Below are positions 1-64,000 of a stretch of DNA of 64,000 nucleotides, piece after piece. Made by a program: the position numbers and the translations under genes. Position 1 is the stretch's first letter. Every line of letters begins with the position of its first letter. The notes beneath the pieces are model-generated. The model worked only from the letters and a program-made list of their open reading frames with translations. It was not told the origin of the DNA and did no database searches. The DNA is from Pseudoprevotella muciniphila (lineage in GTDB: Bacteria > Bacteroidota > Bacteroidia > Bacteroidales > Bacteroidaceae): NCBI RefSeq assembly GCF_003265305.2, contig NZ_CP033459.1:1674001-1738000 (forward strand), given 5' to 3'.

Positions 1-866
1 GATTCTCCGTCATCTCCCCGTGATGACACCACCACCGGGCACGATGTGCCGCAGAGTATGCACGCCTGCTTGGCTTCTCCGAAAAAGGAAAGTGTCTTGT
101 AGAATGCATTTGCTGCTTCGAGGTCGGAAAAAATAAGCGCGTCTGCACGGCCTGCTATAGGCGACTTTATGCCCTTTACCTCCATGGCTTCCGAGTCAAC
201 AGATGTCCTGACATCCAGAGGCCCGTCGATGATGGCTTTTCCCCATTTTCCTTCCCGCGACTCCTGGGACAGATCGGCATAGTCCACAGAACATGGGAAT
301 TTCTCGCTGACTTTCTCTGTGAAATGTATGAGCGAGATGCGTGGTTCTTCTATTCCGAAAGCGTTGCAAACGTCGATGGTGTACTTCACCTGCCACTCGC
401 GCTGTTTGCGGGTAGGTACAGGTATGACAGCCGGGTCGGAAAAGAAAAGAAGTTTGTCGTATGCTGCCGTTTCTGCCACAGCAATGAGTGTTAGGATGTT
501 TCCTGCGGGTAACAATCCTTTTTCCTTGTCCAGGACTGCCCGTAACAAGTTGTCGGTATGAACCAGCCCCTTCATCAGGAAATCTGCCTTGCCTTCGCGA
601 ACGAGAGTCACGGCAAATTGTGCTGACTCGTCTTCATCTTCCATGGGAAATTGCTGTATGTTAGCCTTATGGGGTAAAAACTCCTGATGCTTTTCAAAAT
701 CGGGTATCTGCCCAACAAAGATTACATCGATAAAACCAGCCTCAAGCCCACGATGAAGGGCATAGAGGGTGCTCTCGTCTGTACCTGAAATCACAGCGAC
801 ACGTTTGCGTTGCTCCATTTCGTTGAGGTGGCTGACAAGTTGCTTGAAACTTTTAATTCTTTCCAT
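1..866 (-). CDS. ptb: Phosphate butyryltransferase (phosphate acetyl/butyryltransferase family), 3' end cut by window edge
   Basis: The minus-strand frame starts at an ATG at 864-866 and stays open to base 1, giving 288 codons without a stop. It reads MERIKSFKQL and later carries the motif FLMKGLVHTDNLLRAVLDKEKG, typical of the PTA/PTB fold. Its last visible part is a CPVVVSSRGD stretch, close to the conserved C-terminal PVVxxSRxD, so only about ten residues should be missing. The family moves butyryl or acetyl groups between CoA and phosphate, often with a butyrate kinase gene beside it; that gene would lie off the window. A -7 element precedes the start. The PTB rather than PTA assignment rests on length and overall resemblance. 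Confidence 0.8.
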   Translation of the reverse strand, partial: MERIKSFKQLVSHLNEMEQRKRVAVISGTDESTLYALHRGLEAGFIDVIFVGQIPDFEKHQEFLPHKANIQQFPMEDEDESAQFAVTLVREGKADFLMKGLVHTDNLLRAVLDKEKGLLPAGNILTLIAVAETAAYDKLLFFSDPAVIPVPTRKQREWQVKYTIDVCNAFGIEEPRISLIHFTEKVSEKFPCSVDYADLSQESREGKWGKAIIDGPLDVRTSVDSEAMEVKGIKSPIAGRADALIFSDLEAANAFYKTLSFFGEAKQACILCGTSCPVVVSSRGDDGE

Positions 867-887
867 CTTTTACAAATACTTAGGTGG

Positions 888-895
888 CAAATTTA
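888..895 (-). promoter_or_regulatory. Bacteroidetes -7 element for ptb
   Basis: TAAATTTG on the minus strand, 21 bp upstream of the ptb ATG, matches the TAnnTTTG consensus. No clear -33 TTG partner is seen. Confidence 0.5.
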
Positions 896-979
896 ACACT
901 TAATCGATAAGCGAGAAATAATTGTTGAGATAAAAGTTTTATTTTTAACCTTTTGGCGTGCGCGTTTTCTAAAAACGAC

Positions 980-1011
980 TTGCCGACTTTACAATAAAAG
1001 CACTAACTTTG
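980..1011 (+). promoter_or_regulatory. Bacteroidetes promoter for the histidine phosphatase gene
   Basis: TTG at 980-982 is followed after 21 bp by TAACTTTG at 1004-1011. Both elements and their spacing fit the Bacteroides -33/-7 consensus. The start codon lies 19 bp further on. Confidence 0.65.
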
Positions 1012-1030
1012 CACAAAACATCTCTACATC

Positions 1031-2308
1031 ATGAAAAAAATTTGTTTATTCCTTGTTGTTGCTTTGTCGTTGGGTCCCGTTTTCGCCCAGACAGCGCGTG
1101 AAGAAATCTATGAGGACGTACATTGTTCTGCAGCCAATTATTATGCCTACCCTGACCCTGTCGGTGTGAAATATACCACAGCACCTAAAGGTTACAAGCC
1201 ATTCTACATCAGCCACTATGCCCGCCACGGCTCACGCTGGCTGATTGGCAAGAAAGAATACTCGGGTCCGGCAGAAACCATGCGCAAGGCATACGAGGCG
1301 GGTGCATTAACAGCCAAAGGCATGGAAGTGATGCACGTTCTCGATAGTCTGGACCACATGTCGAAAGGGCGACTGGGCGAACTCACCCCTCTTGGCGCTC
1401 GCCAGCACCGCGGCATAGCCAAGCGTATGTACGAAAACTTCCCGGAAGTATTCGCCGGCAATGCCCCCATCGATGCCCGCTCAACCGTAGTAATCCGCTG
1501 CATCCTCTCGATGATGGCAGAATGTCTGCAACTTCAGACCATGAACCCCGACCTTCAGATCAAGAACGACGCCAGTTATCACGACATGTACTACATGAAC
1601 TATGAGCACGACGACAATATCTCCAAATACCGCAAAAGCGAGGAAGCCCAAAAGGTGCGCACAGATTGGTGGAACAAGACTATCCAACCCGACCGCTTCA
1701 TCAGCATGCTGTTCTCCGACACAGCCTACGTCAGCCAAAACATCAACAAAGGTGGCCTGATGTGGAACATCTTCGACATAGCCGCCAACATGCAAAGCCT
1801 GGACACTGACCTCGACCTTTATCCGCTTTTCACAAAAGAAGAATGCTACGCCATCTGGACGAACAAAAACCTAAGTTGGTATCACAACTACGGACCTTCA
1901 AAACTCACTCAAGGTAAGTTGCCCTACTTTGAAGCCAACCTGCTGAAAAATATCGTTGAAACCGCTGATTCCTGCATCAAGTTGAATAAACCCGGTGCCA
2001 CCTTGCGCTTTGGTCACGAAGTGGTGGTCTATCCGCTAACTTGCCTTATGGAACTCGGCGACTACGGCACCACAGAAGAAGATCCTGCCAAACTCGACGA
2101 GAAATGGCGAAACTATAAAATCTTCCCGATGGCAAGCAACGTGCAACTCGTTTTCTACCGCAAGAAAGGCAGCAACGACATCCTCGTAAAGGTGATGCTC
2201 AACGAACACGAGATGAGTCTCCCGGTGAAGAGCGACATGGCACCTTACTACCATTGGTCCGATGTGTCAGACTACTACAAAGACAAACTCAGCAAGATGT
2301 CCTTCTGA
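1031..2308 (+). CDS. Secreted histidine-type phosphatase (MINPP/phytase-like)
   Basis: A 425-residue protein of the histidine acid phosphatase clan. A signal peptide covers about residues 1-20 (MKKICLFLVVALSLGPVFAQ). The catalytic RHGSRW motif is at residues 65-70, where His66 would take the phosphoryl group. The distal motif is His329-Glu330 (FGHEVVV), the HE form seen in Bacteroides MINPP-like enzymes rather than the HD form of classic acid phosphatases. Family knowledge suggests hydrolysis of phosphomonoesters, possibly inositol phosphates, in the periplasm or outside the cell; the true substrate cannot be read from the sequence. It is a single gene behind its own promoter and is followed by an inverted-repeat spacer. 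Confidence 0.85.
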   Translation: MKKICLFLVVALSLGPVFAQTAREEIYEDVHCSAANYYAYPDPVGVKYTTAPKGYKPFYISHYARHGSRWLIGKKEYSGPAETMRKAYEAGALTAKGMEVMHVLDSLDHMSKGRLGELTPLGARQHRGIAKRMYENFPEVFAGNAPIDARSTVVIRCILSMMAECLQLQTMNPDLQIKNDASYHDMYYMNYEHDDNISKYRKSEEAQKVRTDWWNKTIQPDRFISMLFSDTAYVSQNINKGGLMWNIFDIAANMQSLDTDLDLYPLFTKEECYAIWTNKNLSWYHNYGPSKLTQGKLPYFEANLLKNIVETADSCIKLNKPGATLRFGHEVVVYPLTCLMELGDYGTTEEDPAKLDEKWRNYKIFPMASNVQLVFYRKKGSNDILVKVMLNEHEMSLPVKSDMAPYYHWSDVSDYYKDKLSKMSF

Positions 2309-2330
2309 ATTGGGTAATAGTCAAGAATTT

Positions 2331-2516
2331 GAGAATTATAGAATTTAAGTTTCGTAGCGTAGCATTCGCGTCATCGCCGAGCGAAGCAATGGCAAAAATC
2401 GAAAACATTACGACAAAGTCTGTTTAATCCGTGTCCGTCGCGTTCCAAAAACTGTCGTCATTAGCATTCTAACTATAGCGAAGCGAAAGATGCAAAATCT
2501 AAATTCTATAATTCTC
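2331..2516. repeat. Intergenic element bounded by a 17-bp perfect inverted repeat
   Basis: The left arm at 2331-2347 (GAGAATTATAGAATTTA) and the right arm at 2500-2516 are perfect reverse complements. They enclose 152 bp with no credible gene. The interior carries GC-richer blocks such as AGCGAAGC and TAGCATTC repeated imperfectly. It fills the spacer between the phosphatase gene and xerD. It could be a small non-autonomous repeat element or a long hairpin in the transcript. Confidence 0.55.
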
Positions 2517-2535
2517 TAATTGAAGATAATTGAAA

Positions 2536-3423
2536 ATGGTTGATAAATACCGCACTTACATCCTTCTTGAGCAAGGTCTTTCGGAAAACACGCGAGAGGC
2601 CTACCTGCGCGATGTGCGGAAATTTCTCGACTACCTCAAGGACGAAAACATCGACGTCAAGGACGTCAACCTTGAAGTGATCCACCGTTTTTCTTGGACC
2701 CTTGTTGACATCGGCATTTCGCAACGCAGCATAGCGCGCCAGCACAGTGCCTTGCGGTCTTTCTTCAAATTTCTTGTACTCGACGGTTTCATCGACTCCG
2801 ACCCCACCGAACTCTTGGAATCGCCAAAGAAAAGCAAACACCTGCCCGAGGTGCTTACTCTCGAAGAAGTGGATGCCATCATCAGCACCATCGACCTGAG
2901 CCAACCTTTCGGACAGCGCGACCGCGCCATTATAGAGATGCTCTACAGTTGCGGGCTGCGTGTGAGCGAACTCTGCAACCTGAAACTGAGCGACCTCTTT
3001 CTCGACGAAGGCTTCATCCGCGTTGTAGGAAAAGGCGACAAACAACGTCTTGTGCCCGTATCACCCCGTGCAGAACAGGAACTGAAACTGTGGTTCATTG
3101 ACCGCAATGCCATCACTCCAAAAGATGGCGAAGAAGACTACGTTTTCCTAAGCGAGCGCCGCCGCCAGCACCTCTCACGCATAACGGTATTTCACAACAT
3201 CAGGCTATACGCAGAAGCCGCCGGAATAACAAAGACCATCAGTCCGCACACCTTCCGACACACCTTCGCCACCCATCTGCTCGAAGGCGGGGCTAACCTC
3301 CGCGCCATACAGGCCATGCTGGGCCATGAAAGCATAGCAACGACTGAAATCTACACCCACATCGACCGCAGTTTCCTCCGACGTCAAATACTCGATTATT
3401 TCCCACGCAACAAAGAGAAGTGA
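2536..3423 (+). CDS. xerD: Site-specific tyrosine recombinase XerD/XerC family
   Basis: A 295-residue tyrosine recombinase of normal Xer length. The N-terminal SAM-like DNA-binding domain occupies about residues 1-90, and the catalytic domain follows. Visible active-site motifs are CGLRVSEL (first Arg), HTFRHTFATHL (HxxR), LGHES (second His) and EIYTHID (nucleophilic Tyr). With its partner it would resolve chromosome dimers at dif. The ATG at 2536 is preferred over an in-frame TTG six bases upstream. XerC versus XerD cannot be settled without comparison; the local context has no mobile-element genes, which favours a housekeeping role. Confidence 0.85.
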   Translation: MVDKYRTYILLEQGLSENTREAYLRDVRKFLDYLKDENIDVKDVNLEVIHRFSWTLVDIGISQRSIARQHSALRSFFKFLVLDGFIDSDPTELLESPKKSKHLPEVLTLEEVDAIISTIDLSQPFGQRDRAIIEMLYSCGLRVSELCNLKLSDLFLDEGFIRVVGKGDKQRLVPVSPRAEQELKLWFIDRNAITPKDGEEDYVFLSERRRQHLSRITVFHNIRLYAEAAGITKTISPHTFRHTFATHLLEGGANLRAIQAMLGHESIATTEIYTHIDRSFLRRQILDYFPRNKEK

Positions 3424-3559
3424 TTTCTAATTATGTATGTCTTCTTCTTTCTACGAGTATTTTACATTTTTTTATCGAGAATTTTTGTTCACTCGTACTA
3501 ATTTTGAGCACGTTTATCAATTATTATCACTTTGATTCTTTTTTATAATCAGTTTCCCG

Positions 3560-3567
3560 TAATTTTG
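3560..3567 (+). promoter_or_regulatory. Bacteroidetes -7 element upstream of the first CotH gene
   Basis: TAATTTTG lies 27 bp before the ATG at 3595. A second identical octamer occurs at 3499-3506, so there may be two promoters. The rest of 3424-3594 is AT-rich with no gene. Confidence 0.5.
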
Positions 3568-3594
3568 CGGCGCTTTTATATACATCACTCTAAC

Positions 3595-6500
3595 ATGAAG
3601 AAGTTTTTACTCTTACACTTCGCTTTTATGCTATGCCTCATCAGCTTAAAAGCACAATCTTATTCTTCAGCCACACTGTCGAATTATTCCTCCACTGCGA
3701 TAACTTCGCTATCTGACATCACAGAAGGTAGCCGTTTCCTTGTGTGGAACAATGGGCGCAACTGCTACATCTATGAAAGTTCCTCAAACCAAATGATGCA
3801 GAACAGCATGCCAGACATCTCATACGTGCTAACATTCGACAATGTGACCAACTACGGTTCATACGTTACCGCCAATATCCGCGCAGCAAGCGGCAACTTA
3901 TTGCCCGACCTGAGCAAAAGCGCTAATGTTTATACTTCTTCTACAAAAGTGCTCTACACCATCACGATGAGCAATAATCTGTTCCAGTTTGTCAGTCCAA
4001 GCGGCATAGGCTTGAACGGCAATGGGTCAAATGGTAGTGGCAACGGGTCGAATGTTATAGGCTGGACGGCAGGCAACGGTTCCAATGGTTCTTTCAAACT
4101 CTACAGCGCTACGATTGATGGTGATGAACAAAGCGTTTTCAACGAAAATGAGACCTATCGCCTGTGTTGCAAAAGTTATGATGGTGCTATCGGTTTGGGA
4201 GCATACCACAACACCTCCATACTCATCTACTATGTAACCGGTCAAGACGTTCAGGACGAAGACTGCTGGTGGAACATCATCCCCGACGGCGACGCAGGCT
4301 ATATCATCCAGAATGCCCTTACCGGCGACTACCTGAAATACGTAGGCGAATATGGTAACACAGTAAAATATCTCACTACAACCGATGACCCTTCTACAAC
4401 TGATGCGCTTTGGACGTTTACATACGACGCCACCAACGAGGCATACTACGTCACCAATGTTGCCCAGCCAAATTATCGTTTCAACCTGAGGACAAGCGGA
4501 TCAACAGCAAACCTGTTAGGTTGTTACAGCAACACCAGCAAACCGACAAATAATGAACTTTTCGCTATATACGACAGCAACGGGAACCTTATTACAGGCA
4601 CACAGAGTTCCTCGGGTGGGAATTCCGGCGGCAGCGAAACAGTTGACGTGGGCAACTTTGCCATCTATGTGGATTCGCTCCAATTCAACGACAAATGCCT
4701 CATCTATGACAACTACGGCAATGGGCGCTACATGTTCTCCCTGCCGCAGTCAGTGCGCGGCGGCGGCGACTTTACGGCAACCTTGAAATTCAAGAACCTG
4801 ACGAACGATGACATCTCCTTTAGGATTGACGGTCAGACCGTATCGAATGGTGGTACATTCACTTTAAATAACGTTACCTGCCAGTCTGCGTACGACCTGT
4901 ACATTCTCGTGAACGGCACTCCGACACGCAAATGTAGCCTGAACTTCACTTTCATGCCTATCGTTTCGGTGAATGTGAGCAGTTGCGGCACAAGTTATTA
5001 CACCGCCGGCACTTTCCATCTCCTCGATGGCGATGCGGCAACCGACGACAGTACCTACTATGCCAAATACCGCCACCGCGGTGCCACGGCATCTGGAAAG
5101 CCAAAGAAAGCATACGCTGTCAAGATGATAGACGAGAACGGCAACAGTGTTGACCGCAGTTTCCTCGGTATGCGCTCGGACAACAACTGGATTCTCGATG
5201 CAGCATACGTTGACCCGAGCCGTATGCGCAACCGCGTCAGCACAGACCTTTGGAACGACTTCGCACACGACCCCTACCAACAAGCGTTCGAGAACAAAAA
5301 AGTTTCTACAGGCACACATGGCCAGTTTGTAGAAGTCCTGCTCAACGGCACATATCGCGGTATATATTGCTTCACAGAGAAGATGGACCGCAAGCAACTG
5401 CGATTGGAGAAAACGGACTCTGTTTTTGACATTTTCACAGATGAAACGGAAGTTACCGTGCGTGGCACACTTTATAAAACCACGAGTTGGGGTTACGAAG
5501 TATTTATGGGACACAATACAGGCTCAAAATCGTATCCACGGACAGCACCTTCTTCCTATAGAAACACATCTGCGTCATGGTGCAGCTATGAAGGAAAATA
5601 TCCCGATGTGGAAGATGGCGAGAAATTTGACTACGGACCAATCTGGCGAGCAGTAAACCTCGTAGCAGCAGGTTCTGACCAAGAGTTTGTGGATAGTTTT
5701 GCTTACTATTTCGACAAACCCGTACTCGATGATTATTACCTCTTCATTGAACTTCTCCTTTCCACCGACAATCACGGCAAAAATATGTACTATTATGCTT
5801 ACGACACCAATCCTTCTACTAAGAAACTCAACAAAGGTTTTACGGAAAAGGATAAAATAGGTGTGGCTGTATGGGACCTTGACGGGACTTGGGGTTGTCG
5901 CTGGGAAGGTTCTACGAACGTTACCAACACCACCAATTATAAAAAATACGACACATACGATGATTTCCTTTGGGCTTACGAACATGGACAGTTGACCTAC
6001 TTCACCCGTCTTCGCGAACTTTCCGCGTTCGACTGGGAAAACACACTCGCCAACCGCTATGCCGAACTGCGCCGCACATGGTTCCAGCCCGACAGTCTCT
6101 GCAAGCGTTTTACAGACTATTACAGCCTCTTCCAGGAGAGCGGTGCCGACTCGCGCGAAAACACACTGTGGAGTACCAATATCAGTAACAACATCAGTTA
6201 TACCACTCAATGGATTCAAGACCGCATAGCCTACCTCGACGAGCAATACGGTTACAGCGAAAGTACCATTTCGCTGACCATGCCTGCCGGCGGATTTACC
6301 ACATACTATAGCAGCAATGCGCTCAAACTTCCATCGGGGCTTACAGCAGGCATCGTAACTGCAGTCACATCCGATGAAGTAACCATCGATTGGCTCTATC
6401 CTGAAGGAAGTGTGGTACCGGCGGGTACAGGCATCATACTCAAAGGCGATGCAGGAACATATACCCTCGTGACATACGCCGCCTATTCGGGCGAAACTGC

Positions 6501-7428
6501 ACCAGAAGGCAACCTGCTGCATGGCAGCGACGTGGCAGCAACAACGACCGGCGGAACCTACTACTACCGCATCAATAACAGAAGCAACGCCCAAACAGTA
6601 GGTTTCTATCAGGCTAACAGCAATGCCGGTGCATTTACGGCTAACGCACACGAAGCCTACCTCGCGCTCGATGAATACATAGGAACTTCTGTTCTCCTGA
6701 ACAAGACTGTGCTTCTTGGCGACGCTAACGAAGACAACAGCGTAAACGTTAGCGATATCGTGGCTACAGTGAACTACATACTTGGTTCCACGTCCTCCAC
6801 ATTCAACACCACCAACGCTGATATCAACAGCGACAACGCCGTAAACGTGAGCGATATTGTGGGCATCGTAAACATTATTCTCGGCAACACAACAAGTGCT
6901 ACAAGCAAACTTGAGTCCATGACCGAAGAAACTGCTATTGATCAACTCACGATGCAACTCTCTTCTACCAACAAACTGTTGATGATCCTCAACAACGAGA
7001 ACGACTTCACCGCCTTCCAGTTCGACCTCGTCCTGCCCGAAGGCACCACGCTGCAGGATGCCAGCCTGAAACGCAGCAGTGGTCATAGTGTGGTTTTCGC
7101 ACCTCGTGGCAATAATCGTTATACCATCCTCGCCTACTCCGTCTTCAACGCATTGCTTCCCGGCAGCATGGGCGACCTGCTCGAACTCACCCTCAGCAAC
7201 CAACCCCTCGGAACCATCACAGCCGGCGACATCACGTTCAGCACACAAAGTTCCGAGAGCCACCAGTTCAGCCCGCTGACACTCATCATCGACAGCACCA
7301 CAGGCGTAAACACTGCGGCACAGAGTTCCGACTCAAAGGAAACGCTCTACGATCTTCATGGCAGACGCGTGAGAAATACGAACGCAAACGGTATTTATAT
7401 CGAAAACGGAAAGAAAGTGTTGAAATAA
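3595..7428 (+). CDS. Large exported CotH-kinase-family protein with lectin-like and dockerin-like regions
   Basis: A 1277-residue protein. The start MKKFLLLHFAFMLCL begins a clear signal peptide ending near KAQS. About residues 215-335 form a ricin/lectin-like region (DCWWNIIP, FNLRTSG, LLGCY). The CotH kinase domain lies at roughly 475-890, with YRHRGATASGKPKKAY, THGQFVEVLLNG, the STDNHGKN motif and WDLDGTWG, which resemble CotH family ATP/metal-site segments. A beta-rich module with GGFTTYYSS follows. Two dockerin-like calcium loops come next (GDANEDNSVNVSDIV and DINSDNAVNVSDIV). The last residues are a tail with YDLHGRRV and GIYIENGKKVLK, like other secreted Bacteroidales proteins. The role is unknown; a surface or exported protein-modifying or glycan-associated function is inferred. 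A paralogue follows directly. Confidence 0.8.
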   Translation: MKKFLLLHFAFMLCLISLKAQSYSSATLSNYSSTAITSLSDITEGSRFLVWNNGRNCYIYESSSNQMMQNSMPDISYVLTFDNVTNYGSYVTANIRAASGNLLPDLSKSANVYTSSTKVLYTITMSNNLFQFVSPSGIGLNGNGSNGSGNGSNVIGWTAGNGSNGSFKLYSATIDGDEQSVFNENETYRLCCKSYDGAIGLGAYHNTSILIYYVTGQDVQDEDCWWNIIPDGDAGYIIQNALTGDYLKYVGEYGNTVKYLTTTDDPSTTDALWTFTYDATNEAYYVTNVAQPNYRFNLRTSGSTANLLGCYSNTSKPTNNELFAIYDSNGNLITGTQSSSGGNSGGSETVDVGNFAIYVDSLQFNDKCLIYDNYGNGRYMFSLPQSVRGGGDFTATLKFKNLTNDDISFRIDGQTVSNGGTFTLNNVTCQSAYDLYILVNGTPTRKCSLNFTFMPIVSVNVSSCGTSYYTAGTFHLLDGDAATDDSTYYAKYRHRGATASGKPKKAYAVKMIDENGNSVDRSFLGMRSDNNWILDAAYVDPSRMRNRVSTDLWNDFAHDPYQQAFENKKVSTGTHGQFVEVLLNGTYRGIYCFTEKMDRKQLRLEKTDSVFDIFTDETEVTVRGTLYKTTSWGYEVFMGHNTGSKSYPRTAPSSYRNTSASWCSYEGKYPDVEDGEKFDYGPIWRAVNLVAAGSDQEFVDSFAYYFDKPVLDDYYLFIELLLSTDNHGKNMYYYAYDTNPSTKKLNKGFTEKDKIGVAVWDLDGTWGCRWEGSTNVTNTTNYKKYDTYDDFLWAYEHGQLTYFTRLRELSAFDWENTLANRYAELRRTWFQPDSLCKRFTDYYSLFQESGADSRENTLWSTNISNNISYTTQWIQDRIAYLDEQYGYSESTISLTMPAGGFTTYYSSNALKLPSGLTAGIVTAVTSDEVTIDWLYPEGSVVPAGTGIILKGDAGTYTLVTYAAYSGETAPEGNLLHGSDVAATTTGGTYYYRINNRSNAQTVGFYQANSNAGAFTANAHEAYLALDEYIGTSVLLNKTVLLGDANEDNSVNVSDIVATVNYILGSTSSTFNTTNADINSDNAVNVSDIVGIVNIILGNTTSATSKLESMTEETAIDQLTMQLSSTNKLLMILNNENDFTAFQFDLVLPEGTTLQDASLKRSSGHSVVFAPRGNNRYTILAYSVFNALLPGSMGDLLELTLSNQPLGTITAGDITFSTQSSESHQFSPLTLIIDSTTGVNTAAQSSDSKETLYDLHGRRVRNTNANGIYIENGKKVLK

Positions 7429-7451
7429 ACATTGTTCATCTATTAACACCC

Positions 7452-7490
7452 TATCGGCAGGAAAGCACTGGCTAACCTGCCGATATTTAT
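7452..7490 (+). terminator. Probable intrinsic terminator after the first CotH gene
   Basis: A perfect 10-bp stem, TATCGGCAGG at 7452-7461 and CCTGCCGATA at 7476-7485, with a 14-nt loop and a short T-rich run after it. Confidence 0.65.
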
Positions 7491-7573
7491 TCGATTGTAC
7501 CAGATTAGCACCTAATTATATACTTTTTTTCTCAAAAAACTCACAAAAACAGCGAGCAGTTCTTTTTCTTTTG

Positions 7574-7581
7574 TAATTTTG
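7574..7581 (+). promoter_or_regulatory. Bacteroidetes -7 element for the second CotH gene
   Basis: TAATTTTG followed by GCC, 55 bp before the ATG at 7637. It is nearly the same octamer context as before the first CotH gene. Confidence 0.5.
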
Positions 7582-7636
7582 CCTTTTACTATAAACTGTA
7601 TAAATAATTTACCTGAAAAGGTCAAAAAATAGAATC

Positions 7637-10600
7637 ATGAAAAGATTTATCTTCTTGATGTTTTCTTTGTTCGGACTATTGGCGGTAAACGCCCAGATAG
7701 ACTTCGATGAAACAAAAGAATACTACATCAAATCCATTTACAACAACGGTTGGATTGGGCGCGGCGCACAACATAACGCCACCCCTCAAATCTACTGTGT
7801 AACCACAGGTGCTGTGGATTACGATGGGTGGTGGATTATCAAAAAAACAACTGACGGTACGAGTTATACCATTCAAAATTCGCAATCGGGCGAATATCTG
7901 GTTTTTGATGCCGTTACCTACAACAGCACGAACAAATACCTCATGCTCTCCACAGACGGCACTTCTGACGAGGCTAAATGGACTTTTGACTATTATTCTT
8001 CACAAAACGCACTTCGTGTCATCAGTGTAGCCGACAATGAATATGTGTTCAATTTAAGAACAAGCGGGACCCCAAATCTCCTTGGTTGCTACCGAAACGT
8101 GAACAGTGCATCAAACAACGAATTGTTCCAGTTTATAGACAAAGACGGCAACCAGGTTCCCACTACAGAAGTTAAACCGGACGACCCCGACCCAATCACC
8201 GGATCTTTCTCTGAATATGTGGACTCATTACAATTAGACAACAAGAACCTTGTTTACAATAAAAGTAGTGAGACTTTCATGATGTCGCTTTCCGAATCAT
8301 TGCGCGGCGGTAAAGACTACAAACCGACAGTCAGTTTTAAACAAATCAGAAATGGAAACATACGCATACGCATCGGAAACAATTATGCCGGCAATGGTGA
8401 AGAACTGTCTATTCCTGCCGTAACATGCGCATCGCCTTACAATATCGCTGTGGAACTCAACGGTGAAATTGTGGCATCGACTACGCTCTCATTCACATTC
8501 CTCCCCATCGTGCAAATGAATGTGGCATCATGTAACGGCAGTTACTACACGAACGGCACATTCCACCTGCTCGACCCTGACCGCCTGTTTGACGACAGCC
8601 TCTACACCGCTAAATTCAAATATCGCGGTGCTACGGCACAAGGCTACGAAAAGAAAGCCTACAACGTGAAGATGATTGACGCTGCGGGCAACAAGGTGGA
8701 CCGCACGTTCCTCGGTATGCGCGAAGACAACAATTGGGTGCTTGATGCCATGGCGATAGATAAAGCAGATATGCGCAACCGCGTTGCCACAGACCTTTGG
8801 AACGACTTCTCGCACGAGCCATATCACCAACCCTTTGAAAATAAGAAAGTTAGCACAGGAACTCACGGACGATTTGTGGAGGTTTTCCTCAACGGCGAAT
8901 ACCGCGGCATCTATTGTTTTACAGAAAAAGTGGACCGCAAGCAACTGCGTCTTGAGTCGCTCGATACAGATCTGTTTACAGAAGAACAAACCATCCGCGG
9001 CACCCTTTACAAAACCACAAGTTGGGGCTACGAAGTGTTCATGGGACATGAGACAGACAGATCAAATTTTCCTCGCAGGGCTCCGAGTTCCTACAATAAC
9101 AAGAGCACATCGTGGTGCTATTACGAAGGAAAATACCCTGACGTGGAAGACGGTGAGCCTTTTGATTATGGACCTATCTGGCGTGCCGTAAACATAGTGG
9201 CTGCCGGATCAGACGAACAGTTTGTTGACAGTTTTGAATACTACTTTGACAAACCCGTCATTGACGACTATTATCTCTTCCTTGAACTCATCCTTGCCAC
9301 CGACAACCATGGCAAGAATATGTTCTACTATTGTTACGACACCAACCCTTCTGCAAAAAAACTGGCAAAAGGTTTCACGGAGAAAGACAAAGTGGGCATT
9401 GCCGTTTGGGACCTCGATGGCACCTGGGGCAGGCGCTGGGATGGCGGAAACTCTTACACGAGCAATCCGCAAACCGATTTCGAGACCTTCATCAGCAGAT
9501 ATGAACACGGGCAACTGACTTACTTCACACGTCTGCGAAACATATCCTATTTCAACTGGGAAGAGACACTTGCGAGCCGATACTGCCAGGTGCGCCGCAC
9601 ATGGTTCAACCCCGATAGTCTGTGCAAGCGTTTTACCGACTACTACAGCCTCTTCGAAGAGAGCGGAGCAGACACCCGTGAGGAGGACAGATGGTATTCC
9701 TACCATTACTCTGTAGGCATCGGAGAAGACGTGGAATGGACATGCAACTGGATACGCAACCGCATTGCATATCTTGACAATAAATACGGCTATGCAGAAA
9801 GCACGGGAAGCATCACCATTTCTGCCAGTGGCTACAACACACACTTCAGCACGGAAGCCTACCGCGTTCCTGAGGGCGTGGAAGCAGGTGTGGTTACTGC
9901 CGTGAGAAACGACTCTATGAACATTGACTTCTGCTACCAGCCGGGAAGCATTATTCCCGCAAAAGCGGCAGTGATTGTTAAGGGTCAACCTGGCACATAC
10001 AACACCACGATCTATGGTTCTACCTTACATGAAGAAATGCCAGAAACGAACCTCCTTAAAGCCTATGTACAAAGTGCAATAACCACAGGCGGAGCCGGCT
10101 ACTTCCGCTTCAGTCATTCCAATGACTCAGCGTTAGTGGGCTTCTACGCACAAAGGAGTGCCCAAGGTGCATGGCAAGCAAGAGCCGGAGAGGTGTACCT
10201 TGTTACACCTACAAAGAATTCTGCAGACAGTGTGCTTATCAACCACCCGCAAAAACCTGTCATAGAAGAAGTAAGTATCACCATCAGCGAAGGTGGATAC
10301 ACCACCTACTTCAGCAGCAATTCCTATACCCTGCCAGCAGGTACAGAAGCAGGTATCGTAACCGCAGCCAGCAACACGGACATGACGGTGGATTACATCT
10401 ACAAAGCAGGCGACGTCATCCCCGCCAACACGCCTGTAATCATAAAAGGCGCAACAGGTAACTACACCATTGCCATCATTGCTCCTGAAGGCACAGCGCC
10501 CTCTCCCAACCTACTCGTCGGTAGCGATGAGCCTACAGCGGTAACAGGCGATTACACCTATCGTTTCGACAAGGAAAACAGCGGAGAAACAATAGGTTTC

Positions 10601-10828
10601 TATAGGACAGATACATTTACGACTGGTGCACACGAGGCCTATCTCTCATTGTCAGCATTCAGTGAGGCAGACGCCTACTTGCTTAATGGTGGTGTGATTT
10701 CTGGTATCAACGAAATCAATGAAATGAGCAAGACAGGCATTGTTTACGACTTACAGGGTCGTATCGTGAAGAAGCCTGTGCGAGGAGGTATTTACCTCAT
10801 CAACGGCAAGAAAGTTATTCTTAAATAA
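7637..10828 (+). CDS. Large exported CotH-kinase-family protein, paralogue of the upstream gene
   Basis: A 1063-residue protein with signal peptide MKRFIFLMFSLFGLLAVNAQ. A lectin-like region follows (about 25-175, with WWIIKK, FNLRTSG and NLLGCY), almost motif for motif the same as in its upstream neighbour. The CotH domain covers roughly 310-725 (FKYRGATAQGYEKKAY, THGRFVEVFLNG, ATDNHGKN, WDLDGTWG). It then has two copies of a beta-rich module (ASGYNTHFS near 735 and EGGYTTYFSS near 890) where the paralogue has one, and it lacks the dockerin-like loops. It ends in YDLQGRIV and GIYLINGKKVILK. The two genes appear to be a tandem duplication with later domain exchange. Function is inferred as for the paralogue. 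Confidence 0.8.
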   Translation: MKRFIFLMFSLFGLLAVNAQIDFDETKEYYIKSIYNNGWIGRGAQHNATPQIYCVTTGAVDYDGWWIIKKTTDGTSYTIQNSQSGEYLVFDAVTYNSTNKYLMLSTDGTSDEAKWTFDYYSSQNALRVISVADNEYVFNLRTSGTPNLLGCYRNVNSASNNELFQFIDKDGNQVPTTEVKPDDPDPITGSFSEYVDSLQLDNKNLVYNKSSETFMMSLSESLRGGKDYKPTVSFKQIRNGNIRIRIGNNYAGNGEELSIPAVTCASPYNIAVELNGEIVASTTLSFTFLPIVQMNVASCNGSYYTNGTFHLLDPDRLFDDSLYTAKFKYRGATAQGYEKKAYNVKMIDAAGNKVDRTFLGMREDNNWVLDAMAIDKADMRNRVATDLWNDFSHEPYHQPFENKKVSTGTHGRFVEVFLNGEYRGIYCFTEKVDRKQLRLESLDTDLFTEEQTIRGTLYKTTSWGYEVFMGHETDRSNFPRRAPSSYNNKSTSWCYYEGKYPDVEDGEPFDYGPIWRAVNIVAAGSDEQFVDSFEYYFDKPVIDDYYLFLELILATDNHGKNMFYYCYDTNPSAKKLAKGFTEKDKVGIAVWDLDGTWGRRWDGGNSYTSNPQTDFETFISRYEHGQLTYFTRLRNISYFNWEETLASRYCQVRRTWFNPDSLCKRFTDYYSLFEESGADTREEDRWYSYHYSVGIGEDVEWTCNWIRNRIAYLDNKYGYAESTGSITISASGYNTHFSTEAYRVPEGVEAGVVTAVRNDSMNIDFCYQPGSIIPAKAAVIVKGQPGTYNTTIYGSTLHEEMPETNLLKAYVQSAITTGGAGYFRFSHSNDSALVGFYAQRSAQGAWQARAGEVYLVTPTKNSADSVLINHPQKPVIEEVSITISEGGYTTYFSSNSYTLPAGTEAGIVTAASNTDMTVDYIYKAGDVIPANTPVIIKGATGNYTIAIIAPEGTAPSPNLLVGSDEPTAVTGDYTYRFDKENSGETIGFYRTDTFTTGAHEAYLSLSAFSEADAYLLNGGVISGINEINEMSKTGIVYDLQGRIVKKPVRGGIYLINGKKVILK

Positions 10829-10850
10829 CTATCCTGAACTATCATCTTTT

Positions 10851-10885
10851 AGCAAGCGCTCCTTTTTGGTGCGCTTGCTTTTTTT
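10851..10885 (+). terminator. Intrinsic terminator after the second CotH gene
   Basis: A perfect 9-bp stem, AGCAAGCGC at 10851-10859 and GCGCTTGCT at 10871-10879, followed by a run of Ts to 10885. Confidence 0.85.
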
Positions 10886-10925
10886 GGCAGAGAATTGTGC
10901 TTTTGGTAAAGCAAAACGTCTGATG

Positions 10926-10957
10926 GTTGCTTAATCCGAGTTAAAACCGTAAATTTG
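10926..10957 (+). promoter_or_regulatory. Bacteroidetes promoter for mnmG and genes after it
   Basis: TTG at 10926-10928, a 21-bp gap, then TAAATTTG at 10950-10957. The spacing fits the -33/-7 consensus. Confidence 0.6.
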
Positions 10958-11021
10958 CATATCAAAACAAGGATCCGTTTGCCGGAAGGCATTGGAAGAC
11001 ATTGCTCGTACGACAAATTTC

Positions 11022-12899
11022 ATGCAACAAGATTTCAAATACGACATCATTGTGGTTGGTGCCGGTCACGCCGGGTGCGAAGCGGCAGTTGCCGCTGCGC
11101 GCATGGGTGCCCGTACATGCATCATCACCATGGATATGAACAAGATTGCACAAATGAGTTGCAATCCTGCCGTAGGAGGCATTGCCAAGGGGCAGATCGT
11201 TCGCGAAATAGACGCCTTGGGAGGTCAGATGGGTCTTATAACCGATGCTGCATCCATACAGTTCCGTATGCTTAATCGCTCCAAGGGACCTGCAATGTGG
11301 AGTCCACGTGCACAGTGCGACCGCATCCGCTTCATACAAGAATGGCGCAAGGTGCTGGAGAATACGCCCAACCTTCACATTTGGCAAGATGAAGTTTGCG
11401 AACTGCTGACAAACAAAGGGCAAGTGAACGGTGTCCGCACCATTTGGGGTGCAGAATTCACTGCACGCTGCGTCATCATCACGGCAGGCACTTTCCTCAA
11501 CGGCCTAATGCATGTGGGACGAAAACAGATTCCCGGCGGTCGCTGTGCCGAACCAGCAGTGCTTCACCTTACAGAGTCCATCACACAGCACGGCATCCGT
11601 GCGGAACGAATGAAAACCGGCACACCTGTCAGAATAGACAAGCGGAGTGTGCATCTTGACGAAATGGGATTAGAGCCTGGGGATGAAGACATGCGGACAT
11701 TCTCATACATATCCGAAGGTCATCCCCTACCCCAACAGCCTTGCTGGACTTGTAACACAAACGAAGATGTGCACGATATTCTGCGCGGAGGATTGCCCGA
11801 CTCTCCACTCTACAATGGCCAGATTCAAAGCATAGGTCCGAGATATTGCCCATCGATAGAAACCAAACTCGTTACCTTTGAGGGACGAGACCACCACCCG
11901 CTTTTTCTTGAGCCCGAAGGTGTCGACACCAACGAGATGTACCTCAATGGATTCTCGTCAAGCCTTCCCATGGATGTTCAGATTGAGGCATTGCGAAAAA
12001 TACCTGCTCTGCGTGATGTGGTTGTCTATCGTCCTGGCTATGCCATAGAGTATGACTTCTTCGACCCGACCCAACTGACTCACAGTTTGGAATCCAAGCT
12101 CATAGACGGCCTCTTTTTTGCAGGTCAGGTAAATGGTACCACAGGCTATGAAGAAGCGGCAGGACAAGGTCTTATGGCAGGAATTAACGCTGTTTTGAAG
12201 TGTTCCGGTAACTCTTCCTTCACATTAGGACGCGACGAGGCATATATAGGTGTGCTGATTGACGACCTTGTAACCAAGGGTGTCGATGAGCCTTATCGTA
12301 TGTTTACTTCACGCGCCGAATACCGCATCCTGCTCCGCCAGGACAACGCAGACATGCGGCTCACTCCCCACGCTCTCCGCTTAGGGTTGGCTACTAACAA
12401 AAGACGCTCTGTCTTTGAAAAGAAGGAAAAAGACATTCAAAGCCTGATGCAGTTTGTAAAAGAGACTGTTATACGCCCCGAATTCATCAACAACTTTCTT
12501 CAAAGCGTCGGAAGTTCTTCACTTAGAGGAAGTTGCAGGCTTTCTGATTTATTGGCTCGTCCTCAGGTAAACATGAACGCCCTGGCTGACAACGTGCCTA
12601 TACTTCAGCAACACCTCGACCAGGTTTCTACTCGCAGGAAGGAAGTGGCCGAGGCTGCGGAGATAGAAATCAAATATGCTGGCTACATCTCCCGCGAGCA
12701 ACAGTTGGCTGAGAAAATGCAGCGACTGGAGGATATAAAAATTAAAGGACATTTCGACTACGCCTCGCTTCATGAAATATCCACCGAGGGGCGACAAAAA
12801 CTTATTGCAATAGATCCGGAAACACTTGGACAAGCGAGCAGAATTCCCGGCGTTTCGCCAAGCGATATCAGCGTCTTGCTTATTCTTTCAGGAAGATAA
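11022..12899 (+). CDS. mnmG: tRNA uridine-5-carboxymethylaminomethyl(34) synthesis enzyme MnmG (GidA)
   Basis: The FAD-dependent partner of MnmE in modifying U34 of certain tRNAs in the cytoplasm. Starting at ATG 11022 (MQQDFKYDIIVVGAGHAG) it has 625 residues, the usual family length; an in-frame ATG at 10992 would add ten residues before the conserved start. The GAGHAGCEAA dinucleotide-binding motif is at the N-terminus. MSCNPAVGGIAKG and the late GTTGYEEAAGQGL motif are both GidA signatures. It heads the group with apt, uvrC, dtd, mazG-like and deoC. Two parS-like palindromes follow its stop codon. gidA near the replication origin is common in bacteria. Confidence 0.95.
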   Translation: MQQDFKYDIIVVGAGHAGCEAAVAAARMGARTCIITMDMNKIAQMSCNPAVGGIAKGQIVREIDALGGQMGLITDAASIQFRMLNRSKGPAMWSPRAQCDRIRFIQEWRKVLENTPNLHIWQDEVCELLTNKGQVNGVRTIWGAEFTARCVIITAGTFLNGLMHVGRKQIPGGRCAEPAVLHLTESITQHGIRAERMKTGTPVRIDKRSVHLDEMGLEPGDEDMRTFSYISEGHPLPQQPCWTCNTNEDVHDILRGGLPDSPLYNGQIQSIGPRYCPSIETKLVTFEGRDHHPLFLEPEGVDTNEMYLNGFSSSLPMDVQIEALRKIPALRDVVVYRPGYAIEYDFFDPTQLTHSLESKLIDGLFFAGQVNGTTGYEEAAGQGLMAGINAVLKCSGNSSFTLGRDEAYIGVLIDDLVTKGVDEPYRMFTSRAEYRILLRQDNADMRLTPHALRLGLATNKRRSVFEKKEKDIQSLMQFVKETVIRPEFINNFLQSVGSSSLRGSCRLSDLLARPQVNMNALADNVPILQQHLDQVSTRRKEVAEAAEIEIKYAGYISREQQLAEKMQRLEDIKIKGHFDYASLHEISTEGRQKLIAIDPETLGQASRIPGVSPSDISVLLILSGR

Positions 12900-12905
12900 A
12901 CGAAA

Positions 12906-12921
12906 TGTTTCACGTGAAACA
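12906..12921. other. parS-like site 1 (ParB-binding palindrome)
   Basis: TGTTTCACGTGAAACA is a perfect 16-bp palindrome and matches the widely conserved bacterial parS consensus exactly. It lies seven bases after the mnmG stop codon. A second copy is 16 bp away. Confidence 0.85.
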
Positions 12922-12937
12922 AAAAAAACAAGCAAAC

Positions 12938-12953
12938 CGTTTCACGTGAAACA
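12938..12953. other. parS-like site 2 (ParB-binding palindrome)
   Basis: CGTTTCACGTGAAACA matches parS with one change in the outermost base. Together with site 1 it makes a closely spaced pair in the 67-bp mnmG-apt spacer. Confidence 0.8.
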
Positions 12954-12966
12954 AAATATTTATAAA

Positions 12967-13500
12967 ATGAATAAAGATTGTATTTTAGAAAACTTAAGAA
13001 ACATCCCGAACTACCCCAAGCCTGGGATTCAATTTCAAGACGTCAGCACAATTTTCAAAAACGCTGAATGCCTAAAGGAAATGGCTGACGAGATTGTAAA
13101 CCTTTACAAAGACAAAGGCGTCACCAAGGTTGTTGGTATAGAATCGCGAGGCTTTGTTCTCGGCGCGATTGTTGCATCACGATTGGGTGCAGGGTTTGTG
13201 ATGTGTAGAAAACCCGGAAAACTACCCGGCACAACGCGTAAAGCATCGTACCAAAAAGAATATGGATACGACTGCATAGAAATTCACGACGATGCCATCA
13301 ACGAAAACGACACTATCCTAATACACGACGACCTATTGGCGACAGGCGGTTCTATGTTGGCAGCATATAATCTGGTGAAGTCATTCAAACCGAAAGACAT
13401 CTACATCAATTTCATCATTGAACTTTGCATGGAGGGTCTTGGGGGAAGAAAAACACTTGAGGGTACGAACCTTACCACACTGTTGCAAGTTTCAAGATAA
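12967..13500 (+). CDS. apt: Adenine phosphoribosyltransferase
   Basis: A 177-residue enzyme that salvages adenine to AMP with PRPP. The start ATG 12967 (MNKDCILENL) gives the family's usual length and sits just after the parS pair; a longer in-frame reading would run back through parS into mnmG and is not credible. Motifs: YPKPGIQFQDVS at the N-terminus, GIESRGFVLG, the flexible-loop segment RKPGKLPG, and the PRPP-binding site ILIHDDLLATGGS. It is the second gene of the mnmG group. Confidence 0.95.
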   Translation: MNKDCILENLRNIPNYPKPGIQFQDVSTIFKNAECLKEMADEIVNLYKDKGVTKVVGIESRGFVLGAIVASRLGAGFVMCRKPGKLPGTTRKASYQKEYGYDCIEIHDDAINENDTILIHDDLLATGGSMLAAYNLVKSFKPKDIYINFIIELCMEGLGGRKTLEGTNLTTLLQVSR

Positions 13501-13535
13501 CAGATATGTTATAAAATCGTGTTTGTTTGAATAAA

Positions 13536-15380
13536 ATGGATGCGGCGTTAGAGAGTAAATTAAAAAACATCGTAACAAACTTACCGGAGTCGCCAGGAAG
13601 TTATCAATACCTCGACGAAACCGGTAAAATTATCTATGTCGGCAAGGCGAAAAACCTTAAACGTCGTGTAAGTTCATATTTCAACAAAGACCAACAGTCA
13701 CAGAAGACAAAACTTCTTGTTTCAAAAATACGTGATATACATTATATCGTCGTTAAAACGGAAGAAGACGCGCTTCTGCTTGAAAACAACTTAATCAAGC
13801 AACACAAGCCCAAATATAACATTCTTCTCAAAGACGGCAAGACGTACCCGTCAATTGCTGTAACAAAGGAATTTCTGCCACGGATTTTCAAGACCAGGAA
13901 CCGCAATCTGAAACACGCTCTCCTATTCGGTCCTTACAGCCACGCGGGAACAATGTATGCTTTATTAGATTTATGCAAGGAACTTTATCAAGTACGCCCC
14001 TGCATGACACCCATAACCAAGGAGGGCGTTGAAACCGGAAAATACGACGTCTGTCTCCGCTATCATTTGCACAAGTGTAAAGCCCCATGCTGTGGCAGGC
14101 AAACCCATGAAGAATATGTCGCAAACATCGGACAATGTATTGAAATATTAAAAGGCAACACAGCAGAATTATCACGAAATCTTCGGAAGAAGATGGAGAC
14201 GCTAAGCGAAGAATTGCGATTTGAAGAAGCCGAAGAAATAAGAAAAAAATACGAAATCATCGAAAATTTCCGTTCAAAAAGTACGGTTATTTCGAGTGTT
14301 GAGCACAACATTGACGTTTTCAACATTGACAGCGATGAAAAGGCGGCTTATGTCAACTACCTGCACGTAGTAAAAGGTTCCATTACGCAAGCCTATACTT
14401 TAGAATGTAAAAAGAAACTAGACGAATCCAACGAAGAAATTATAGCATACGCTATTATTGAACTGCGTGAAAAATTTGCATCAAACTCTAAGGAAATCGT
14501 TGTGCCATTTAAGGTAGATATTCCCGAATCCATCGCTATTCAAACCATACCACAACGCGGCGACAAATACCATCTGCTTGAACTTTCTGCGCTCAATGTA
14601 AAACAGTACAAGTTTGACAAACTTAAACAGGCTGAAAAACTGAATCCTGAACAGAAATCAGTACGACTGATGAAGGAGATACAAAAAGACCTTGGATTGA
14701 GTTCCCTACCCTATCGCATCGAACTGTTCGACAATTCAAACATCAGCGGTGAGGACGCTGTGGCTGCGTGTGTTGTGTTTGAGAAACTGAAACCTGCAAA
14801 AAAAGAATATCGCACTTATAATATTAAAACAGTTACAGGTCCTGACGACTATGCATCAATGAAAGAAGTTGTCAGAAGAAGATACAGCCGTATATTTGAA
14901 GAACTATCTTCCCTACCCGACCTGATTATTGCGGATGGCGGCAAAGGGCAAATGGAAGTGATACGCGAGGTTACAGAGGATGAACTAAAACTTAACATCC
15001 CTATTGCCGGACTTGCAAAAGACAAACGTCACCGCACACGCGAACTTCTGTTCGGTTTTCCGCAGAAGAGTATAGGAGTAGACCCTTCTTCACAACTCTT
15101 TCGCACACTTACCCAAATGCAGGACGAAGTACACCGCTTTGCCATCAAGTTCCACAGAAACAAAAGAAGCAAAAGACAGGTCGCCAGCGAACTTGATAAA
15201 ATCGATGGAATCGGCAAAAAAACGAAAGAATTGCTGTTGAAGAAGTTCGGCAGCGTCAAAGTGATTAAAAACGCCGATGAAACCGCGCTTCAGAAGATTC
15301 TTGGACCTATAAAGGGTTCGAAGATATACCACAATTTACATAAAGGTGACATTTCTTCAGAGAAGATAAACGACATTTAA
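13536..15380 (+). CDS. uvrC: Excinuclease ABC subunit C
   Basis: A 614-residue nuclease subunit that makes both incisions in nucleotide excision repair. The GIY-YIG domain is at the N-terminus (GSYQYLDETGKIIYVGKAKNLKRRVSSYF region). A four-cysteine-type linker with CLRYHLHKCKAPC follows, then a UVR motif around residues 205-240, the RNase H-like C-terminal nuclease (FDNSNISGED, IADGGKGQ) and the terminal helix-hairpin-helix pair (KIDGIGKKTKELLLKKFGS region). ATG 13536 is used; an in-frame TTG nine bases upstream is the alternative. Its partner uvrA is also in this window at 29.6 kb. Confidence 0.95.
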   Translation: MDAALESKLKNIVTNLPESPGSYQYLDETGKIIYVGKAKNLKRRVSSYFNKDQQSQKTKLLVSKIRDIHYIVVKTEEDALLLENNLIKQHKPKYNILLKDGKTYPSIAVTKEFLPRIFKTRNRNLKHALLFGPYSHAGTMYALLDLCKELYQVRPCMTPITKEGVETGKYDVCLRYHLHKCKAPCCGRQTHEEYVANIGQCIEILKGNTAELSRNLRKKMETLSEELRFEEAEEIRKKYEIIENFRSKSTVISSVEHNIDVFNIDSDEKAAYVNYLHVVKGSITQAYTLECKKKLDESNEEIIAYAIIELREKFASNSKEIVVPFKVDIPESIAIQTIPQRGDKYHLLELSALNVKQYKFDKLKQAEKLNPEQKSVRLMKEIQKDLGLSSLPYRIELFDNSNISGEDAVAACVVFEKLKPAKKEYRTYNIKTVTGPDDYASMKEVVRRRYSRIFEELSSLPDLIIADGGKGQMEVIREVTEDELKLNIPIAGLAKDKRHRTRELLFGFPQKSIGVDPSSQLFRTLTQMQDEVHRFAIKFHRNKRSKRQVASELDKIDGIGKKTKELLLKKFGSVKVIKNADETALQKILGPIKGSKIYHNLHKGDISSEKINDI

Positions 15381-15391
15381 ACTTTTCTGCT

Positions 15392-15399
15392 TAATTTTG
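15392..15399 (+). promoter_or_regulatory. Bacteroidetes -7 element for dtd, giving an almost leaderless transcript
   Basis: TAATTTTG ends only seven bases before the dtd ATG at 15407. With the usual start-site distance for this element, the mRNA would begin at or within a few bases of the start codon. Confidence 0.5.
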
Positions 15400-15406
15400 T
15401 GTTACA

Positions 15407-15859
15407 ATGAGAGTAGTCATACAGCGTACACAATCCGCATCTGTTAAAATTGATGGAAAAACCAACGGTGAAATCGGCAAAGGTTTGCTGATTTTATTGG
15501 GCATCGAACCATCCGACACACAAGAAGATGTTTTATGGTTGGTAAAAAAAGCGGCAATGCTGCGCATATTCGATGACGATGAAGGCGTGATGAACAAATC
15601 CGTTATTGATATAAATGGCGATGTCATGGTGGTGAGTCAATTCACTCTCATGGCAAGTTATAAAAAAGGAAACCGACCATCGTATATTCGCGCAGCAGGT
15701 CCTGAAATCGCCATACCACTCTACGATTATTTCTGCAGCGAAATGGAAAAAACTATAGAAAAACCCGTTAAAACCGGTGTTTTTGGTGCGAATATGCAAG
15801 TTGAATTGCTAAACGATGGCCCTGTAACCATCTGCATGGATTCTAAACGAAAAGAATAG
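15407..15859 (+). CDS. dtd: D-aminoacyl-tRNA deacylase
   Basis: A 150-residue proofreading enzyme that removes D-amino acids (and glycine) mischarged to tRNA. The start MRVVIQRTQSASV is the family's conserved N-terminus. The catalytic SQFTL motif and the late NDGPVT motif, which carries the GP dipeptide of the chiral-proofreading site, are both present. It sits 26 bp after uvrC and seven bp before the MazG-like gene. Confidence 0.95.
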   Translation: MRVVIQRTQSASVKIDGKTNGEIGKGLLILLGIEPSDTQEDVLWLVKKAAMLRIFDDDEGVMNKSVIDINGDVMVVSQFTLMASYKKGNRPSYIRAAGPEIAIPLYDYFCSEMEKTIEKPVKTGVFGANMQVELLNDGPVTICMDSKRKE

Positions 15860-15866
15860 TAGTGGC

Positions 15867-16190
15867 ATGACAATAGAAGAAGCCCAGAAAAAAGTAGACC
15901 AATGGATAAAGACATTCGGTGTTCGCTATTTCAGCGAACTTACCAACATGGCATGCCTTACAGAAGAAGTGGGTGAATTGGCAAGGATTATTGCCAGAAA
16001 ATATGGCGACCAATCTTTTAAATCCGGTGAGAAAGAAGATTTGTCCGATGAAATGGCAGATATTTTATGGGTTCTGATTTGCCTTGCCAACCAAACTGGC
16101 GTTGATTTGACCGATGCTCTGAAAAAATCATTCGACAAAAAAACCAAAAGAGATGCTAAGCGACACCTAGACAATCCAAAACTGAAATAA
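15867..16190 (+). CDS. MazG-like nucleotide pyrophosphohydrolase
   Basis: A 107-residue single-domain all-alpha NTP pyrophosphohydrolase. The metal-binding pattern is visible as EEVGELARI near residues 32-40 and DEMADILWVLICLAN near 60-74 (ExxE followed by ExxD-type helices). Family members hydrolyse NTPs or modified dNTPs to NMP and pyrophosphate; the substrate here is unknown. It lies seven bp after dtd and in the same direction, so the two are probably co-transcribed. Confidence 0.85.
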   Translation: MTIEEAQKKVDQWIKTFGVRYFSELTNMACLTEEVGELARIIARKYGDQSFKSGEKEDLSDEMADILWVLICLANQTGVDLTDALKKSFDKKTKRDAKRHLDNPKLK

Positions 16191-16235
16191 ATAACATATT
16201 TTTTAGGCAACAAAAATAATAATCTTCAAATAATT

Positions 16236-17171
16236 ATGGCAAATAATTGTAACTGTGGACACGACCACAACCATGATCATCTTGGCTGCAAAGACAAATA
16301 CAGCCTGGCCTTTGAAAAGTTTGACCTCCACCGACACGATGAAATAGTTCATGAAGAGGTTACTAAACTCATTGAGAAAAACAAGGGAAAATACAACACA
16401 CCGGAAGTGATGCTCCATCTGCTTCAGGCTGTAGAATTGACTACGCTGAAAGTAACCGACAGCGAAGAAAGCGTTCTGGCTATGGTTGAGCGCGTCAACA
16501 AGTTTTATGATGAGCGCCCGGAACTTCCACCGATGGCCACCATCTGCGTATATCCCAAATTCGCAAAATTAGTCAGTCAAAGCCTCGAAGTAGAGGGTAC
16601 AGAAACTACGGTTGTAAGCGGTGGTTTTCCTTCTTCACAAACCTTTGCAGAAGTAAAAACCATCGAAACGTCGCTGGCTGTACACGATGGCGCAGAACAG
16701 GTAGATTGTGTCTTGAATGTTGGTGCTTTCCTTTCTGGCGATTATGAGACTGTTTCCGATGAAATCGCCGAAATTAAGGCAGCATGTAACGGTGTTCCAC
16801 TGAAAGTCATTCTCGAGACCGGAGCGCTTCAAACGGCAGAAAACATCAAACGTGCCAGTATTCTCGCTATCTATGCCGGTGCAGACTTTATCAAGACGAG
16901 TACTGGAAAAATAGAGCCAGCAGCCACTCCTGAAGCAGCACTGATGATGTGCGAAACCATCAAGGAATACTACAAACTAACAGGAACGAAAATTGGCTTT
17001 AAGGCTGCCGGCGGACTGAAAACCATTGACGATGCCCTTAACTACTACACAATAGTTATGGAACTTCTCGGAAAAGAGTGGATTGACGACAAACTATTTC
17101 GTCTCGGAACAAGCCGTTTGGCTAACAAAATTGTTTCTAAGGTGGTTGGTGAAGAAATTAACCCTTTCTAA
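16236..17171 (+). CDS. deoC: Deoxyribose-phosphate aldolase
   Basis: A 311-residue class I aldolase that splits 2-deoxyribose 5-phosphate into glyceraldehyde 3-phosphate and acetaldehyde. The Schiff-base lysine lies in DFIKTSTGK, and the second lysine in GFKAAGGLKT; LNVGAFLSGDYE is also typical. The protein is longer than compact DeoC enzymes because of about 50 extra N-terminal residues. These begin with a Cys/His-rich stretch (CNCGHDHNHDH) that looks able to bind a metal. It is the last gene of the mnmG group and ends at a strong terminator. Confidence 0.92.
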   Translation: MANNCNCGHDHNHDHLGCKDKYSLAFEKFDLHRHDEIVHEEVTKLIEKNKGKYNTPEVMLHLLQAVELTTLKVTDSEESVLAMVERVNKFYDERPELPPMATICVYPKFAKLVSQSLEVEGTETTVVSGGFPSSQTFAEVKTIETSLAVHDGAEQVDCVLNVGAFLSGDYETVSDEIAEIKAACNGVPLKVILETGALQTAENIKRASILAIYAGADFIKTSTGKIEPAATPEAALMMCETIKEYYKLTGTKIGFKAAGGLKTIDDALNYYTIVMELLGKEWIDDKLFRLGTSRLANKIVSKVVGEEINPF

Positions 17172-17191
17172 AGCAACTGTGATAAAGGTCC

Positions 17192-17232
17192 AAATAAAAG
17201 CGATGAATCTTACGGTTTCATCGCTTTTATTT
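17192..17232. terminator. Bidirectional intrinsic terminator between deoC and the polyprenyl synthetase gene
   Basis: A perfect 16-bp stem (17192-17207 with 17217-17232, core AAAAGCGATGAA) has A-rich and T-rich ends on opposite sides. It can serve both convergent genes. Confidence 0.9.
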
Positions 17233-17240
17233 TTATATTT

Positions 17241-18218
17241 TTACATCTCGCGTCCTACCACATAGTCTATATAGAGTTCCAAAGAACGACGCACGTCCGA
17301 ATCTTTGCAACGTATAAGATAGGATAGGGCGTTGTTTCTGTATTGCATCATTGTTTCTCGTGCAGAATCTATACCACCTTGTCCCTTGGTGAACTTAACG
17401 AGTCGCTCGATGTCGTCCTTGCTTGCTTTCATCGCCCTCACCTTTGCTGCCAAAGCGTGTATTTCTTCATCGTGCGTATTTTGGAGCGCTCGCAGAACCG
17501 GCAGAGAAAGTTTACCTTCACGCATGTCGTTGCCCGTTGGTTTTCCAATCTTTGCATCGTCAAAATAATCAAAGATATCGTCTCGTATTTGGAAACAAAT
17601 ACCCGCGGTTTCACCGAAAAGTTTTGCTTCTTCTATTGTTTGCTTATCTGCACCGACAGACAAAGCGCCAAGTTCGGCACAAACACCGAAGAGTGAAGCC
17701 GTTTTGTGCCTTATTATTTGCATATAAGTCTCCTCCGACAATTTCGGATTCAGATTACTCGGCAACTGAAGCAACTCTCCTTCAGCCAAATCGGACCCAA
17801 GCCTACCTATTGCAGATATGGGCTCCATACTATTCATCTTGGCAGCCATCTGAATAGTCTTTGACAAAATGTAATCACCTATCAGGATAGCAGGCTTGTT
17901 GTCAAACACCTTGTTTAATGATTTGTCGCCTCGTCGCTCCTGACTCTCATCTACAACATCGTCGTGAATGAGACTTGCAGTATGCAACATTTCGAGAACT
18001 ACAGCCGAGGTATATGTGTTATCGTTTACTTCGCCCAAGGCTTTTGCAGTAAGCAATACGAGTATGGGGCGCATCAACTTACCTTGCTTGGCACGCACAT
18101 GTTCAAGTGCAGAACCCAACAAACTGTTTTGGTGGGTAAGAGTAGCGTTGAACAATGCAGAGTAGTGCTGCAATTCTGCCTCGATGGGCTTACGGATCCG
18201 TTCTAAATTATTCATCAT
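17241..18218 (-). CDS. Polyprenyl diphosphate synthase (IspB/IdsA family)
   Basis: A 325-residue trans-prenyltransferase that extends allylic diphosphates with IPP. The first aspartate-rich motif is in LIHDDVVDES followed by RRGD, and the second is RDDIFDYFDD. Both have the DDxxD arrangement. Length and pattern fit long-chain synthases that make the quinone side chain, but chain length cannot be read with confidence. The second Met (one codon in) is an equally good start. It is divergent from polA and convergent with deoC. Confidence 0.9.
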   Translation of the reverse strand: MMNNLERIRKPIEAELQHYSALFNATLTHQNSLLGSALEHVRAKQGKLMRPILVLLTAKALGEVNDNTYTSAVVLEMLHTASLIHDDVVDESQERRGDKSLNKVFDNKPAILIGDYILSKTIQMAAKMNSMEPISAIGRLGSDLAEGELLQLPSNLNPKLSEETYMQIIRHKTASLFGVCAELGALSVGADKQTIEEAKLFGETAGICFQIRDDIFDYFDDAKIGKPTGNDMREGKLSLPVLRALQNTHDEEIHALAAKVRAMKASKDDIERLVKFTKGQGGIDSARETMMQYRNNALSYLIRCKDSDVRRSLELYIDYVVGREM

Positions 18219-18233
18219 TACCAGTAAATCATT

Positions 18234-18241
18234 GCAAAATT
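18234..18241 (-). promoter_or_regulatory. Bacteroidetes -7 element for the polyprenyl synthase gene
   Basis: The minus strand reads TAATTTTGC just upstream of the start (the TA lies at 18241-18242). The same 96-bp spacer must also hold the polA promoter; TTTG at 18251-18254 and TACATTTA at 18275-18282 is one weak candidate on the plus strand. Confidence 0.5.
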
Positions 18242-18314
18242 ACGACATATTTTGCAAGTCGATAAATTTTTGCGTACATTTACAACGAAAAAACCAAAAC
18301 AAAAGTAATACCAC

Positions 18315-21146
18315 ATGCAAAAACTTTGCCTTCTCGATGCATACGCTCTGATTTATCGCTCCTATTATGCGCTCATACGCTCACCGCGTATCAATTCAAA
18401 GGGAGAAAACACATCGGCAATATTCGGATTTGTCAACACGCTTGAAGATGTCCTAAAGAAAGAAAATCCCGATTTCATCGGCATTGCTTTCGACCCAAAG
18501 GGCAAGACTTTCCGTCATGAAACATATCCTGAGTACAAGGCTCAGCGTGAGAGCACTCCTGAAGACATAAGGTTTGCTGTGCCCATCATCAAAGACATCA
18601 TACGTGCCTACAACATTCCCATTCTTGAAGTTGAGCGTTATGAGGCAGATGACGTAATTGGTACTATTGCAAAAAAGGCGGCTTCATCGGGACTTTTTGT
18701 AGAAATGATAACCCCCGACAAGGACTATGGACAACTTGTGGAAGAAAACATCATTATGCTCCGGCCGGGACATGGTGCCAGTCCTATGGAAAGGATGGGG
18801 GAGAAAGAAGTTTGCGAAAAGTATGGTCTGCAAAAAACTTCTCAAATTATCGACTACCTCGGACTTATGGGTGATGCGTCAGACAATGTGCCCGGCTGTC
18901 CTGGGGTGGGAGCGAAGACTGCCGCTAAACTCATAGAGCAATTCGGCGACATAGGGCATTTGCTTGAGCGGACCGATGAACTTAAAGGCGCCTTGAAGAC
19001 AAAAGTAGAAGAAAACAAGGAAAAAATTCTCTTTTCCAAATTTCTTGTTACAATAAAAACCGATGTTCCCATCGAACTGAATCTGGATGAACTCAAAAGA
19101 AAGGAACCAGACAAGGAAAGTTTGAAAAAAATATTTGAACGTCTCGAATTTCGCTCGTTTATTTCAAAAATGTTCAAACCTGAAACTATTCAAGGAGAAC
19201 TATTTCAAAACCCAACTAAACCACAATACATTCAAGGCGATCTCTTTGGCAATCCCATAAATTCCGTTGCAAACGAAACTAATAGTTCTGAAGTTTTATT
19301 TGACGCTGGTAAGGAAATCGTGGTTGCAGAAAATCTCACAGATTTAAAAAACACAAAACATGAATATCATCTAATTGATAATGAGGAAGAATGCCTTCAA
19401 TTGTGTCAAAAATTATTGACAAATAAAATTTTGAGTTTTGACACAGAAACCACATCTACCGACGCTATCAGTGCACGGCTTGTTGGTTTCAGTTTTTCTG
19501 TGAGACCTTTTGAAGCATATTATATTTCTGTCCCTCAAGATTTTGAAGAAGCAAAAAAAATTGTTGGCATATTCAAGCCACTCTATGAATCGGAGGAGAT
19601 TTTGAAAGTAGGACAAAACATAAAATACGACATAATTGTACTGAAGCACTATGGCATAAACGTGCGCGGTCCACTTTTCGACACCATGCTGGCGCACTAT
19701 GTTGTTCAGCCAGAATTACGACACAACATGGACTACCTCGCTGAGATATATCTTCATTACCGCACCATACACATAGACGAACTCATTGGTCCTGCAGGCA
19801 AAAAGCAGAAAAACATGTCAGAACTCAAACCCGAGGAAGTATATGAATATGCCTGCGAGGATGCTGATGTTACTCTACGCCTGGTAGAACCTCTCAAGAA
19901 GGAGATGGATAGGGTAGGGGCGACAAAAATTTTCTACGAACTTGAAATGCCTCTTGTTCCTGTTCTTGCAAAAATGGAAATGGACGGAGTGGTGCTCGAC
20001 ACAAAAGCCATCAACGAAACAGGCAACCTCTTCCGCGAGAGAATGAAAAATCTCGAAAGGGACATTTACACGATGGCTGGCCACGAATTCCTGCTTACTT
20101 CGCCAAGACAAGTGGGCGAGGTTCTCTTTGGAGAAATGAAATTGTCGGAAAAAGCAAAGAAAACTAAAAGCGGGCAATACCAAACTTCTGAAGCCGTGCT
20201 GGAAGGATTGAAATCCAAACATCCCATTGTAGAAAAGATTCTTGCACACAGAGGGCTAAAAAAACTCATCAGCACATACATTGATGCACTCCCCAAACTC
20301 ATCAATCCGGAAACAGGACACCTGCACACATCTTTCAACCAAGCCGTTACTGCCACAGGGCGGTTGAGTTCATCGAACCCCAATCTGCAAAACATTCCTG
20401 TTCGCGGCGACGATGGAAAAGAAATCCGAAAGGCTTTCGTTCCGGAGTTTGGATGCATATTCTTCTCTGCCGACTACTCTCAGATAGAACTTCGCATTAT
20501 GGCACATCTGAGCGGCGATAAAAACATGACAGAGGCATTCTGTCACGGAGAAGATGTTCACGCAGCCACAGCCGCGAAAATATACAAAAAAGCTTTGTCA
20601 GAAATCTCTATAGACGAACGACGTAAAGCCAAGACAGCCAATTTCGGAATCATCTACGGCATCAGTGCCTTCGGTCTGGCAGAACGAATGGAAGTTTCAC
20701 GTACAGAAGCCCGCGAACTCATCGACAACTATTTCGCCACCTTCCCTGCCGTAAGTTCCTTCATTGAGACCTGTAAGGAAAAGGCGCGCAGACAAGGCTA
20801 TATAGAAACCGTATTTGGCCGGCGTCGCTATCTGCCCGACATCAACAGCGGAAATGCCGTGGTCAGGGGTTATGCAGAGCGAAACGCCGTGAATGCACCC
20901 ATACAAGGCACAGCAGCCGACATCATCAAACTCGCCATGATACGCATTGCTCAAAGGTTTGAAAAAGAGCACATCCGCTCAAAGATGATACTGCAAGTGC
21001 ACGATGAACTCAATTTCTCCGTTTACCCGGAAGAACTGGACCGAGTACGCAGCATTGTCATCGGAGAGATGGAGAATGCATACAAGATGACCGTTCCTCT
21101 CATTGCAGACTGTGGAGTCGGCCAAAACTGGCTTGAGGCACATTGA
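18315..21146 (+). CDS. polA: DNA polymerase I
   Basis: A 943-residue three-domain polymerase for Okazaki fragment processing and repair. The 5'-3' exonuclease domain spans about residues 1-300 (LLDAYALIYRSYYAL, YEADDVIGT, PDKDYGQL, LMGDASDNVPG). The 3'-5' exonuclease domain is at about 340-530, and its catalytic DxE is kept in SFDTETTSTDA, so proofreading is probably active. The polymerase domain follows, with motif A DYSQIELR, motif B RRKAKTANFGIIYG and motif C QVHDELNF. The length is normal. It is divergent from the polyprenyl synthase gene, and the next gene starts 27 bp after its stop. Confidence 0.97.
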   Translation: MQKLCLLDAYALIYRSYYALIRSPRINSKGENTSAIFGFVNTLEDVLKKENPDFIGIAFDPKGKTFRHETYPEYKAQRESTPEDIRFAVPIIKDIIRAYNIPILEVERYEADDVIGTIAKKAASSGLFVEMITPDKDYGQLVEENIIMLRPGHGASPMERMGEKEVCEKYGLQKTSQIIDYLGLMGDASDNVPGCPGVGAKTAAKLIEQFGDIGHLLERTDELKGALKTKVEENKEKILFSKFLVTIKTDVPIELNLDELKRKEPDKESLKKIFERLEFRSFISKMFKPETIQGELFQNPTKPQYIQGDLFGNPINSVANETNSSEVLFDAGKEIVVAENLTDLKNTKHEYHLIDNEEECLQLCQKLLTNKILSFDTETTSTDAISARLVGFSFSVRPFEAYYISVPQDFEEAKKIVGIFKPLYESEEILKVGQNIKYDIIVLKHYGINVRGPLFDTMLAHYVVQPELRHNMDYLAEIYLHYRTIHIDELIGPAGKKQKNMSELKPEEVYEYACEDADVTLRLVEPLKKEMDRVGATKIFYELEMPLVPVLAKMEMDGVVLDTKAINETGNLFRERMKNLERDIYTMAGHEFLLTSPRQVGEVLFGEMKLSEKAKKTKSGQYQTSEAVLEGLKSKHPIVEKILAHRGLKKLISTYIDALPKLINPETGHLHTSFNQAVTATGRLSSSNPNLQNIPVRGDDGKEIRKAFVPEFGCIFFSADYSQIELRIMAHLSGDKNMTEAFCHGEDVHAATAAKIYKKALSEISIDERRKAKTANFGIIYGISAFGLAERMEVSRTEARELIDNYFATFPAVSSFIETCKEKARRQGYIETVFGRRRYLPDINSGNAVVRGYAERNAVNAPIQGTAADIIKLAMIRIAQRFEKEHIRSKMILQVHDELNFSVYPEELDRVRSIVIGEMENAYKMTVPLIADCGVGQNWLEAH

Positions 21147-21172
21147 AAATCTATCTCATTAAATACATACCC

Positions 21173-22087
21173 ATGAAATATTCTAACAAAACCATCTTGC
21201 TGCTCGTGGCTTTTATTGTTTCTACGGCAGCGTTTGCCACTAACGAAGAACCTGACGACACTATCAAAACAGTGCTCGAAAACATGACAAAAAGTTATTA
21301 CAGCACACTCTCGACAGTCACAAAATATTTCAGCAAACGAACCTACGATGTCATGTATGACACAGAAAAAGCAGAAACCCTGCCTGTCATGAAAGGTTAC
21401 GTGCCTTCAGAAGACTTTAACGTGCGCTACGGGAGAAATTGTCCCACTTCTTCGCCAATAAGAATTCTTGACATCAATTATCCTCATCGCGACACAGCCA
21501 TCGTCAGCGTAATCGTTACTTACAGCGGAGACGACGGTATGGCACACAGCGACAATTTCGACTACCGCATGGTTAATGAGAAAAAATACGGATGGGTGGT
21601 GGACGACATCTCTAACTTCAAAGGCGAGATGGGTGGTCTGTGGATGACGGAAGTGCTCAAAACCAAACAAGAAGATGTAAAAAAATTCATCGACCCAATC
21701 GACAAAAGGCTGAACGAACTGTTCTGTCAACAGTATAGCGACAGCCTGATGGACGAGTTCTATTCCAAAGAATTAGCAGGTTTGTGCCGTAAATATGCCA
21801 AAGAAAAGAACAAAGACTTTTTTAAAAACTTTGCACTCTATTTAGGCTTGGAACCTGTGGCTGTAACACATGGATTTGGTCTACGTTGGCATTATTATGA
21901 AGAAGGTCGTCTTAAATTTGTTTACGACGCCCCTTATCGCAATCGCGCGAACTCCGGCCCGTTAGTGGGAGAAATAGTTTACTATCTCAAAAACGAAAGA
22001 GGTAAATGGCGAATAGACGATGTTAATGCCTATGGTTACGTCCTATCTCTTAAGGAAAGATTAACAGAAAGTTTGAAAAAAGAATAA
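21173..22087 (+). CDS. Exported protein of unknown function
   Basis: A 304-residue protein with signal peptide MKYSNKTILLLVAFIVSTAAFA. The ATG at 21173 is preferred because an upstream in-frame start would overlap polA and put ten polar residues before the signal. The mature part has an alternating alpha/beta pattern with two similar halves: SDNFDYRMVNEKKYGWVVDDI and, later, GEIVYYLKNERGKWRIDDV. This hints at a repeated NTF2-like or DUF3828-like fold, which is inference. It follows polA in the same direction and ends at a strong terminator. No catalytic motif is recognised. Confidence 0.7.
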   Translation: MKYSNKTILLLVAFIVSTAAFATNEEPDDTIKTVLENMTKSYYSTLSTVTKYFSKRTYDVMYDTEKAETLPVMKGYVPSEDFNVRYGRNCPTSSPIRILDINYPHRDTAIVSVIVTYSGDDGMAHSDNFDYRMVNEKKYGWVVDDISNFKGEMGGLWMTEVLKTKQEDVKKFIDPIDKRLNELFCQQYSDSLMDEFYSKELAGLCRKYAKEKNKDFFKNFALYLGLEPVAVTHGFGLRWHYYEEGRLKFVYDAPYRNRANSGPLVGEIVYYLKNERGKWRIDDVNAYGYVLSLKERLTESLKKE

Positions 22088-22101
22088 ATCCAATCATTAA
22101 T

Positions 22102-22140
22102 ATGCCCGCCAATAATGCTTTTTGTGGCGGGCATTTTTTT
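22102..22140 (+). terminator. Intrinsic terminator, also placed to stop the convergent nitroreductase gene
   Basis: A perfect 10-bp GC-rich stem, ATGCCCGCCA at 22102-22111 and TGGCGGGCAT at 22125-22134, followed by seven Ts. Confidence 0.9.
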
Positions 22141-22152
22141 CTCCTTTTGTGC

Positions 22153-22677
22153 TTACTTTATGATGCGATAATACCCCTCTTTGCGTGGATAAGCCTGTCG
22201 CATTGGCGCAGCAGGATAACCCAACGATATAGAACCTACACCAACGATGCCTTCAGGAAGTCCCAATTCCTTACGCAAGACTTCACCTTCGTCCGTGGCG
22301 AACATCTTATCCACACGGTTTATCCAACACGAACCTAGTCCGACGGCATGTGCTGCAAGCATCATGTTTTCAAGTACACAGGACGCATCGCGCTCCGCAT
22401 TGGTGTTGTCGGCAGAAGCCACCACCAACACTATTGTCGGCGCCCCATAATAAGGATCGCTTGTAGTACCCATTATCTCGGCATTCAGTTTTACAATCCT
22501 TTCACGTAAAACAGGGTTTTGCACAGCAACAATCCACGGGTCTTGCGTATTCTTACCTGTAGGAGCATAGGTGCCCGCTTCAAGCACTGCTGCAAGTTCT
22601 TCATTCTTTATCTGTTCTGTCAAATATTTACGACAACTGCGTCGTGTTTTTATCAAATCCAAAAACTCGTTCTTCAT
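22153..22677 (-). CDS. Nitroreductase family protein
   Basis: A 174-residue FMN-dependent oxidoreductase of the small nitroreductase class. The N-terminal TRRSCRKYL segment is the FMN phosphate-binding part. YAPTGKNTQDPW and GLGSCWINR are other family segments, and a late GVGSISLGYP closes the fold. The ATG at 22677 gives the family's normal start; upstream in-frame codons would overlap ribD. The gene begins five bp after the ribD stop, so the two form an operon. The flavin-pathway neighbour suits a flavoenzyme, but the physiological substrate is unknown. Confidence 0.88.
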   Translation of the reverse strand: MKNEFLDLIKTRRSCRKYLTEQIKNEELAAVLEAGTYAPTGKNTQDPWIVAVQNPVLRERIVKLNAEIMGTTSDPYYGAPTIVLVVASADNTNAERDASCVLENMMLAAHAVGLGSCWINRVDKMFATDEGEVLRKELGLPEGIVGVGSISLGYPAAPMRQAYPRKEGYYRIIK

Positions 22678-22682
22678 ATCTA

Positions 22683-23672
22683 TTACTGTTTTATGTTTTT
22701 GTAATGCTTTATTGTTACATTCCATATTTCCTCTTCTTCACAATCATCCAGCGGCATTTCTGGAGCCTCCACACCCGAACCTAACACCTTCGCAGAACAT
22801 TCTTCATGTGCCTCGTCCCAAAGTCCGTTGTCGATGAAAAACTGCAACGTCTTCCGCCCGCCTTCCACCAACAACGATTGTATCTGTCGTTCATAAAGGG
22901 AAGCCAACAATGTTTCTGCGCTTTCAAAAGTCTCAAATCCTTCCGGCAGTTCTTCTTGCGGAACATGGCCTAACACGCATTTCAAGGGTTGGGGTCCATC
23001 CCAATGCACCACATTCAGGTGTGGATGGTCGAGCAACAGCGTGTTGTGCCCTACGAGAATAGCCTGATGCTCTGCGCGTAACCGATGTACGCGAAGCATT
23101 GTGTGAGGAGTGGATAGTTTTGCTGCTTCTCCGTCGTTTCGAATTAAATCTATATACCCATCTGCAGAACGTGCCCATTTCAGGGTGACATAGGGCCGTT
23201 TCTTTTCGTGAAAAGTGAAGAATTTTTTGTTCAGACTGCGGCATTCGTCTTCCAACACACCAACTATCACCTGAACTCCTGCATCGCGAAGCATGGAAAC
23301 GCCCTTACCTTTTACTTTTGCAAAACTGTCCACACAACCTACTACAACCCGTGGAATACCTGTTTTAATTATCAATTCTGCACAAGGCGGTGTTTTCCCA
23401 TAATGCGCACAAGGCTCAAGACTGACGTAGATGGTGCTTTCTGGCAGAAGGGCTTTATCTTCCGGTTTCACACTGTTCACTGCACTCACTTCTGCATGTG
23501 CCTCGCCACACCGTGCATGATAGCCTTCGCCAATAATGCGTTCACCATGAACAATGACAGCACCTACCATTGGGTTGGGAGGTGCTCCGTACCTGCCGTT
23601 TTTCGCCAACAGCAGACAGCGAGACATATACTTCTCCGCCAATAATTGCTCAAAAATTATTCCTTTACTCAT
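22683..23672 (-). CDS. ribD: Bifunctional riboflavin biosynthesis deaminase/reductase RibD
   Basis: A 329-residue enzyme for two early steps of riboflavin synthesis. The N-terminal deaminase domain (about 1-145) keeps the zinc ligands in CGEAHAEV and in PCAHYGKTPPC. The C-terminal reductase domain (about 155-329) shows KWARSADGYI, the ILVGHNTLLLDHP stretch and LLVEGGRKTLQFF, which binds NADPH. The length is a little shorter than many RibD proteins (about 350) but both domains look complete. It is divergent from prmC, whose start lies 20 bp away, and is followed by the nitroreductase gene. Confidence 0.93.
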   Translation of the reverse strand: MSKGIIFEQLLAEKYMSRCLLLAKNGRYGAPPNPMVGAVIVHGERIIGEGYHARCGEAHAEVSAVNSVKPEDKALLPESTIYVSLEPCAHYGKTPPCAELIIKTGIPRVVVGCVDSFAKVKGKGVSMLRDAGVQVIVGVLEDECRSLNKKFFTFHEKKRPYVTLKWARSADGYIDLIRNDGEAAKLSTPHTMLRVHRLRAEHQAILVGHNTLLLDHPHLNVVHWDGPQPLKCVLGHVPQEELPEGFETFESAETLLASLYERQIQSLLVEGGRKTLQFFIDNGLWDEAHEECSAKVLGSGVEAPEMPLDDCEEEEIWNVTIKHYKNIKQ

Positions 23673-23679
23673 TTTTTTC

Positions 23680-23687
23680 TACTTTTG
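23680..23687 (+). promoter_or_regulatory. Bacteroidetes -7 element for prmC, giving an almost leaderless transcript
   Basis: TACTTTTG ends five bases before the prmC ATG at 23693, so transcription should begin at or next to the start codon. It lies in the 20-bp gap between the divergent ribD and prmC starts. Confidence 0.5.
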
Positions 23688-23692
23688 CAGCA

Positions 23693-24517
23693 ATGAATGC
23701 CATCTATCACAAACTCCTTTCTGTTCTCTCGCTTTATTCAGAAGAAAGAGAAGCGCGTGCTGAAGCCTTTTATATCCTCGAAGAAGTCTTCGGCATCACA
23801 CGTACAGACGTTTATGCTGACAAAGTTAGGAATTTATCAGGTGAGGAGCAACGTCTTTTCAACGAAATAGTTGACAGGGTGGGGCAGGGTATGCCTGTAC
23901 AATACGCTGTTGGGCATTCTTGGTTCAAAGGCAGAAAATTCTCAGTAAACCCTGATGTTCTCATTCCCAGACCGGAAACGGAAGAACTTGTGGACATGGT
24001 TGCTGCCTGGTGTAAAAACAAATCATATACCATCCTTGACGCAGGAACAGGGAGCGGCTGCATAGCCATCAGTTTGAAACTTGCCTTACCACAATGCACC
24101 GTCACGGCGTGCGACATCAGCGAAAAAGCGCTTGCCACTGCCAGTGAAAATGCTGAAAGACTTGGTGCAGATGTTATTTTAGAAAAACAGGACATTCTCT
24201 GTTTTCCTTCTGATAAAACATTCGATATATTAGTGAGCAATCCACCTTATGTATGCGAAAGCGAAAAATCAAGCATGCAACGCCAAGTCATTGGCTTCGA
24301 ACCGCATACGGCACTCTTCGTCAGCGACAAAGACCCGCTCATATTCTACAAATCTCTTGCCGTTATGGGAAAAACGGCAAAAGGTGTTTTCTGCGAACTC
24401 AATGCTGCATTAGCACTACAAACACAATTTTTATTCGAAGCCGAAGGTTATAAACACGTCGTTATCGAAAAGGATGCTTTTGGAAAAAACAGATTTCTGA
24501 AAACTGAGTTTCACTGA
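23693..24517 (+). CDS. prmC: Peptide chain release factor N(5)-glutamine methyltransferase
   Basis: A 274-residue SAM-dependent enzyme that methylates the GGQ glutamine of RF1/RF2. The N-terminal helical domain covers about 1-85. The Rossmann methyltransferase follows with LDAGTGSGCIAI (motif I) and the substrate-binding NPPY in VSNPPYVCES. VLIPRPETEELVD is another PrmC signature. ATG 23693 fits the usual N-terminus; an upstream in-frame start would read through ribD. Its 3' end overlaps the end of the convergent Sel1 gene by seven bp. Confidence 0.95.
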   Translation: MNAIYHKLLSVLSLYSEEREARAEAFYILEEVFGITRTDVYADKVRNLSGEEQRLFNEIVDRVGQGMPVQYAVGHSWFKGRKFSVNPDVLIPRPETEELVDMVAAWCKNKSYTILDAGTGSGCIAISLKLALPQCTVTACDISEKALATASENAERLGADVILEKQDILCFPSDKTFDILVSNPPYVCESEKSSMQRQVIGFEPHTALFVSDKDPLIFYKSLAVMGKTAKGVFCELNAALALQTQFLFEAEGYKHVVIEKDAFGKNRFLKTEFH

Positions 24518-26367
24518 TTTTCCTTTTTCGTGTCTTCTTTTTGCTTTAATCTTTTCTGCCAGAACAAAGCCCTTTCCTTGTCTTTTTTTCCTATAATTCC
24601 ATTCTCATATATTTGAATCAGCATGTTCATGGCATCTGTGTCGCCATTTTCGGCGGCACGCAACCACCACGTCATGGCTTCCACATCACTCTTTTCTACA
24701 TATCTTCCTATAAAATATAAATTCGCTAAATATGTCTGTGCAGGCGGATAGTTGCCTTCTGCCGCTGAACGATAGAGTTGGAAAGCCTTTGTTGTATCTT
24801 TTTCTACCACTATACCATCCGCATAATAGTATGCCAAATGATATTTTGCTCTGTAATTGCCTTTTTCTGATCCCTTTTGATATAATTCTACCGCCTTGCG
24901 TTCATCTTTATCCACCCTGATGCCATTAACATAATAATAAGCCATTTCCACGTATGCATCGGTTTGGGCGTTTTCAACAGCCTTGCATAACCATTCATAA
25001 CTGCGTTCTTCATTCTTGGCAACACCATAGCCTTTGTAATACTTTTTTGCTATATAATACTGTGCATCTGCATCACCTTGTTCGGCAGCCTTTTCCATCC
25101 AATAAGCGGAATAGGTATCATCTTTTTCGCAACCATAACCCATTTCGTAGAAATAAGCCAGTTTCATCTGTGCTTCTGCCAACCCTTGCTTAGCCGCTTT
25201 CTCGCACCATGCGAATGCTTTGAGCGAATCTACAGGAAGACCGTCTCCCAACATGTAATAGACAGACATATTCCATTGGGCATCAGCAATATCTGCTTTT
25301 GCAGCCACTTCACACCAACGCATGGCAAGCGGCATATTAGGTGATGTGCCGTAACCTTTACGATAGTATTCAGAAAGCGGAAAAGCAGCCATTGCGTTTC
25401 CTTCTTCTGCAGCAGTCTTTATCAAAGAAAAGGCTTTGTATGGATTTTCTTTCCTTCCGCCTTCACCATACAAGGCAAAGGCTAAAAAAACCTTTGCATC
25501 ACTATTACCCTGATCAGACGACTTAAGCAAGTATTTTTCACCCAAATCTATATTTTCAGGAACATATTCGCCCAATACATACAATTTTCCCAAATTGTAC
25601 TGCGAATTGCTGTAACCTCCATCGGCTGCCTTTTGCCAAAGTGCCAAAGCCTTTTCCGGGTTGCGTCTCTCATAAATGCTGTCCATATATAAAGAAGCCA
25701 GAGCATCTGCTGCCTGTAAAGAACCAGCGTTTGCAGCCTTTTCCATCCACACTATGCTTTTCTCGAAATCAGCAGTTTCGGCATCTGCATCCAAATACAG
25801 CCGTGCCAAAAATATCATGGCATCTTCCAATCCTTTATTTGCTGCATCTTCCAACAAAAACATACCCTTTTCTTTGTCTTGAAGAAGACCTGCACCATTT
25901 AGATAACAACATCCTAAGTTGAACTGACTCAACAAGTCTTTCTGTTTGTATCCTCTTTCAAACCAAACAACAGCCTCCGATGTGTTTTTCTCTATACCTG
26001 TCCCAGTCAGATAACACATACCTAACCAATTCTGCGCTTCAGTATTGCCGGCTTCAGCACCTTTTCGAAACATCACAACAGCGGCTACGGGATTGTCGTG
26101 CTGCATCAAATAATAGCCGTAAGCAGACATTGCAGGCGGATAATTATTATTGGCAGACTCTTGATACTGCAGGGCTGCTAATGTTTCGTCCTTTTTCACA
26201 TACCAACCGTTTTCATAGCATTTTCCTAATTGGTAGAGTGCCTTTGCATTACCTTTGCCTGCTTTCTTCGATATTGTGGAAAATTCCTTTTCCGTAGGCT
26301 TATCCTGAGCCCTTAGAAAAGGAATATTTATCAACAAAAACAGGATGAATAAAATTTTTATTCTCAT
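24511..26367 (-). CDS. Exported Sel1-like repeat protein
   Basis: A 618-residue protein with a signal peptide (MRIKILFILFLLINIPFLRAQ) and about sixteen consecutive Sel1-like repeats of roughly 36 residues. Typical repeats read AEAQMKLAYFYEMGYG and ADAQYYIAKKYYKGYG. Sel1 repeats are paired helices that form a curved scaffold for protein-protein contacts, often in envelope stress or signalling. The start at 26367 leaves a ten-bp gap after the DUF4294 gene; a longer start would overlap it and precede the signal peptide with charged residues. The repeats fill nearly the whole mature protein. Binding partner unknown. Confidence 0.88.
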   Translation of the reverse strand: MRIKILFILFLLINIPFLRAQDKPTEKEFSTISKKAGKGNAKALYQLGKCYENGWYVKKDETLAALQYQESANNNYPPAMSAYGYYLMQHDNPVAAVVMFRKGAEAGNTEAQNWLGMCYLTGTGIEKNTSEAVVWFERGYKQKDLLSQFNLGCCYLNGAGLLQDKEKGMFLLEDAANKGLEDAMIFLARLYLDADAETADFEKSIVWMEKAANAGSLQAADALASLYMDSIYERRNPEKALALWQKAADGGYSNSQYNLGKLYVLGEYVPENIDLGEKYLLKSSDQGNSDAKVFLAFALYGEGGRKENPYKAFSLIKTAAEEGNAMAAFPLSEYYRKGYGTSPNMPLAMRWCEVAAKADIADAQWNMSVYYMLGDGLPVDSLKAFAWCEKAAKQGLAEAQMKLAYFYEMGYGCEKDDTYSAYWMEKAAEQGDADAQYYIAKKYYKGYGVAKNEERSYEWLCKAVENAQTDAYVEMAYYYVNGIRVDKDERKAVELYQKGSEKGNYRAKYHLAYYYADGIVVEKDTTKAFQLYRSAAEGNYPPAQTYLANLYFIGRYVEKSDVEAMTWWLRAAENGDTDAMNMLIQIYENGIIGKKDKERALFWQKRLKQKEDTKKENQ

Positions 26368-26377
26368 TTCTGCCTTT

Positions 26378-27007
26378 TTATATTTGTCCGCTTTCAACGA
26401 GTTTTACCAAACGCTCTGTTATTCTGTCTGCACCTTTCGGATCATAACGTCGCTTAAGGTCCTGTCCGAACATTTTTCCTAATAACTGATATTTACCCGC
26501 ATCAAAAGATCCCAGGAATGTCTTGGCTATCTCATAACCACTCATCCCACATTCGCGGTCAATCAATTTTGTAAGCAAAACACCCTCCGAAGTACTGAGT
26601 TTCTTGAAAATTGGCAGATATTTTGAACGGAGTTCTTTTTCAAGTATTTTAATATGTTTCTTCCGCTCCTTCTCATCCATGCATTGAAGCAACTGATAAG
26701 TTTCCAGAATCAGTTGTTTCGCCGACACTGCATAAGGCAATACTTTCTTAATGTGCTTGACGAGTTTGTAATAATTCTCACGCGACCGCTCGTCTGCAAA
26801 GGCAGGTGGTGGTATTTTCAGAACTTTCGGCAATGTGATGCAAAGGTATTTTCCATTCTCATCAGCAACGGTATCTACCAAAAATTGAATGGGTATCTGA
26901 TAATCCATTTCTGTGGCTTCTATGCTGTCCTTATCTGCATTTTGCGCTCTGACATTCAGCGACTGAACAGCCAACAACATAAAAAATATGATATGAATTT
27001 GCTTCAT
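26378..27007 (-). CDS. DUF4294 family exported protein
   Basis: A 209-residue protein with signal peptide (MKQIHIIFFMLLAVQSLNVRAQ). The body matches the Bacteroidetes DUF4294 pattern: YYKLVKHIKKVLPYA, a long charged helix, LLTKLIDRECGMSGYE, and a final KRRYDP. No function is established for the family and no catalytic motif is evident. It is the first gene of a two-gene operon with the Sel1 protein. Its leader contains an unusual inverted repeat that is partly shared with the gltX leader. Confidence 0.8.
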   Translation of the reverse strand: MKQIHIIFFMLLAVQSLNVRAQNADKDSIEATEMDYQIPIQFLVDTVADENGKYLCITLPKVLKIPPPAFADERSRENYYKLVKHIKKVLPYAVSAKQLILETYQLLQCMDEKERKKHIKILEKELRSKYLPIFKKLSTSEGVLLTKLIDRECGMSGYEIAKTFLGSFDAGKYQLLGKMFGQDLKRRYDPKGADRITERLVKLVESGQI

Positions 27008-27020
27008 TAACCCTTTGTAA

Positions 27021-27126
27021 TTAAGGTATATTCTATTAATTCTTCTATTTTTTTACATCCTTCGGAAATGTTCCATATTGACCGTTTTATAAAACGTCTC
27101 AACATAATTAATAGAACATACCTTAA
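27021..27126. repeat. Inverted-repeat leader element upstream of the DUF4294-Sel1 operon
   Basis: The 21-bp arms at 27021-27041 and 27106-27126 are reverse complements with one mismatch. Inside, CGTTTTATAAAACG at 27083-27096 is a perfect palindrome. On the minus strand the whole element lies in the 5' leader between the -7 element and the ATG. Its downstream part resembles the gltX leader at 48172-48247. Confidence 0.6.
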
Positions 27127-27133
27127 ATGAATG

Positions 27134-27141
27134 CAAAAATA
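27134..27141 (-). promoter_or_regulatory. Bacteroidetes -7 element for the DUF4294-Sel1 operon
   Basis: TATTTTTG on the minus strand, followed by C, fits the consensus. It puts both arms of the inverted repeat in a leader of about 120 nt. Confidence 0.5.
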
Positions 27142-27147
27142 ACTATA

Positions 27148-27192
27148 AAAAATCCCTTACTATTCCTTTTAGAAATAAAATGAGGGATTTTT
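27148..27192 (-). terminator. Probable intrinsic terminator after the SagB-like gene
   Basis: A 10-bp stem, AAAAATCCCT at 27148-27157 and AGGGATTTTT at 27183-27192, reads into a T run on the minus strand. The loop is long (25 nt), which lowers confidence. Confidence 0.55.
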
Positions 27193-27218
27193 ATGTTTTT
27201 TTTGCTTTTACACCTTAA

Positions 27219-27839
27219 CTATTTTGGAAAACCTATAGGATTGTTCAGTATTAAAATTTGCTTGTCGGTCAGATGAAGTTCTTTTTTGAGTGTTTCTTTG
27301 TCCATACTCATGCGTGGCACTGTGGCAAGTCCGAGAGCCGTACAAGCCAAACAGATGTTTTCACTTACATATCCGGCATCAATCATTCCAATTGTCTCGG
27401 CATTACCGTGCCTAAACTTTACACCATCGCTAACCATAATCAGACTTACAGGTGCTTCGGCTGCAAAAGTCTGATTGCCTGCCACTGCTTTTCGTAAATC
27501 AAGATCTGATACTTTTTCAAGCGTATTGTCAATGGGATGGTAAAGATAAGCCCCGTCAGCACGACATACATATACCAATATATCCTGAGCATTTATGGCT
27601 GAAGGTGCCGTTATTTTCTTTTCTTCAGGACGATTGATGCCACATGCAGACCACAGAATGGTGGAAAGCGTTGCATCGTTTATAACTATATTACTGAAAG
27701 ACCTTTCAGACTTACGCTGACTCAAGACCTGAAAAAAACTTTTCGATGAAGAATTGAGGTCGGGTGCGGGTAATTGGATGGTTTGTGCATTGCTGCTCAA
27801 TCCTAATACAAAAAATACTGAAACCAATAATTTTCTCAT
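27219..27839 (-). CDS. Exported SagB/nitroreductase-like oxidoreductase
   Basis: A 206-residue protein with signal peptide (MRKLLVSVFFVLGLSSNAQ) fused to a nitroreductase-fold domain. RKSERSFSN is the FMN-phosphate segment. ILWSACGINRP, TAPSAINAQDILVYV and YHPIDNTLEKV resemble SagB/ThcOx-type enzymes, which oxidise azoline rings, and LACTALGLATVPR closes the domain. There is no YcaO gene nearby, so a peptide-modification role is not supported. Its start overlaps the stop of the glycerate kinase gene by four bp, implying translational coupling. Confidence 0.82.
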   Translation of the reverse strand: MRKLLVSVFFVLGLSSNAQTIQLPAPDLNSSSKSFFQVLSQRKSERSFSNIVINDATLSTILWSACGINRPEEKKITAPSAINAQDILVYVCRADGAYLYHPIDNTLEKVSDLDLRKAVAGNQTFAAEAPVSLIMVSDGVKFRHGNAETIGMIDAGYVSENICLACTALGLATVPRMSMDKETLKKELHLTDKQILILNNPIGFPK

Positions 27840-28936
27840 TTCCTTTCAAAATTTATCTGATGAATAATTCTTTCTATATTTTTCTTGGTATTTGAAGGGT
27901 TTATGGCTTCGCTCAATGTCTGGTTGCGTGGCGTTATTTCGAAAACATCATCAAAAACTGTCTGCAATACTGTTTTGTCTTCTATTCTGCCAGATAGCAA
28001 TATAATACGCTTTTGGTGTTTCTTTGCCAATCTGCCAACTTCGTATGCCACTTTTCCCATCAATGTCTGTCGGTCGCTCTTGCCTTCTCCTGTTATTATT
28101 AAATCTGCATTTTTTACGGCAGTTTCCAAATTCATTTTTTCAAAAATAACATCCGTTCCATGGCATAATTCTGCTCCCATAAAAGCATGTAAACCACCTG
28201 CCATACCACCCGCACTACCACTGCCTTCTATATGCTGCAAATTTATGCCTTTTTCTGAAATAATCAATCCATTGAAATGATGTAAACCTTCGTCAAGTTC
28301 TTCCACCGCGTCTTCAGTAGCACCCTTTTGACGCGCAAAAACCTTTGCAGCACCCTTACTACCATAAAAAATATTACGCACATCGCAGAGACACACTATT
28401 TTTGCAGGTACATTTTTTTCTTTTTCATCAAAACTACTTATACCTTTCAGAAATTGTCCGCCAAATCCTATATTTTCCCCCATTTCATCGAAAAATTTTA
28501 CACCTAATGCCTGCAACATTCCTACTCCTGCATCATTTGTAGAAGTACCGCCAAGACCTAAAGCAATTACTTCGCAACCCTTTTTTACCGCATCATTCAC
28601 CATCTGACCAACACCGTATGATGTAGTAATAAGGGGATTGCGCTGACAGTGAGGAATAAGTTGGAGTCCGCAGGCTGAAGCAGATTCTATGTATGCCGTA
28701 CTGCCTACTATGCCATACTCAGCAGAAATCATTTTTCCAAGCGGACCACATACATTTACAGAAACTATTTTTCCTCCAAACTGTTTTGTCAGTATTTGAG
28801 CAAAACCTTCGCCACCATCACTCAACGGCATAGAAATTATTTCATAATCCTTAGATAACAGAGTAGCAACAGTCTCGCAAACTTCACCTGCAGAAAGACA
28901 ATCCTTAAAACTATCAAAAGCAAGAAGAATCTTCAT
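27836..28936 (-). CDS. Glycerate kinase (GarK/GlxK type I family)
   Basis: A 366-residue kinase that phosphorylates D-glycerate. MKILLAFDSFKDCLSA is the conserved start, which fixes the ATG at 28936. MPLSDGGEGFAQ, LGLGGTSTNDAGVGMLQALG, GSAGGMAGGLHAF and LIITGEGKSDRQTLMGK are hallmark segments of the family. The product, 2- or 3-phosphoglycerate depending on subfamily, enters glycolysis. It is the first gene of a two-gene operon with the SagB-like gene. No clear -7 element was found upstream. Confidence 0.93.
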   Translation of the reverse strand: MKILLAFDSFKDCLSAGEVCETVATLLSKDYEIISMPLSDGGEGFAQILTKQFGGKIVSVNVCGPLGKMISAEYGIVGSTAYIESASACGLQLIPHCQRNPLITTSYGVGQMVNDAVKKGCEVIALGLGGTSTNDAGVGMLQALGVKFFDEMGENIGFGGQFLKGISSFDEKEKNVPAKIVCLCDVRNIFYGSKGAAKVFARQKGATEDAVEELDEGLHHFNGLIISEKGINLQHIEGSGSAGGMAGGLHAFMGAELCHGTDVIFEKMNLETAVKNADLIITGEGKSDRQTLMGKVAYEVGRLAKKHQKRIILLSGRIEDKTVLQTVFDDVFEITPRNQTLSEAINPSNTKKNIERIIHQINFERK

Positions 28937-29042
28937 TATATAATCACTTTTCAAGGGTTTTATATAGTAGTTTTAAATAAATCATATTTGAATGATAAAA
29001 AAATAAATTATTAGCATCAACTTGTAAACCGCCATTTTTGCG

Positions 29043-29050
29043 TAAATTTG
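29043..29050 (+). promoter_or_regulatory. Bacteroidetes promoter for the small exported protein gene
   Basis: TAAATTTG followed by C, with TTG at 29022-29024 at acceptable spacing. It may also drive uvrA. Confidence 0.55.
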
Positions 29051-29075
29051 CCAATTACTAAAAGGAATTACAAAA

Positions 29076-29606
29076 ATGAAAAATATTTTTTACACTTTTA
29101 TTGTTAGTGTGTGCTTTTTTTGCATACATACATCGGTAAATGCCATCGGTTATTTCCGTAATGACCCACCGGCTGATGCTTTTTTTACACAAAATATAGG
29201 CGGGTTTTCTATTTGTATTCCCAACAACTTCAAGTTAACAAGAATAGATTCTGAAAACCTAAATTATGAAAATGGGGTTTTCGGTATTGAAATAACTGTT
29301 TTCCGACTTGGAGAAGAAAAAGTGAAAGGTGGTAAATATAAGTCCCTTCAGGATGCATTTGAAACCAACGCAGACTTCTATAGTAAATTCGGACTTATGC
29401 TCGACAAGGAAAACTACGATAATTACACAAGTAACGATACTTGTTTTGCATACGGACCGAGAATGTATCAACTGGGGTTAAGAAAGGCTAATAATTTCTG
29501 TATCATCAATATATATCATGATGATGAAAATCCTGCCAATGACGAAAAAAACATGGCTTACATTAAAGAAATTATTGAATATTATTTCCCTTACATAAAA
29601 CAATGA
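29076..29606 (+). CDS. Small exported protein of unknown function
   Basis: A 176-residue protein with signal peptide MKNIFYTFIVSVCFFCIHTSVNA. The mature part starts IGYFRNDPPADAFF, has an NFKLTRID strand, and includes SLQDAFETNADFYSKFG. It ends in a helix and YYFPYIKQ. No family is recognised with confidence. It lies 33 bp upstream of uvrA in the same direction and may share its transcript, but nothing links it to DNA repair. Confidence 0.65.
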   Translation: MKNIFYTFIVSVCFFCIHTSVNAIGYFRNDPPADAFFTQNIGGFSICIPNNFKLTRIDSENLNYENGVFGIEITVFRLGEEKVKGGKYKSLQDAFETNADFYSKFGLMLDKENYDNYTSNDTCFAYGPRMYQLGLRKANNFCIINIYHDDENPANDEKNMAYIKEIIEYYFPYIKQ

Positions 29607-29639
29607 ATTTCTTAATCAAGAAATTATTTTTCTTTACAG

Positions 29640-32513
29640 ATGAAGAATAAGGATAACGATTTTATCGTCATCAAAGGTGCTCGGGCAAACAACCTGAAAA
29701 ACTTTGATTTAAACATACCTCGCAACAAACTCATCGTTATAACAGGTCTGAGTGGTTCAGGAAAATCATCCTTGGCATTCGATACGCTTTATGCCGAAGG
29801 GCAACGAAGATATGTGGAAAGTCTTTCTGCATACGCCCGACAATTCTTAGGCAGAATGCATAAACCTGAGTGCGACTATATAAAAGGACTTCCACCGGCA
29901 ATAGCCATAGAACAAAAAGTAACAAGCAGAAACCCAAAATCTACTGTAGGTACATCAACAGAGATATACGACTATCTCCGCCTGCTTTTTGCCAGAATAG
30001 GACATACTTTTTCACCCATCAGCGGAAAGGAAGTAAAACGACATTCAGAGCAAGATATAGTAGATTGTGTGCTCTCGTATTCAAAAGGCACTAAATTCAC
30101 ATTGCTTTCACCTCTGAAAATACGTCATGAAAGAACGCTTAAGGAACAACTTCAAGTCAACCTGAAACAAGGTATCACACGCCTTGATGTGGATGGAGTT
30201 ATCACACACATTGAGGATGTAATAGATATATTTGAAAATGCTGAACAAAAGAAAGAAGAACTTGAAGTATTCAATAAGCAAATAGAATCAGGAAATATTT
30301 ATCTGCTCATAGATCGTCTTACTGTTGACGACAGTAAAGAAAACATATCCCGTATTTGGGATTCCGTTCAAACCGCATTCTATGAAGGTGAAGGTGAATG
30401 TATGCTGAGATTTTATCCGGCAAGAACATTACACTATTTCAGTACTCGTTTCGAAGCCGATGGCATCACTTTCGAAGAACCCAACGACAACATGTTTTCC
30501 TTTAATTCTCCTCTCGGTGCATGTCCCGAATGTGAAGGATTTGGAAAAATAATTGGCATAGACGAAAATCTTGTCATACCCGATAAAAATCTTTCGGTAT
30601 ATGATGGTGCCGTTATGTGCTGGAGAGGAGAAAAAATGAGTATGTGGACAAAAGAATTCTGCAGACGTGCGCTGAATAACAATTTTCCTATATTCAAACC
30701 TTATTCAGAACTGACAAAAACTGAAAAGGATATTCTCTGGTATGGCGATGAAAAGGAAAAACAACTGCCAGATGAAGAAAGAGTTACTATAGACGCATTT
30801 TTTAATTTCCTGCAAAGAAACCAATACAAAATACAATACCGTGTGATGCTTGCAAGATACAGGGGAAAGACTACCTGTCCCAAATGCCGTGGCACACGAC
30901 TAAAAAAAGAAGCAAACTATGTAAAGATATGTGGCAAAACCATAACTGAACTGGTGGATATGCCTATAAATGAATTACAAGTCTTCTTTAATGAAATAAA
31001 TATTTCAGAACATGACGAAAAAGTAGGTAAAAGATTGCTTACTGAAATAAGAAACCGACTTAAATTCCTTTGCGATGTAGGATTAGGTTACCTCACGCTC
31101 AATCGTACTTCAAACACACTTTCAGGCGGTGAAAGCCAAAGGATAAACCTCGCTACCTCTTTAGGAAGTTCGCTTGTAGGTTCACTATATATACTCGATG
31201 AACCAAGTATAGGCTTGCATAGTCGCGATACCTCACGACTTATCAATGTCCTCAAAGAATTGCGCAATATAGGAAACACTGTAATCATTGTTGAACACGA
31301 TGAAGACATCATGCGTGCTGCAGATTATGTCATAGACATAGGTCCTGAAGCAGGAAGATTAGGAGGAGAAGTGGTGCTAAGCGGTGAGATGGAAAAAATA
31401 AAAAAAATGACAGAAAAAGATGCTGAAAAAAGTAAAAGTCATACGGCAAAATACCTGAACGGCATCGAAAAAATAAATATACCAACTACACGCAGACATT
31501 GGAATAAGTTTATAGAAATAAAAGGTGCCCGAGAAAACAATCTTCGTGGAATAGACGTAAAAATACCGCTAAACGTGCTATCTGTCGTAACGGGTGTGAG
31601 CGGTTCTGGTAAAAGCACACTCGTACGCGACATTTTTTTCCGTGCCATGCAGCGCGAATTGGACATTACATCCGAAAGACCGGGTGATTTTTCTTCTATA
31701 ACAGGCGATATAAAAACAATAAAACACGTGGAATTTGTAGATCAGAATCCTATAGGCAAATCTTCACGTTCAAATCCTGTTACCTACGTAAAAGCCTACG
31801 ATGAAATAAGAAAACTAATGGCAGATCAGCCGCTGTCTAAACAAATGGACTTCACCGCAGCCTATTTTTCATTCAATGCTGACGGAGGAAGATGCGAAGA
31901 ATGCAAAGGAGATGGAGTTGTGAAGGTGGAAATGCAATTCATGGCAGATCTGGAACTTACTTGCGAAGCCTGTGAAGGAAAGCGTTTTCAAAGACAAATA
32001 CTCGAAGTGAAATACCATGACAAGAATATCTACGATATTCTGGAAATGACCGTAAACCAAGCCATAGAATTTTTCACAGAACACAATAAAAGGAAAATAG
32101 TAAAACTACTCAAACCGCTTCAGGACGTAGGTCTCGGATACATCAAACTGGGACAATCATCCAACACGCTGTCCGGTGGAGAAAACCAGCGTGTAAAACT
32201 GGCATACTATCTTGCACAGGAACAATCTGAACCTACACTGTTTATATTCGATGAACCAACCACTGGTCTGCATTTTCATGACATAAAAAAACTGCTTGAT
32301 TCTTTCAATAGTCTTATAGAAAGAGGACATACCATACTTATCATCGAACACAATATGGAAATTATAAAATGTGCTGATCATGTCATCGACTTAGGACCGG
32401 AAGGAGGAAAAGAAGGCGGACAAGTGGTTGCTGTAGGCACACCGGAAGAAATAGTAAAGAAACAAAAAGGATATACCTGGAAATATCTGAAAAAAGCAAT
32501 AGATTTCAACTGA
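29640..32513 (+). CDS. uvrA: Excinuclease ABC subunit A
   Basis: A 957-residue ABC ATPase that finds damage in nucleotide excision repair with UvrB. Two nucleotide-binding sites are present: Walker A GLSGSGKSS near residue 35 and GVSGSGKST near 655. Two LSGGE signatures occur (NTLSGGESQRI and NTLSGGENQRV). Zinc ligands are visible as CPECEGFG, CPKCRGTR, CEECKGDG and CEACEGKR. The length is normal for UvrA. A very AT-rich spacer with DnaA-box-like sequences follows its stop codon. Confidence 0.97.
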   Translation: MKNKDNDFIVIKGARANNLKNFDLNIPRNKLIVITGLSGSGKSSLAFDTLYAEGQRRYVESLSAYARQFLGRMHKPECDYIKGLPPAIAIEQKVTSRNPKSTVGTSTEIYDYLRLLFARIGHTFSPISGKEVKRHSEQDIVDCVLSYSKGTKFTLLSPLKIRHERTLKEQLQVNLKQGITRLDVDGVITHIEDVIDIFENAEQKKEELEVFNKQIESGNIYLLIDRLTVDDSKENISRIWDSVQTAFYEGEGECMLRFYPARTLHYFSTRFEADGITFEEPNDNMFSFNSPLGACPECEGFGKIIGIDENLVIPDKNLSVYDGAVMCWRGEKMSMWTKEFCRRALNNNFPIFKPYSELTKTEKDILWYGDEKEKQLPDEERVTIDAFFNFLQRNQYKIQYRVMLARYRGKTTCPKCRGTRLKKEANYVKICGKTITELVDMPINELQVFFNEINISEHDEKVGKRLLTEIRNRLKFLCDVGLGYLTLNRTSNTLSGGESQRINLATSLGSSLVGSLYILDEPSIGLHSRDTSRLINVLKELRNIGNTVIIVEHDEDIMRAADYVIDIGPEAGRLGGEVVLSGEMEKIKKMTEKDAEKSKSHTAKYLNGIEKINIPTTRRHWNKFIEIKGARENNLRGIDVKIPLNVLSVVTGVSGSGKSTLVRDIFFRAMQRELDITSERPGDFSSITGDIKTIKHVEFVDQNPIGKSSRSNPVTYVKAYDEIRKLMADQPLSKQMDFTAAYFSFNADGGRCEECKGDGVVKVEMQFMADLELTCEACEGKRFQRQILEVKYHDKNIYDILEMTVNQAIEFFTEHNKRKIVKLLKPLQDVGLGYIKLGQSSNTLSGGENQRVKLAYYLAQEQSEPTLFIFDEPTTGLHFHDIKKLLDSFNSLIERGHTILIIEHNMEIIKCADHVIDLGPEGGKEGGQVVAVGTPEEIVKKQKGYTWKYLKKAIDFN

Positions 32514-32963
32514 TTTCTATTTTTCTACAATCCATAATTATTCATTATTATTGTTTTATTTTTTTCTTTTAAATAAAATTATTAAAAATATGATGATTTA
32601 GATGATGTGGTGTGGATAAGGTTGAAAAAAAATAAGGTAAAAATTCTTATATAAAGTTATTAACTTGAGAACAATTATTTTACACTTATATTTCACATTT
32701 AATGAAGAAAATTCTAACGTCTGAAAAATAACTGATTAAGTATGAATATTCAGATTTTATACACTTCTATATTGATAACTCCAAAAATTACAAAAAAGTA
32801 CGCTTTCATCGGTGAATTTAATGTATAAAAATATATTTTTAAAGTATAAAAACAATTAAAATTAGTGGATAAAAAATGAATTCTACAATTATAAAGAAAA
32901 CTTATTTTTTAAGGTTTATTTCCACAAGTTTTACACATAAAATAAATCACTTATAAACAGCAA
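32514..32963. other. Candidate replication origin: very AT-rich spacer with DnaA-box-like sequences
   Basis: This 450-bp stretch has no credible gene and is about 19% G+C by hand count, far below its neighbours. It holds one perfect DnaA box (TGTGGATAA, 32611-32619, reverse strand) and near matches: TTATACACT 32757-32765, AGTGGATAA 32864-32872, ATTTCCACA 32918-32926 and TTTTACACA 32929-32937. Two parS-like sites lie 20 kb to the left, compatible with an origin-proximal location. dnaA itself is not in the window, and gene direction does not switch cleanly here. An ordinary AT-rich spacer remains possible. Confidence 0.4.
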
Positions 32964-33503
32964 ATGCAAAAACTTACAGTAGAAGAACTCAACAGAATAA
33001 GCATCGAAAATTTCAGGGAGGCTAAAAAACTTCCCCTTGTCGTAGTACTCGACAATATAAGAAGTTTACACAACGTAGGTTCTGTTTTCAGAACAGCCGA
33101 TGCCTTTCGTCTGGAGGGAATTTTTTTATGTGGTATTACAGCCACACCGCCTGCTATAGAAATACATAAGACAGCGCTTGGTGCTGAAGACAGTGTGGAA
33201 TGGAAATATGAAGAAAAAACCATAGATGCAGTAAACAAATTAAAAGAAGACGGGTATGTGGTATTAGCATTGGAACAAGTGAAAGAAAGCAAAATGTTGG
33301 ATAAATACAAGTTTGAAGGTTCGAAGAAATATGCAATTATATTAGGTAATGAAGTTAAAGGCGTGCAACAGGAAGTTGTTGATGCTTGCAACGACACCAT
33401 AGAAATACCTCAATATGGCACAAAACATTCTCTGAATGTAAGTGTAAGTGCCGGTATAGCCATTTGGGAAGTTTTTTTTCAATTAAGAGAAAAATTGATG
33501 TAA
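32964..33503 (+). CDS. TrmH/SpoU-family RNA 2'-O-methyltransferase
   Basis: A 179-residue SPOUT methyltransferase. The three family motifs are present: LDNIRSLHNVGSVFRTADAF (motif 1), IILGNEVKGVQQEVVD (motif 2) and IPQYGTKHSLNVSVSAGIAIWE (motif 3, forming the SAM-binding knot). It lacks a large N-terminal substrate-binding domain, so it is a small TrmH/TrmL-like protein. The target RNA cannot be told from sequence. It directly follows the AT-rich candidate origin. Confidence 0.9.
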   Translation: MQKLTVEELNRISIENFREAKKLPLVVVLDNIRSLHNVGSVFRTADAFRLEGIFLCGITATPPAIEIHKTALGAEDSVEWKYEEKTIDAVNKLKEDGYVVLALEQVKESKMLDKYKFEGSKKYAIILGNEVKGVQQEVVDACNDTIEIPQYGTKHSLNVSVSAGIAIWEVFFQLREKLM

Positions 33504-33605
33504 ATTTGAAACATTCACTTATCAAAAATGCAAATAATATAAAACCTTTCTATATGTTTAAGTATTAAGTAGTTGAGTTATAAAAAGTAATTTTATATAA
33601 ATGCT

Positions 33606-33613
33606 TAATTTTG
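33606..33613 (+). promoter_or_regulatory. Bacteroidetes -7 element for the NhaD-type antiporter gene
   Basis: TAATTTTG, 23 bp before the ATG at 33637, in a 133-bp AT-rich spacer with no other feature. Confidence 0.55.
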
Positions 33614-33636
33614 TGCAGAATTAAGAATAAAAAATT

Positions 33637-34935
33637 ATGGAATTGACAACACTTTTCATTATTATTGTTTTCGTAGTGGGATACGTTTGTATTGCTATTG
33701 AGGATGCCATAAAGGTAACAAAGTCGGCTACTGCACTCCTGATGTGTGCCATTACATGGACTCTTTATTCATTAGGAACTGGTGATGGTTTTGATCTTCA
33801 TGCTTTAGGTGATACAAGCCAAACTATATTCTTTCTGATGGGTGCCATGACCATCGTTGAGGTGGTTGACCAGCAAGGCGGATTTAATTTTGTGCGTGAT
33901 GCTTTGAGCACACGTTCCAAGCGGTCGCTTCTCTGGCGTATTGCTTTTATGACATTTTTCCTTTCAGCATTGCTCGACAATCTTACAACGAGTATAGTAA
34001 TGATTATGGTGTTGCGCAAACTTGTTGCCGACCACAAAGACCGTATCATCTATGCAGCACTCATTGTGATTTCAGCAAACGCAGGTGGTGCGTGGAGTCC
34101 TATAGGAGACGTTACAACAATCATGCTATGGATAAATAAAAGCGTAACTTCTCTTGGTGTAATGAAGGAAATTATTATTCCAAGTTTGATTGCAATGATT
34201 GTTCCTGCATTAATACTTCAATTCCAATTAAAAGGTGATTTACAAAAGCCACAAGCAGACATGAGTCTTGCTGAACTCGACTTCAGTAAGCGCGAGCGCG
34301 ACTTGGTGTTTTGGATTGGTGTAGGGGGGTTAGTTTTTGTGCCTATTTTCCATAGTGTTACAAATCTGCCTCCTTTCATGGGTATCCTTTTAGCCTTGAG
34401 TATGATTTGGATTGCTACAGAATTACTCTATAGTCGCAAAAAGCAGAAGAATAACAAAAAGAAAAAACGTGTTGCAGCGCTTGTAAAGCGTATAGACATG
34501 TCAACGTTGCTTTTCTTCCTCGGTATTCTTCTTACTGTTACTACGCTCGAAAAAACTCATGTATTAGAAAATGTAGGTATTTGGTTAAATAATGTAAGTA
34601 ACGGTAATCATTATCTTGTAACGGGAGTTATAGGTGTCCTTTCATCTATTGTAGATAATGTACCACTCGTTGCATGCTGCATGAAGATGTATGCAATAGA
34701 TCCCAATGTAGCATCCGACTTTGCTCAAGATGGTATATTCTGGCAACTGTTGGCTTACTGTGCAGGTGTGGGTGGTTCCATGCTCATCATTGGTAGTGCT
34801 GCCGGTGTGGTAGTGATGGGACTTGAAAAAATAAGTTTCGGCTGGTATATGAGAAAAATAACGTGGATAGCCTTTGTGGGTTATATTGCAGGTATTGCAT
34901 ACTACTGGTTGGAACGCTCTGTTTTAGGATTATAA
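33637..34935 (+). CDS. nhaD: NhaD-type Na+/H+ antiporter
   Basis: A 432-residue inner-membrane protein with about 11-12 hydrophobic segments. NhaD-type signatures include FFLSALLDNLTTSIVM, SANAGGAWSPIGDVTTIMLW, the late SSIVDNVPLVACCM and GGSMLIIGSAAGVVVMG. The paired DN-containing helices are the ion-transport core of the ion transporter superfamily. It exchanges Na+ (or Li+) for H+ in ion and pH balance. A lysine-rich cytoplasmic loop (RKKQKNNKKKKR) lies mid-protein. The beta-barrel gene begins 24 bp downstream. Confidence 0.92.
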   Translation: MELTTLFIIIVFVVGYVCIAIEDAIKVTKSATALLMCAITWTLYSLGTGDGFDLHALGDTSQTIFFLMGAMTIVEVVDQQGGFNFVRDALSTRSKRSLLWRIAFMTFFLSALLDNLTTSIVMIMVLRKLVADHKDRIIYAALIVISANAGGAWSPIGDVTTIMLWINKSVTSLGVMKEIIIPSLIAMIVPALILQFQLKGDLQKPQADMSLAELDFSKRERDLVFWIGVGGLVFVPIFHSVTNLPPFMGILLALSMIWIATELLYSRKKQKNNKKKKRVAALVKRIDMSTLLFFLGILLTVTTLEKTHVLENVGIWLNNVSNGNHYLVTGVIGVLSSIVDNVPLVACCMKMYAIDPNVASDFAQDGIFWQLLAYCAGVGGSMLIIGSAAGVVVMGLEKISFGWYMRKITWIAFVGYIAGIAYYWLERSVLGL

Positions 34936-34959
34936 AAATTATTGTCAACCTATAAAAAA

Positions 34960-35601
34960 ATGAAAGTTATGAAAAAAATGATGTTTTTGTTGGCAGCCGC
35001 TATGCTGTTGTCAGTATCCACTTCCCAAGCACAGATACAGTGGGGAGTAGTAGCAGGTACAAACCTTTCGAAGGTGAATTTCTCCAAAGATTTGGACAGG
35101 TTTGCACACGACAATCTGAAGTCGAAGAACATGTCGGGATGGTATGTAGGTCCGAAAGTTAATGTAAAAATACCTTTAGTAGGTCTCGGACTTGATGCTG
35201 CACTGGAATATTCTCAGAAAAAACTGCAGACGCACAACAATACTACGGGTGGTAGTTCAAGCAAGACTTTCCGTTCCGTAGAAATACCTATAAACCTTCG
35301 TTACAACTTCGGTGTAAGCAAATTGGCTTCGGTTTATTTGGCAACCGGACCGCAGTTTGGTTTTAATGTAGGAAATAAGAATTGGACCTTGAAAAATGTA
35401 ATATCTACTTCAGAACAAACTTTCAAAAAAAGCAATATGAGTACAAGTTGGAATGTAGGTGCCGGTGTGAAAGTGCTCAACCATTTGGAAGTAGGTCTGC
35501 TCTATAACATTGCACTCAGCAAATACTACAAGGCTGCAGGCAATGACGACTACACTTTCAAGAGCAACAGTTTCCAAATTCAGGCTGCCATCCTGTTCTG
35601 A
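34960..35601 (+). CDS. Outer-membrane beta-barrel protein (PorT-like fold)
   Basis: A 213-residue protein with a signal peptide ending SVSTSQAQ. The mature part alternates polar and hydrophobic residues as in an eight-stranded barrel: IQWGVVAGTNLS, WYVGPKVNVKIP, GLDAALEYSQ, IPINLRYNF, VYLATGPQFGFN, WNVGAGVKVL, VGLLYNIALS and a final FQIQAAILF. It belongs to the common small outer-membrane barrel group of Bacteroidetes; the function is unknown. ATG 34960 is used; another in-frame ATG three codons later is also possible. It probably shares the nhaD transcript and ends at a hairpin. Confidence 0.82.
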   Translation: MKVMKKMMFLLAAAMLLSVSTSQAQIQWGVVAGTNLSKVNFSKDLDRFAHDNLKSKNMSGWYVGPKVNVKIPLVGLGLDAALEYSQKKLQTHNNTTGGSSSKTFRSVEIPINLRYNFGVSKLASVYLATGPQFGFNVGNKNWTLKNVISTSEQTFKKSNMSTSWNVGAGVKVLNHLEVGLLYNIALSKYYKAAGNDDYTFKSNSFQIQAAILF

Positions 35602-35640
35602 TACAAAAACTTTGTTTTAGAAATTCTTAATAAGGCAAAT

Positions 35641-35685
35641 AAAGAGACCGGGAACACTTTTTGCATAAAGTTTCCTTGTCTCTTT
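35641..35685 (+). terminator. Probable intrinsic terminator after the beta-barrel gene
   Basis: AAAGAGAC at 35641-35648 pairs with GTCTCTTT at 35678-35685; the inner GGGAA and TTTCC can extend the stem. Ts follow, interrupted by one G. Confidence 0.65.
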
Positions 35686-35720
35686 GTTTAAAACAATACC
35701 GGTAATAATAAAGATAACCT

Positions 35721-36650
35721 ATGTATAAAAACATTCCGCCAGTAACGCGAAATCTGCTGATAATAAATTTCATAGTCTATCTCGCCCAAATAGCCTTTGC
35801 AGGTCATAACACCGACTTGGCAGACGTCTTTGGCTTGCATTTCATTCTGGCGTCCGATTTTAGGATTTATCAGCTCTTCACATACATGTTCCTTCATGGC
35901 GGATTCACACACCTTTTCTTCAACATGTTCTCGCTTTGGATGTTTGCACGCATCATAGAGCAGGAATTTGGAAGCAAGAAATTCCTGATTTTATACATAG
36001 TAAGCGGCGTAGGTGCCGGCATCTGTCAGGAGTGCTGGCAGTTGGGGCAATACTACATAGAAGGTTGGGGAAACTATGCCGTAGTAAATACAGGCGGGTC
36101 TGTAATGTCAATGGCAAATTATCTCAACATGATGACTACCGTGGGCGCCAGTGGTGCTGTATATGGCATACTCCTTGCCTTCGGCATGCAGCACCCGAAC
36201 GACACCATTATGCTCATTTTCCCGCCCATTCCGCTCAAGGCGAAGTACATGATAGGTGGTTTTATCGTCATAGAAGTGCTGTCGTCATTCAGTTCCAACA
36301 CCAACGTGGCGCATTTTGCACACCTTGGCGGTATGCTGTTTGCCTGGTTGCTTATCCTTTATTGGCGGAAGAAATATAGGACGCATACAAGCAGTTTCAG
36401 AGGGTGGAACACATGGACTCCGGAAAGTGAAAACACCACTATCCTGCAGCGCATACGAAACCTCTTCAAGCCGAAGGAAAAACCGACATACAAACAGAAC
36501 ACCACCACCCATTCTGCCGACTACAACTACAATGCGCATAAGAGGGAAAATGAGAAAAGAATTGACGAAATACTCGACAAGGTAAAGAAATCAGGCTATC
36601 AGAGCCTTACGGAGGACGAGAAAAAAGAACTGTTCAGACGAAGCAGGTAA
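35721..36650 (+). CDS. Rhomboid-family intramembrane serine protease
   Basis: A 309-residue polytopic protease that cuts transmembrane substrates in the inner membrane. Around six hydrophobic segments are visible. The catalytic serine is in GASGAVYGI and the catalytic histidine in VAHFAHLGGM, the usual dyad. HGGFTHLFFNMFSLWMF is the loop-helix with the conserved HxxxN. The cytoplasmic C-terminus ends with EILDKVKKSGYQSLTEDE, a tail common in Bacteroidetes rhomboids. The substrate is unknown. The gene is followed by an inverted-repeat spacer. Confidence 0.92.
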   Translation: MYKNIPPVTRNLLIINFIVYLAQIAFAGHNTDLADVFGLHFILASDFRIYQLFTYMFLHGGFTHLFFNMFSLWMFARIIEQEFGSKKFLILYIVSGVGAGICQECWQLGQYYIEGWGNYAVVNTGGSVMSMANYLNMMTTVGASGAVYGILLAFGMQHPNDTIMLIFPPIPLKAKYMIGGFIVIEVLSSFSSNTNVAHFAHLGGMLFAWLLILYWRKKYRTHTSSFRGWNTWTPESENTTILQRIRNLFKPKEKPTYKQNTTTHSADYNYNAHKRENEKRIDEILDKVKKSGYQSLTEDEKKELFRRSR

Positions 36651-36669
36651 AAAAGCATTTCAGATTTCT

Positions 36670-36820
36670 GAAGTTAACGCTTCGCTCGAAGTTAACGAAG
36701 TTAGAGAAGTTAACGACGATACTTTGGTACGATAAATAACAAAGAAAAGAAAAAGATATCAGTATTAGGTAACTCGTTAACTTCAAGTAAAGCGATATCT
36801 TCAATAACTTCGTTAACTTC
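36670..36820. repeat. Intergenic cluster of GAAGTTAACG repeats in inverted arrangement
   Basis: GAAGTTAACG occurs at 36670-36679, 36688-36697 and 36706-36715, and its reverse complement at 36775-36784 and 36811-36820. The longest pair is 16 bp perfect (36688-36703 with 36805-36820). No gene is seen in this 218-bp spacer. It could fold as a long hairpin or hold a family of protein-binding sites. Confidence 0.6.
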
Positions 36821-36868
36821 AAGCAAATGAAATTTGCTAAACCAGAATAAAACATTTCATCAGACGTT

Positions 36869-37978
36869 ATGGCAAAAAGAAAAAGTAATAATAAATGGCT
36901 GCAGCGCAAGCGCGATAAAATAGTGCTGGCATTTGGCATAGTTGCCGTTGTTTTGCTTTTGCTCAGCAGTCTGGCTGTCTATGTCAATCCTGCCGGTTTT
37001 CCTGTTGCTGCATTGTTTTGTCTGGCATTTCCATTCTTTGCTGTTCTGCTCATTGTGGCAATCATTATTTCGCTTTTAGTCAACCATAAACTGGCAATAG
37101 TTCCGGCGCTTGGATTGCTGATGTGCTTTCCGGCATTGAGAAACTATTGTCCAATAAATATATTTTCGGATAAATCGGCTGTAGATAGCATAAAGGTGCT
37201 GTCGTTCAATACGCGCAATTTCGGAGGCCATGAAAGCGACGATTTAGGGAAAAACTATGTGTTGAGCCACATGATGGACAGCAAGGCGGACATCATCTGT
37301 TTTCAGGAAGGTGCATGTGAGAGAGCGTATTATGAGCATGTGATATTTCCGGAACTAAAAAAAATCAAGTATTACTACTCAGTAGCGCGTTCAGGACGCT
37401 ACAACACTATAGGCATTTTTTCCAAGTTTCCCATCATACGTAAGGAGAAAGTAAACGTTACGGGCTACAATATAGTGATGGCTTACACACTTCGGCTGAA
37501 CAACGGAGACTCGTTGCTCGTGGTGAACAACCACCTCGTGAGTAATGCGCTGTCTGAAGAAGACAGAAGTGTTTACAGCAGCGTGGTGAAAGGTGAAAAA
37601 AAAGTGTCGCAACAAGCCGTTGGAGAAAGTTCCAAAAACATTCTGAAAAGTCTCATCAGTTCTGCTAAGCGAAGAGGCGAACAGGTGGACAGTGTAAAAC
37701 TCTTTCTGGACCGGCACAAAGGGCAGAGCATGTTGGTTTTGGGCGATTTCAACGACACACCCGTCAGTTATGCCCACCAGCGCCTGAGCGATGGCTTGAC
37801 CGACTGCTTCCGTGCCGCAGGGAACGGCATAGGCAGGTCGTTCAACAAAGACGCGTTCGTCGTACGCATCGACCATATTTTCTGTTCAAAGGACTGGGAG
37901 CCAGCCTCCTGCAAAGTGGAAAGAGTATATACTTATTCCGACCACTTCCCTGTTGAATGTGTGCTCTATAAGAAATAA
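36869..37978 (+). CDS. Membrane-anchored endonuclease/exonuclease/phosphatase family protein (copy 1)
   Basis: A 369-residue protein. Two or three hydrophobic helices lie at about residues 20-100 after a basic start (MAKRKSNNKWLQRKRDK). An endonuclease/exonuclease/phosphatase domain follows (about 108-369). Key segments are KVLSFNTRNFGG, IICFQEGAC, LGDFNDTPVSYAHQRL and the final YSDHFPVECVLY, giving the Asn, Glu, Asp-Asn and Asp-His residues of the family's metal-dependent catalytic site. The active domain probably faces the periplasm. The substrate, whether nucleic acid, lipid or sugar phosphate, is not known. A paralogue follows 11 bp later. Confidence 0.85.
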   Translation: MAKRKSNNKWLQRKRDKIVLAFGIVAVVLLLLSSLAVYVNPAGFPVAALFCLAFPFFAVLLIVAIIISLLVNHKLAIVPALGLLMCFPALRNYCPINIFSDKSAVDSIKVLSFNTRNFGGHESDDLGKNYVLSHMMDSKADIICFQEGACERAYYEHVIFPELKKIKYYYSVARSGRYNTIGIFSKFPIIRKEKVNVTGYNIVMAYTLRLNNGDSLLVVNNHLVSNALSEEDRSVYSSVVKGEKKVSQQAVGESSKNILKSLISSAKRRGEQVDSVKLFLDRHKGQSMLVLGDFNDTPVSYAHQRLSDGLTDCFRAAGNGIGRSFNKDAFVVRIDHIFCSKDWEPASCKVERVYTYSDHFPVECVLYKK

Positions 37979-37989
37979 ACAAATTTTTC

Positions 37990-39123
37990 GTGGCAAAAAA
38001 GAAGGACGATAAAGAGAAAAATGGCGGTTTCATCGATGTTTTCAACATAATGAAACAACTCCTTTTCGTGCTCTCCGTAGTGAGTGCATCGCTACTGACG
38101 CTCTGCTCGCTCAGCGTCTTTGTCAATCCTGTCAGAATGCCTTGGTTGGGCGTTTTCCAACTGCTCTTTCCCGTCTTTCTCATCTCCACGGTGGTCTTCA
38201 TCTTGCTCTGCCTTATCTTCGTGCGCTCAAAGGTATGGCTGCCGGCACTGATTCTGCTGCTCAATTTCTTCAGCATAAGAAACTATATCCCCTTCAACAT
38301 CCCAGCCGAGACACCGATGGGCAGCATAAAAGTGATGACCTACAACACCATGGGCTTCGCACTCGGCAAGACAGAAAAGGACGGGCGCGACATGATGGCA
38401 AAATACATCGGCGACCAGGACGCGGACATCATTTGCCTGCAGGAAACAGCCATACACCATGACTATTTTACAAACAAAATAAAAAAAGAAATAGAACGCG
38501 GCAGAACGATGTATTTGGACTCCATATCCAACCAGACGGAAGACATCAGTCCCATCACCTGCTTCTCTAAATACCCCATCGTGGGCAAGAAACTGCTGGT
38601 CAGGCAGAAAGGCAATGTATGTGCTGCGTTCGAACTGCTGCTGGCACCCGGCGATACCCTCAGTGTGGTGAATTGTCACCTCTCGTCAATGGATTTGTCC
38701 GACGACGAAAAATCCGGCGTCTCCGGAATCATCCACAACGAGGACAGCGAGAGGGCAGGGGAGGCGAAAAAGAGTGTCGTCATGCTGACCACAAAAATAA
38801 GCGTAGCATCGGTGAAACGGGCAGAAATGGTGGAGAAAGTGTGTAAATACCTGAGCGAAAACCGCGGCAAAAACATCATCCTCATGGGCGACTTCAACGA
38901 CACACCAATCAGTTATGCCCACCAGCGCTTTTCCTATTATCTCACCGATTGCTATGTGGCATCAGGACAAGGTTTCGGACGCTCGTTCAACAAAAACTCC
39001 ATGGTAGTGCGCATAGACAACATCTTCTGCAGCGCACAGTGGAAACCCTACAACTGCTATGTTGACAATAGCATTTTGTGGTCAGACCACTACCCCATGA
39101 TCTGCTACCTGAAGCGAGACTGA
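37990..39123 (+). CDS. Membrane-anchored endonuclease/exonuclease/phosphatase family protein (copy 2)
   Basis: A 377-residue paralogue of the preceding gene with the same plan: basic N-terminus (MAKKKDDKEK), two or three membrane helices, then the catalytic domain. Motifs are KVMTYNTMGFAL, IICLQETAI, LMGDFNDTPISYAHQRF and WSDHYPMICYL. The start is GTG at 37990, set by alignment with copy 1. The two copies share the unusual FNDTP(I/V)SYAHQR segment and an extra loop before it, so they are a tandem duplication, probably in one operon. Codon use is more C-rich than in copy 1. Confidence 0.85.
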   Translation: MAKKKDDKEKNGGFIDVFNIMKQLLFVLSVVSASLLTLCSLSVFVNPVRMPWLGVFQLLFPVFLISTVVFILLCLIFVRSKVWLPALILLLNFFSIRNYIPFNIPAETPMGSIKVMTYNTMGFALGKTEKDGRDMMAKYIGDQDADIICLQETAIHHDYFTNKIKKEIERGRTMYLDSISNQTEDISPITCFSKYPIVGKKLLVRQKGNVCAAFELLLAPGDTLSVVNCHLSSMDLSDDEKSGVSGIIHNEDSERAGEAKKSVVMLTTKISVASVKRAEMVEKVCKYLSENRGKNIILMGDFNDTPISYAHQRFSYYLTDCYVASGQGFGRSFNKNSMVVRIDNIFCSAQWKPYNCYVDNSILWSDHYPMICYLKRD

Positions 39124-39230
39124 AGCCACCGCCCCTCCAAACACTCTGAACACTCTGATAATTCAGACCCCTCCGACCCCCTAATTTCCAGAAAACCACA
39201 CCCAACCCCCGATTTCCGCAAAAATTTTAT

Positions 39231-39238
39231 TATTTTTG
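39231..39238 (+). promoter_or_regulatory. Bacteroidetes -7 element for the hsdRMS operon
   Basis: TATTTTTG, 128 bp before the hsdR ATG. The leader that follows ends with a GC-rich block (39303-39356), unlike the AT-rich leaders around it. No known riboswitch is recognised in it. Confidence 0.45.
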
Positions 39239-39366
39239 CGCTTACAGCATACCAATCCTGCACCACTGACCGCAAAACACTAACAACTTCACACAAATAA
39301 CCCTCCCGTAGCAATAGGCATGGTCGGCACGCAGGGGCTGCGGGGGAGAACCTGAAATTGATAAAT

Positions 39367-42300
39367 ATGAAATTTAACGAAGCAACACGTGTTCAGATGC
39401 CTGCTATGGTACACCTAACACGGTTAGGATATAAATATTTCGGGAAAATTCACGAAGAGACCAAAGGTATAGTCTATGATGGCGATACCAATATTCTGTT
39501 GGAGGTGTTCAAAAAGAAGTTTGAGGATTTGAACCCCGGACACGAAGGAGAGTTTCTACAACTATTACGCGACATTCGTAGAGAGTTGAATGACGATGAC
39601 CTCGGTAGAGGTTTTTATAAGCGTCTTAAGTCTGTTTCTCCCGTCCGCTTGATAGATTTTGAGAATCCTCTGAACAACGAATTCCATTTCACGGCAGAGT
39701 TTACGTGCAAGAATGGGCAAGATGAATTTCGACCTGATATTACCTTGTTTGTGAATGGTCTTCCACTTTGCTTTGTTGAAGTGAAAAAACCAAATAATCA
39801 TGGGGGGATGGTTGCAGAAAGCACCCGTATGAACAAGGAGCGTTTTCCTAACAAGAAATTCCGCCGTTTTATCAACATAACCCAACTGATGATATTTTCC
39901 AATAACATGGAATACGATGCATTGGGTGGTATAGTGCCGATACAAGGGGCTTTTTATTGTACAGGAGCAAGGAAATTTGCGCCATTCAACTGTTTCAGGG
40001 AAGAAAACCCAAGCAGCATGAAAGTGGCACCCTACAATAAAGATTTTCCTTATCTCAATATAGATAGAAATACCGAGAAGAAAATTTTGAGCGACTATAA
40101 TTGTCAAGTAATTCATACCAGTCCGGAATACCAGACAAATCTCGGAGAGAATACCCCCACAAACAGAATACTCACATCTATGTGCAGCCCTGAACGTTTG
40201 CTTTTTATTCTTCAATATGGCATTGCATACGTACGGATGGAGCGCGAGGTCGATGGTAAGATAGAATCTACAGACCAAAAGCACATAATGCGTTATCAGC
40301 AGATGTTCGCGGCATTAGCTATCAGAAAAAAACTATCTGAAGGCGTAAAATCAGGTGTGGTATGGCATACGCAAGGAAGTGGTAAAACAGCTCTTTCATA
40401 CTATCTTACCTATATTCTTAACGATTTCTATGCAAAACAAAATAAAGTAGCCAAGTTTTACTTCATTGTTGACCGTCTTGACCTTCTGGAACAAGCCAAG
40501 CAAGAATTTGAAGCACGTGGTCTAATTGTGGCGACAGCAAACACAAGAGCGGAACTGATGGCACAATTCAGGCAGAATCAGGCACAGCAAGGAGCAAGCG
40601 GACAGGCAGAAATCACGGTAGTCAATATCCAACGTTTTGCAGAGGACAAAGAAAAAGTCAACATAACCGATTATGCAACTAATTTACAGCGCATCTTTAT
40701 TCTCGATGAGGCACATCGTGGATATAAACCTGGAGGTTGTTTTCTTGCTAATTTGTTTGATGCAGACAAAGAATCTATAAAGATTGCTTTGACAGGTACT
40801 CCGCTACTGAGAGAAGAGCGAGCTTCCTGCAAGGTTTTTGGCGATTATCTTCATACATACTACTACGACCGTTCAATAGCAGACGGTTATACTCTGAAAA
40901 TTATCCGTGAAGACATCGAAACATCATACAGAGAAAAACTTACTCAGGTTTATGATAAGCTTGACACCCTCGTTGAAAAAAAAGAGATTACAAAGGGTGA
41001 TATAATTCAGCATGACAACTATGTCAACGAATTGCTTCGCTATATCATCAATGACCTTATAAATTTCAGGACAGTCCAAGGAGACAACACTTTGGGAGGA
41101 ATGATTATTTGCGAAACAAGCAGACAGGCAGAAAAGTTGTTTGCAAACTTTGATGATATCCAAAAAGAAATAGACCCGAAGCTCAACCTGAAAGCAGGGT
41201 TGATACTTCACGACCATGAGGACAAAGAGGTAAGAAAGCAGATAGTCAAGGATTTTAAGAAGAACATGACCATTGATGTTTTGATTGTATTCAATATGCT
41301 TCTTACGGGTTTTGACGCTCCGCGCCTGAAACGGCTTTATTTTGGACGTAAGCTAAAAGACCACAACCTGCTTCAAGCAATTACGCGCGTGAATCGTCCT
41401 TATAAAGATATGCGTTATGGTTTCTTGATTGACTTTGCGGACATAAAGCGCAACTTTGACGAGACAAATGAGGCATACTTGCAAGAGTTGAACCGATTCA
41501 ATGATGTGAAAGAAACGGGAGAAGGCAACAACACCGACACCTTTGTTCAAGTCATAGAGAACAAAGATGAAATTGTAAGTCAAATGAAGGAAATACGACA
41601 GGTGCTGTTTGAATATTCTTATGATAATGCTGAAGAATTCTCTACAGAAATATCTACAGAGGAAGACAAAGCCGTTCTGCTTGACTTGAAGAAAGCACTT
41701 ACATCTGCCAAGAATATGTCAAATATTGTCCGCACTTTCGGCGATGACGATATGAAGGAAAAGTTTGCAAAAGTGGAAATATCCAAACTGCCCGAACTAC
41801 TTTCTGAGGTGCAGCACCGTATTGACATTATCAATCAAAAAGAGGCTTTCAGTGTTAGTGATGAAACAAAAGTGCTAATCAATGAAGCCATGATGGATAT
41901 TGAGTTCAACTTCAATAAAATAGGCACAGAGGAACTGAGACTAATAGCCGGTGGTATTGAGTTGAAAGAAAAGTGGCAGCGCACAATATCTTCTTTTACT
42001 AACAACATTGATCAAGAAGACCCTGAATTTGTAACTTTGCGCGAAGCATTCATGGAAAGATTCAAAGAACATGGCTTTGTAATTGATACCATAGCCAAGT
42101 TCAACGAAGAAACAAAAGCGTTAGATGACATCATACAAAGACTTCAAGACCTCCAGAAGCGCAACAACGCCCTTTTGAAGAAATACAATGGAGACTCTAA
42201 GTTTGCCCGTGTTCACAAACGCATTCGTGAAGTTAACAAGGAGCGTGAAGAAAAGCATCAGAAACCAATGTTCTCATTCTTGGACGAAGAGATTATGGTT

Positions 42301-42522
42301 ATCCTAAAAATCATAAAAGAGGATATAGACTCTAAGGTTTATGACAGGAATGACATTTTAAAGAAAGATGCTTACTTCAATAAAACAGTGCTCTCCCTTA
42401 TAAATGGATGCCTGTATCAATTTCCACAGATTCAACCCGAAATGGAGGATTACAAGTTTATCCAACAGAGAATATCACAACAATACATCAATCAATATAA
42501 TGCCACTTACGGCAACGCATAA
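39367..42522 (+). CDS. hsdR: Type I restriction enzyme, R subunit
   Basis: A 1051-residue restriction and DNA-translocase subunit. The nuclease core is Asp124 ... Glu138-Val-Lys140 (RPDITLFVNG, FVEVKKP). The helicase part has Walker A QGSGKT near residues 336-341, DEAH at 447-450, and later helicase motifs including TGFDAPRLK. The C-terminal part is helical and should dock on the HsdM/HsdS core. ATG 39367 is preferred to a TTG nine bases upstream. It cuts DNA lacking the methylation pattern set by HsdS, so a change in HsdS would alter both restriction and methylation together. hsdM follows six bp later. Confidence 0.95.
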   Translation: MKFNEATRVQMPAMVHLTRLGYKYFGKIHEETKGIVYDGDTNILLEVFKKKFEDLNPGHEGEFLQLLRDIRRELNDDDLGRGFYKRLKSVSPVRLIDFENPLNNEFHFTAEFTCKNGQDEFRPDITLFVNGLPLCFVEVKKPNNHGGMVAESTRMNKERFPNKKFRRFINITQLMIFSNNMEYDALGGIVPIQGAFYCTGARKFAPFNCFREENPSSMKVAPYNKDFPYLNIDRNTEKKILSDYNCQVIHTSPEYQTNLGENTPTNRILTSMCSPERLLFILQYGIAYVRMEREVDGKIESTDQKHIMRYQQMFAALAIRKKLSEGVKSGVVWHTQGSGKTALSYYLTYILNDFYAKQNKVAKFYFIVDRLDLLEQAKQEFEARGLIVATANTRAELMAQFRQNQAQQGASGQAEITVVNIQRFAEDKEKVNITDYATNLQRIFILDEAHRGYKPGGCFLANLFDADKESIKIALTGTPLLREERASCKVFGDYLHTYYYDRSIADGYTLKIIREDIETSYREKLTQVYDKLDTLVEKKEITKGDIIQHDNYVNELLRYIINDLINFRTVQGDNTLGGMIICETSRQAEKLFANFDDIQKEIDPKLNLKAGLILHDHEDKEVRKQIVKDFKKNMTIDVLIVFNMLLTGFDAPRLKRLYFGRKLKDHNLLQAITRVNRPYKDMRYGFLIDFADIKRNFDETNEAYLQELNRFNDVKETGEGNNTDTFVQVIENKDEIVSQMKEIRQVLFEYSYDNAEEFSTEISTEEDKAVLLDLKKALTSAKNMSNIVRTFGDDDMKEKFAKVEISKLPELLSEVQHRIDIINQKEAFSVSDETKVLINEAMMDIEFNFNKIGTEELRLIAGGIELKEKWQRTISSFTNNIDQEDPEFVTLREAFMERFKEHGFVIDTIAKFNEETKALDDIIQRLQDLQKRNNALLKKYNGDSKFARVHKRIREVNKEREEKHQKPMFSFLDEEIMVILKIIKEDIDSKVYDRNDILKKDAYFNKTVLSLINGCLYQFPQIQPEMEDYKFIQQRISQQYINQYNATYGNA

Positions 42523-42528
42523 ACTATT

Positions 42529-44166
42529 ATGACAATTAAGGAAAAGACTCTCCGTCTTATTGACCAACTGAAGTCAACCTGTGCTACTTATGGCATGGGA
42601 AACGATGGAAACGAATATAAGATTATCACGCAGGTTTTTCTGTATAAGTTCTTAAATGATAAGTTCGGCTACGAGATTAAGAATGCCCGAAGCGAGATTG
42701 CAAAGAAGATAAAGGCAGCTGAAAAGTGGGAAATTGCATACACGGAACTGAGTGAGAATGAAAGACTGTTGTTGCAGAGTGCTCTTTCGCCGGATGTACC
42801 AATGTTGGAACCTTACCACTTGATTTCAAACCTTTGGAATCAACAGGGCAGGGGCGACTTCGATACCATTTTCGACAATACGATGACCGACATTGCAGAG
42901 AAGAATGCCGATATCTTCTCTACTCAGACAACGGAGAACACCAAGATTCCCCTCTTCGAAACGTTGACAAATTTTGTTACGGATACGGCACAACGCGCAC
43001 CTTTTGCACGTGCCTTGGTTGACAAATTGGTGAATTTCTCTTTTGAGGAAGCTTTTGCAGAACACTATGACTTCTTTGCATCTATCTTTGAATATCTTAT
43101 CAAGGACTACAACACTGCCGGTGGTGGCAAATATGCAGAGTATTACACACCCCACGCTATCGCAACCATCATGGCACGACTGTTGGTTGGCGACAATGCC
43201 GACCTTCACAGCATGGAATGTTATGACCCGTCTGCCGGTACGGGAACTTTGCTTATGGCTCTTGGTCATCAGATTGGCGAAGACCGTTGTACCATTTTCT
43301 CACAGGACATTTCCCAGCGTTCAAATAAAATGCTGAAATTGAATTTGCTTTTGAACGGGTTGGTGTCTTCGCTTGATAATGCCATTCAAGGCGACACTCT
43401 CGTTGCTCCTTTTCACAAAAGTGATGATGGCCAGCACCTCCGCACATTCGACTTTGTGGTAAGCAATCCACCTTTCAAGATGGATTTTTCCGACACACGC
43501 GAAAAAATTGCAGCGATGCCCGCACGGTTCTGGGCAGGCGTTCCCAAGGTGCCTGCCAAGAAGAAAGAAGCGATGGCAATTTATACTTGTTTCATTCAGC
43601 ACGTCATTAACTCGCTGAACGAAACAGGCAAAGGGGCAATCGTCATTCCTACAGGCTTCATTGCGGCTAAGTCGGGCATTGAGAAGAAAATCCTGCAGCA
43701 CATCGTTAACGAGAAAATCGTTTACGGTTGTATATCTATGCCTTCTAACGTGTTTGCCAACACAGGAACCAATGTTTCTGTTTTGTTCTTTGACAATTCA
43801 CGCACAGCTGAGAAAGTAACCCTCATCGATGCAAGTAAACTTGGCGAAGAATATAAAGAGGGCAACTTGAAGAAGCGCCGTTTGCGCGATGAAGAAATAG
43901 ACAAAATAGTTTCCACTTTCCGCGAACAAAAAGCTGAGGACGATTTCTCAGTAGTCGTTGGCTACGACGAAATAAAAGAAAGGGGCTATTCCTTGTCGGC
44001 TGGGCAATACTTCGACATCAAGATTGAGTATGTCGATATTACCGAAGAAGAGTTCAATAGTCGCATTGCTGACTATGAGGCAACACTCAAACAACAATTT
44101 GAGGAAAGCCACAAATTGGAAGAAGATATAATCCAGCAACTTCAACAATTACAATTTAATGGTTGA
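42529..44166 (+). CDS. hsdM: Type I restriction-modification system, DNA methyltransferase M subunit
   Basis: A 545-residue N6-adenine methyltransferase subunit. The N-terminal helical domain starts with LRLIDQLKSTCATYG. SAM-binding motif I is DPSAGTGTLL (from Asp233) and the catalytic motif IV is NPPF at 313-316. GGKYAEYYTPHAIATIM is another HsdM signature. It acts only as a complex with HsdS, which supplies sequence specificity. The gene overlaps the start of hsdS by eight bp, indicating coupled translation. Confidence 0.96.
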   Translation: MTIKEKTLRLIDQLKSTCATYGMGNDGNEYKIITQVFLYKFLNDKFGYEIKNARSEIAKKIKAAEKWEIAYTELSENERLLLQSALSPDVPMLEPYHLISNLWNQQGRGDFDTIFDNTMTDIAEKNADIFSTQTTENTKIPLFETLTNFVTDTAQRAPFARALVDKLVNFSFEEAFAEHYDFFASIFEYLIKDYNTAGGGKYAEYYTPHAIATIMARLLVGDNADLHSMECYDPSAGTGTLLMALGHQIGEDRCTIFSQDISQRSNKMLKLNLLLNGLVSSLDNAIQGDTLVAPFHKSDDGQHLRTFDFVVSNPPFKMDFSDTREKIAAMPARFWAGVPKVPAKKKEAMAIYTCFIQHVINSLNETGKGAIVIPTGFIAAKSGIEKKILQHIVNEKIVYGCISMPSNVFANTGTNVSVLFFDNSRTAEKVTLIDASKLGEEYKEGNLKKRRLRDEEIDKIVSTFREQKAEDDFSVVVGYDEIKERGYSLSAGQYFDIKIEYVDITEEEFNSRIADYEATLKQQFEESHKLEEDIIQQLQQLQFNG

Positions 44167-45364
44167 TATGGAGTTAAGGAAATATAAATTAAAAGATATT
44201 GCAGAAATTGTCAATGGTGCGACACCATCTTCATCTAATGCCGATTATTATGATGGAGATGTGATTTGGTTTACACCAAAAGACCTTTCTGATCAGAAGA
44301 CAAAATATATTGAAAAAGGAGAAAGAAATCTGACACTAAAAGGGTATGAAAGTTGTTCTGCAAAAATGCTGCCTGCATATAGTATTCTTATGTCATCACG
44401 TGCTCCCATTGGCTTATTATCTATCAATGTTAATCCATGTTGTACAAACCAAGGGTTTAAAAGCTTGATACTTAATAAAGAAATCTGTGATGTTGATTAT
44501 CTTTATTACTATCTTAAATACCACATGCCTGAGGTTGAAAGCTTAGGTTCAGGAACAACATTTAAAGAAGTCTCTAAAGTTGCTCTTGAATCCTTGGAGG
44601 TAAATTTACCTTCTCTACAATTCCAGTCAAAAATAGCTAAGATATTATCTCTTCTTGATGACAAGATTTCTCTTAATCGGGAGATAAATCGGAATTTAGA
44701 AGCACTCGCCAAGCAGCTTTACGACTACTGGTTTGTGCAGTTTGATTTCCCAAATGAGGAAGGCAAGCCGTACAAATCGAGTGGTGGAAAAATGGTATGG
44801 AATGAGAAACTAAAACGTGATATTCCTAAAGGATGGGAGAATACAACATTAGGTGATTTCTGTGAAATGTATCAGCCACAAACTATTGGTACAAACGAGT
44901 TGGTTTCGAATGGACTTTATCGTGTTTATGGAGCGAACGGTATTGTAGGAAGATACGATAAATATAATCACGAAGAAAGTGAAATTGCGATGGCATGCAG
45001 AGGCAATAGTTGCGGAGTCCTAAACAGAACTATGCCTTATTCTTGGATAACGGGAAATGCAATGGTCATTAGAATGAGAAACAATGATTGTTGTAATGAA
45101 TTTATAAAACAAGCCCTTCCATATATGAATATCGCTGGTGCAATAACAGGATCTGGTCAACCACAATTAACAAGGGAAAATCTGAGTGCGGTTTCTTGTA
45201 TAAAGCCCATGAAGACTATTCTACAGGCTTTTTCAAATAAAGTCACTCCAATCGTTTCCTTTCAATTACAATTAACACTGGAGAACGAAGAATTGATTAA
45301 GCAGCGCGACGAACTCCTACCGCTCTTGATGAACGGTCAGGTGTCGCTAAATTCCGATTTATAG
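44159..45364 (+). CDS. hsdS: Type I specificity subunit HsdS in the expressed position (two target-recognition domains)
   Basis: A 401-residue complete specificity subunit. The first target-recognition domain covers about 1-155, the central conserved helices about 160-215 (KIAKILSLLDDKISLNREI, then INRNLEALAKQLYDYW), the second recognition domain about 225-370, and the C-terminal helices end in LLPLLMNGQVSLNSDL. The 16-bp site A falls at INRNL and site B at LNSDL, so the second half is a cassette between inverted sites. ATG 44159 overlaps hsdM; a second ATG at 44168 is possible. The recognition domains are more AT-rich and less conserved than the helices, as usual. Confidence 0.92.
   Translation: MVDMELRKYKLKDIAEIVNGATPSSSNADYYDGDVIWFTPKDLSDQKTKYIEKGERNLTLKGYESCSAKMLPAYSILMSSRAPIGLLSINVNPCCTNQGFKSLILNKEICDVDYLYYYLKYHMPEVESLGSGTTFKEVSKVALESLEVNLPSLQFQSKIAKILSLLDDKISLNREINRNLEALAKQLYDYWFVQFDFPNEEGKPYKSSGGKMVWNEKLKRDIPKGWENTTLGDFCEMYQPQTIGTNELVSNGLYRVYGANGIVGRYDKYNHEESEIAMACRGNSCGVLNRTMPYSWITGNAMVIRMRNNDCCNEFIKQALPYMNIAGAITGSGQPQLTRENLSAVSCIKPMKTILQAFSNKVTPIVSFQLQLTLENEELIKQRDELLPLLMNGQVSLNSDL
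44684..44699 (+). repeat. Inversion site A, centre of hsdS
   Basis: ATAAATCGGAATTTAG, read in hsdS as the codons for INRNL. It has short inverted arms (TAAAT and ATTTA) around an asymmetric CGGA core. It matches sites B and D exactly in the opposite orientation and site C with one mismatch in the same orientation. Confidence 0.8.
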
Positions 45365-45899
45365 CAATGTTTAAGGTTATCTTTTCATCTAAATGACGAA
45401 GTAGTTTTCCTATCCGTTTTTGTTCTTCTATTGCAGGAATAAAAACCTTACATTGTTTTATTCTATCAGGGGATGTATGACGGATTTTTGTTTGCTGTGC
45501 ACCTGATGCTAATTGTTTTTTAACGAAATTAGAAGATAATAGATAAAAACAAAAGTCCTTATCTAAAAGAGACTCATTTGGTGTTACTAACGCGACATCT
45601 TGGCTTTGAATATATTTTCCACTTTCTGGAATAAATGCAGTACTTCCTATTAAACCTGGAGTTTGCTCTGTTAAAGGAGTTATTATATCATTATGCTTTA
45701 ATATATATTTATCCTTTACCTCTCCAATATAGTATAGGTTTTCCTTCGAAGTATTATGCTTAAATCTATTATTTTGGTAGTCAAAATTGCCTCCAGTTAA
45801 ACGTATGAACTTACCTTCGGAAGAATAAAATTCTCCCGAAAGGCTTGTGCCACGAGTAACCTCTGCAAGCTGACCTATTGTATATTCTTTTAATTTCAT
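45297..45899 (-). CDS. Reversed half HsdS (single target-recognition domain)
   Basis: A 200-residue frame on the minus strand. Residues 1 to about 150 form a target-recognition domain different from either domain of the expressed hsdS (MKLKEYTIGQLAEVTRGTSL). The conserved central helix follows (IEEQKRIGKLLRHLDEKITL), ending INRNL at site B. After the site the frame runs antisense into the end of the expressed hsdS, adding a 16-residue tail (ATPDRSSRAVGVRRAA). It keeps the same frame across the site as the full hsdS. It has its own -7 element, so it is probably transcribed. It may be a silent cassette or a working half-subunit. Confidence 0.8.
   Translation of the reverse strand: MKLKEYTIGQLAEVTRGTSLSGEFYSSEGKFIRLTGGNFDYQNNRFKHNTSKENLYYIGEVKDKYILKHNDIITPLTEQTPGLIGSTAFIPESGKYIQSQDVALVTPNESLLDKDFCFYLLSSNFVKKQLASGAQQTKIRHTSPDRIKQCKVFIPAIEEQKRIGKLLRHLDEKITLNIAINRNLATPDRSSRAVGVRRAA
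45347..45362 (-). repeat. Inversion site B, shared end of hsdS and reversed half hsdS
   Basis: CTAAATTCCGATTTAT on the plus strand, the exact reverse complement of site A. In the plus frame it encodes LNSDL at the end of hsdS; in the minus frame it encodes INRNL of the reversed half gene. Confidence 0.8.
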
Positions 45900-45918
45900 T
45901 TAGTCCGATTTCTGCTTG

Positions 45919-45926
45919 CAAAAGTA
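45919..45926 (-). promoter_or_regulatory. Bacteroidetes -7 element for the reversed half hsdS
   Basis: TACTTTTG followed by C on the minus strand, 19 bp upstream of the half-gene ATG. It lies between the half gene and the recombinase, inside the B-C segment, so it would move with the half gene on inversion. Confidence 0.55.
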
Positions 45927-45952
45927 GCAAAATCGAACGAGATAAGGAATTT

Positions 45953-46942
45953 TTATCCTATATACTTGCGATGAGCAATCTTTACATTCGCTTGATTTAC
46001 CATTGCGTATTGAAGTGTGGTATCAATCTTTACATGCCCCAATAGACGTTGTACTTGCTCAATCGGCATCCCTTTATCTATGGCAAATGTGGCGAGTGTG
46101 CGTCTAAATTTATGAGGGTGAATTTTCCTGATTCTTGCTTGTTTTCCAAGCCTCTTTAGACGCTTTTCAACTCCGCTTATTGTTAGCCGATTATAAGGTG
46201 CATGTAGCGATACGAATAATGCTTTATTGTTATCTTTCCTCTTATTCAGATAATCTTCCAAATGTATTTTTGTTCGTGCATTGAAATATACAATTCGCTC
46301 TTTGTTCCCTTTTCCAAAAACTACACACTGTCGTTCTTTGAAGTCAATGTCTGTTCGGTTGAGTAACACCAATTCCCCGACGCGAACGCCAGTAGAAACA
46401 AGGAAATCAACGAGTGCCAAGTCGCGTTGCTCTATACAGCTGTCGCGAAGCCGCTCCAAATCCTCATCGCTCAAAGTTTCTTTTACCACTTGGTTTGTTT
46501 TTATCTTACGTATGCGCCTCACTGGGCTTTTTCCGATATAATCCTCGTCTTCCAACCACGCAAAGAAAGTTGAAAGAATACGCCTCATATTGTCTATCGT
46601 TACTTTACTGACCTGTTGCCTTTGTTCATAAGATGATAAGTAGTTCCTTATACAATCCGTATCTACTTGAGCTATGCCACATTTTAAGGTAGCAAGGAAA
46701 GAGACAATGGTATTGGCGTAATAGTTTAGCGTTTTACAAGAACATCCCTCAATCTGTTTGGCAGACAAAAAAATATCAAGTAATTGTTCATTTTCGTTTT
46801 CCGTCTGTGTACTGTTTTTTAGAGGTTGCACTTCTACTTGGTTTAATGTTTGTCGCAGGGTTTCTTTTAATAGTTTGATTTGTCGGCAGTCAAGGCTTCG
46901 CTGCATCGCACAAACCACTGTGTTAATGATGTTTTCTTTCAT
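45953..46942 (-). CDS. Tyrosine recombinase, probable hsdS invertase
   Basis: A 329-residue phage-integrase-family recombinase. The N-terminal SAM-like DNA-binding domain spans about 55-145 (CKTLNYYANTIVSFLATL). The catalytic domain shows STGVRVGELVLLN (Arg), HKFRRTLATFA (HxxR), RLLGHVKI (His) and TTLQYAMV (nucleophilic Tyr). It lies between the halves of the split hsdS, the usual place for enzymes that invert type I specificity genes. ATG 46942 is preferred; an upstream TTG at 46987 would overlap site C. A 12-bp inverted repeat (46945-46956 with 46983-46994) lies at its start and takes in part of site C. Confidence 0.88.
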   Translation of the reverse strand: MKENIINTVVCAMQRSLDCRQIKLLKETLRQTLNQVEVQPLKNSTQTENENEQLLDIFLSAKQIEGCSCKTLNYYANTIVSFLATLKCGIAQVDTDCIRNYLSSYEQRQQVSKVTIDNMRRILSTFFAWLEDEDYIGKSPVRRIRKIKTNQVVKETLSDEDLERLRDSCIEQRDLALVDFLVSTGVRVGELVLLNRTDIDFKERQCVVFGKGNKERIVYFNARTKIHLEDYLNKRKDNNKALFVSLHAPYNRLTISGVEKRLKRLGKQARIRKIHPHKFRRTLATFAIDKGMPIEQVQRLLGHVKIDTTLQYAMVNQANVKIAHRKYIG

Positions 46943-46983
46943 TGTTCCGATTTGTTTGGTTATTTCTATAATATAAGACGGCA

Positions 46984-46999
46984 ACAAATCGGAATTTAG
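46984..46999 (+). repeat. Inversion site C, start of the second hsdS 3' half
   Basis: ACAAATCGGAATTTAG differs from site A at one base. The homology with site A continues downstream for about 100 bp through the conserved central region of HsdS. Confidence 0.75.
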
Positions 47000-47679
47000 A
47001 AGCCCTTGCTAAGCAACTCTATGACTATTGGTTTGTTCAGTTTGATTTTCCTAACGAGGAGGGTAAACCGTACAAATCAAGTGGTGGCGTTATGGTGTAT
47101 AATGAGAACTTAAAAAGACATATTCCACAAGACTGGAACGATGGCATATTTGCTGATATTGCCAATATAACAATGGGACAATCTCCAGATGGTTCAAGTT
47201 ACAATGAAACTGGAGAAGGCGAAATCTTCTATCAGGGTAGCACAGATTTTAGAATCCGTTTCCCTTCTGTGCGTATGTACACAACATCCCCAACAAGATT
47301 TGCAAAGCAAGGTGATATTCTGATGAGTGTAAGAGCACCTGTCGGTGCAGTAAATATTGCAAATACGGACTGCTGTATTGGACGTGGCTTATCCGCTATC
47401 AATTCAAAGATTGGGTCAATAACCTATATATATTATGTAGTTCATTATCTCAAAGTCAGATTTGACAACCTCAATTCTGCTGGAACGACCTTTGGCTCAA
47501 TAACGAAAGATGATTTGTACAACCTCCCTGTGGTGATTCCTCCTTCTGAGATAATAGAATTATTTGAAAAGGTCTGCAAACCAATATTTGATAAGCAGAT
47601 GGAAATAGGATTTGAAATAGAATCGCTGACTAAGCAGCGCGACGAACTATTGCCGCTCTTGATGAACGGCCAGGTATCG

Positions 47680-47695
47680 CTAAATTCCGATTTAT
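47680..47695 (-). repeat. Inversion site D, end of the second hsdS 3' half
   Basis: CTAAATTCCGATTTAT, identical to site B and the exact reverse complement of site A. About 60 bp before it (encoding KQRDELLPLLMNGQVS) are nearly identical to the sequence before site B. Confidence 0.8.
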
Positions 47696-47822
47696 TGACA
47701 TTCTTTTATTTATTTCCCATATACTCCAAACCGCGTACCGTTTCTTCATAATTCTGCAACGCCGTGAACCACGTCACGGGAGTTTTATCCTTCACAGAGC
47801 GAACTTTAGAAAAGGGTTTGCC

Positions 47823-47921
47823 GTCAAGATGTTACAAAAAATCGCGCCAGTTGGTGTCAAAATGTTACAAAAAACCATGCCGGTTGGTGTCAAATTGTTA
47901 CAAAAAAGTTCAGATCGGTTG
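47823..47921. repeat. Three tandem 33-bp repeats
   Basis: Units begin at 47823, 47856 and 47889. Each reads roughly GTCAARATGTTACAAAAAA, then a variable base pair group and GCCRGTTGGT; the third copy is the most degraded at its end. On the minus strand the period is eleven codons (FCNILTPTGMV-like) within an open frame at 47792-48001 of 69 residues, which I do not call as a gene. The repeats begin about 130 bp after site D, in the otherwise empty 47752-48160 stretch. Confidence 0.65.
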
Positions 47922-48160
47922 ATGTGCATATACACAAACCCTTTTTGTCTGTATTTCTGCTTTTGCACTTGCAGCGCGTCATGACAATCAATCATATTCA
48001 CCCTGGGCGATGTCCTGAGCTATGAGCGTTTGGGGCTTTCGGCCTGTTTGCCGGACACCAATCATGCTGAATACCTTGACATAACGGACGGGTAATTTCT
48101 GTCCGAAAACCCTGCCGTCTTTTTTAGGTTTTCTTTTCCTGATAATTGCCGTTAATTGCT

Positions 48161-48168
48161 TACCTTTG
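48161..48168 (+). promoter_or_regulatory. Bacteroidetes -7 element for gltX
   Basis: TACCTTTG followed by C, 79 bp upstream of the gltX ATG. The leader between (48172-48247) resembles the minus-strand leader of the DUF4294 operon. Confidence 0.55.
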
Positions 48169-48171
48169 CAA

Positions 48172-48247
48172 AACATAAAAACGACCTACAAGGAACATAT
48201 CTGAAGAATATTAAACAATTATCAGAATAAATAGAACATACCTTAAA
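48172..48247 (+). other. gltX leader with a motif shared with the DUF4294-Sel1 operon leader
   Basis: It contains AAAACGACC, then AAGGAACAT, then TGAAGAAT, and ends AATAGAACATACCTTAAA directly before the ATG. The minus-strand leader near 27 kb has the same blocks in the same order and spacing: AAAACGGTC, ATGGAACAT, CGAAGGAT and AATAGAATATACCTTAA. The shared function is unknown. Confidence 0.5.
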
Positions 48248-49780
48248 ATGGCAGAAAGAAAAGTTCGTGTACGTTTTGCCCCGAGCCCTACCGGTCCGCT
48301 ACACATAGGAGGAGTGCGCACAGCGCTCTACAACTATCTGTTTGCGCGCCAGAATGGTGGCGATATGGTTTTCAGAATAGAAGACACAGACAGTAACCGC
48401 TTTGTACCCGGTGCAGAAGAATACATCCTCGAAGCCTTCAACTGGCTCGGCATTGTGTTCGACGAAGGTGTTAGTTTCGGGGGCGACAAGGGGCCCTACC
48501 GGCAGTCGGAAAGGCGTGATATTTACAAAAAATACGTAGATATTCTCCTCGAAGAGGGTAAGGCATACATAGCGTTCGACACACCGCAGGAACTCGAGGC
48601 AAAGCGCAACGAAATAAAGAATTTTCAGTACGATGCTTCCACACGCGGCATGATGCGCAACTCGCTCACGCTGCCGAAGGAGGAAGTTGAGGCACTCATC
48701 GCAGCAGGCACGCAGTATGTCGTGCGCTTCAAGATAGAACCGGGCGAGGAGGTGCACGTAAGAGACCTCATACGTGGCGACGTGAAAATCAGTTCTTCCG
48801 TACTCGACGACAAGGTGCTCTATAAGAGTGCCGACCAACTCCCCACATACCATCTGGCTAACATCGTGGACGACCACCTGATGGAGATAAGCCATGTGAT
48901 ACGTGGCGAAGAGTGGTTGCCGAGCGCACCGCTGCATGTGTTGCTCTACCGCGCCTTCGGATGGGAAGATACCATGCCGCAGTTCGCACACCTGTCATTG
49001 CTGCTCAAACCCGACGGCAAAGGAAAACTGTCGAAGCGTGACGGCGACCGGCTCGGATTTCCCGTCTTCCCGCTCCTGTGGAAAGACCCCAAGACGGGAG
49101 AAGAGTCGCGCGGATACCGTGAGGACGGCTATCTGCCGGAGGCGGTCATCAATTTCCTCGCCCTATTGGGATGGAACCCGGGCACGGATCAGGAAATCCT
49201 GTCTATGGAAGAACTGATCAACCAGTTCGACATCACGAAATGTTCGAAGGCAGGTGCAAAATTTGATTATGTGAAAGGACAGTGGTTCAACCACGAATAT
49301 ATCCTGCAAAAGCCCGACGCAGAACTCATGCCCCATTTCCAGAAAATACTGAAAGAAAATGGCATAGAAGTGCCCGACGAACGTGCACAGAAGGTGGTGG
49401 AACTCATGAAGAGCCGTGTGAATTTCATCAAGGAGTTGTGGCCCCTGTGCAGTTTCTTCTTCGAGGCACCGACGACCTACGACGAGAAGACCACACGCAA
49501 GCGCTGGAAAGCGCACAGTCCGAAGCAGATGTCGGAACTGCTGGAGGTGGTACGTGAGATAGACGATTTCTCCATCGAAAATCAGGAAGCAGTGGTTCAT
49601 GGCTGGATAGAACAGAAAGAATACAAGATGGGCGATGTGATGAATGCATGGCGCCTGATGCTCGTGGGCGAAGGAAAAGGTCCGGGCATGTTCGACATCA
49701 CGGCCTTCCTCGGGAAGGAAGAGACCCTCAGCCGAATGGAAAAGGCACTGAAAGAACTACCGGCAGCACCAACTGAATAA
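48248..49780 (+). CDS. gltX: Glutamate--tRNA ligase
   Basis: A 510-residue class I aminoacyl-tRNA synthetase that charges tRNA with glutamate. The HIGH-like motif lies in [21 protein letters not shown], and the KMSKS-like motif is [21 protein letters not shown] and [13 protein letters not shown]-type segments (here [10 protein letters not shown]) are conserved. The length is normal, with a helical anticodon-binding C-terminal half. It has its own promoter and an unusual leader. waaA follows 31 bp later and may be co-transcribed. Confidence 0.97.
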
Positions 49781-49811
49781 AAACAGAGGTTCCACACCAC
49801 AACGTCACAAC

Positions 49812-51101
49812 ATGTACTCATTTATCATATTCCTATATGCCCTGGCTGTTTATATAGTTGCGTTTTTTGGCCACAAGAAAGCCCGAAAGATGGTACGGGG
49901 CCAAATGAAAACCTGGCACAAACTGAAATACCGGATTGACAAGAACGAAAAGTACATCTGGTTTCATGCTGCATCGCTCGGGGAGTTTGAACAGGGAAGA
50001 CCACTCATCGAGCGAATAAAGAAAGAGCACCCGGAAAAGAAAATACTGCTCACTTTCTTTTCACCAAGCGGATATGAGGTGAGAAAGGACTATCCGTACG
50101 CCGACGTAGTGTGTTACCTGCCGTTCGATACAAAAATAAGCGCAAAAGCTTTCTTGCATTATGTGAAACTCGAAAAGGTTTTCTTCATCAAATACGAGTT
50201 TTGGCGCAACTACATCACACAGCTCAAAAAGAAAAACGTACCCATCTACAGTGTCAGTTCCATCTTCAGGCGTAAGCAGATTTTCTTCCGCTGGTATGGC
50301 TGGTGGTACAAATATATGCTCCGTCGGTTTACGCATTTCTTTGTGCAGGACGAGCGCAGCAAGGAACTTTTGGCTACTCTCGGCGTGAACCAGGTTACGG
50401 TAATGGGCGACACGCGATTCGACCGTGTCATCGACATCATGAAAGCCTCAAAAGAGTTTCCATTGGTGGATAAATTTACATACAGGGCAGAAAATCAGAA
50501 GAAAAACCAGACTGACATAGAGAAATACGACGACAAATTTCCAGTCTTGGTCTGCGGCAGCACATGGCCGGTCGATGAGGAATTCATCATACCTTATTTC
50601 AACAGGAACTTCAGAATGAAAATGGTGCTGGCACCTCATGTGGTCAGCGAAGAGCACCTCCAGCAAATAGAACAAAAACTCACACGCCCGTCCGTGAGAT
50701 ACACCAAAGCATCGAAGGAAGAGATAGACAAGGCGGAATGCCTCATCATCGACTGCTACGGCTTGCTCTCGAGTGTGTACAGATATGCTACAGTGGCTTA
50801 CGTAGGCGGAGGCTTCGGGGTAGGCATACACAATGTGCCCGAGGCAGCAGTGTATGGCATACCGGTCATTATAGGACCAAACAATGAGAAGTTCCGCGAA
50901 GCGCAGCAACTGCTTGAAATAGGAGGATGTAAGGAGGTTAACAACGCCAGAGAATTTGAAAAATTGCTCGATACATTCTTTGCACACCCGGAACTCAAAA
51001 AGAGGGCGGGCGAGGCTGCCGGAAACTACATTATGGATCATGCCGGAGCAGCAGAAAAGATTTATCGCTTCGTGTTCCAATCAGAGGAAGAAAAGGATTG
51101 A
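49812..51101 (+). CDS. waaA: 3-deoxy-D-manno-octulosonic acid (Kdo) transferase
   Basis: A 429-residue GT30 glycosyltransferase that adds Kdo to lipid A precursor at the inner face of the inner membrane. An N-terminal hydrophobic anchor (MYSFIIFLYALAVYIVAFFG) is followed by WFHAASLGEFEQGRPLIE, which holds the family's catalytic glutamate, and LLTFFSPSGYE. The C-terminal half has VCGSTWPVDEE and AYVGGGFGVGIHNVPEAAVYG for the CMP-Kdo donor. It marks a Gram-negative envelope. A threefold tandem repeat lies between it and the next gene. Confidence 0.94.
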   Translation: MYSFIIFLYALAVYIVAFFGHKKARKMVRGQMKTWHKLKYRIDKNEKYIWFHAASLGEFEQGRPLIERIKKEHPEKKILLTFFSPSGYEVRKDYPYADVVCYLPFDTKISAKAFLHYVKLEKVFFIKYEFWRNYITQLKKKNVPIYSVSSIFRRKQIFFRWYGWWYKYMLRRFTHFFVQDERSKELLATLGVNQVTVMGDTRFDRVIDIMKASKEFPLVDKFTYRAENQKKNQTDIEKYDDKFPVLVCGSTWPVDEEFIIPYFNRNFRMKMVLAPHVVSEEHLQQIEQKLTRPSVRYTKASKEEIDKAECLIIDCYGLLSSVYRYATVAYVGGGFGVGIHNVPEAAVYGIPVIIGPNNEKFREAQQLLEIGGCKEVNNAREFEKLLDTFFAHPELKKRAGEAAGNYIMDHAGAAEKIYRFVFQSEEEKD

Positions 51102-51125
51102 AGTTCCTTGCCAAACTTTATTTTA

Positions 51126-51197
51126 TTTAAATGATGACGAAAAAGTATATTTAAATGATGACGAAAAAGTATATTTAAATGATGACGAAAAAGTATA
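51126..51197 (+). repeat. Three perfect 24-bp tandem repeats spanning a translation start
   Basis: Units at 51126-51149, 51150-51173 and 51174-51197 are identical. Each contains AAATGATGACGAAAAAG, the start region of the downstream aminotransferase. The period is eight codons, so the first two copies encode MMTKKYI then TAA directly followed by the next ATG, all in the frame of the real gene. Confidence 0.9.
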
Positions 51198-52354
51198 ATT
51201 TTGACGAGATAATTTCGCGCGAAGGAAGTGGCGACTACAAAAACGGCGCACTCCTTCGCCTTTTTGGTCGCACGGACCTCATACCGATGTGGGTGGCTGA
51301 CATGGATTGGGCTACACCGCCTTTCATCGTTGATGCACTGAAAAAACGCATGGAGCACCCCATATTCGGCTATACCCTTACGCCGCGCAACATGTGGACC
51401 GTCGTACGCAAGTGGATACGCGAACATCATCAGTGGGATGTGCCGGAAGAATGGATGACGTATATACCGGGCATAGTGAAAGGAATAGGCATGGCAATCA
51501 ATGTCTTTCTGAAAGAAGACGAGAAAGTCATCATCCAACCACCCGTTTACCACCCGTTCCGACTCACACCCGAAGGCAACAGGCGCGAGGTGGTGTTCAA
51601 CCCGCTGAAAGAACTGCCGAACGGCTCATACGCCATGGATTTTGACAACTTGGAGCAAGTGTGCGACGAAAAATGCAAGATGCTCATCCTCTCCAACCCA
51701 CACAACCCTGCCGGCATCGTGTGGGACATAGAAACCTTGCAAACCCTGGCGCATTTCTGTGCTTCGAGGGGCATACTTGTCATTAGCGATGAAATCCATT
51801 GCGACATGGTGCTGACCGGACATAAACACCTGCCATTTGCTGCAGTGAGCGAGGAGGCAGCACAATGTAGCATCACTTTCGGAGCACCCTCTAAAACGTT
51901 CAACATAGCAGGAATAGTCAGTTCATACGCCATAGTGCCCAACGACGAGTTGCGCAAGAAGTTCTATGAATGGCTCGAAGCCAACGAACTCAACGAACCC
52001 ACCATCTTCTCGCCAATAGCCACCATTGCAGCCTTCGGGCAGGGTGAAGAATGGAGACAGGAAATGCTGCAGTATGTGGAAGAAAACATAAAATTGGTGG
52101 TGGACTACTGTGCGCAGCACCTGCCGAAGATAAAACCACTCGTGCCTGATGCATCCTTTCTTGTATGGCTCGACTGTCGCGACATGGGGCTTGACCACGA
52201 TGCACTCATCGACTTTTTTGTGAACAAAGCCCGTCTGGCGCTCAACGATGGCGAAATGTTCGGACCTGGCGGAGAAGGACACATGCGCATGAATGTGGCA
52301 GCACCAAGGTGTGTGATATTAAAAGCACTCGAACAACTGAAAGAGGTGTATTAA
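51179..52354 (+). CDS. MalY/PatB-family PLP-dependent C-S lyase or aminotransferase
   Basis: A 391-residue fold-type I PLP enzyme. Family segments are MWVADMDWATPPFIVDAL, HPIFGYT, the SNPHNPAGIVW motif, SDEIHCDMVLTGHKH, and PSKTFNIAG, which carries the PLP-binding lysine. Members cleave cystathionine or cysteine (beta-lyase) and sometimes act as aminotransferases or regulators. The start at 51179 lies in the third copy of a 24-bp repeat; two identical upstream copies give alternative but immediately terminated starts. Confidence 0.92.
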   Translation: MMTKKYNFDEIISREGSGDYKNGALLRLFGRTDLIPMWVADMDWATPPFIVDALKKRMEHPIFGYTLTPRNMWTVVRKWIREHHQWDVPEEWMTYIPGIVKGIGMAINVFLKEDEKVIIQPPVYHPFRLTPEGNRREVVFNPLKELPNGSYAMDFDNLEQVCDEKCKMLILSNPHNPAGIVWDIETLQTLAHFCASRGILVISDEIHCDMVLTGHKHLPFAAVSEEAAQCSITFGAPSKTFNIAGIVSSYAIVPNDELRKKFYEWLEANELNEPTIFSPIATIAAFGQGEEWRQEMLQYVEENIKLVVDYCAQHLPKIKPLVPDASFLVWLDCRDMGLDHDALIDFFVNKARLALNDGEMFGPGGEGHMRMNVAAPRCVILKALEQLKEVY

Positions 52355-52391
52355 CACACATTCTTTATCAAACAAAAGCCCTCGGAACGCT

Positions 52392-53099
52392 ATGATACAA
52401 AGCATGCAAGATGTTGAAAAAATGGCGATGAAATGGGGTTTTTTGCCTTTTTTTGAATGTGGAATCAGGGGAATGTCCATAGCAGAGCATACACCGCCCG
52501 AACTATGGTTTTCCGACGATGTGGATGGTCCCTGGGAATGGAAAGGACCGCTCATAGGGCAAGGTTCCCTGGTATACGGGAAATTCTTCGATAAAAAGGC
52601 AGGATTTGTCAGTCTGGAATGGGTCGGTCATCTCATCAACTATCGCCGCGCAAAGGCTGTTGCACCACTGACACCAAAAGAAAAAGAAGTGTATGACTGT
52701 ATAGTCGGCCATCAGGTGCTGCTGTCAAAAGAACTCAAAAAACGCTGCGGCTTCGTCAACCCTCGGTTACCTCGTCAAAATCAGTTAGAGAAAATCATCA
52801 TGAAGGAGGTGAAACCGCCACGAAAGAAAGCAAAGGGCGAGTCCTTCGATGGTATTCTTACTCGCTTGCAAATGTCTCTTCGTGTATGCATAGCCGATTT
52901 TCGGTATAATTACGATAAAAACGGGAAAAGATACGGATGGGGAGTGGCAGAATATACCACCCCCGAACTGATGTATGGCGATGAAATAATTATGCCAAGT
53001 TGCAGTCCGGAGGAGTCCTATCGAAGAATGTTTTTGCAAATCATTCAAAAATTTCCGTATGCCACAGAAGAATCTGTCAGCCGCCTTTTGAAATTTTAA
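52392..53099 (+). CDS. AlkZ-related protein
   Basis: A 235-residue protein resembling the AlkZ/YcaQ-related group found in gut Firmicutes and Bacteroidetes. Recognisable segments are GFLPFFECGIRGMSIAEHTPPELWF, DGPWEWKGP, YGKFFDKKAGFVSLEWV, LLSKELKK, FDGILTRLQM and YGWGVAEYTTPE. AlkZ proteins are DNA glycosylases, but this shorter group has no shown activity and I do not see the catalytic QxQ motif. It follows the aminotransferase gene by 37 bp in the same direction. Confidence 0.7.
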   Translation: MIQSMQDVEKMAMKWGFLPFFECGIRGMSIAEHTPPELWFSDDVDGPWEWKGPLIGQGSLVYGKFFDKKAGFVSLEWVGHLINYRRAKAVAPLTPKEKEVYDCIVGHQVLLSKELKKRCGFVNPRLPRQNQLEKIIMKEVKPPRKKAKGESFDGILTRLQMSLRVCIADFRYNYDKNGKRYGWGVAEYTTPELMYGDEIIMPSCSPEESYRRMFLQIIQKFPYATEESVSRLLKF

Positions 53100-53140
53100 G
53101 AAAATTATAGACAACACCAAGAAAACAGCGCACACCTCTC

Positions 53141-54247
53141 ATGAAAAGTAGTCAAATGAAAGCCAAAACACATTTCCTGCTGCTCGACGCTTTGCGTGGT
53201 GTAGCGGCACTGATTGTGCTGGTTTATCATTTTTTTGAGGGTTTCGCCACATCTTCGCAGGACCAGATGTGCAACCACGGCTATCTTGCCGTCGATTTCT
53301 TCTTTATCCTTTCGGGGTTTGTGATAGGCTATGCCTACGACGACAGATGGAAGACAATGAGCATGGGCACATTCTTCAAGCGGCGACTCATACGTCTGCA
53401 TCCGATGGTCATCGCAGGAGTGCTGATTGGTGCTGCAACATTTGTTCTGCAAGGCAGTGAGCATTGGGACGGCACAAAAGTGAGCACTTCGATGCTGATG
53501 TTGGCAATGTTGCTCAACCTCTTCATGTTGCCCGTCTTTCCCGGCATGGGACCGGAAGTGCGCGGCAATGGCGAAATGTTTCCGTTGAATGGGCCCAACT
53601 GGTCGCTCTTTTTTGAATATATAGGTAACATCTGCTACGCCATTTTCATCCACCGGCTGTCCACGAAAGTCCTCACAGGGTTGGTCGTCATTTTGGGAGC
53701 AATGCTCGGAGCATATTGTTTGTTCAATATGTCGGGCGATTGGCATCTTGGGGTAGGGTGGAGCATGGACAGCTGGGGATTTCCCGGCGGGCTGCTCAGA
53801 ATGCTCTTTTCATATACTTTGGGCATGTTGTTGTCGCGTAAGTTCCGCCCTTGTCGTGCACCGGGTGCTTTCGGCATAAGCACGTTTATTCTGGTGGCAT
53901 TGCTGCCGTTGCCTTTCCTCGGAGAGGTGTATAATGCGCTTTTCGAGTTCTTTTGCATAGCGGCAGTCTTCCCGTTCGTAGTTTGGTATGCTGCATCAGG
54001 CAGTGTGAGCGGAAAGGTTTCGAAGAAAGTATGCACGTTCCTAGGCGACATATCCTATCCGGTTTATGTGGTACACTATCCTTTCATGTATCTCTTCTAC
54101 GACTGGGTGTGGGACAACAAGGTACCGCTCGCCCAGGCCTGGCCCTACGGGGTGCTCGTCATCGTGGGGTCTGTATTGCTCGCATGGGTGCTACTCAATG
54201 TTTATGACAAGCCCGTTCGGAAATGGATGGGAAATAGGTTGACATAG
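53141..54247 (+). CDS. Membrane acyltransferase, acyltransferase 3 family
   Basis: A 368-residue integral membrane protein with about ten hydrophobic segments. The family start is clear: FLLLDALRGVAALIVLVYHFFEG, where the Arg and His are the conserved pair. YLAVDFFFILSGFVIGYAYD and FFKRRLIRLHPMVIAG follow, and a late YPVYVVHYPFMYLFYDW fits the family's C-terminal pattern. Members acetylate or acylate surface glycans and lipids; the acceptor is unknown. An in-frame ATG at 53156, five codons later, is an alternative start. Confidence 0.9.
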   Translation: MKSSQMKAKTHFLLLDALRGVAALIVLVYHFFEGFATSSQDQMCNHGYLAVDFFFILSGFVIGYAYDDRWKTMSMGTFFKRRLIRLHPMVIAGVLIGAATFVLQGSEHWDGTKVSTSMLMLAMLLNLFMLPVFPGMGPEVRGNGEMFPLNGPNWSLFFEYIGNICYAIFIHRLSTKVLTGLVVILGAMLGAYCLFNMSGDWHLGVGWSMDSWGFPGGLLRMLFSYTLGMLLSRKFRPCRAPGAFGISTFILVALLPLPFLGEVYNALFEFFCIAAVFPFVVWYAASGSVSGKVSKKVCTFLGDISYPVYVVHYPFMYLFYDWVWDNKVPLAQAWPYGVLVIVGSVLLAWVLLNVYDKPVRKWMGNRLT

Positions 54248-54312
54248 AACACCCCGCAAAGACGTGGCGACTTACGCAAAACCTATAATTTTCTCATTAT
54301 GAAATAAATGTG

Positions 54313-54320
54313 TATTTTTG
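54313..54320 (+). promoter_or_regulatory. Bacteroidetes -7 element for the GH20 gene
   Basis: TATTTTTG followed by C, 40 bp before the ATG at 54361. Confidence 0.55.
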
Positions 54321-54360
54321 CAATAGATAAAAACCTGTTAAGGGATAAATATAATTTAAT

Positions 54361-57300
54361 ATGAAGAGAATAACGATCCTTATCCTAACCATCATTGTCT
54401 CAACAATTTCGTTGATGGCGCAACCTTCCAATTCCAGTTCTTCTAATCCTGTTTGGTACATGATTAAGTGTGTGAATGGTGGTGGTTTTCTTACTACTCA
54501 AGGTAGTGGAAACATTATCACAACAGCCAAGGGAATAGGCTCCAGTGCCCAATTCTTTCGTTTTGAGGATAATGGAGACAATACTTGCACAATCATTAGC
54601 AAGGACGGGTTGACGCTTTATGCTGAAAGTGTGGCAAGGTCAGGCAAAATATACGCCGCAACCTCTGCCACAGGCAACAACAAATTCAAAATCGTAAAAA
54701 AGACAAATGGGTTTGAAATTCAGCCCGCCACGTCCTCTGCCATAGCCTTCAACCAGTTTGGCGGAACAGCCATCGGCAATCAAATAGGACTCTGGGACAC
54801 TAACGACACGGGCAACCTGATGACTTTCCTTGCAGAAGATGATCCGACTGTCGAAGCCCTTGTTGAAGCAGCAAAGGATGCTGAAGAGCAGAAGGCACAA
54901 ATGGCAGAAGGTGCAGCGAAGGGCTTCCACGTCATACCTTTCCCTAAGAAAGCGATACTTGGAAACAAAATCGACATCGACCAAAATATCATTCTCGCCA
55001 CTATCGAAAAGGCTGCAACCATCCTCACAGGAAAGGTGGACAACATTACCTTCGCAACAGACAACACTATTGCCCCGGAAGGATATAAACTTACTGTAAC
55101 AGAAAGCAATGCCGTTACTATAACGTCGAGTGCTTCGAGAGGAGCATATTATGGCTTGATGACACTCAAGCAAATGGCACTTACAGATGGCTATTTTGCA
55201 TGTAACATAGAAGACGCTCCAAAACTTGAACACCGCGGATTGATGCTCGATGTGGCTCGCCATTTCTTTGATATGGACGAGGTGAAGAAGATTATCGACG
55301 TGATGTCGCTCTACAAACTCAACCGCTTCCATTGGCACCTTACCGATGACCAAGGCTGGCGTGTGGAGATACCTGAATACCCCTTGCTCACCGAAGTGGG
55401 AGCCATCAGAAAGGCCTCGCTTGTCAACAGCATTGGCTATAATGGCTTGTATGACGATACAGAATATGGTCGCGGCTGCTATTACACTCTTGACCAACTG
55501 CGCGAGATAGTGGAATACGCAAAAAACAAGCAAGTGGACATCATGCCAGAAATAGACCTACCGGGACACATGGTTGCTGCCATTGCATCCTATCCTGAAC
55601 TCTCTTGCGACCCTGCGAAGAGTTATGAAGTGCGGGTGGAGGCTGGCATCTCATCTGACCTGCTGGCAGTACACAAAAGTGGTACAATGGATTTCCTCAA
55701 ATGTGTGCTTGGACACATAGCAGACGTATTCCCGTTCAAATATATACACATCGGTGGTGACGAATGCAAAGTAACAAGTAGTTCGTGGCAGACGCTCTAC
55801 AACAATAATGATGTGGAGTTCAGAAGTTTTATGAACAAATATAATCTTTCGTCTGTAAATGATGTGCAGGCATGGCTTGCCGATACGCTCGGAAGATGGA
55901 TTACGCATAATTATGGTAAGGAAATCATTGTGTGGAACGAAGTGGTAAGCCACTGGCGAGATGGCTATCTCAAGCCAGCAGGGGTTATGGCATATAGTGC
56001 GGGCGAAAACTGGGAAAGCAAGGCGGCAGCAAAGGGTATGAAGTCTATTTCAACTCCAACTTTCCCTCTTTATTTTGACATGATGCAGGGCGACACTAAA
56101 TTAGAGGACCCGTATAGCGGTGGCTATGGCAACAATAGTGTGCCAACCGTTTACAACTATTCCATTCTTGGAGCATACGGATCATATCCCGAATCATACT
56201 GTCTTGGCGCACAAGGCAACCTCTGGACTGAAAGTACGAACAAAAACATTGAAGTGGAGCACAACCTCTTTCCAAGAGGCATAGCACTTGCGGAGAATTG
56301 CTGGATGCCAGAAAGTGCCAAACTCTACTCCAATTTCCGTACACGTTTGCAGAGTCATGCACCTATCCTCAAAAGTATGGACGTGAAGTATGCCACACAG
56401 GAAATTGACGAGAAGACAACTTATGCCGACCTCGTAAAAGAATACTATGCCGACTACCATGCTGATGAAATAGGTTTTCCCGATGCCGCTTCTTATGCAC
56501 GGTTGAAGAAAGCCATTGACGCCACTGCTTCTGAGGCAGCAATGAAGAATGTGGCTAATCAGTTCAAGATGAAAGTAACCCTGCCTGCAGAGAAAAAACT
56601 TGTTAAAATCATTTCTGCTGCTACAAAGTGGGACCAAAGATTCCTTGGTTCGTCCGTATATCTCAAAGACAGCAATTCACTACACATTCACTACACAGAA
56701 CAGTTTGAGCCGGAAGAATTGTTCTACATGGACATCGCAGGTTCAAAACGCTACAATTTAATCAATGTGGTGGCAGAGAAGAAAATCGATTTGGCTGACG
56801 GCAAGGCTTCGCTTGTTGACCCCACATCAAGTACAACATTCATTACGCTCTCGAAACCAGGAACAACTACGTCGGGAAGCACCACAGTGGATTATAAACC
56901 AGGTGTGCTACTCATCAGCCAAGGAGACTATGCCTTGTGTACAGACAATACAGGAAATGTCTATTCGGGTACACAAAACTTGACTTATTGTTATCCTACA
57001 ACCTGGTATATCTTCGAAGTAAAGGATTTTAATGCTTACAACCAAGGTCTCATACGCAAGTGCGAACAGTGGATAAGAAAAGGAGCAAATGGTTCGCTCA
57101 CAGCTGCTGCGCTGAATTTCTTAAACCAATACGTTTACACTCCTGCAAAGAATGCAGCCGAAGCAGGAAAGGTGAGTGAGAACACCTATATGAATCTGCT
57201 CGGGCTGTACAGAATGTTTCTTAATAATGCTGATAAGGACACCATGCCCGATATCACAGACGTAAAAGAGTTGGAGATGTTAGACAACTTCGGCAATTCA

Positions 57301-57384
57301 GCACTCTATGACCTTAGCGGTCGTCTTGTCGGCAAGCCCTCTCAAGGCATTTACATTCAGAATGGAAAGAAAGTAATGCTATAA
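54361..57384 (+). CDS. Exported beta-N-acetylhexosaminidase (GH20) with lectin-like N-terminus and sorting tail
   Basis: A 1007-residue secreted glycosidase. After a signal peptide (MKRITILILTIIVSTISLMAQ) a lectin-like region spans about 25-165. The GH20 N-terminal alpha/beta domain is at about 185-290 (FHVIPFPKKA to YGLMTLKQM). The TIM-barrel catalytic domain follows (RGLMLDVARHFFDMDEV, FHWHLTDDQGWRVEI), with the catalytic pair Asp467-Glu468 in HIGGDEC and a substrate tryptophan in GAQGNLWTE. A C-terminal region of unknown fold ends with YDLSGRLV and GIYIQNGKKVML, the tail shared with the two CotH proteins. It should release terminal GlcNAc/GalNAc from host or microbial glycans outside the cell. 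Confidence 0.92.
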   Translation: MKRITILILTIIVSTISLMAQPSNSSSSNPVWYMIKCVNGGGFLTTQGSGNIITTAKGIGSSAQFFRFEDNGDNTCTIISKDGLTLYAESVARSGKIYAATSATGNNKFKIVKKTNGFEIQPATSSAIAFNQFGGTAIGNQIGLWDTNDTGNLMTFLAEDDPTVEALVEAAKDAEEQKAQMAEGAAKGFHVIPFPKKAILGNKIDIDQNIILATIEKAATILTGKVDNITFATDNTIAPEGYKLTVTESNAVTITSSASRGAYYGLMTLKQMALTDGYFACNIEDAPKLEHRGLMLDVARHFFDMDEVKKIIDVMSLYKLNRFHWHLTDDQGWRVEIPEYPLLTEVGAIRKASLVNSIGYNGLYDDTEYGRGCYYTLDQLREIVEYAKNKQVDIMPEIDLPGHMVAAIASYPELSCDPAKSYEVRVEAGISSDLLAVHKSGTMDFLKCVLGHIADVFPFKYIHIGGDECKVTSSSWQTLYNNNDVEFRSFMNKYNLSSVNDVQAWLADTLGRWITHNYGKEIIVWNEVVSHWRDGYLKPAGVMAYSAGENWESKAAAKGMKSISTPTFPLYFDMMQGDTKLEDPYSGGYGNNSVPTVYNYSILGAYGSYPESYCLGAQGNLWTESTNKNIEVEHNLFPRGIALAENCWMPESAKLYSNFRTRLQSHAPILKSMDVKYATQEIDEKTTYADLVKEYYADYHADEIGFPDAASYARLKKAIDATASEAAMKNVANQFKMKVTLPAEKKLVKIISAATKWDQRFLGSSVYLKDSNSLHIHYTEQFEPEELFYMDIAGSKRYNLINVVAEKKIDLADGKASLVDPTSSTTFITLSKPGTTTSGSTTVDYKPGVLLISQGDYALCTDNTGNVYSGTQNLTYCYPTTWYIFEVKDFNAYNQGLIRKCEQWIRKGANGSLTAAALNFLNQYVYTPAKNAAEAGKVSENTYMNLLGLYRMFLNNADKDTMPDITDVKELEMLDNFGNSALYDLSGRLVGKPSQGIYIQNGKKVML

Positions 57385-57423
57385 AAGAAGATCAAAGTAT
57401 AACCATTAAAACAGAAACTCATT

Positions 57424-57948
57424 ATGCTTAACAAAAGAATAGAAGCAGCACTGAACAAACAAATCAATGCAGAACTATGGTCTGCATATCTCTACCTGTC
57501 AATGGCAACCTACTGCCACGCCAAAGGCTATTCTGGCATCGCGTCGTGGTATGAAGTGCAGTTTCGTGAAGAGCAAGATCATGCAAAAATCCTCTTCAAC
57601 TATGTGGTACAGCGTAACGGGCGCGTCGTTCTTGCACCAATCGATGCTGTACCGACTGAGTGGAACGGACTGCTTGACGTGTTCGAAAGCACACTCGCAC
57701 ACGAAGAAAAGGTTACGGAAATGATTAACAATCTTGCCGCGCTTGCTGCTGATGAAAAGGATTTTGCCACACAGAGCATGCTCAAGTGGTTCATCGACGA
57801 ACAAGTGGAAGAGGAAGACAACGCCAACACTATCATCGACAACCTCAAGATGATCAACGACAACGGCTACGGGCTGTATATGCTCGACAAGGAACTCGGC
57901 GCAAGGACATACACACAGGCTTCACCTCTCGCAGATTCCAATCTCTGA
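57424..57948 (+). CDS. ftnA: Non-haem ferritin
   Basis: A 174-residue four-helix ferritin that oxidises and stores iron in the cytoplasm. Ferroxidase-site residues are visible: Glu in NAELWSAYLYL, the EEQDHAK motif (ExxH), and Glu plus Gln positions in DEQVEEEDN. There is no haem-binding methionine pattern of bacterioferritin. It follows the GH20 gene by 39 bp with no visible terminator between, though joint transcription seems unlikely on function. It ends at a strong hairpin. Confidence 0.95.
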   Translation: MLNKRIEAALNKQINAELWSAYLYLSMATYCHAKGYSGIASWYEVQFREEQDHAKILFNYVVQRNGRVVLAPIDAVPTEWNGLLDVFESTLAHEEKVTEMINNLAALAADEKDFATQSMLKWFIDEQVEEEDNANTIIDNLKMINDNGYGLYMLDKELGARTYTQASPLADSNL

Positions 57949-57960
57949 TTAGTTGAAAAA

Positions 57961-58003
57961 AATTCTGAGTACTCTGATTATTCAGGGTACTCAGAATTAT
58001 TTT
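57961..58003. terminator. Bidirectional terminator between ferritin and crcB
   Basis: AATTCTGAGTACTCTGA at 57961-57977 pairs with 57982-57998 with one mismatch. A-rich and T-rich flanks let it serve both convergent genes. Confidence 0.85.
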
Positions 58004-58027
58004 GTAATTCTCGTCTGGACTAAACCA

Positions 58028-58384
58028 TCAGGCAGAGAAGCGTAAACCCAGCCACACAGCCAATACGCCCACCACAATACTTGCACCAACGTATAACGCG
58101 GCAAGAAGGGCATCACCCGCTTTTAGCATACCAAAACTCTCGTTGGTAAACGTGCTGAATGTAGTAAAACCACCACAGAACCCTGTAATCAACAGTAGTT
58201 TTATACCATCAGAAATAACACCCTTTGTGGTCCATCCCACCAACAGACCGATAAGTAGCGAACCGAGGATGTTGACAGCAAAGGTCCCCCACGGAAAGGA
58301 GGTGTGAGAAAAGCACGATATGACATACCTGCATACCGACCCCACAGCACCGCCAAGCGCAACAAGAAGAATGTTTTTTAGCAT
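58028..58384 (-). CDS. crcB: Fluoride channel CrcB/Fluc
   Basis: A 118-residue four-helix membrane protein that exports fluoride as a dual-topology dimer. Key segments are GGAVGSVCRYVIS, FPWGTFAVNILGSLLIG with the pore Asn, and GFCGGFTTFSTFTNE with the phenylalanine box. It lies 27 bp after the SPOR-protein gene and is probably co-transcribed with it. No fluoride riboswitch fits in the gap. Confidence 0.94.
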   Translation of the reverse strand: MLKNILLVALGGAVGSVCRYVISCFSHTSFPWGTFAVNILGSLLIGLLVGWTTKGVISDGIKLLLITGFCGGFTTFSTFTNESFGMLKAGDALLAALYVGASIVVGVLAVWLGLRFSA

Positions 58385-58411
58385 ATAATATATATTCAGA
58401 AAACGGAAAGA

Positions 58412-59095
58412 CTATAGAGTTAAAACCCACGCACCATTGAAACTGTATTTGAGGTTGTCGCATACATTTTGTGCGTCATAATACGAATCTGTGGTATATG
58501 CTATTACGCGGTACCAGCGACCCTTGTTTCTTATGTTAAATGGAACAACCTGTCCGTAATATCCCGTTGAGTTGCTGACTGTTGAAGCAAATCTTTCTGC
58601 CTCTGCAGGATTTTGAAAACTTCCTACTATCACGCTGTATCTATTCAGACGGCTTTGGGCAACGGCATCTTGTGCGTTTTGCTGAGCCATGTATGCTCTG
58701 TTTGCAGATTGCGTTTTGGCCTCTTTTGCTTCGTTTTTGGCTTCTTCGGCTTTTGCATTGGCTTCTTCGGCAAGTTTTTTTGCCTGTTCCACCTCTTGCT
58801 TAGCCTGCTCGGCCTTCAGACGTTCCGTTTCTGCAAGCCTGCGGGTGGATTCGGCTTCTTGGTGCTGAAGGAACAGAAGAACACCTCCAAGTATCAGAAT
58901 AGTCGTTACTAATGCAGCAACAATGCCGTAAAGCCAGGTTTTTGAATTCTTCTTAGGCGTATTCGTAGGTGGTCCGGCATAAGGATTTTCTGCAACAGGG
59001 TTTTCTGTGAATTCTATTGTGCAGCCACAATAAGGGCAAAAAGCAGACTTTTCCGGAACAGGCTGCCCGCAATGTTGACATTGAATTGTTGACAT
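58412..59095 (-). CDS. Zinc-ribbon, single-span, SPOR-domain protein
   Basis: A 227-residue protein with four parts. An N-terminal zinc ribbon holds CQHCGQ and CPYCGC. A linker leads to one transmembrane helix at about 54-76 (WLYGIVAALVTTILILGG). A long alanine/glutamate/lysine-rich coiled coil covers about 80-145. The C-terminal SPOR domain is at about 150-227 (YSVIVGSFQNPAEAERFA, GRWYRVIAY). SPOR domains bind denuded septal peptidoglycan, so the protein may link a cytoplasmic zinc ribbon to the division site; this is inference. It leads a two-gene operon with crcB. Confidence 0.88.
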   Translation of the reverse strand: MSTIQCQHCGQPVPEKSAFCPYCGCTIEFTENPVAENPYAGPPTNTPKKNSKTWLYGIVAALVTTILILGGVLLFLQHQEAESTRRLAETERLKAEQAKQEVEQAKKLAEEANAKAEEAKNEAKEAKTQSANRAYMAQQNAQDAVAQSRLNRYSVIVGSFQNPAEAERFASTVSNSTGYYGQVVPFNIRNKGRWYRVIAYTTDSYYDAQNVCDNLKYSFNGAWVLTL

Positions 59096-59181
59096 GGTTA
59101 TGTAGATTATTTGTTAAGGAAAACGATTTCTCCGCAGGTATAGGCTCTGCCATTATAACGTTCCGACTTCGAAAAGCCGCC

Positions 59182-61800
59182 TTACTTCCCTTTCAGTATC
59201 CGCTTGATTTCGTTCAGTTTGTTGAGTGCCTCAAGCGGGGTGAGGTTGTTCACGTCGAGGTTGAGCAGTTCGTCGCGTATCTGTTTCAGGACAGGGTCGT
59301 CGAGTTGGAAGAAACTGAGTTGTGAGGCGGGTGTGGCATCGGGCGCAAGGGTCTCCACGTTGATACCTCCATTTCCACGGTTGTTTGCCTCCAGTTCTTT
59401 GAGGATTTGTTCTGCGCGGCGTATGATGCTACGGGGCATACCTGCTATTTTTGCCACATGGATACCGAAAGAGTGTTCGGAACCGCCACGCATCAGTTTG
59501 CGAAGGAAGATGACTTGACCATTCTGTTCTCGCACAGTAACGTTGTAGTTCTTGATGCGACAGAAATGCTTTTCCATCTCGTTCAACTCGTGATAATGCG
59601 TGGCAAAGAGTGTGCGGGCATGTGCCTGCGGGTTTTCGTGGAGGTATTCCACTATTGCCCAGGCAATGCTGATGCCGTCGTAGGTGGATGTGCCGCGCCC
59701 CAGTTCATCGAAGAGTACGAGTGAGCGGTCAGTGAGGTTGTTCATGATGTTCGACGCCTCGCTCATCTCGTTCATAAATGTACTCTCGCCTACGGATATA
59801 TTGTCGCTTGCACCCACACGGGTAAAAATCTTATCCACGATGCCTATCCGTGCACTTTCTGCCGGTACATACGAGCCTGCCTGAGCCAATAATGCAATGA
59901 GGGCGGTTTGGCGCAGCAAGGCACTTTTACCTGCCATGTTAGGACCGGTGATGATGACGATTTGCTGCTTTTGGTTGTCGAGGAAGGTGTCGTTAGCCAC
60001 ATATTCTTCGCCAGGCGGCATGAGACGTTCGATGACGGGATGGCGACCGTTGTGGATGTCGAGTTCGCAGGTTTCGTCCACAACGGGGCGCACGTATCGC
60101 TGCTGTTGTGCCACACATGCAAAACCATGCAGACAGTCAAGGGTGGCTATGGCTGCGGCATTGTGCTGCAACTCACCAATGTATTTTGAAGCAAAGAGCA
60201 CCAGTTCGCTGTAGATTTTCGTTTCGAGAGCAAGAATCTTGTCCTCTGCACCAAGGATTTTCTCTTCGTACTCCTTGAGTTCCTGAGTGATGTATCGCTC
60301 GGCGTTCACCAGTGTTTGCTTTCTTACCCATTCCGCTGGCACATTGTTCTTGTAGGTGTTGCGCACTTCAATGTAGTAGCCGAAGGTGGTGCTGTAGCCT
60401 ATTTTGAGCGACGGAATTTGTGTGGTTTCGCTCTCGCGTTGCTGTATCTGCATAAGGTAGTCCTTCGACGAGGTGGAAATCTTCCTCAACTCATCGAGTT
60501 CTTCGTTTACGCCCGCAGCGATGACGTTTCCCTTTGCTACCTGTGCCGGCGGGTCAAGTCGCAGAGCGCGTTGCAGCGCATCGCGCAGGGTGTCGCAGGG
60601 GTCCATGCGTTCACCGAGGGTGCGATGAGGGGTACTATCTGTGTCTTTACATGCCTTTTTGAGTAGCGCCACACTCTCGAGTGTAAAGCGTAGTTGCTGC
60701 AGTTCCCGTGGGTTCACACGCTGGGTGGATATCTTCGAGGCGAGGCGCTCCAAGTCGCCTATCTTGCCGAGTTCTTGCTCGCAAAGGTCGCGGAACGCAG
60801 GGTCTTTGAAGAAGTATTCCACACCATCCTGCCGCCAAGTGATGTCTTTCACCGTACGCAGTGGGAAAAGCAACCAGCGCCGCAGTTGGCGGGCACCCAT
60901 CGGTGTCAGTGTGCGGTCTGTCACGCTGAGTAGCGATGTGCCACCCTCCTGCATCGGAGCAATCAGTTCAAGGTTGCGCGCGGTGAATTGGTCGATGCGC
61001 ACATAGCGCTCTTCCTCTATGCGGCGTATGCTCGTGATGTGCTGAGTATGGGTGTGCTGAGTAAGTTCGAGGTACGACAGGATAGCACCGGCACTCACGA
61101 TGGCTGTCTTCAGATGGTCGATGCCAAAGCCCTTCAGTGTTTTCACCTGGAACTGCTTGAGCAGTTTGTGACGGGCGGTGTCTTCGGTGAAGATCCAGTC
61201 GTCCACCTCATACACATAGTATTTCGAGCCGAAGATGCTCTCGAAACGAGCACGCATGCCGCGAACAACGAGTATTTCTTTCGGAGCAAAGTTCTGGATG
61301 AGTTTCTCAATGAGTTCGGGCAGCCCTTCAGCCACGAGGAATTCGCCTGTGCTGAGGTCGAGCAGTGAAAGCCCAAGAGAACTCTTCCCGAAATTCACGG
61401 CACAGAGGAAGTTGTTCTCGCGGGCATTGAGCACATTGTCGTCCATTGCCACACCGGGCGTAACGAGTTCAGTTATGCCGCGTTTCACGAGTTTCTTTGC
61501 CAACTTCGGGTCTTCCAACTGGTCGCATATTGCCACGCGAAAACCTGCGCGAATCAGGCGGGGCAGGTAGGTGTCGAGGGCATGGTAAGGAAAACCTGCC
61601 ATCTCCATGGCAGCCGAAGTGGCACTCTTGCCATTGCTGCGCTTGGTCAGCGTGATACCCAGCACCTGCGAAGCCGTCACGGCATCCTTGCTGTATGTCT
61701 CATAGAAGTCGCCACAACGAAAAAGCAGCAAAGCATCGGGGTGCTTCGCTTTCAGGTCGAAAAATTGCTTCATCATCGGGGTCAACTCTTCCTTCACCAT
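59182..61800 (-). CDS. mutS: DNA mismatch repair protein MutS
   Basis: An 872-residue mismatch-recognition ATPase. The mismatch-contact motif appears early in [14 protein letters not shown], where the phenylalanine-x-glutamate wedge is FYE. The Walker A site is [14 protein letters not shown], followed by [30 protein letters not shown] and [12 protein letters not shown] (Walker B and signature). ATHYHELNE is the final ATPase motif. The length is normal for MutS1. It has its own promoter. Confidence 0.97.
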
Positions 61801-61842
61801 ATCAATTCATTTTATAGAAATAATAATTATTCGCACAAAAAG

Positions 61843-61850
61843 CAAAGATA
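61843..61850 (-). promoter_or_regulatory. Bacteroidetes -7 element for mutS
   Basis: TATCTTTG followed by C on the minus strand, 42 bp upstream of the mutS ATG. Confidence 0.55.
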
Positions 61851-61923
61851 AGCCTTTTTTTGAAGAAGGGCAAGAAGGGGGGCGTTTATTTGAAAATATG
61901 CTATGTCGTAAGTTCATTAAACT

Positions 61924-62892
61924 TTACTTCAATTTAAATCGGAAACTATACAGGCACATGATTGGGTAGAGCCATCCGCGGATGTATTTTACGAGGCTAA
62001 ACCCTTCTGTTTTGAAAAGCCAGTTGCAGTTTTTGGAGTATAAATAACCTAAACGCAACTTACTCCAAAATCCTGATTTAAGATGGAGTTCCATCATGCG
62101 AATGGCTGTATGGCTGATTTCGTTGTCGCAATTCAAGGAACGAAGGAGTTCAAGCCTCGCTTCTACATATATGTCTGAATGAGGTTTTGCTTCATGATAA
62201 TGCTTAATACACCATCGCAGGATGTAGAAAAAATTACCTATACCGGGTAGTGAGCGCGAGAAATCTTTATATGTTTCTGCTTCTTTGTGTCTTCGATGCC
62301 GTACAAGTACCTTGTCCGTGTATATTAGGCTACAATGTGCAGCAGCGATAAAGGCGTATGTGCCGTCGTACATGGCAACTTTACGCACAGATACATCAGG
62401 AGGCAACAGATTTAGTATTTCTCGTTTCATCAAGATGTTGTGTCCGGGAGCCCCTGTAAAAAAGAATTGTCCAAGTTTGTAATTTGGAATTCTTTGGTCG
62501 TTGTGTATAAAAGAGCCGTCATCGGTAAAATACCAAGAGCGCCCGATGCAAAGCATGGCATCTCCTATTTTCTCTATTTGATGTGCTATCTTATCTGACT
62601 CCCAAATGTCATCTTGGTCGCTGATGGCAATGTAGTCGCCGGTGGCTCGGCTGAGTGCCTTGTGAAAATTGGCATTTGCCCCTAGTTTCTCTTCATTCTT
62701 GAAAATTTTAATGATGTCGTTGTCAGAAGCGTATGATTGAAGTATCTCCATCGTCCCGTCGTCCGAAATATCATCCTGAATGATGATTTCATGAATGGGG
62801 TAGGTCTGTGCCAGAATGGAATCAAGTTGTTCTTTGATATATTTTGCTCCATTGTAAGTGCACATCACGATTGATACAGTTCTTTCTTCCAT
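61924..62892 (-). CDS. Family 2 glycosyltransferase
   Basis: A 322-residue GT-A fold enzyme. The start MEERTVSIVMCTYNGAKYIKEQLDS is the usual N-terminus. The nucleotide-sugar site includes IIIQDDISDDGT and the DxD-like ISDQDDIWESDK, which binds the metal. It resembles rhamnosyl- or other transferases of polysaccharide synthesis; donor and acceptor are unknown. ATG 62892 is preferred over an in-frame TTG eight codons upstream. The gene stands alone on the minus strand next to the nucleotidyltransferase at the edge, so this may be the end of a surface-polysaccharide region. Confidence 0.88.
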   Translation of the reverse strand: MEERTVSIVMCTYNGAKYIKEQLDSILAQTYPIHEIIIQDDISDDGTMEILQSYASDNDIIKIFKNEEKLGANANFHKALSRATGDYIAISDQDDIWESDKIAHQIEKIGDAMLCIGRSWYFTDDGSFIHNDQRIPNYKLGQFFFTGAPGHNILMKREILNLLPPDVSVRKVAMYDGTYAFIAAAHCSLIYTDKVLVRHRRHKEAETYKDFSRSLPGIGNFFYILRWCIKHYHEAKPHSDIYVEARLELLRSLNCDNEISHTAIRMMELHLKSGFWSKLRLGYLYSKNCNWLFKTEGFSLVKYIRGWLYPIMCLYSFRFKLK

Positions 62893-62916
62893 GTTTATGT
62901 CATATAAATTAAACAA

Positions 62917-63180
62917 CAGTCGGTCTCGTTTTTATGATAAAAGTGCGGAATCTATGAAAAAACATGAGATTTCGCACCAAAATAAATCATAATTGTGCGA
63001 AAAGAGAATTCAAAGTTTCACTCTGCAAAGTTAAAAAACTTCTTTGAGCAATATGGAAAAAGTGCAAAATATCAACCTGTTATCCGGTTTTGTCAACATT
63101 GCTCCCTCAAATTCTGAAAAACCATACCCCGTCCTGTATGGTTCAAAATTATAGTAATACTGTATTTCAACGATTGTTAT
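62917..63180. other. AT-rich spacer without recognised features
   Basis: Divergent spacer between the glycosyltransferase gene and the edge gene. Apart from the promoter at 63181 I see no gene, RNA or clear hairpin in it. Confidence 0.5.
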
Positions 63181-63188
63181 TATCTTTG
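63181..63188 (+). promoter_or_regulatory. Bacteroidetes -7 element for the nucleotidyltransferase gene
   Basis: TATCTTTG followed by C, 26 bp before the ATG at 63215. Confidence 0.55.
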
Positions 63189-63214
63189 CAAAAGCAACGA
63201 AATTAAATATATAG

Positions 63215-64000
63215 ATGCAAGCAATCATATTAGCCGCAGGCATGGGGCGTCGGCTTGGAGAACTGACGCAAAACAATACGAAGTGTATGATTAGCGTGAA
63301 CAAAGTTACGCTGATAGACCGTATGCTCACGCAATTAAGTCGTTTGGATTTGTCGAGGGTAGTCATCGTCGTTGGTTACAAAGGCGCAGAACTGAAGTCA
63401 TTTATCGGAATGAGATACGACCGACAACTGAAGATAGAATATGTGGAAAACCCTATCTATGATAAAACAAACAATATCTATTCATTGGCTCTTGCTAAAG
63501 AACAACTGCAAGAGGATGATACGTTGCTGATAGAAAGCGATTTGATTGTGGAAGACAGTCTTTTCGACCTTATTCTTAACGATGAACATCCTAACATAGC
63601 GCTTGTAGCAAAGTATCAGACATGGATGGATGGCACTATGGTCTGCATCAACGACGACCTGAATATCGTAAACTTTGTTCCCAAAAAGGCATTTAAGTAC
63701 GATGATACAGACCACTACTACAAGACGGTTAATATATACAAGTTCAGCAAGTCGTTCAGCCGCAATAAGTATGTGCCGTTTCTCGAGGCTTACAGCAAGG
63801 CGTTAGGTAATAATGAATATTATGAACAAGTGCTGCGCGTCATCACGTTCCTTGACAACACAGACCTTAAGGCACTGCCCATAGGCGAAAGGAAATGGTA
63901 TGAAATAGACGATATTCAGGATCTCGACATTGCTGAGACTATTTTTGCATCGAAAGAGCAGATGATGGAACGCTATAACAAACGCTATGGCGGGCATTGG
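63215..64000 (+). CDS. Sugar/choline-type nucleotidyltransferase, 3' end cut by window edge
   Basis: From ATG 63215 the frame stays open for 262 codons to the window end. It begins MQAIILAAGMGRRLGELT, the NTP-binding loop of nucleotidyltransferases, and continues CMISVNKVTLIDRML. It then has NPIYDKTNNIYSLALAK and LLIESDLIVED, as in LicC-like phosphocholine or aminoethylphosphonate cytidylyltransferases. ERKWYEIDDIQDLDIAE closes the domain near residue 235, and the frame continues with MMERYNKRYGGHW. Because it goes past the usual domain end, a fused C-terminal domain, such as an aminotransferase, is likely beyond the window; this is inference. Confidence 0.82.
   Translation, partial: MQAIILAAGMGRRLGELTQNNTKCMISVNKVTLIDRMLTQLSRLDLSRVVIVVGYKGAELKSFIGMRYDRQLKIEYVENPIYDKTNNIYSLALAKEQLQEDDTLLIESDLIVEDSLFDLILNDEHPNIALVAKYQTWMDGTMVCINDDLNIVNFVPKKAFKYDDTDHYYKTVNIYKFSKSFSRNKYVPFLEAYSKALGNNEYYEQVLRVITFLDNTDLKALPIGERKWYEIDDIQDLDIAETIFASKEQMMERYNKRYGGHW

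Follow-up and report, generated by a model that had tools for sequence, protein, structure and literature searches.

The type I restriction–modification locus described here is very probably a shufflon-like specificity switch, in which a tyrosine recombinase would exchange strands at the cores of four short sites (A–D) and thereby move or flip two second-half cassettes between two slots, giving one HsdS with one of four specificities. The locus lies in a 64,000-nucleotide stretch of the Pseudoprevotella muciniphila genome, hereafter the window, to which all coordinates refer. An initial annotation had proposed a shufflon-like type I specificity locus, and this reading is well supported by relatives, where the sites are conserved, recombined junctions occur and two configurations are found in one contig.

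Genes, cassettes and sites of the window locus

A single locus in the window contains hsdR, hsdM, the halves of hsdS and a tyrosine recombinase. On the + strand, hsdR (39370..42522; Pfam HSDR_N, E 2.3e-28, and SWI2_SNF2; with the NCBIfam hsdR model 277 bits, slightly below the cut-off of 284.55) is followed by hsdM (42529..44166; Pfam N6_Mtase, E 1.2e-62) and by a complete hsdS of 401 aa (44159..45364), which consists of TRD1a and TRD2a, matches Methylase_S in two stretches (E 6.1e-44) and resembles the S subunit of PDB 1yf2 (E 2.4e-52). The second half of this gene is the cassette TRD2a (44700..45346, +), which lies between the inverted sites A and B and is common to both first halves. The − strand carries the other first half of hsdS, TRD1b (45297..45899; Methylase_S, E 1.2e-14), currently 200 aa long, and the XerA-like tyrosine recombinase of 329 aa (45953..46942; Phage_integrase, E 2.7e-33), which scores 244 bits with NCBIfam NF040815, above the cut-off of 220, and can be aligned with the XerC-like chain 4a8e and with XerA 5hxy. 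An orphan second-half cassette, TRD2b (46984..47751, +; Methylase_S, E 1.1e-09), shares direct repeats of 172 nt (77%) and 69 nt (91%) with the ends of TRD2a.

All four 16-bp sites were found at the positions and on the strands originally given. Site A (44684..44699, +) is the centre of the complete hsdS; site B (45347..45362, −) is the 3′ end of this + strand gene and the centre of the − strand half gene; site C (46984..46999, +) has the sole mismatch, in its left arm (ACAAATCGG...); and site D (47680..47695, −) bounds the slot C–D with TRD2b. Site C is possibly weak owing to this arm mismatch. The cassettes TRD2a and TRD2b each lie between inverted sites, while A relative to C and B relative to D are mutually direct. 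The recombinase is indeed located between B and C; the half gene had been placed there too, but it already extends through B, which thus serves as 3′ terminus for one gene and as centre for the other. Likewise, the match of 16 bp stands, but the element common to relatives is a 14-bp core, TAAATCGGAATTTA in the window, with arms TAAAT/ATTTA and central bases CGGA, and the end bases of the 16-mer vary among the copies of relatives. The peptides encoded at the sites are as had been claimed, INRNL at the HsdS centre and LNSDL at the C-terminus.

At up to three mismatches, the site has five matches in the 64 kb, compared with a mean of 0.76 and a maximum of 3 in 100 shuffles. In the 2.92-Mb genome of the same strain, the 16-mer occurs at eight places at up to two mismatches, i.e. 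these four plus a further four that cluster elsewhere, and the reversed 16-mer, used as a control pattern, at three. Among the inverted pairs (25 of 43 listed), complementarity exceeds 88% only at these sites.

In our model, the recombinase would cut and rejoin DNA within the 14-bp core of each of the four sites, the palindromic arms would be its recognition element and presumably its binding site, and the central bases would have to be identical. The left side of slot A–B would border on TRD1a, which follows hsdM, and its right side on TRD1b, which follows the recombinase. Slot C–D would act as a store, and any cassette in A–B, either way round, would complete exactly one of the two first halves. 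The predicted specificities are 1a2a at present and 1b2a, 1a2b and 1b2b as alternatives. We infer switching in the window strain, with this recombinase as the acting enzyme, and expression of the TRD1b gene.

Conserved sites and rearranged junctions in relatives

The locus set comprised 81 loci, 80 relatives and the window. Sites with the same core occur in the order (+−)recombinase(+−) in 53/81 loci, and four same-spacer sites in none of 1620 shuffles; a chance origin of the sites, which we considered, is excluded by the shuffles of the window and of the loci of relatives. In the 53 four-site loci, every arm match between the outermost sites (205/205) carries the spacer of its own locus, with 16 spacers among loci; 201 of these matches were counted by script and 4 by eye, the latter in L069, which the script had labelled in the other orientation. 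More distant recombinases are found in other layouts: among 78 new distinct loci, the four-site order is present in 15/23 at ≥60% recombinase identity, in 8/25 at 58–60% and in 0/30 below 58%, and 55 loci, of which 10 are truncated at a contig end, are without it.

That the repeats are simply conserved HsdS coding sequence, with no role in recombination, is scarcely credible. A protein motif, INxNLE, does recur at the centre of these HsdS, as such a reading would have it, but the site is inverted in its C-terminal copy, and across loci the peptide of that copy varies together with that of the centre (INRNL/LNSDL, INDNL/LNYHL), and the spacers are equal within loci and unlike between loci.

Rearranged junctions point to recombination at the core itself. 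From 272 site instances, 24 locus pairs yielded 30 site pairs that are ≥85% alike over 60 nt on one side and <60% alike on the other, and the cores are identical in 29 of these 30. Between L073 and L079, an 878-bp cassette is inverted precisely between its own sites, at 99.8% identity. Moreover, in G095 the two ends of one contig overlap by ∼20.4 kb and carry the locus in two configurations, with cassettes exchanged and inverted and with breaks at the core, and among the close pairs with a common cassette at different places, L148/L149, where cassettes are both swapped and inverted, needs at least two exchanges. A single A–B inversion was not found in any close pair of window-type loci.

The window locus itself is represented by one configuration in a single assembly, and this, together with the arm mismatch in site C, would suit an inherited arrangement of sites in a strain that has lost recombination. 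We consider such a fossil unlikely, since the recombinase frame is open over its full length and scores above the NCBIfam cut-off, the HsdS halves are in frame with all four sites, and arm mismatches are also seen in other four-site loci (e.g. L034, L068 and L074–L076). A working switch is the reading that we prefer for the window.

Two layouts and a single complete HsdS

The HsdS frame is kept across simulated inversions of the window, and the orientation of the sites permits the single inversions A–B, B–C, C–D and A–D, both as originally proposed. Inversion of A–B in silico extends the TRD1b half gene from 200 to 408 aa. The B–C inversion had been expected to make a second HsdS; it would also drop the stop codon of the first hsdS and join this gene and the recombinase in one reading frame of 744 aa. 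This frame suggested a conserved HsdS–recombinase fusion, and open frames also run through the recombinase in relatives (605 aa in G347, 596 aa in G926 and 555 aa in G1002); due to the fact that site-to-start distances differ modulo 3 among relatives, we took the fusion as incidental.

All simulated cassette arrangements of the window (8/8) give exactly one complete HsdS. Since the recombinase of the window is directed opposite to hsdM, the two first halves look onto one common cassette, and because this cassette is shared, exactly one HsdS is complete. The geometry of the common cassette, and hence of one complete HsdS, was not part of the initial annotation.

Four-site loci with hsdM numbered 50, of which 17 are window-like and 33 like that of Streptococcus suis. 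In the window-type layout the two first halves open into the sites P3 and P4 (17/17 in the first set, 7/7 in the second), cassette orientation is immaterial, and the cassettes are antiparallel in 10/23. The S. suis-type layout does not force exactly one complete HsdS, yet 42/44 clear loci hold to it, with antiparallel cassettes (40/42 without two near-duplicates); in the held-out part the count is 12/12, and L046 and L069 break the rule.

Two explanations of this regularity were weighed. In the first, two exchanges would occur together in one four-site complex, so that the relative orientation (parity) of the cassettes is kept, which we regard as plausible but short of an even chance. The antiparallel counts of the S. 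suis-type loci speak for it, as do the pairs L148/L149 and L073/L079, in which parity is kept, as it is in L048/L065, and S. suis long reads and PCR, which give one-HsdS forms only. However, selection against cells with zero or two HsdS predicts the same picture, parity differs in L046/L051, whose recombinases are 94.7% alike, and the window-type loci L019 and L021 are opposite in parity to L027 (recombinases 89–91% alike). In the second, single inversions (A–B, C–D, B–C, A–D) would occur independently and at random, and bad states would be purged by selection alone; here, too, our confidence stays somewhat below even. Both parities are found among window-type loci, for which every cassette state is acceptable, and the unlike pair L046/L051 fits as well, but in S. 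suis neither PCR nor long reads detected forms with zero or two complete HsdS or with an inverted recombinase, and the forms expected from single inversions were likewise undetected (PMC10790761, PMC5198162).

Putting the layouts together, we suggest, with more doubt than confidence, a cross-phylum class of four-site switches that keeps exactly one complete HsdS in two ways: the mostly-Bacteroidota layout would do so by geometry, with two first halves, one cassette and free orientation, and the mostly-Bacillota layout through recombinase exchanges that come in pairs within a four-site complex and leave the cassettes antiparallel. The same outcome from two site layouts, by geometry in one and by coordination or selection in the other, offers a testable case of how one recogniser is kept during shuffling. 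A change of specificity in type I systems alters the methylation pattern of the cell and the restriction of incoming DNA, and methylation would be expected to change on switching here. Moreover, the rule of fixed arms and a locus-specific centre gives a means to detect and interpret switches of this type in genome sequences.

Relation to known invertible systems

In the R64 plasmid shufflon with its recombinase Rci, a single short site is present in several inverted copies around segments that provide alternative C-termini, but the product is a pilus tip protein, and the recombinase and sites are unlike those of the window locus.

Among hsdS systems, the SpnIII or cod locus of Streptococcus pneumoniae (PsrA/CreX) also swaps hsdS halves by inversion with a locus-borne tyrosine recombinase; it uses three different inverted repeats (15, 85, 298 or 333 bp) with a common 10-bp core, ATTATGGGAA, whereas the window has one site type with its own core (PMC4948785, PMC6620402, PMC7096588). 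Shufflon BB of Bacteroides fragilis shares with the window the phylum Bacteroidota, hsdS, a tyrosine integrase and several specificities, but has four inverted-repeat sets, and the one printed, 38 bp long, is without the window core (PMC3090145). In tvr/SpnIV, a tyrosine recombinase reassorts TRD cassettes as well, through direct repeats and circular intermediates, in contrast to the inverted sites round each window cassette (PMC6265443). We ruled out that the locus belongs to any of the pneumococcal, B. fragilis and tvr types, since the sites differ.

The closest counterpart is SsuCC20p of S. suis. According to PMC10790761 and PMC5198162, it has two TRDs, each between identical inverted 14-bp TAAAT-N4-ATTTA sites and separated from one another by a tyrosine recombinase and another first half, and shuffling requires the recombinase gene; the published site is TAAATCATCATTTA (PMC10790761). 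The use of one site in both roles, which the initial annotation held to be unusual, is therefore not peculiar to the window, as SsuCC20p has the same arms and design and the same site order recurs in the 53 loci above. The window likewise has two cassettes between inverted sites (C with one arm mismatch) and the 14-bp TAAAT/ATTTA site, and its recombinase is 63% identical over 329 aa to that of the S. suis 10581 locus (L060), which carries the published site. The design, reported as restricted to streptococci (PMC10790761), is present in many Bacteroidota and Clostridia. In searches of the open-access PMC literature, the core 14-mers (six strings) matched only in two S. suis papers, and no description of the shared-cassette layout or of the parity contrast was found.

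The two systems differ as follows: the recombinase of L060 is co-directional with hsdM, as is the second first half in the SsuCC20p type, and those of the window run against it; L060 has one cassette per first half and the window one cassette for two first halves; hsdR comes after in L060 and before hsdM in the window; and the central bases are CATC there and CGGA here. As judged from sequence, it is the orientation of the recombinase and the common cassette that appear to distinguish the window locus from the S. suis switch of the same kind.

Sites and predicted rearrangements in the window

In the window, hsdR and hsdM (39370-44166) are followed by a complete hsdS (44159-45364), by an hsdS first half at 45297-45899 and a tyrosine recombinase gene at 45953-46942, both on the strand opposite to the complete hsdS, and by a second-half cassette (46984-47751, plus strand), behind which three 33-nt tandem repeats, 64-100% alike, occupy 47818-47916 before the next gene. 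The initial annotation had placed a 16-bp site, here with a 14-bp core, at 44684(+), 45347(-), 46984(+) and 47680(-) (sites A to D), and these positions are correct: at up to 3 mismatches there are 5 matches where 0.76 are expected, a number reached in 0/100 shuffles. Each of the slots A-B and C-D holds one second-half cassette (TRD2a, TRD2b), TRD1a is the first half of the complete hsdS, and the module between B and C carries the recombinase and the other first half, TRD1b.

HsdS reading frames were preserved across the inversions in silico, as had been claimed. Upon inversion of A-B, TRD2a leaves TRD1a (401 aa) and joins TRD1b (408 aa, minus strand). Inversion of B-C had been expected to create a second complete HsdS, and 1b2b indeed arises, but 1a2a at the same time runs on, in the same frame, into the recombinase as a fusion of 744 aa. 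No stop interrupts 46942-46987, from the start of the recombinase to site C, so in some arrangements the recombinase becomes joined in frame to an HsdS (744-755 aa) or to a cassette (frames of 595-606 aa); this spacing varies among relatives and is not conserved. We built 16 arrangements, with the two cassettes in two slots and two orientations each and the module in two orientations, and hsdS fused to the recombinase was treated as complete. With the module in its present orientation, all 8 arrangements contain one complete HsdS and no more, spanning four combinations (1a2a 401, 1b2a 408, 1a2b 412 and 1b2b 419 aa), and flipping the module leaves 2 arrangements without a complete HsdS, 4 with one and 2 with two. 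We infer that the window strain itself would switch.

The same genome (one contig, 2.92 Mb) holds two further elements. At 2246128-2249402 (L009:7129-10403), four copies of AAGATAAATYGGAATTTA in the order + - + -, with arms as in the hsdS sites, lie among small genes (GNAT, C_GCAxxG_C_C, Nitro_FeMo-Co, aminoglycoside-adenylyltransferase-like and hexapeptide acetyltransferase), and no recombinase was present among six ORFs scanned. A 107-nt stretch between the second and third copies has a long single-stranded hairpin fold (z -3.6) that recalls the attC site of an integron, and its counterpart at the other end has no such hairpin (z 0.95). At 2870982-2871962, another member of the recombinase family (58%) adjoins two ORFs, 186 and 167 aa long, candidate single TRDs by eye; tblastn with the HsdM, HsdR and HsdS of the window gave no match in the surrounding 18 kb.

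Related loci and recombined junctions

As relatives we took the best 80 of at least 556 recombinase matches (59-68% identical), which is not a census; their titles name Bacteroidota, Bacillota and a few other groups. Together with the window, 53/81 loci show the arrangement (+-)recombinase(+-) of same-core sites. Among the other 28, 20 stop close to the recombinase, including the three without any site (L033, L064 and L080), and L036 has an extra pair. This six-site locus carries a third cassette, which enters from its site as the second does with an equally long first half, so that duplication, or an artefact of assembly, may account for it.

Four same-spacer sites occurred in 0/1620 sequences shuffled in two-base blocks, a rough control. 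Each locus's four sites were picked for equal spacer, and what the next count adds is the absence of other spacers: within the spans bounded by the outer sites of these 53 loci, exact arms were matched 205 times whatever the spacer (201 by script and four of L069, identical to each other), all 205 with the spacer of their own locus, and 16 distinct spacers occur across these loci. With arms fixed and a centre equal within a locus but free between loci, the centre looks like the crossover region.

Comparison of assembled sequences gave recombined junctions. A screen of 272 site instances for pairs at least 85% alike across the 60 nt to the left and less than 60% alike to the right gave 30 site pairs in 24 locus pairs; the cores are identical in 29/30 and differ in one (L052/L074). 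In L073/L079, whose recombinases are 99.9% alike, an 878-bp cassette is flipped exactly between its sites (99.8% identity), and different cassettes occupy the other slot. Genome G095, with a recombinase 59% identical to the window's and the same layout, has contig ends overlapping by ∼20.4 kb (4363000-4376354 versus 7051-20430, 99.7%, to the last base). The copies are collinear across the flanks (99.8 and 99.99%) and the recombinase module (100%), but the cassettes are swapped between slots and both inverted (99.7%; 96.6% with gaps), and the breaks fall at the 14-bp core. This is most simply read as a single circular chromosome whose ends were left untrimmed in assembly, the culture having held two configurations; a real tandem duplication might instead underlie the overlap. 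Whether the assembly is circular or the duplication real, recombination at the cores occurred.

The second set comprised 86 loci, 78 of them distinct after removal of 8 with recombinase DNA identical to earlier ones, and 23/78 have the four-site layout: 15/23 at recombinase identities of at least 60%, 8/25 at 58-60% and 0/30 below 58%. Hence the layout goes with close recombinases. In three loci with more distant recombinases (L153, L164 and L168), three same-core sites, all direct, lie behind an hsdM abutting the recombinase, perhaps an excision or cassette-array layout. At E 1e-60, recombinase matches were found in 36/399 genomes sampled from the window's family, 8/393 from its order and 4/395 from its phylum, each count including the window's genome, so that the recombinase is far from general in these samples. 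As genomes are grouped here, the family takes in the genomes carrying L020 (Hoylesella nanceiensis) and L027 (Bacteroides clarus), whose recombinase coordinates recur under both handles.

Two layouts and the number of complete HsdS

hsdM was detected in 50/53 four-site loci (and not in L206, a four-site locus of the second set). It is opposite to the recombinase in 17/50, as in the window (layout I), and co-directional in 33/50, as in Streptococcus suis L060 (layout II). By record titles, Bacteroidota make up 15/17 of layout I, window counted (the others being L030, Ruminococcus, and L040, Spirochaetia), and 0/33 of layout II; L024 and L030 have recombinases 94% alike and different layouts. 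Numbering each locus's sites P1-P4, long open first halves (at least 156 codons) precede both P3 and P4, the two sites of one slot, in 17/17 layout I loci, and in 7/7 of the later set. Thus a single cassette is available to two first halves, and the geometry itself leaves one HsdS complete. In layout II, the slots have one first half each (P1, P3; at least 158 codons) in 32/33 loci, L063 having 22 codons at P3.

A layout II locus has exactly one complete HsdS when its two cassettes are antiparallel, the centre end of a cassette being that with the long open frame. This was so in 30/32 clear loci of the first set (L084 dropped as unclear), the exceptions being L046 without a complete HsdS and L069 with two. 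Before the second set, we fixed the prediction of at least 85% antiparallel in layout II and no bias in layout I, and observed 12/12 clear loci (L210, L212 and L213 dropped) and 1/6 (L148 dropped), respectively. Pooled, 42/44 versus 10/23 are antiparallel (Fisher p = 3e-6), or 40/42 in layout II without the near-duplicates L024 and L070 (p = 5e-6), both values serving as a guide only since the loci are related. Among pairs with recombinases at least 88% alike, parity is the same in 21/22 within layout II, a consequence of the antiparallel pattern itself, and in 4/6 within layout I. Every assembly displays one state only, probably the commonest. The paired exchange may reflect recombinase chemistry or, with equal likelihood, selection. 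In layout I, the complete first half is TRD1a in 12/23 and TRD1b in 11/23, and this near-equality suggests that both states are useful.

Comparison with published systems

Among open PMC papers, we found no description of the shared-cassette layout, of cross-phylum spread with locus-specific centres or of the parity contrast between layouts, and the 14-mer strings occurred only in PMC10790761 and PMC5198162. Type I phase variation is reported in Prevotella intermedia, Porphyromonas gingivalis and B. fragilis (PMC5608340, PMC3090145, PMC5690328), in the available portions of which the window's site does not appear, and a survey of gut invertons (PMC11892184) associates one inverton group with genes for subunit S.

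The use of one site in both roles had been regarded as unusual, but PMC10790761 already describes it for SsuCC20p of S. suis, the four variants of which were reported earlier (PMC5198162). There, two TRDs each lie between TAAATCATCATTTA / TAAATGATGATTTA, shuffling occurs only with the recombinase gene present, and an hsdS located behind the recombinase is both transcribed and active in methylation. According to its authors, assemblies, long reads and PCR gave one-HsdS forms only, no inverted recombinase was observed in S. suis, and the system was confined to streptococci. Since the same design is published, this kind of switch is already known. The S. suis locus L060 has layout II, whereas the window has layout I.
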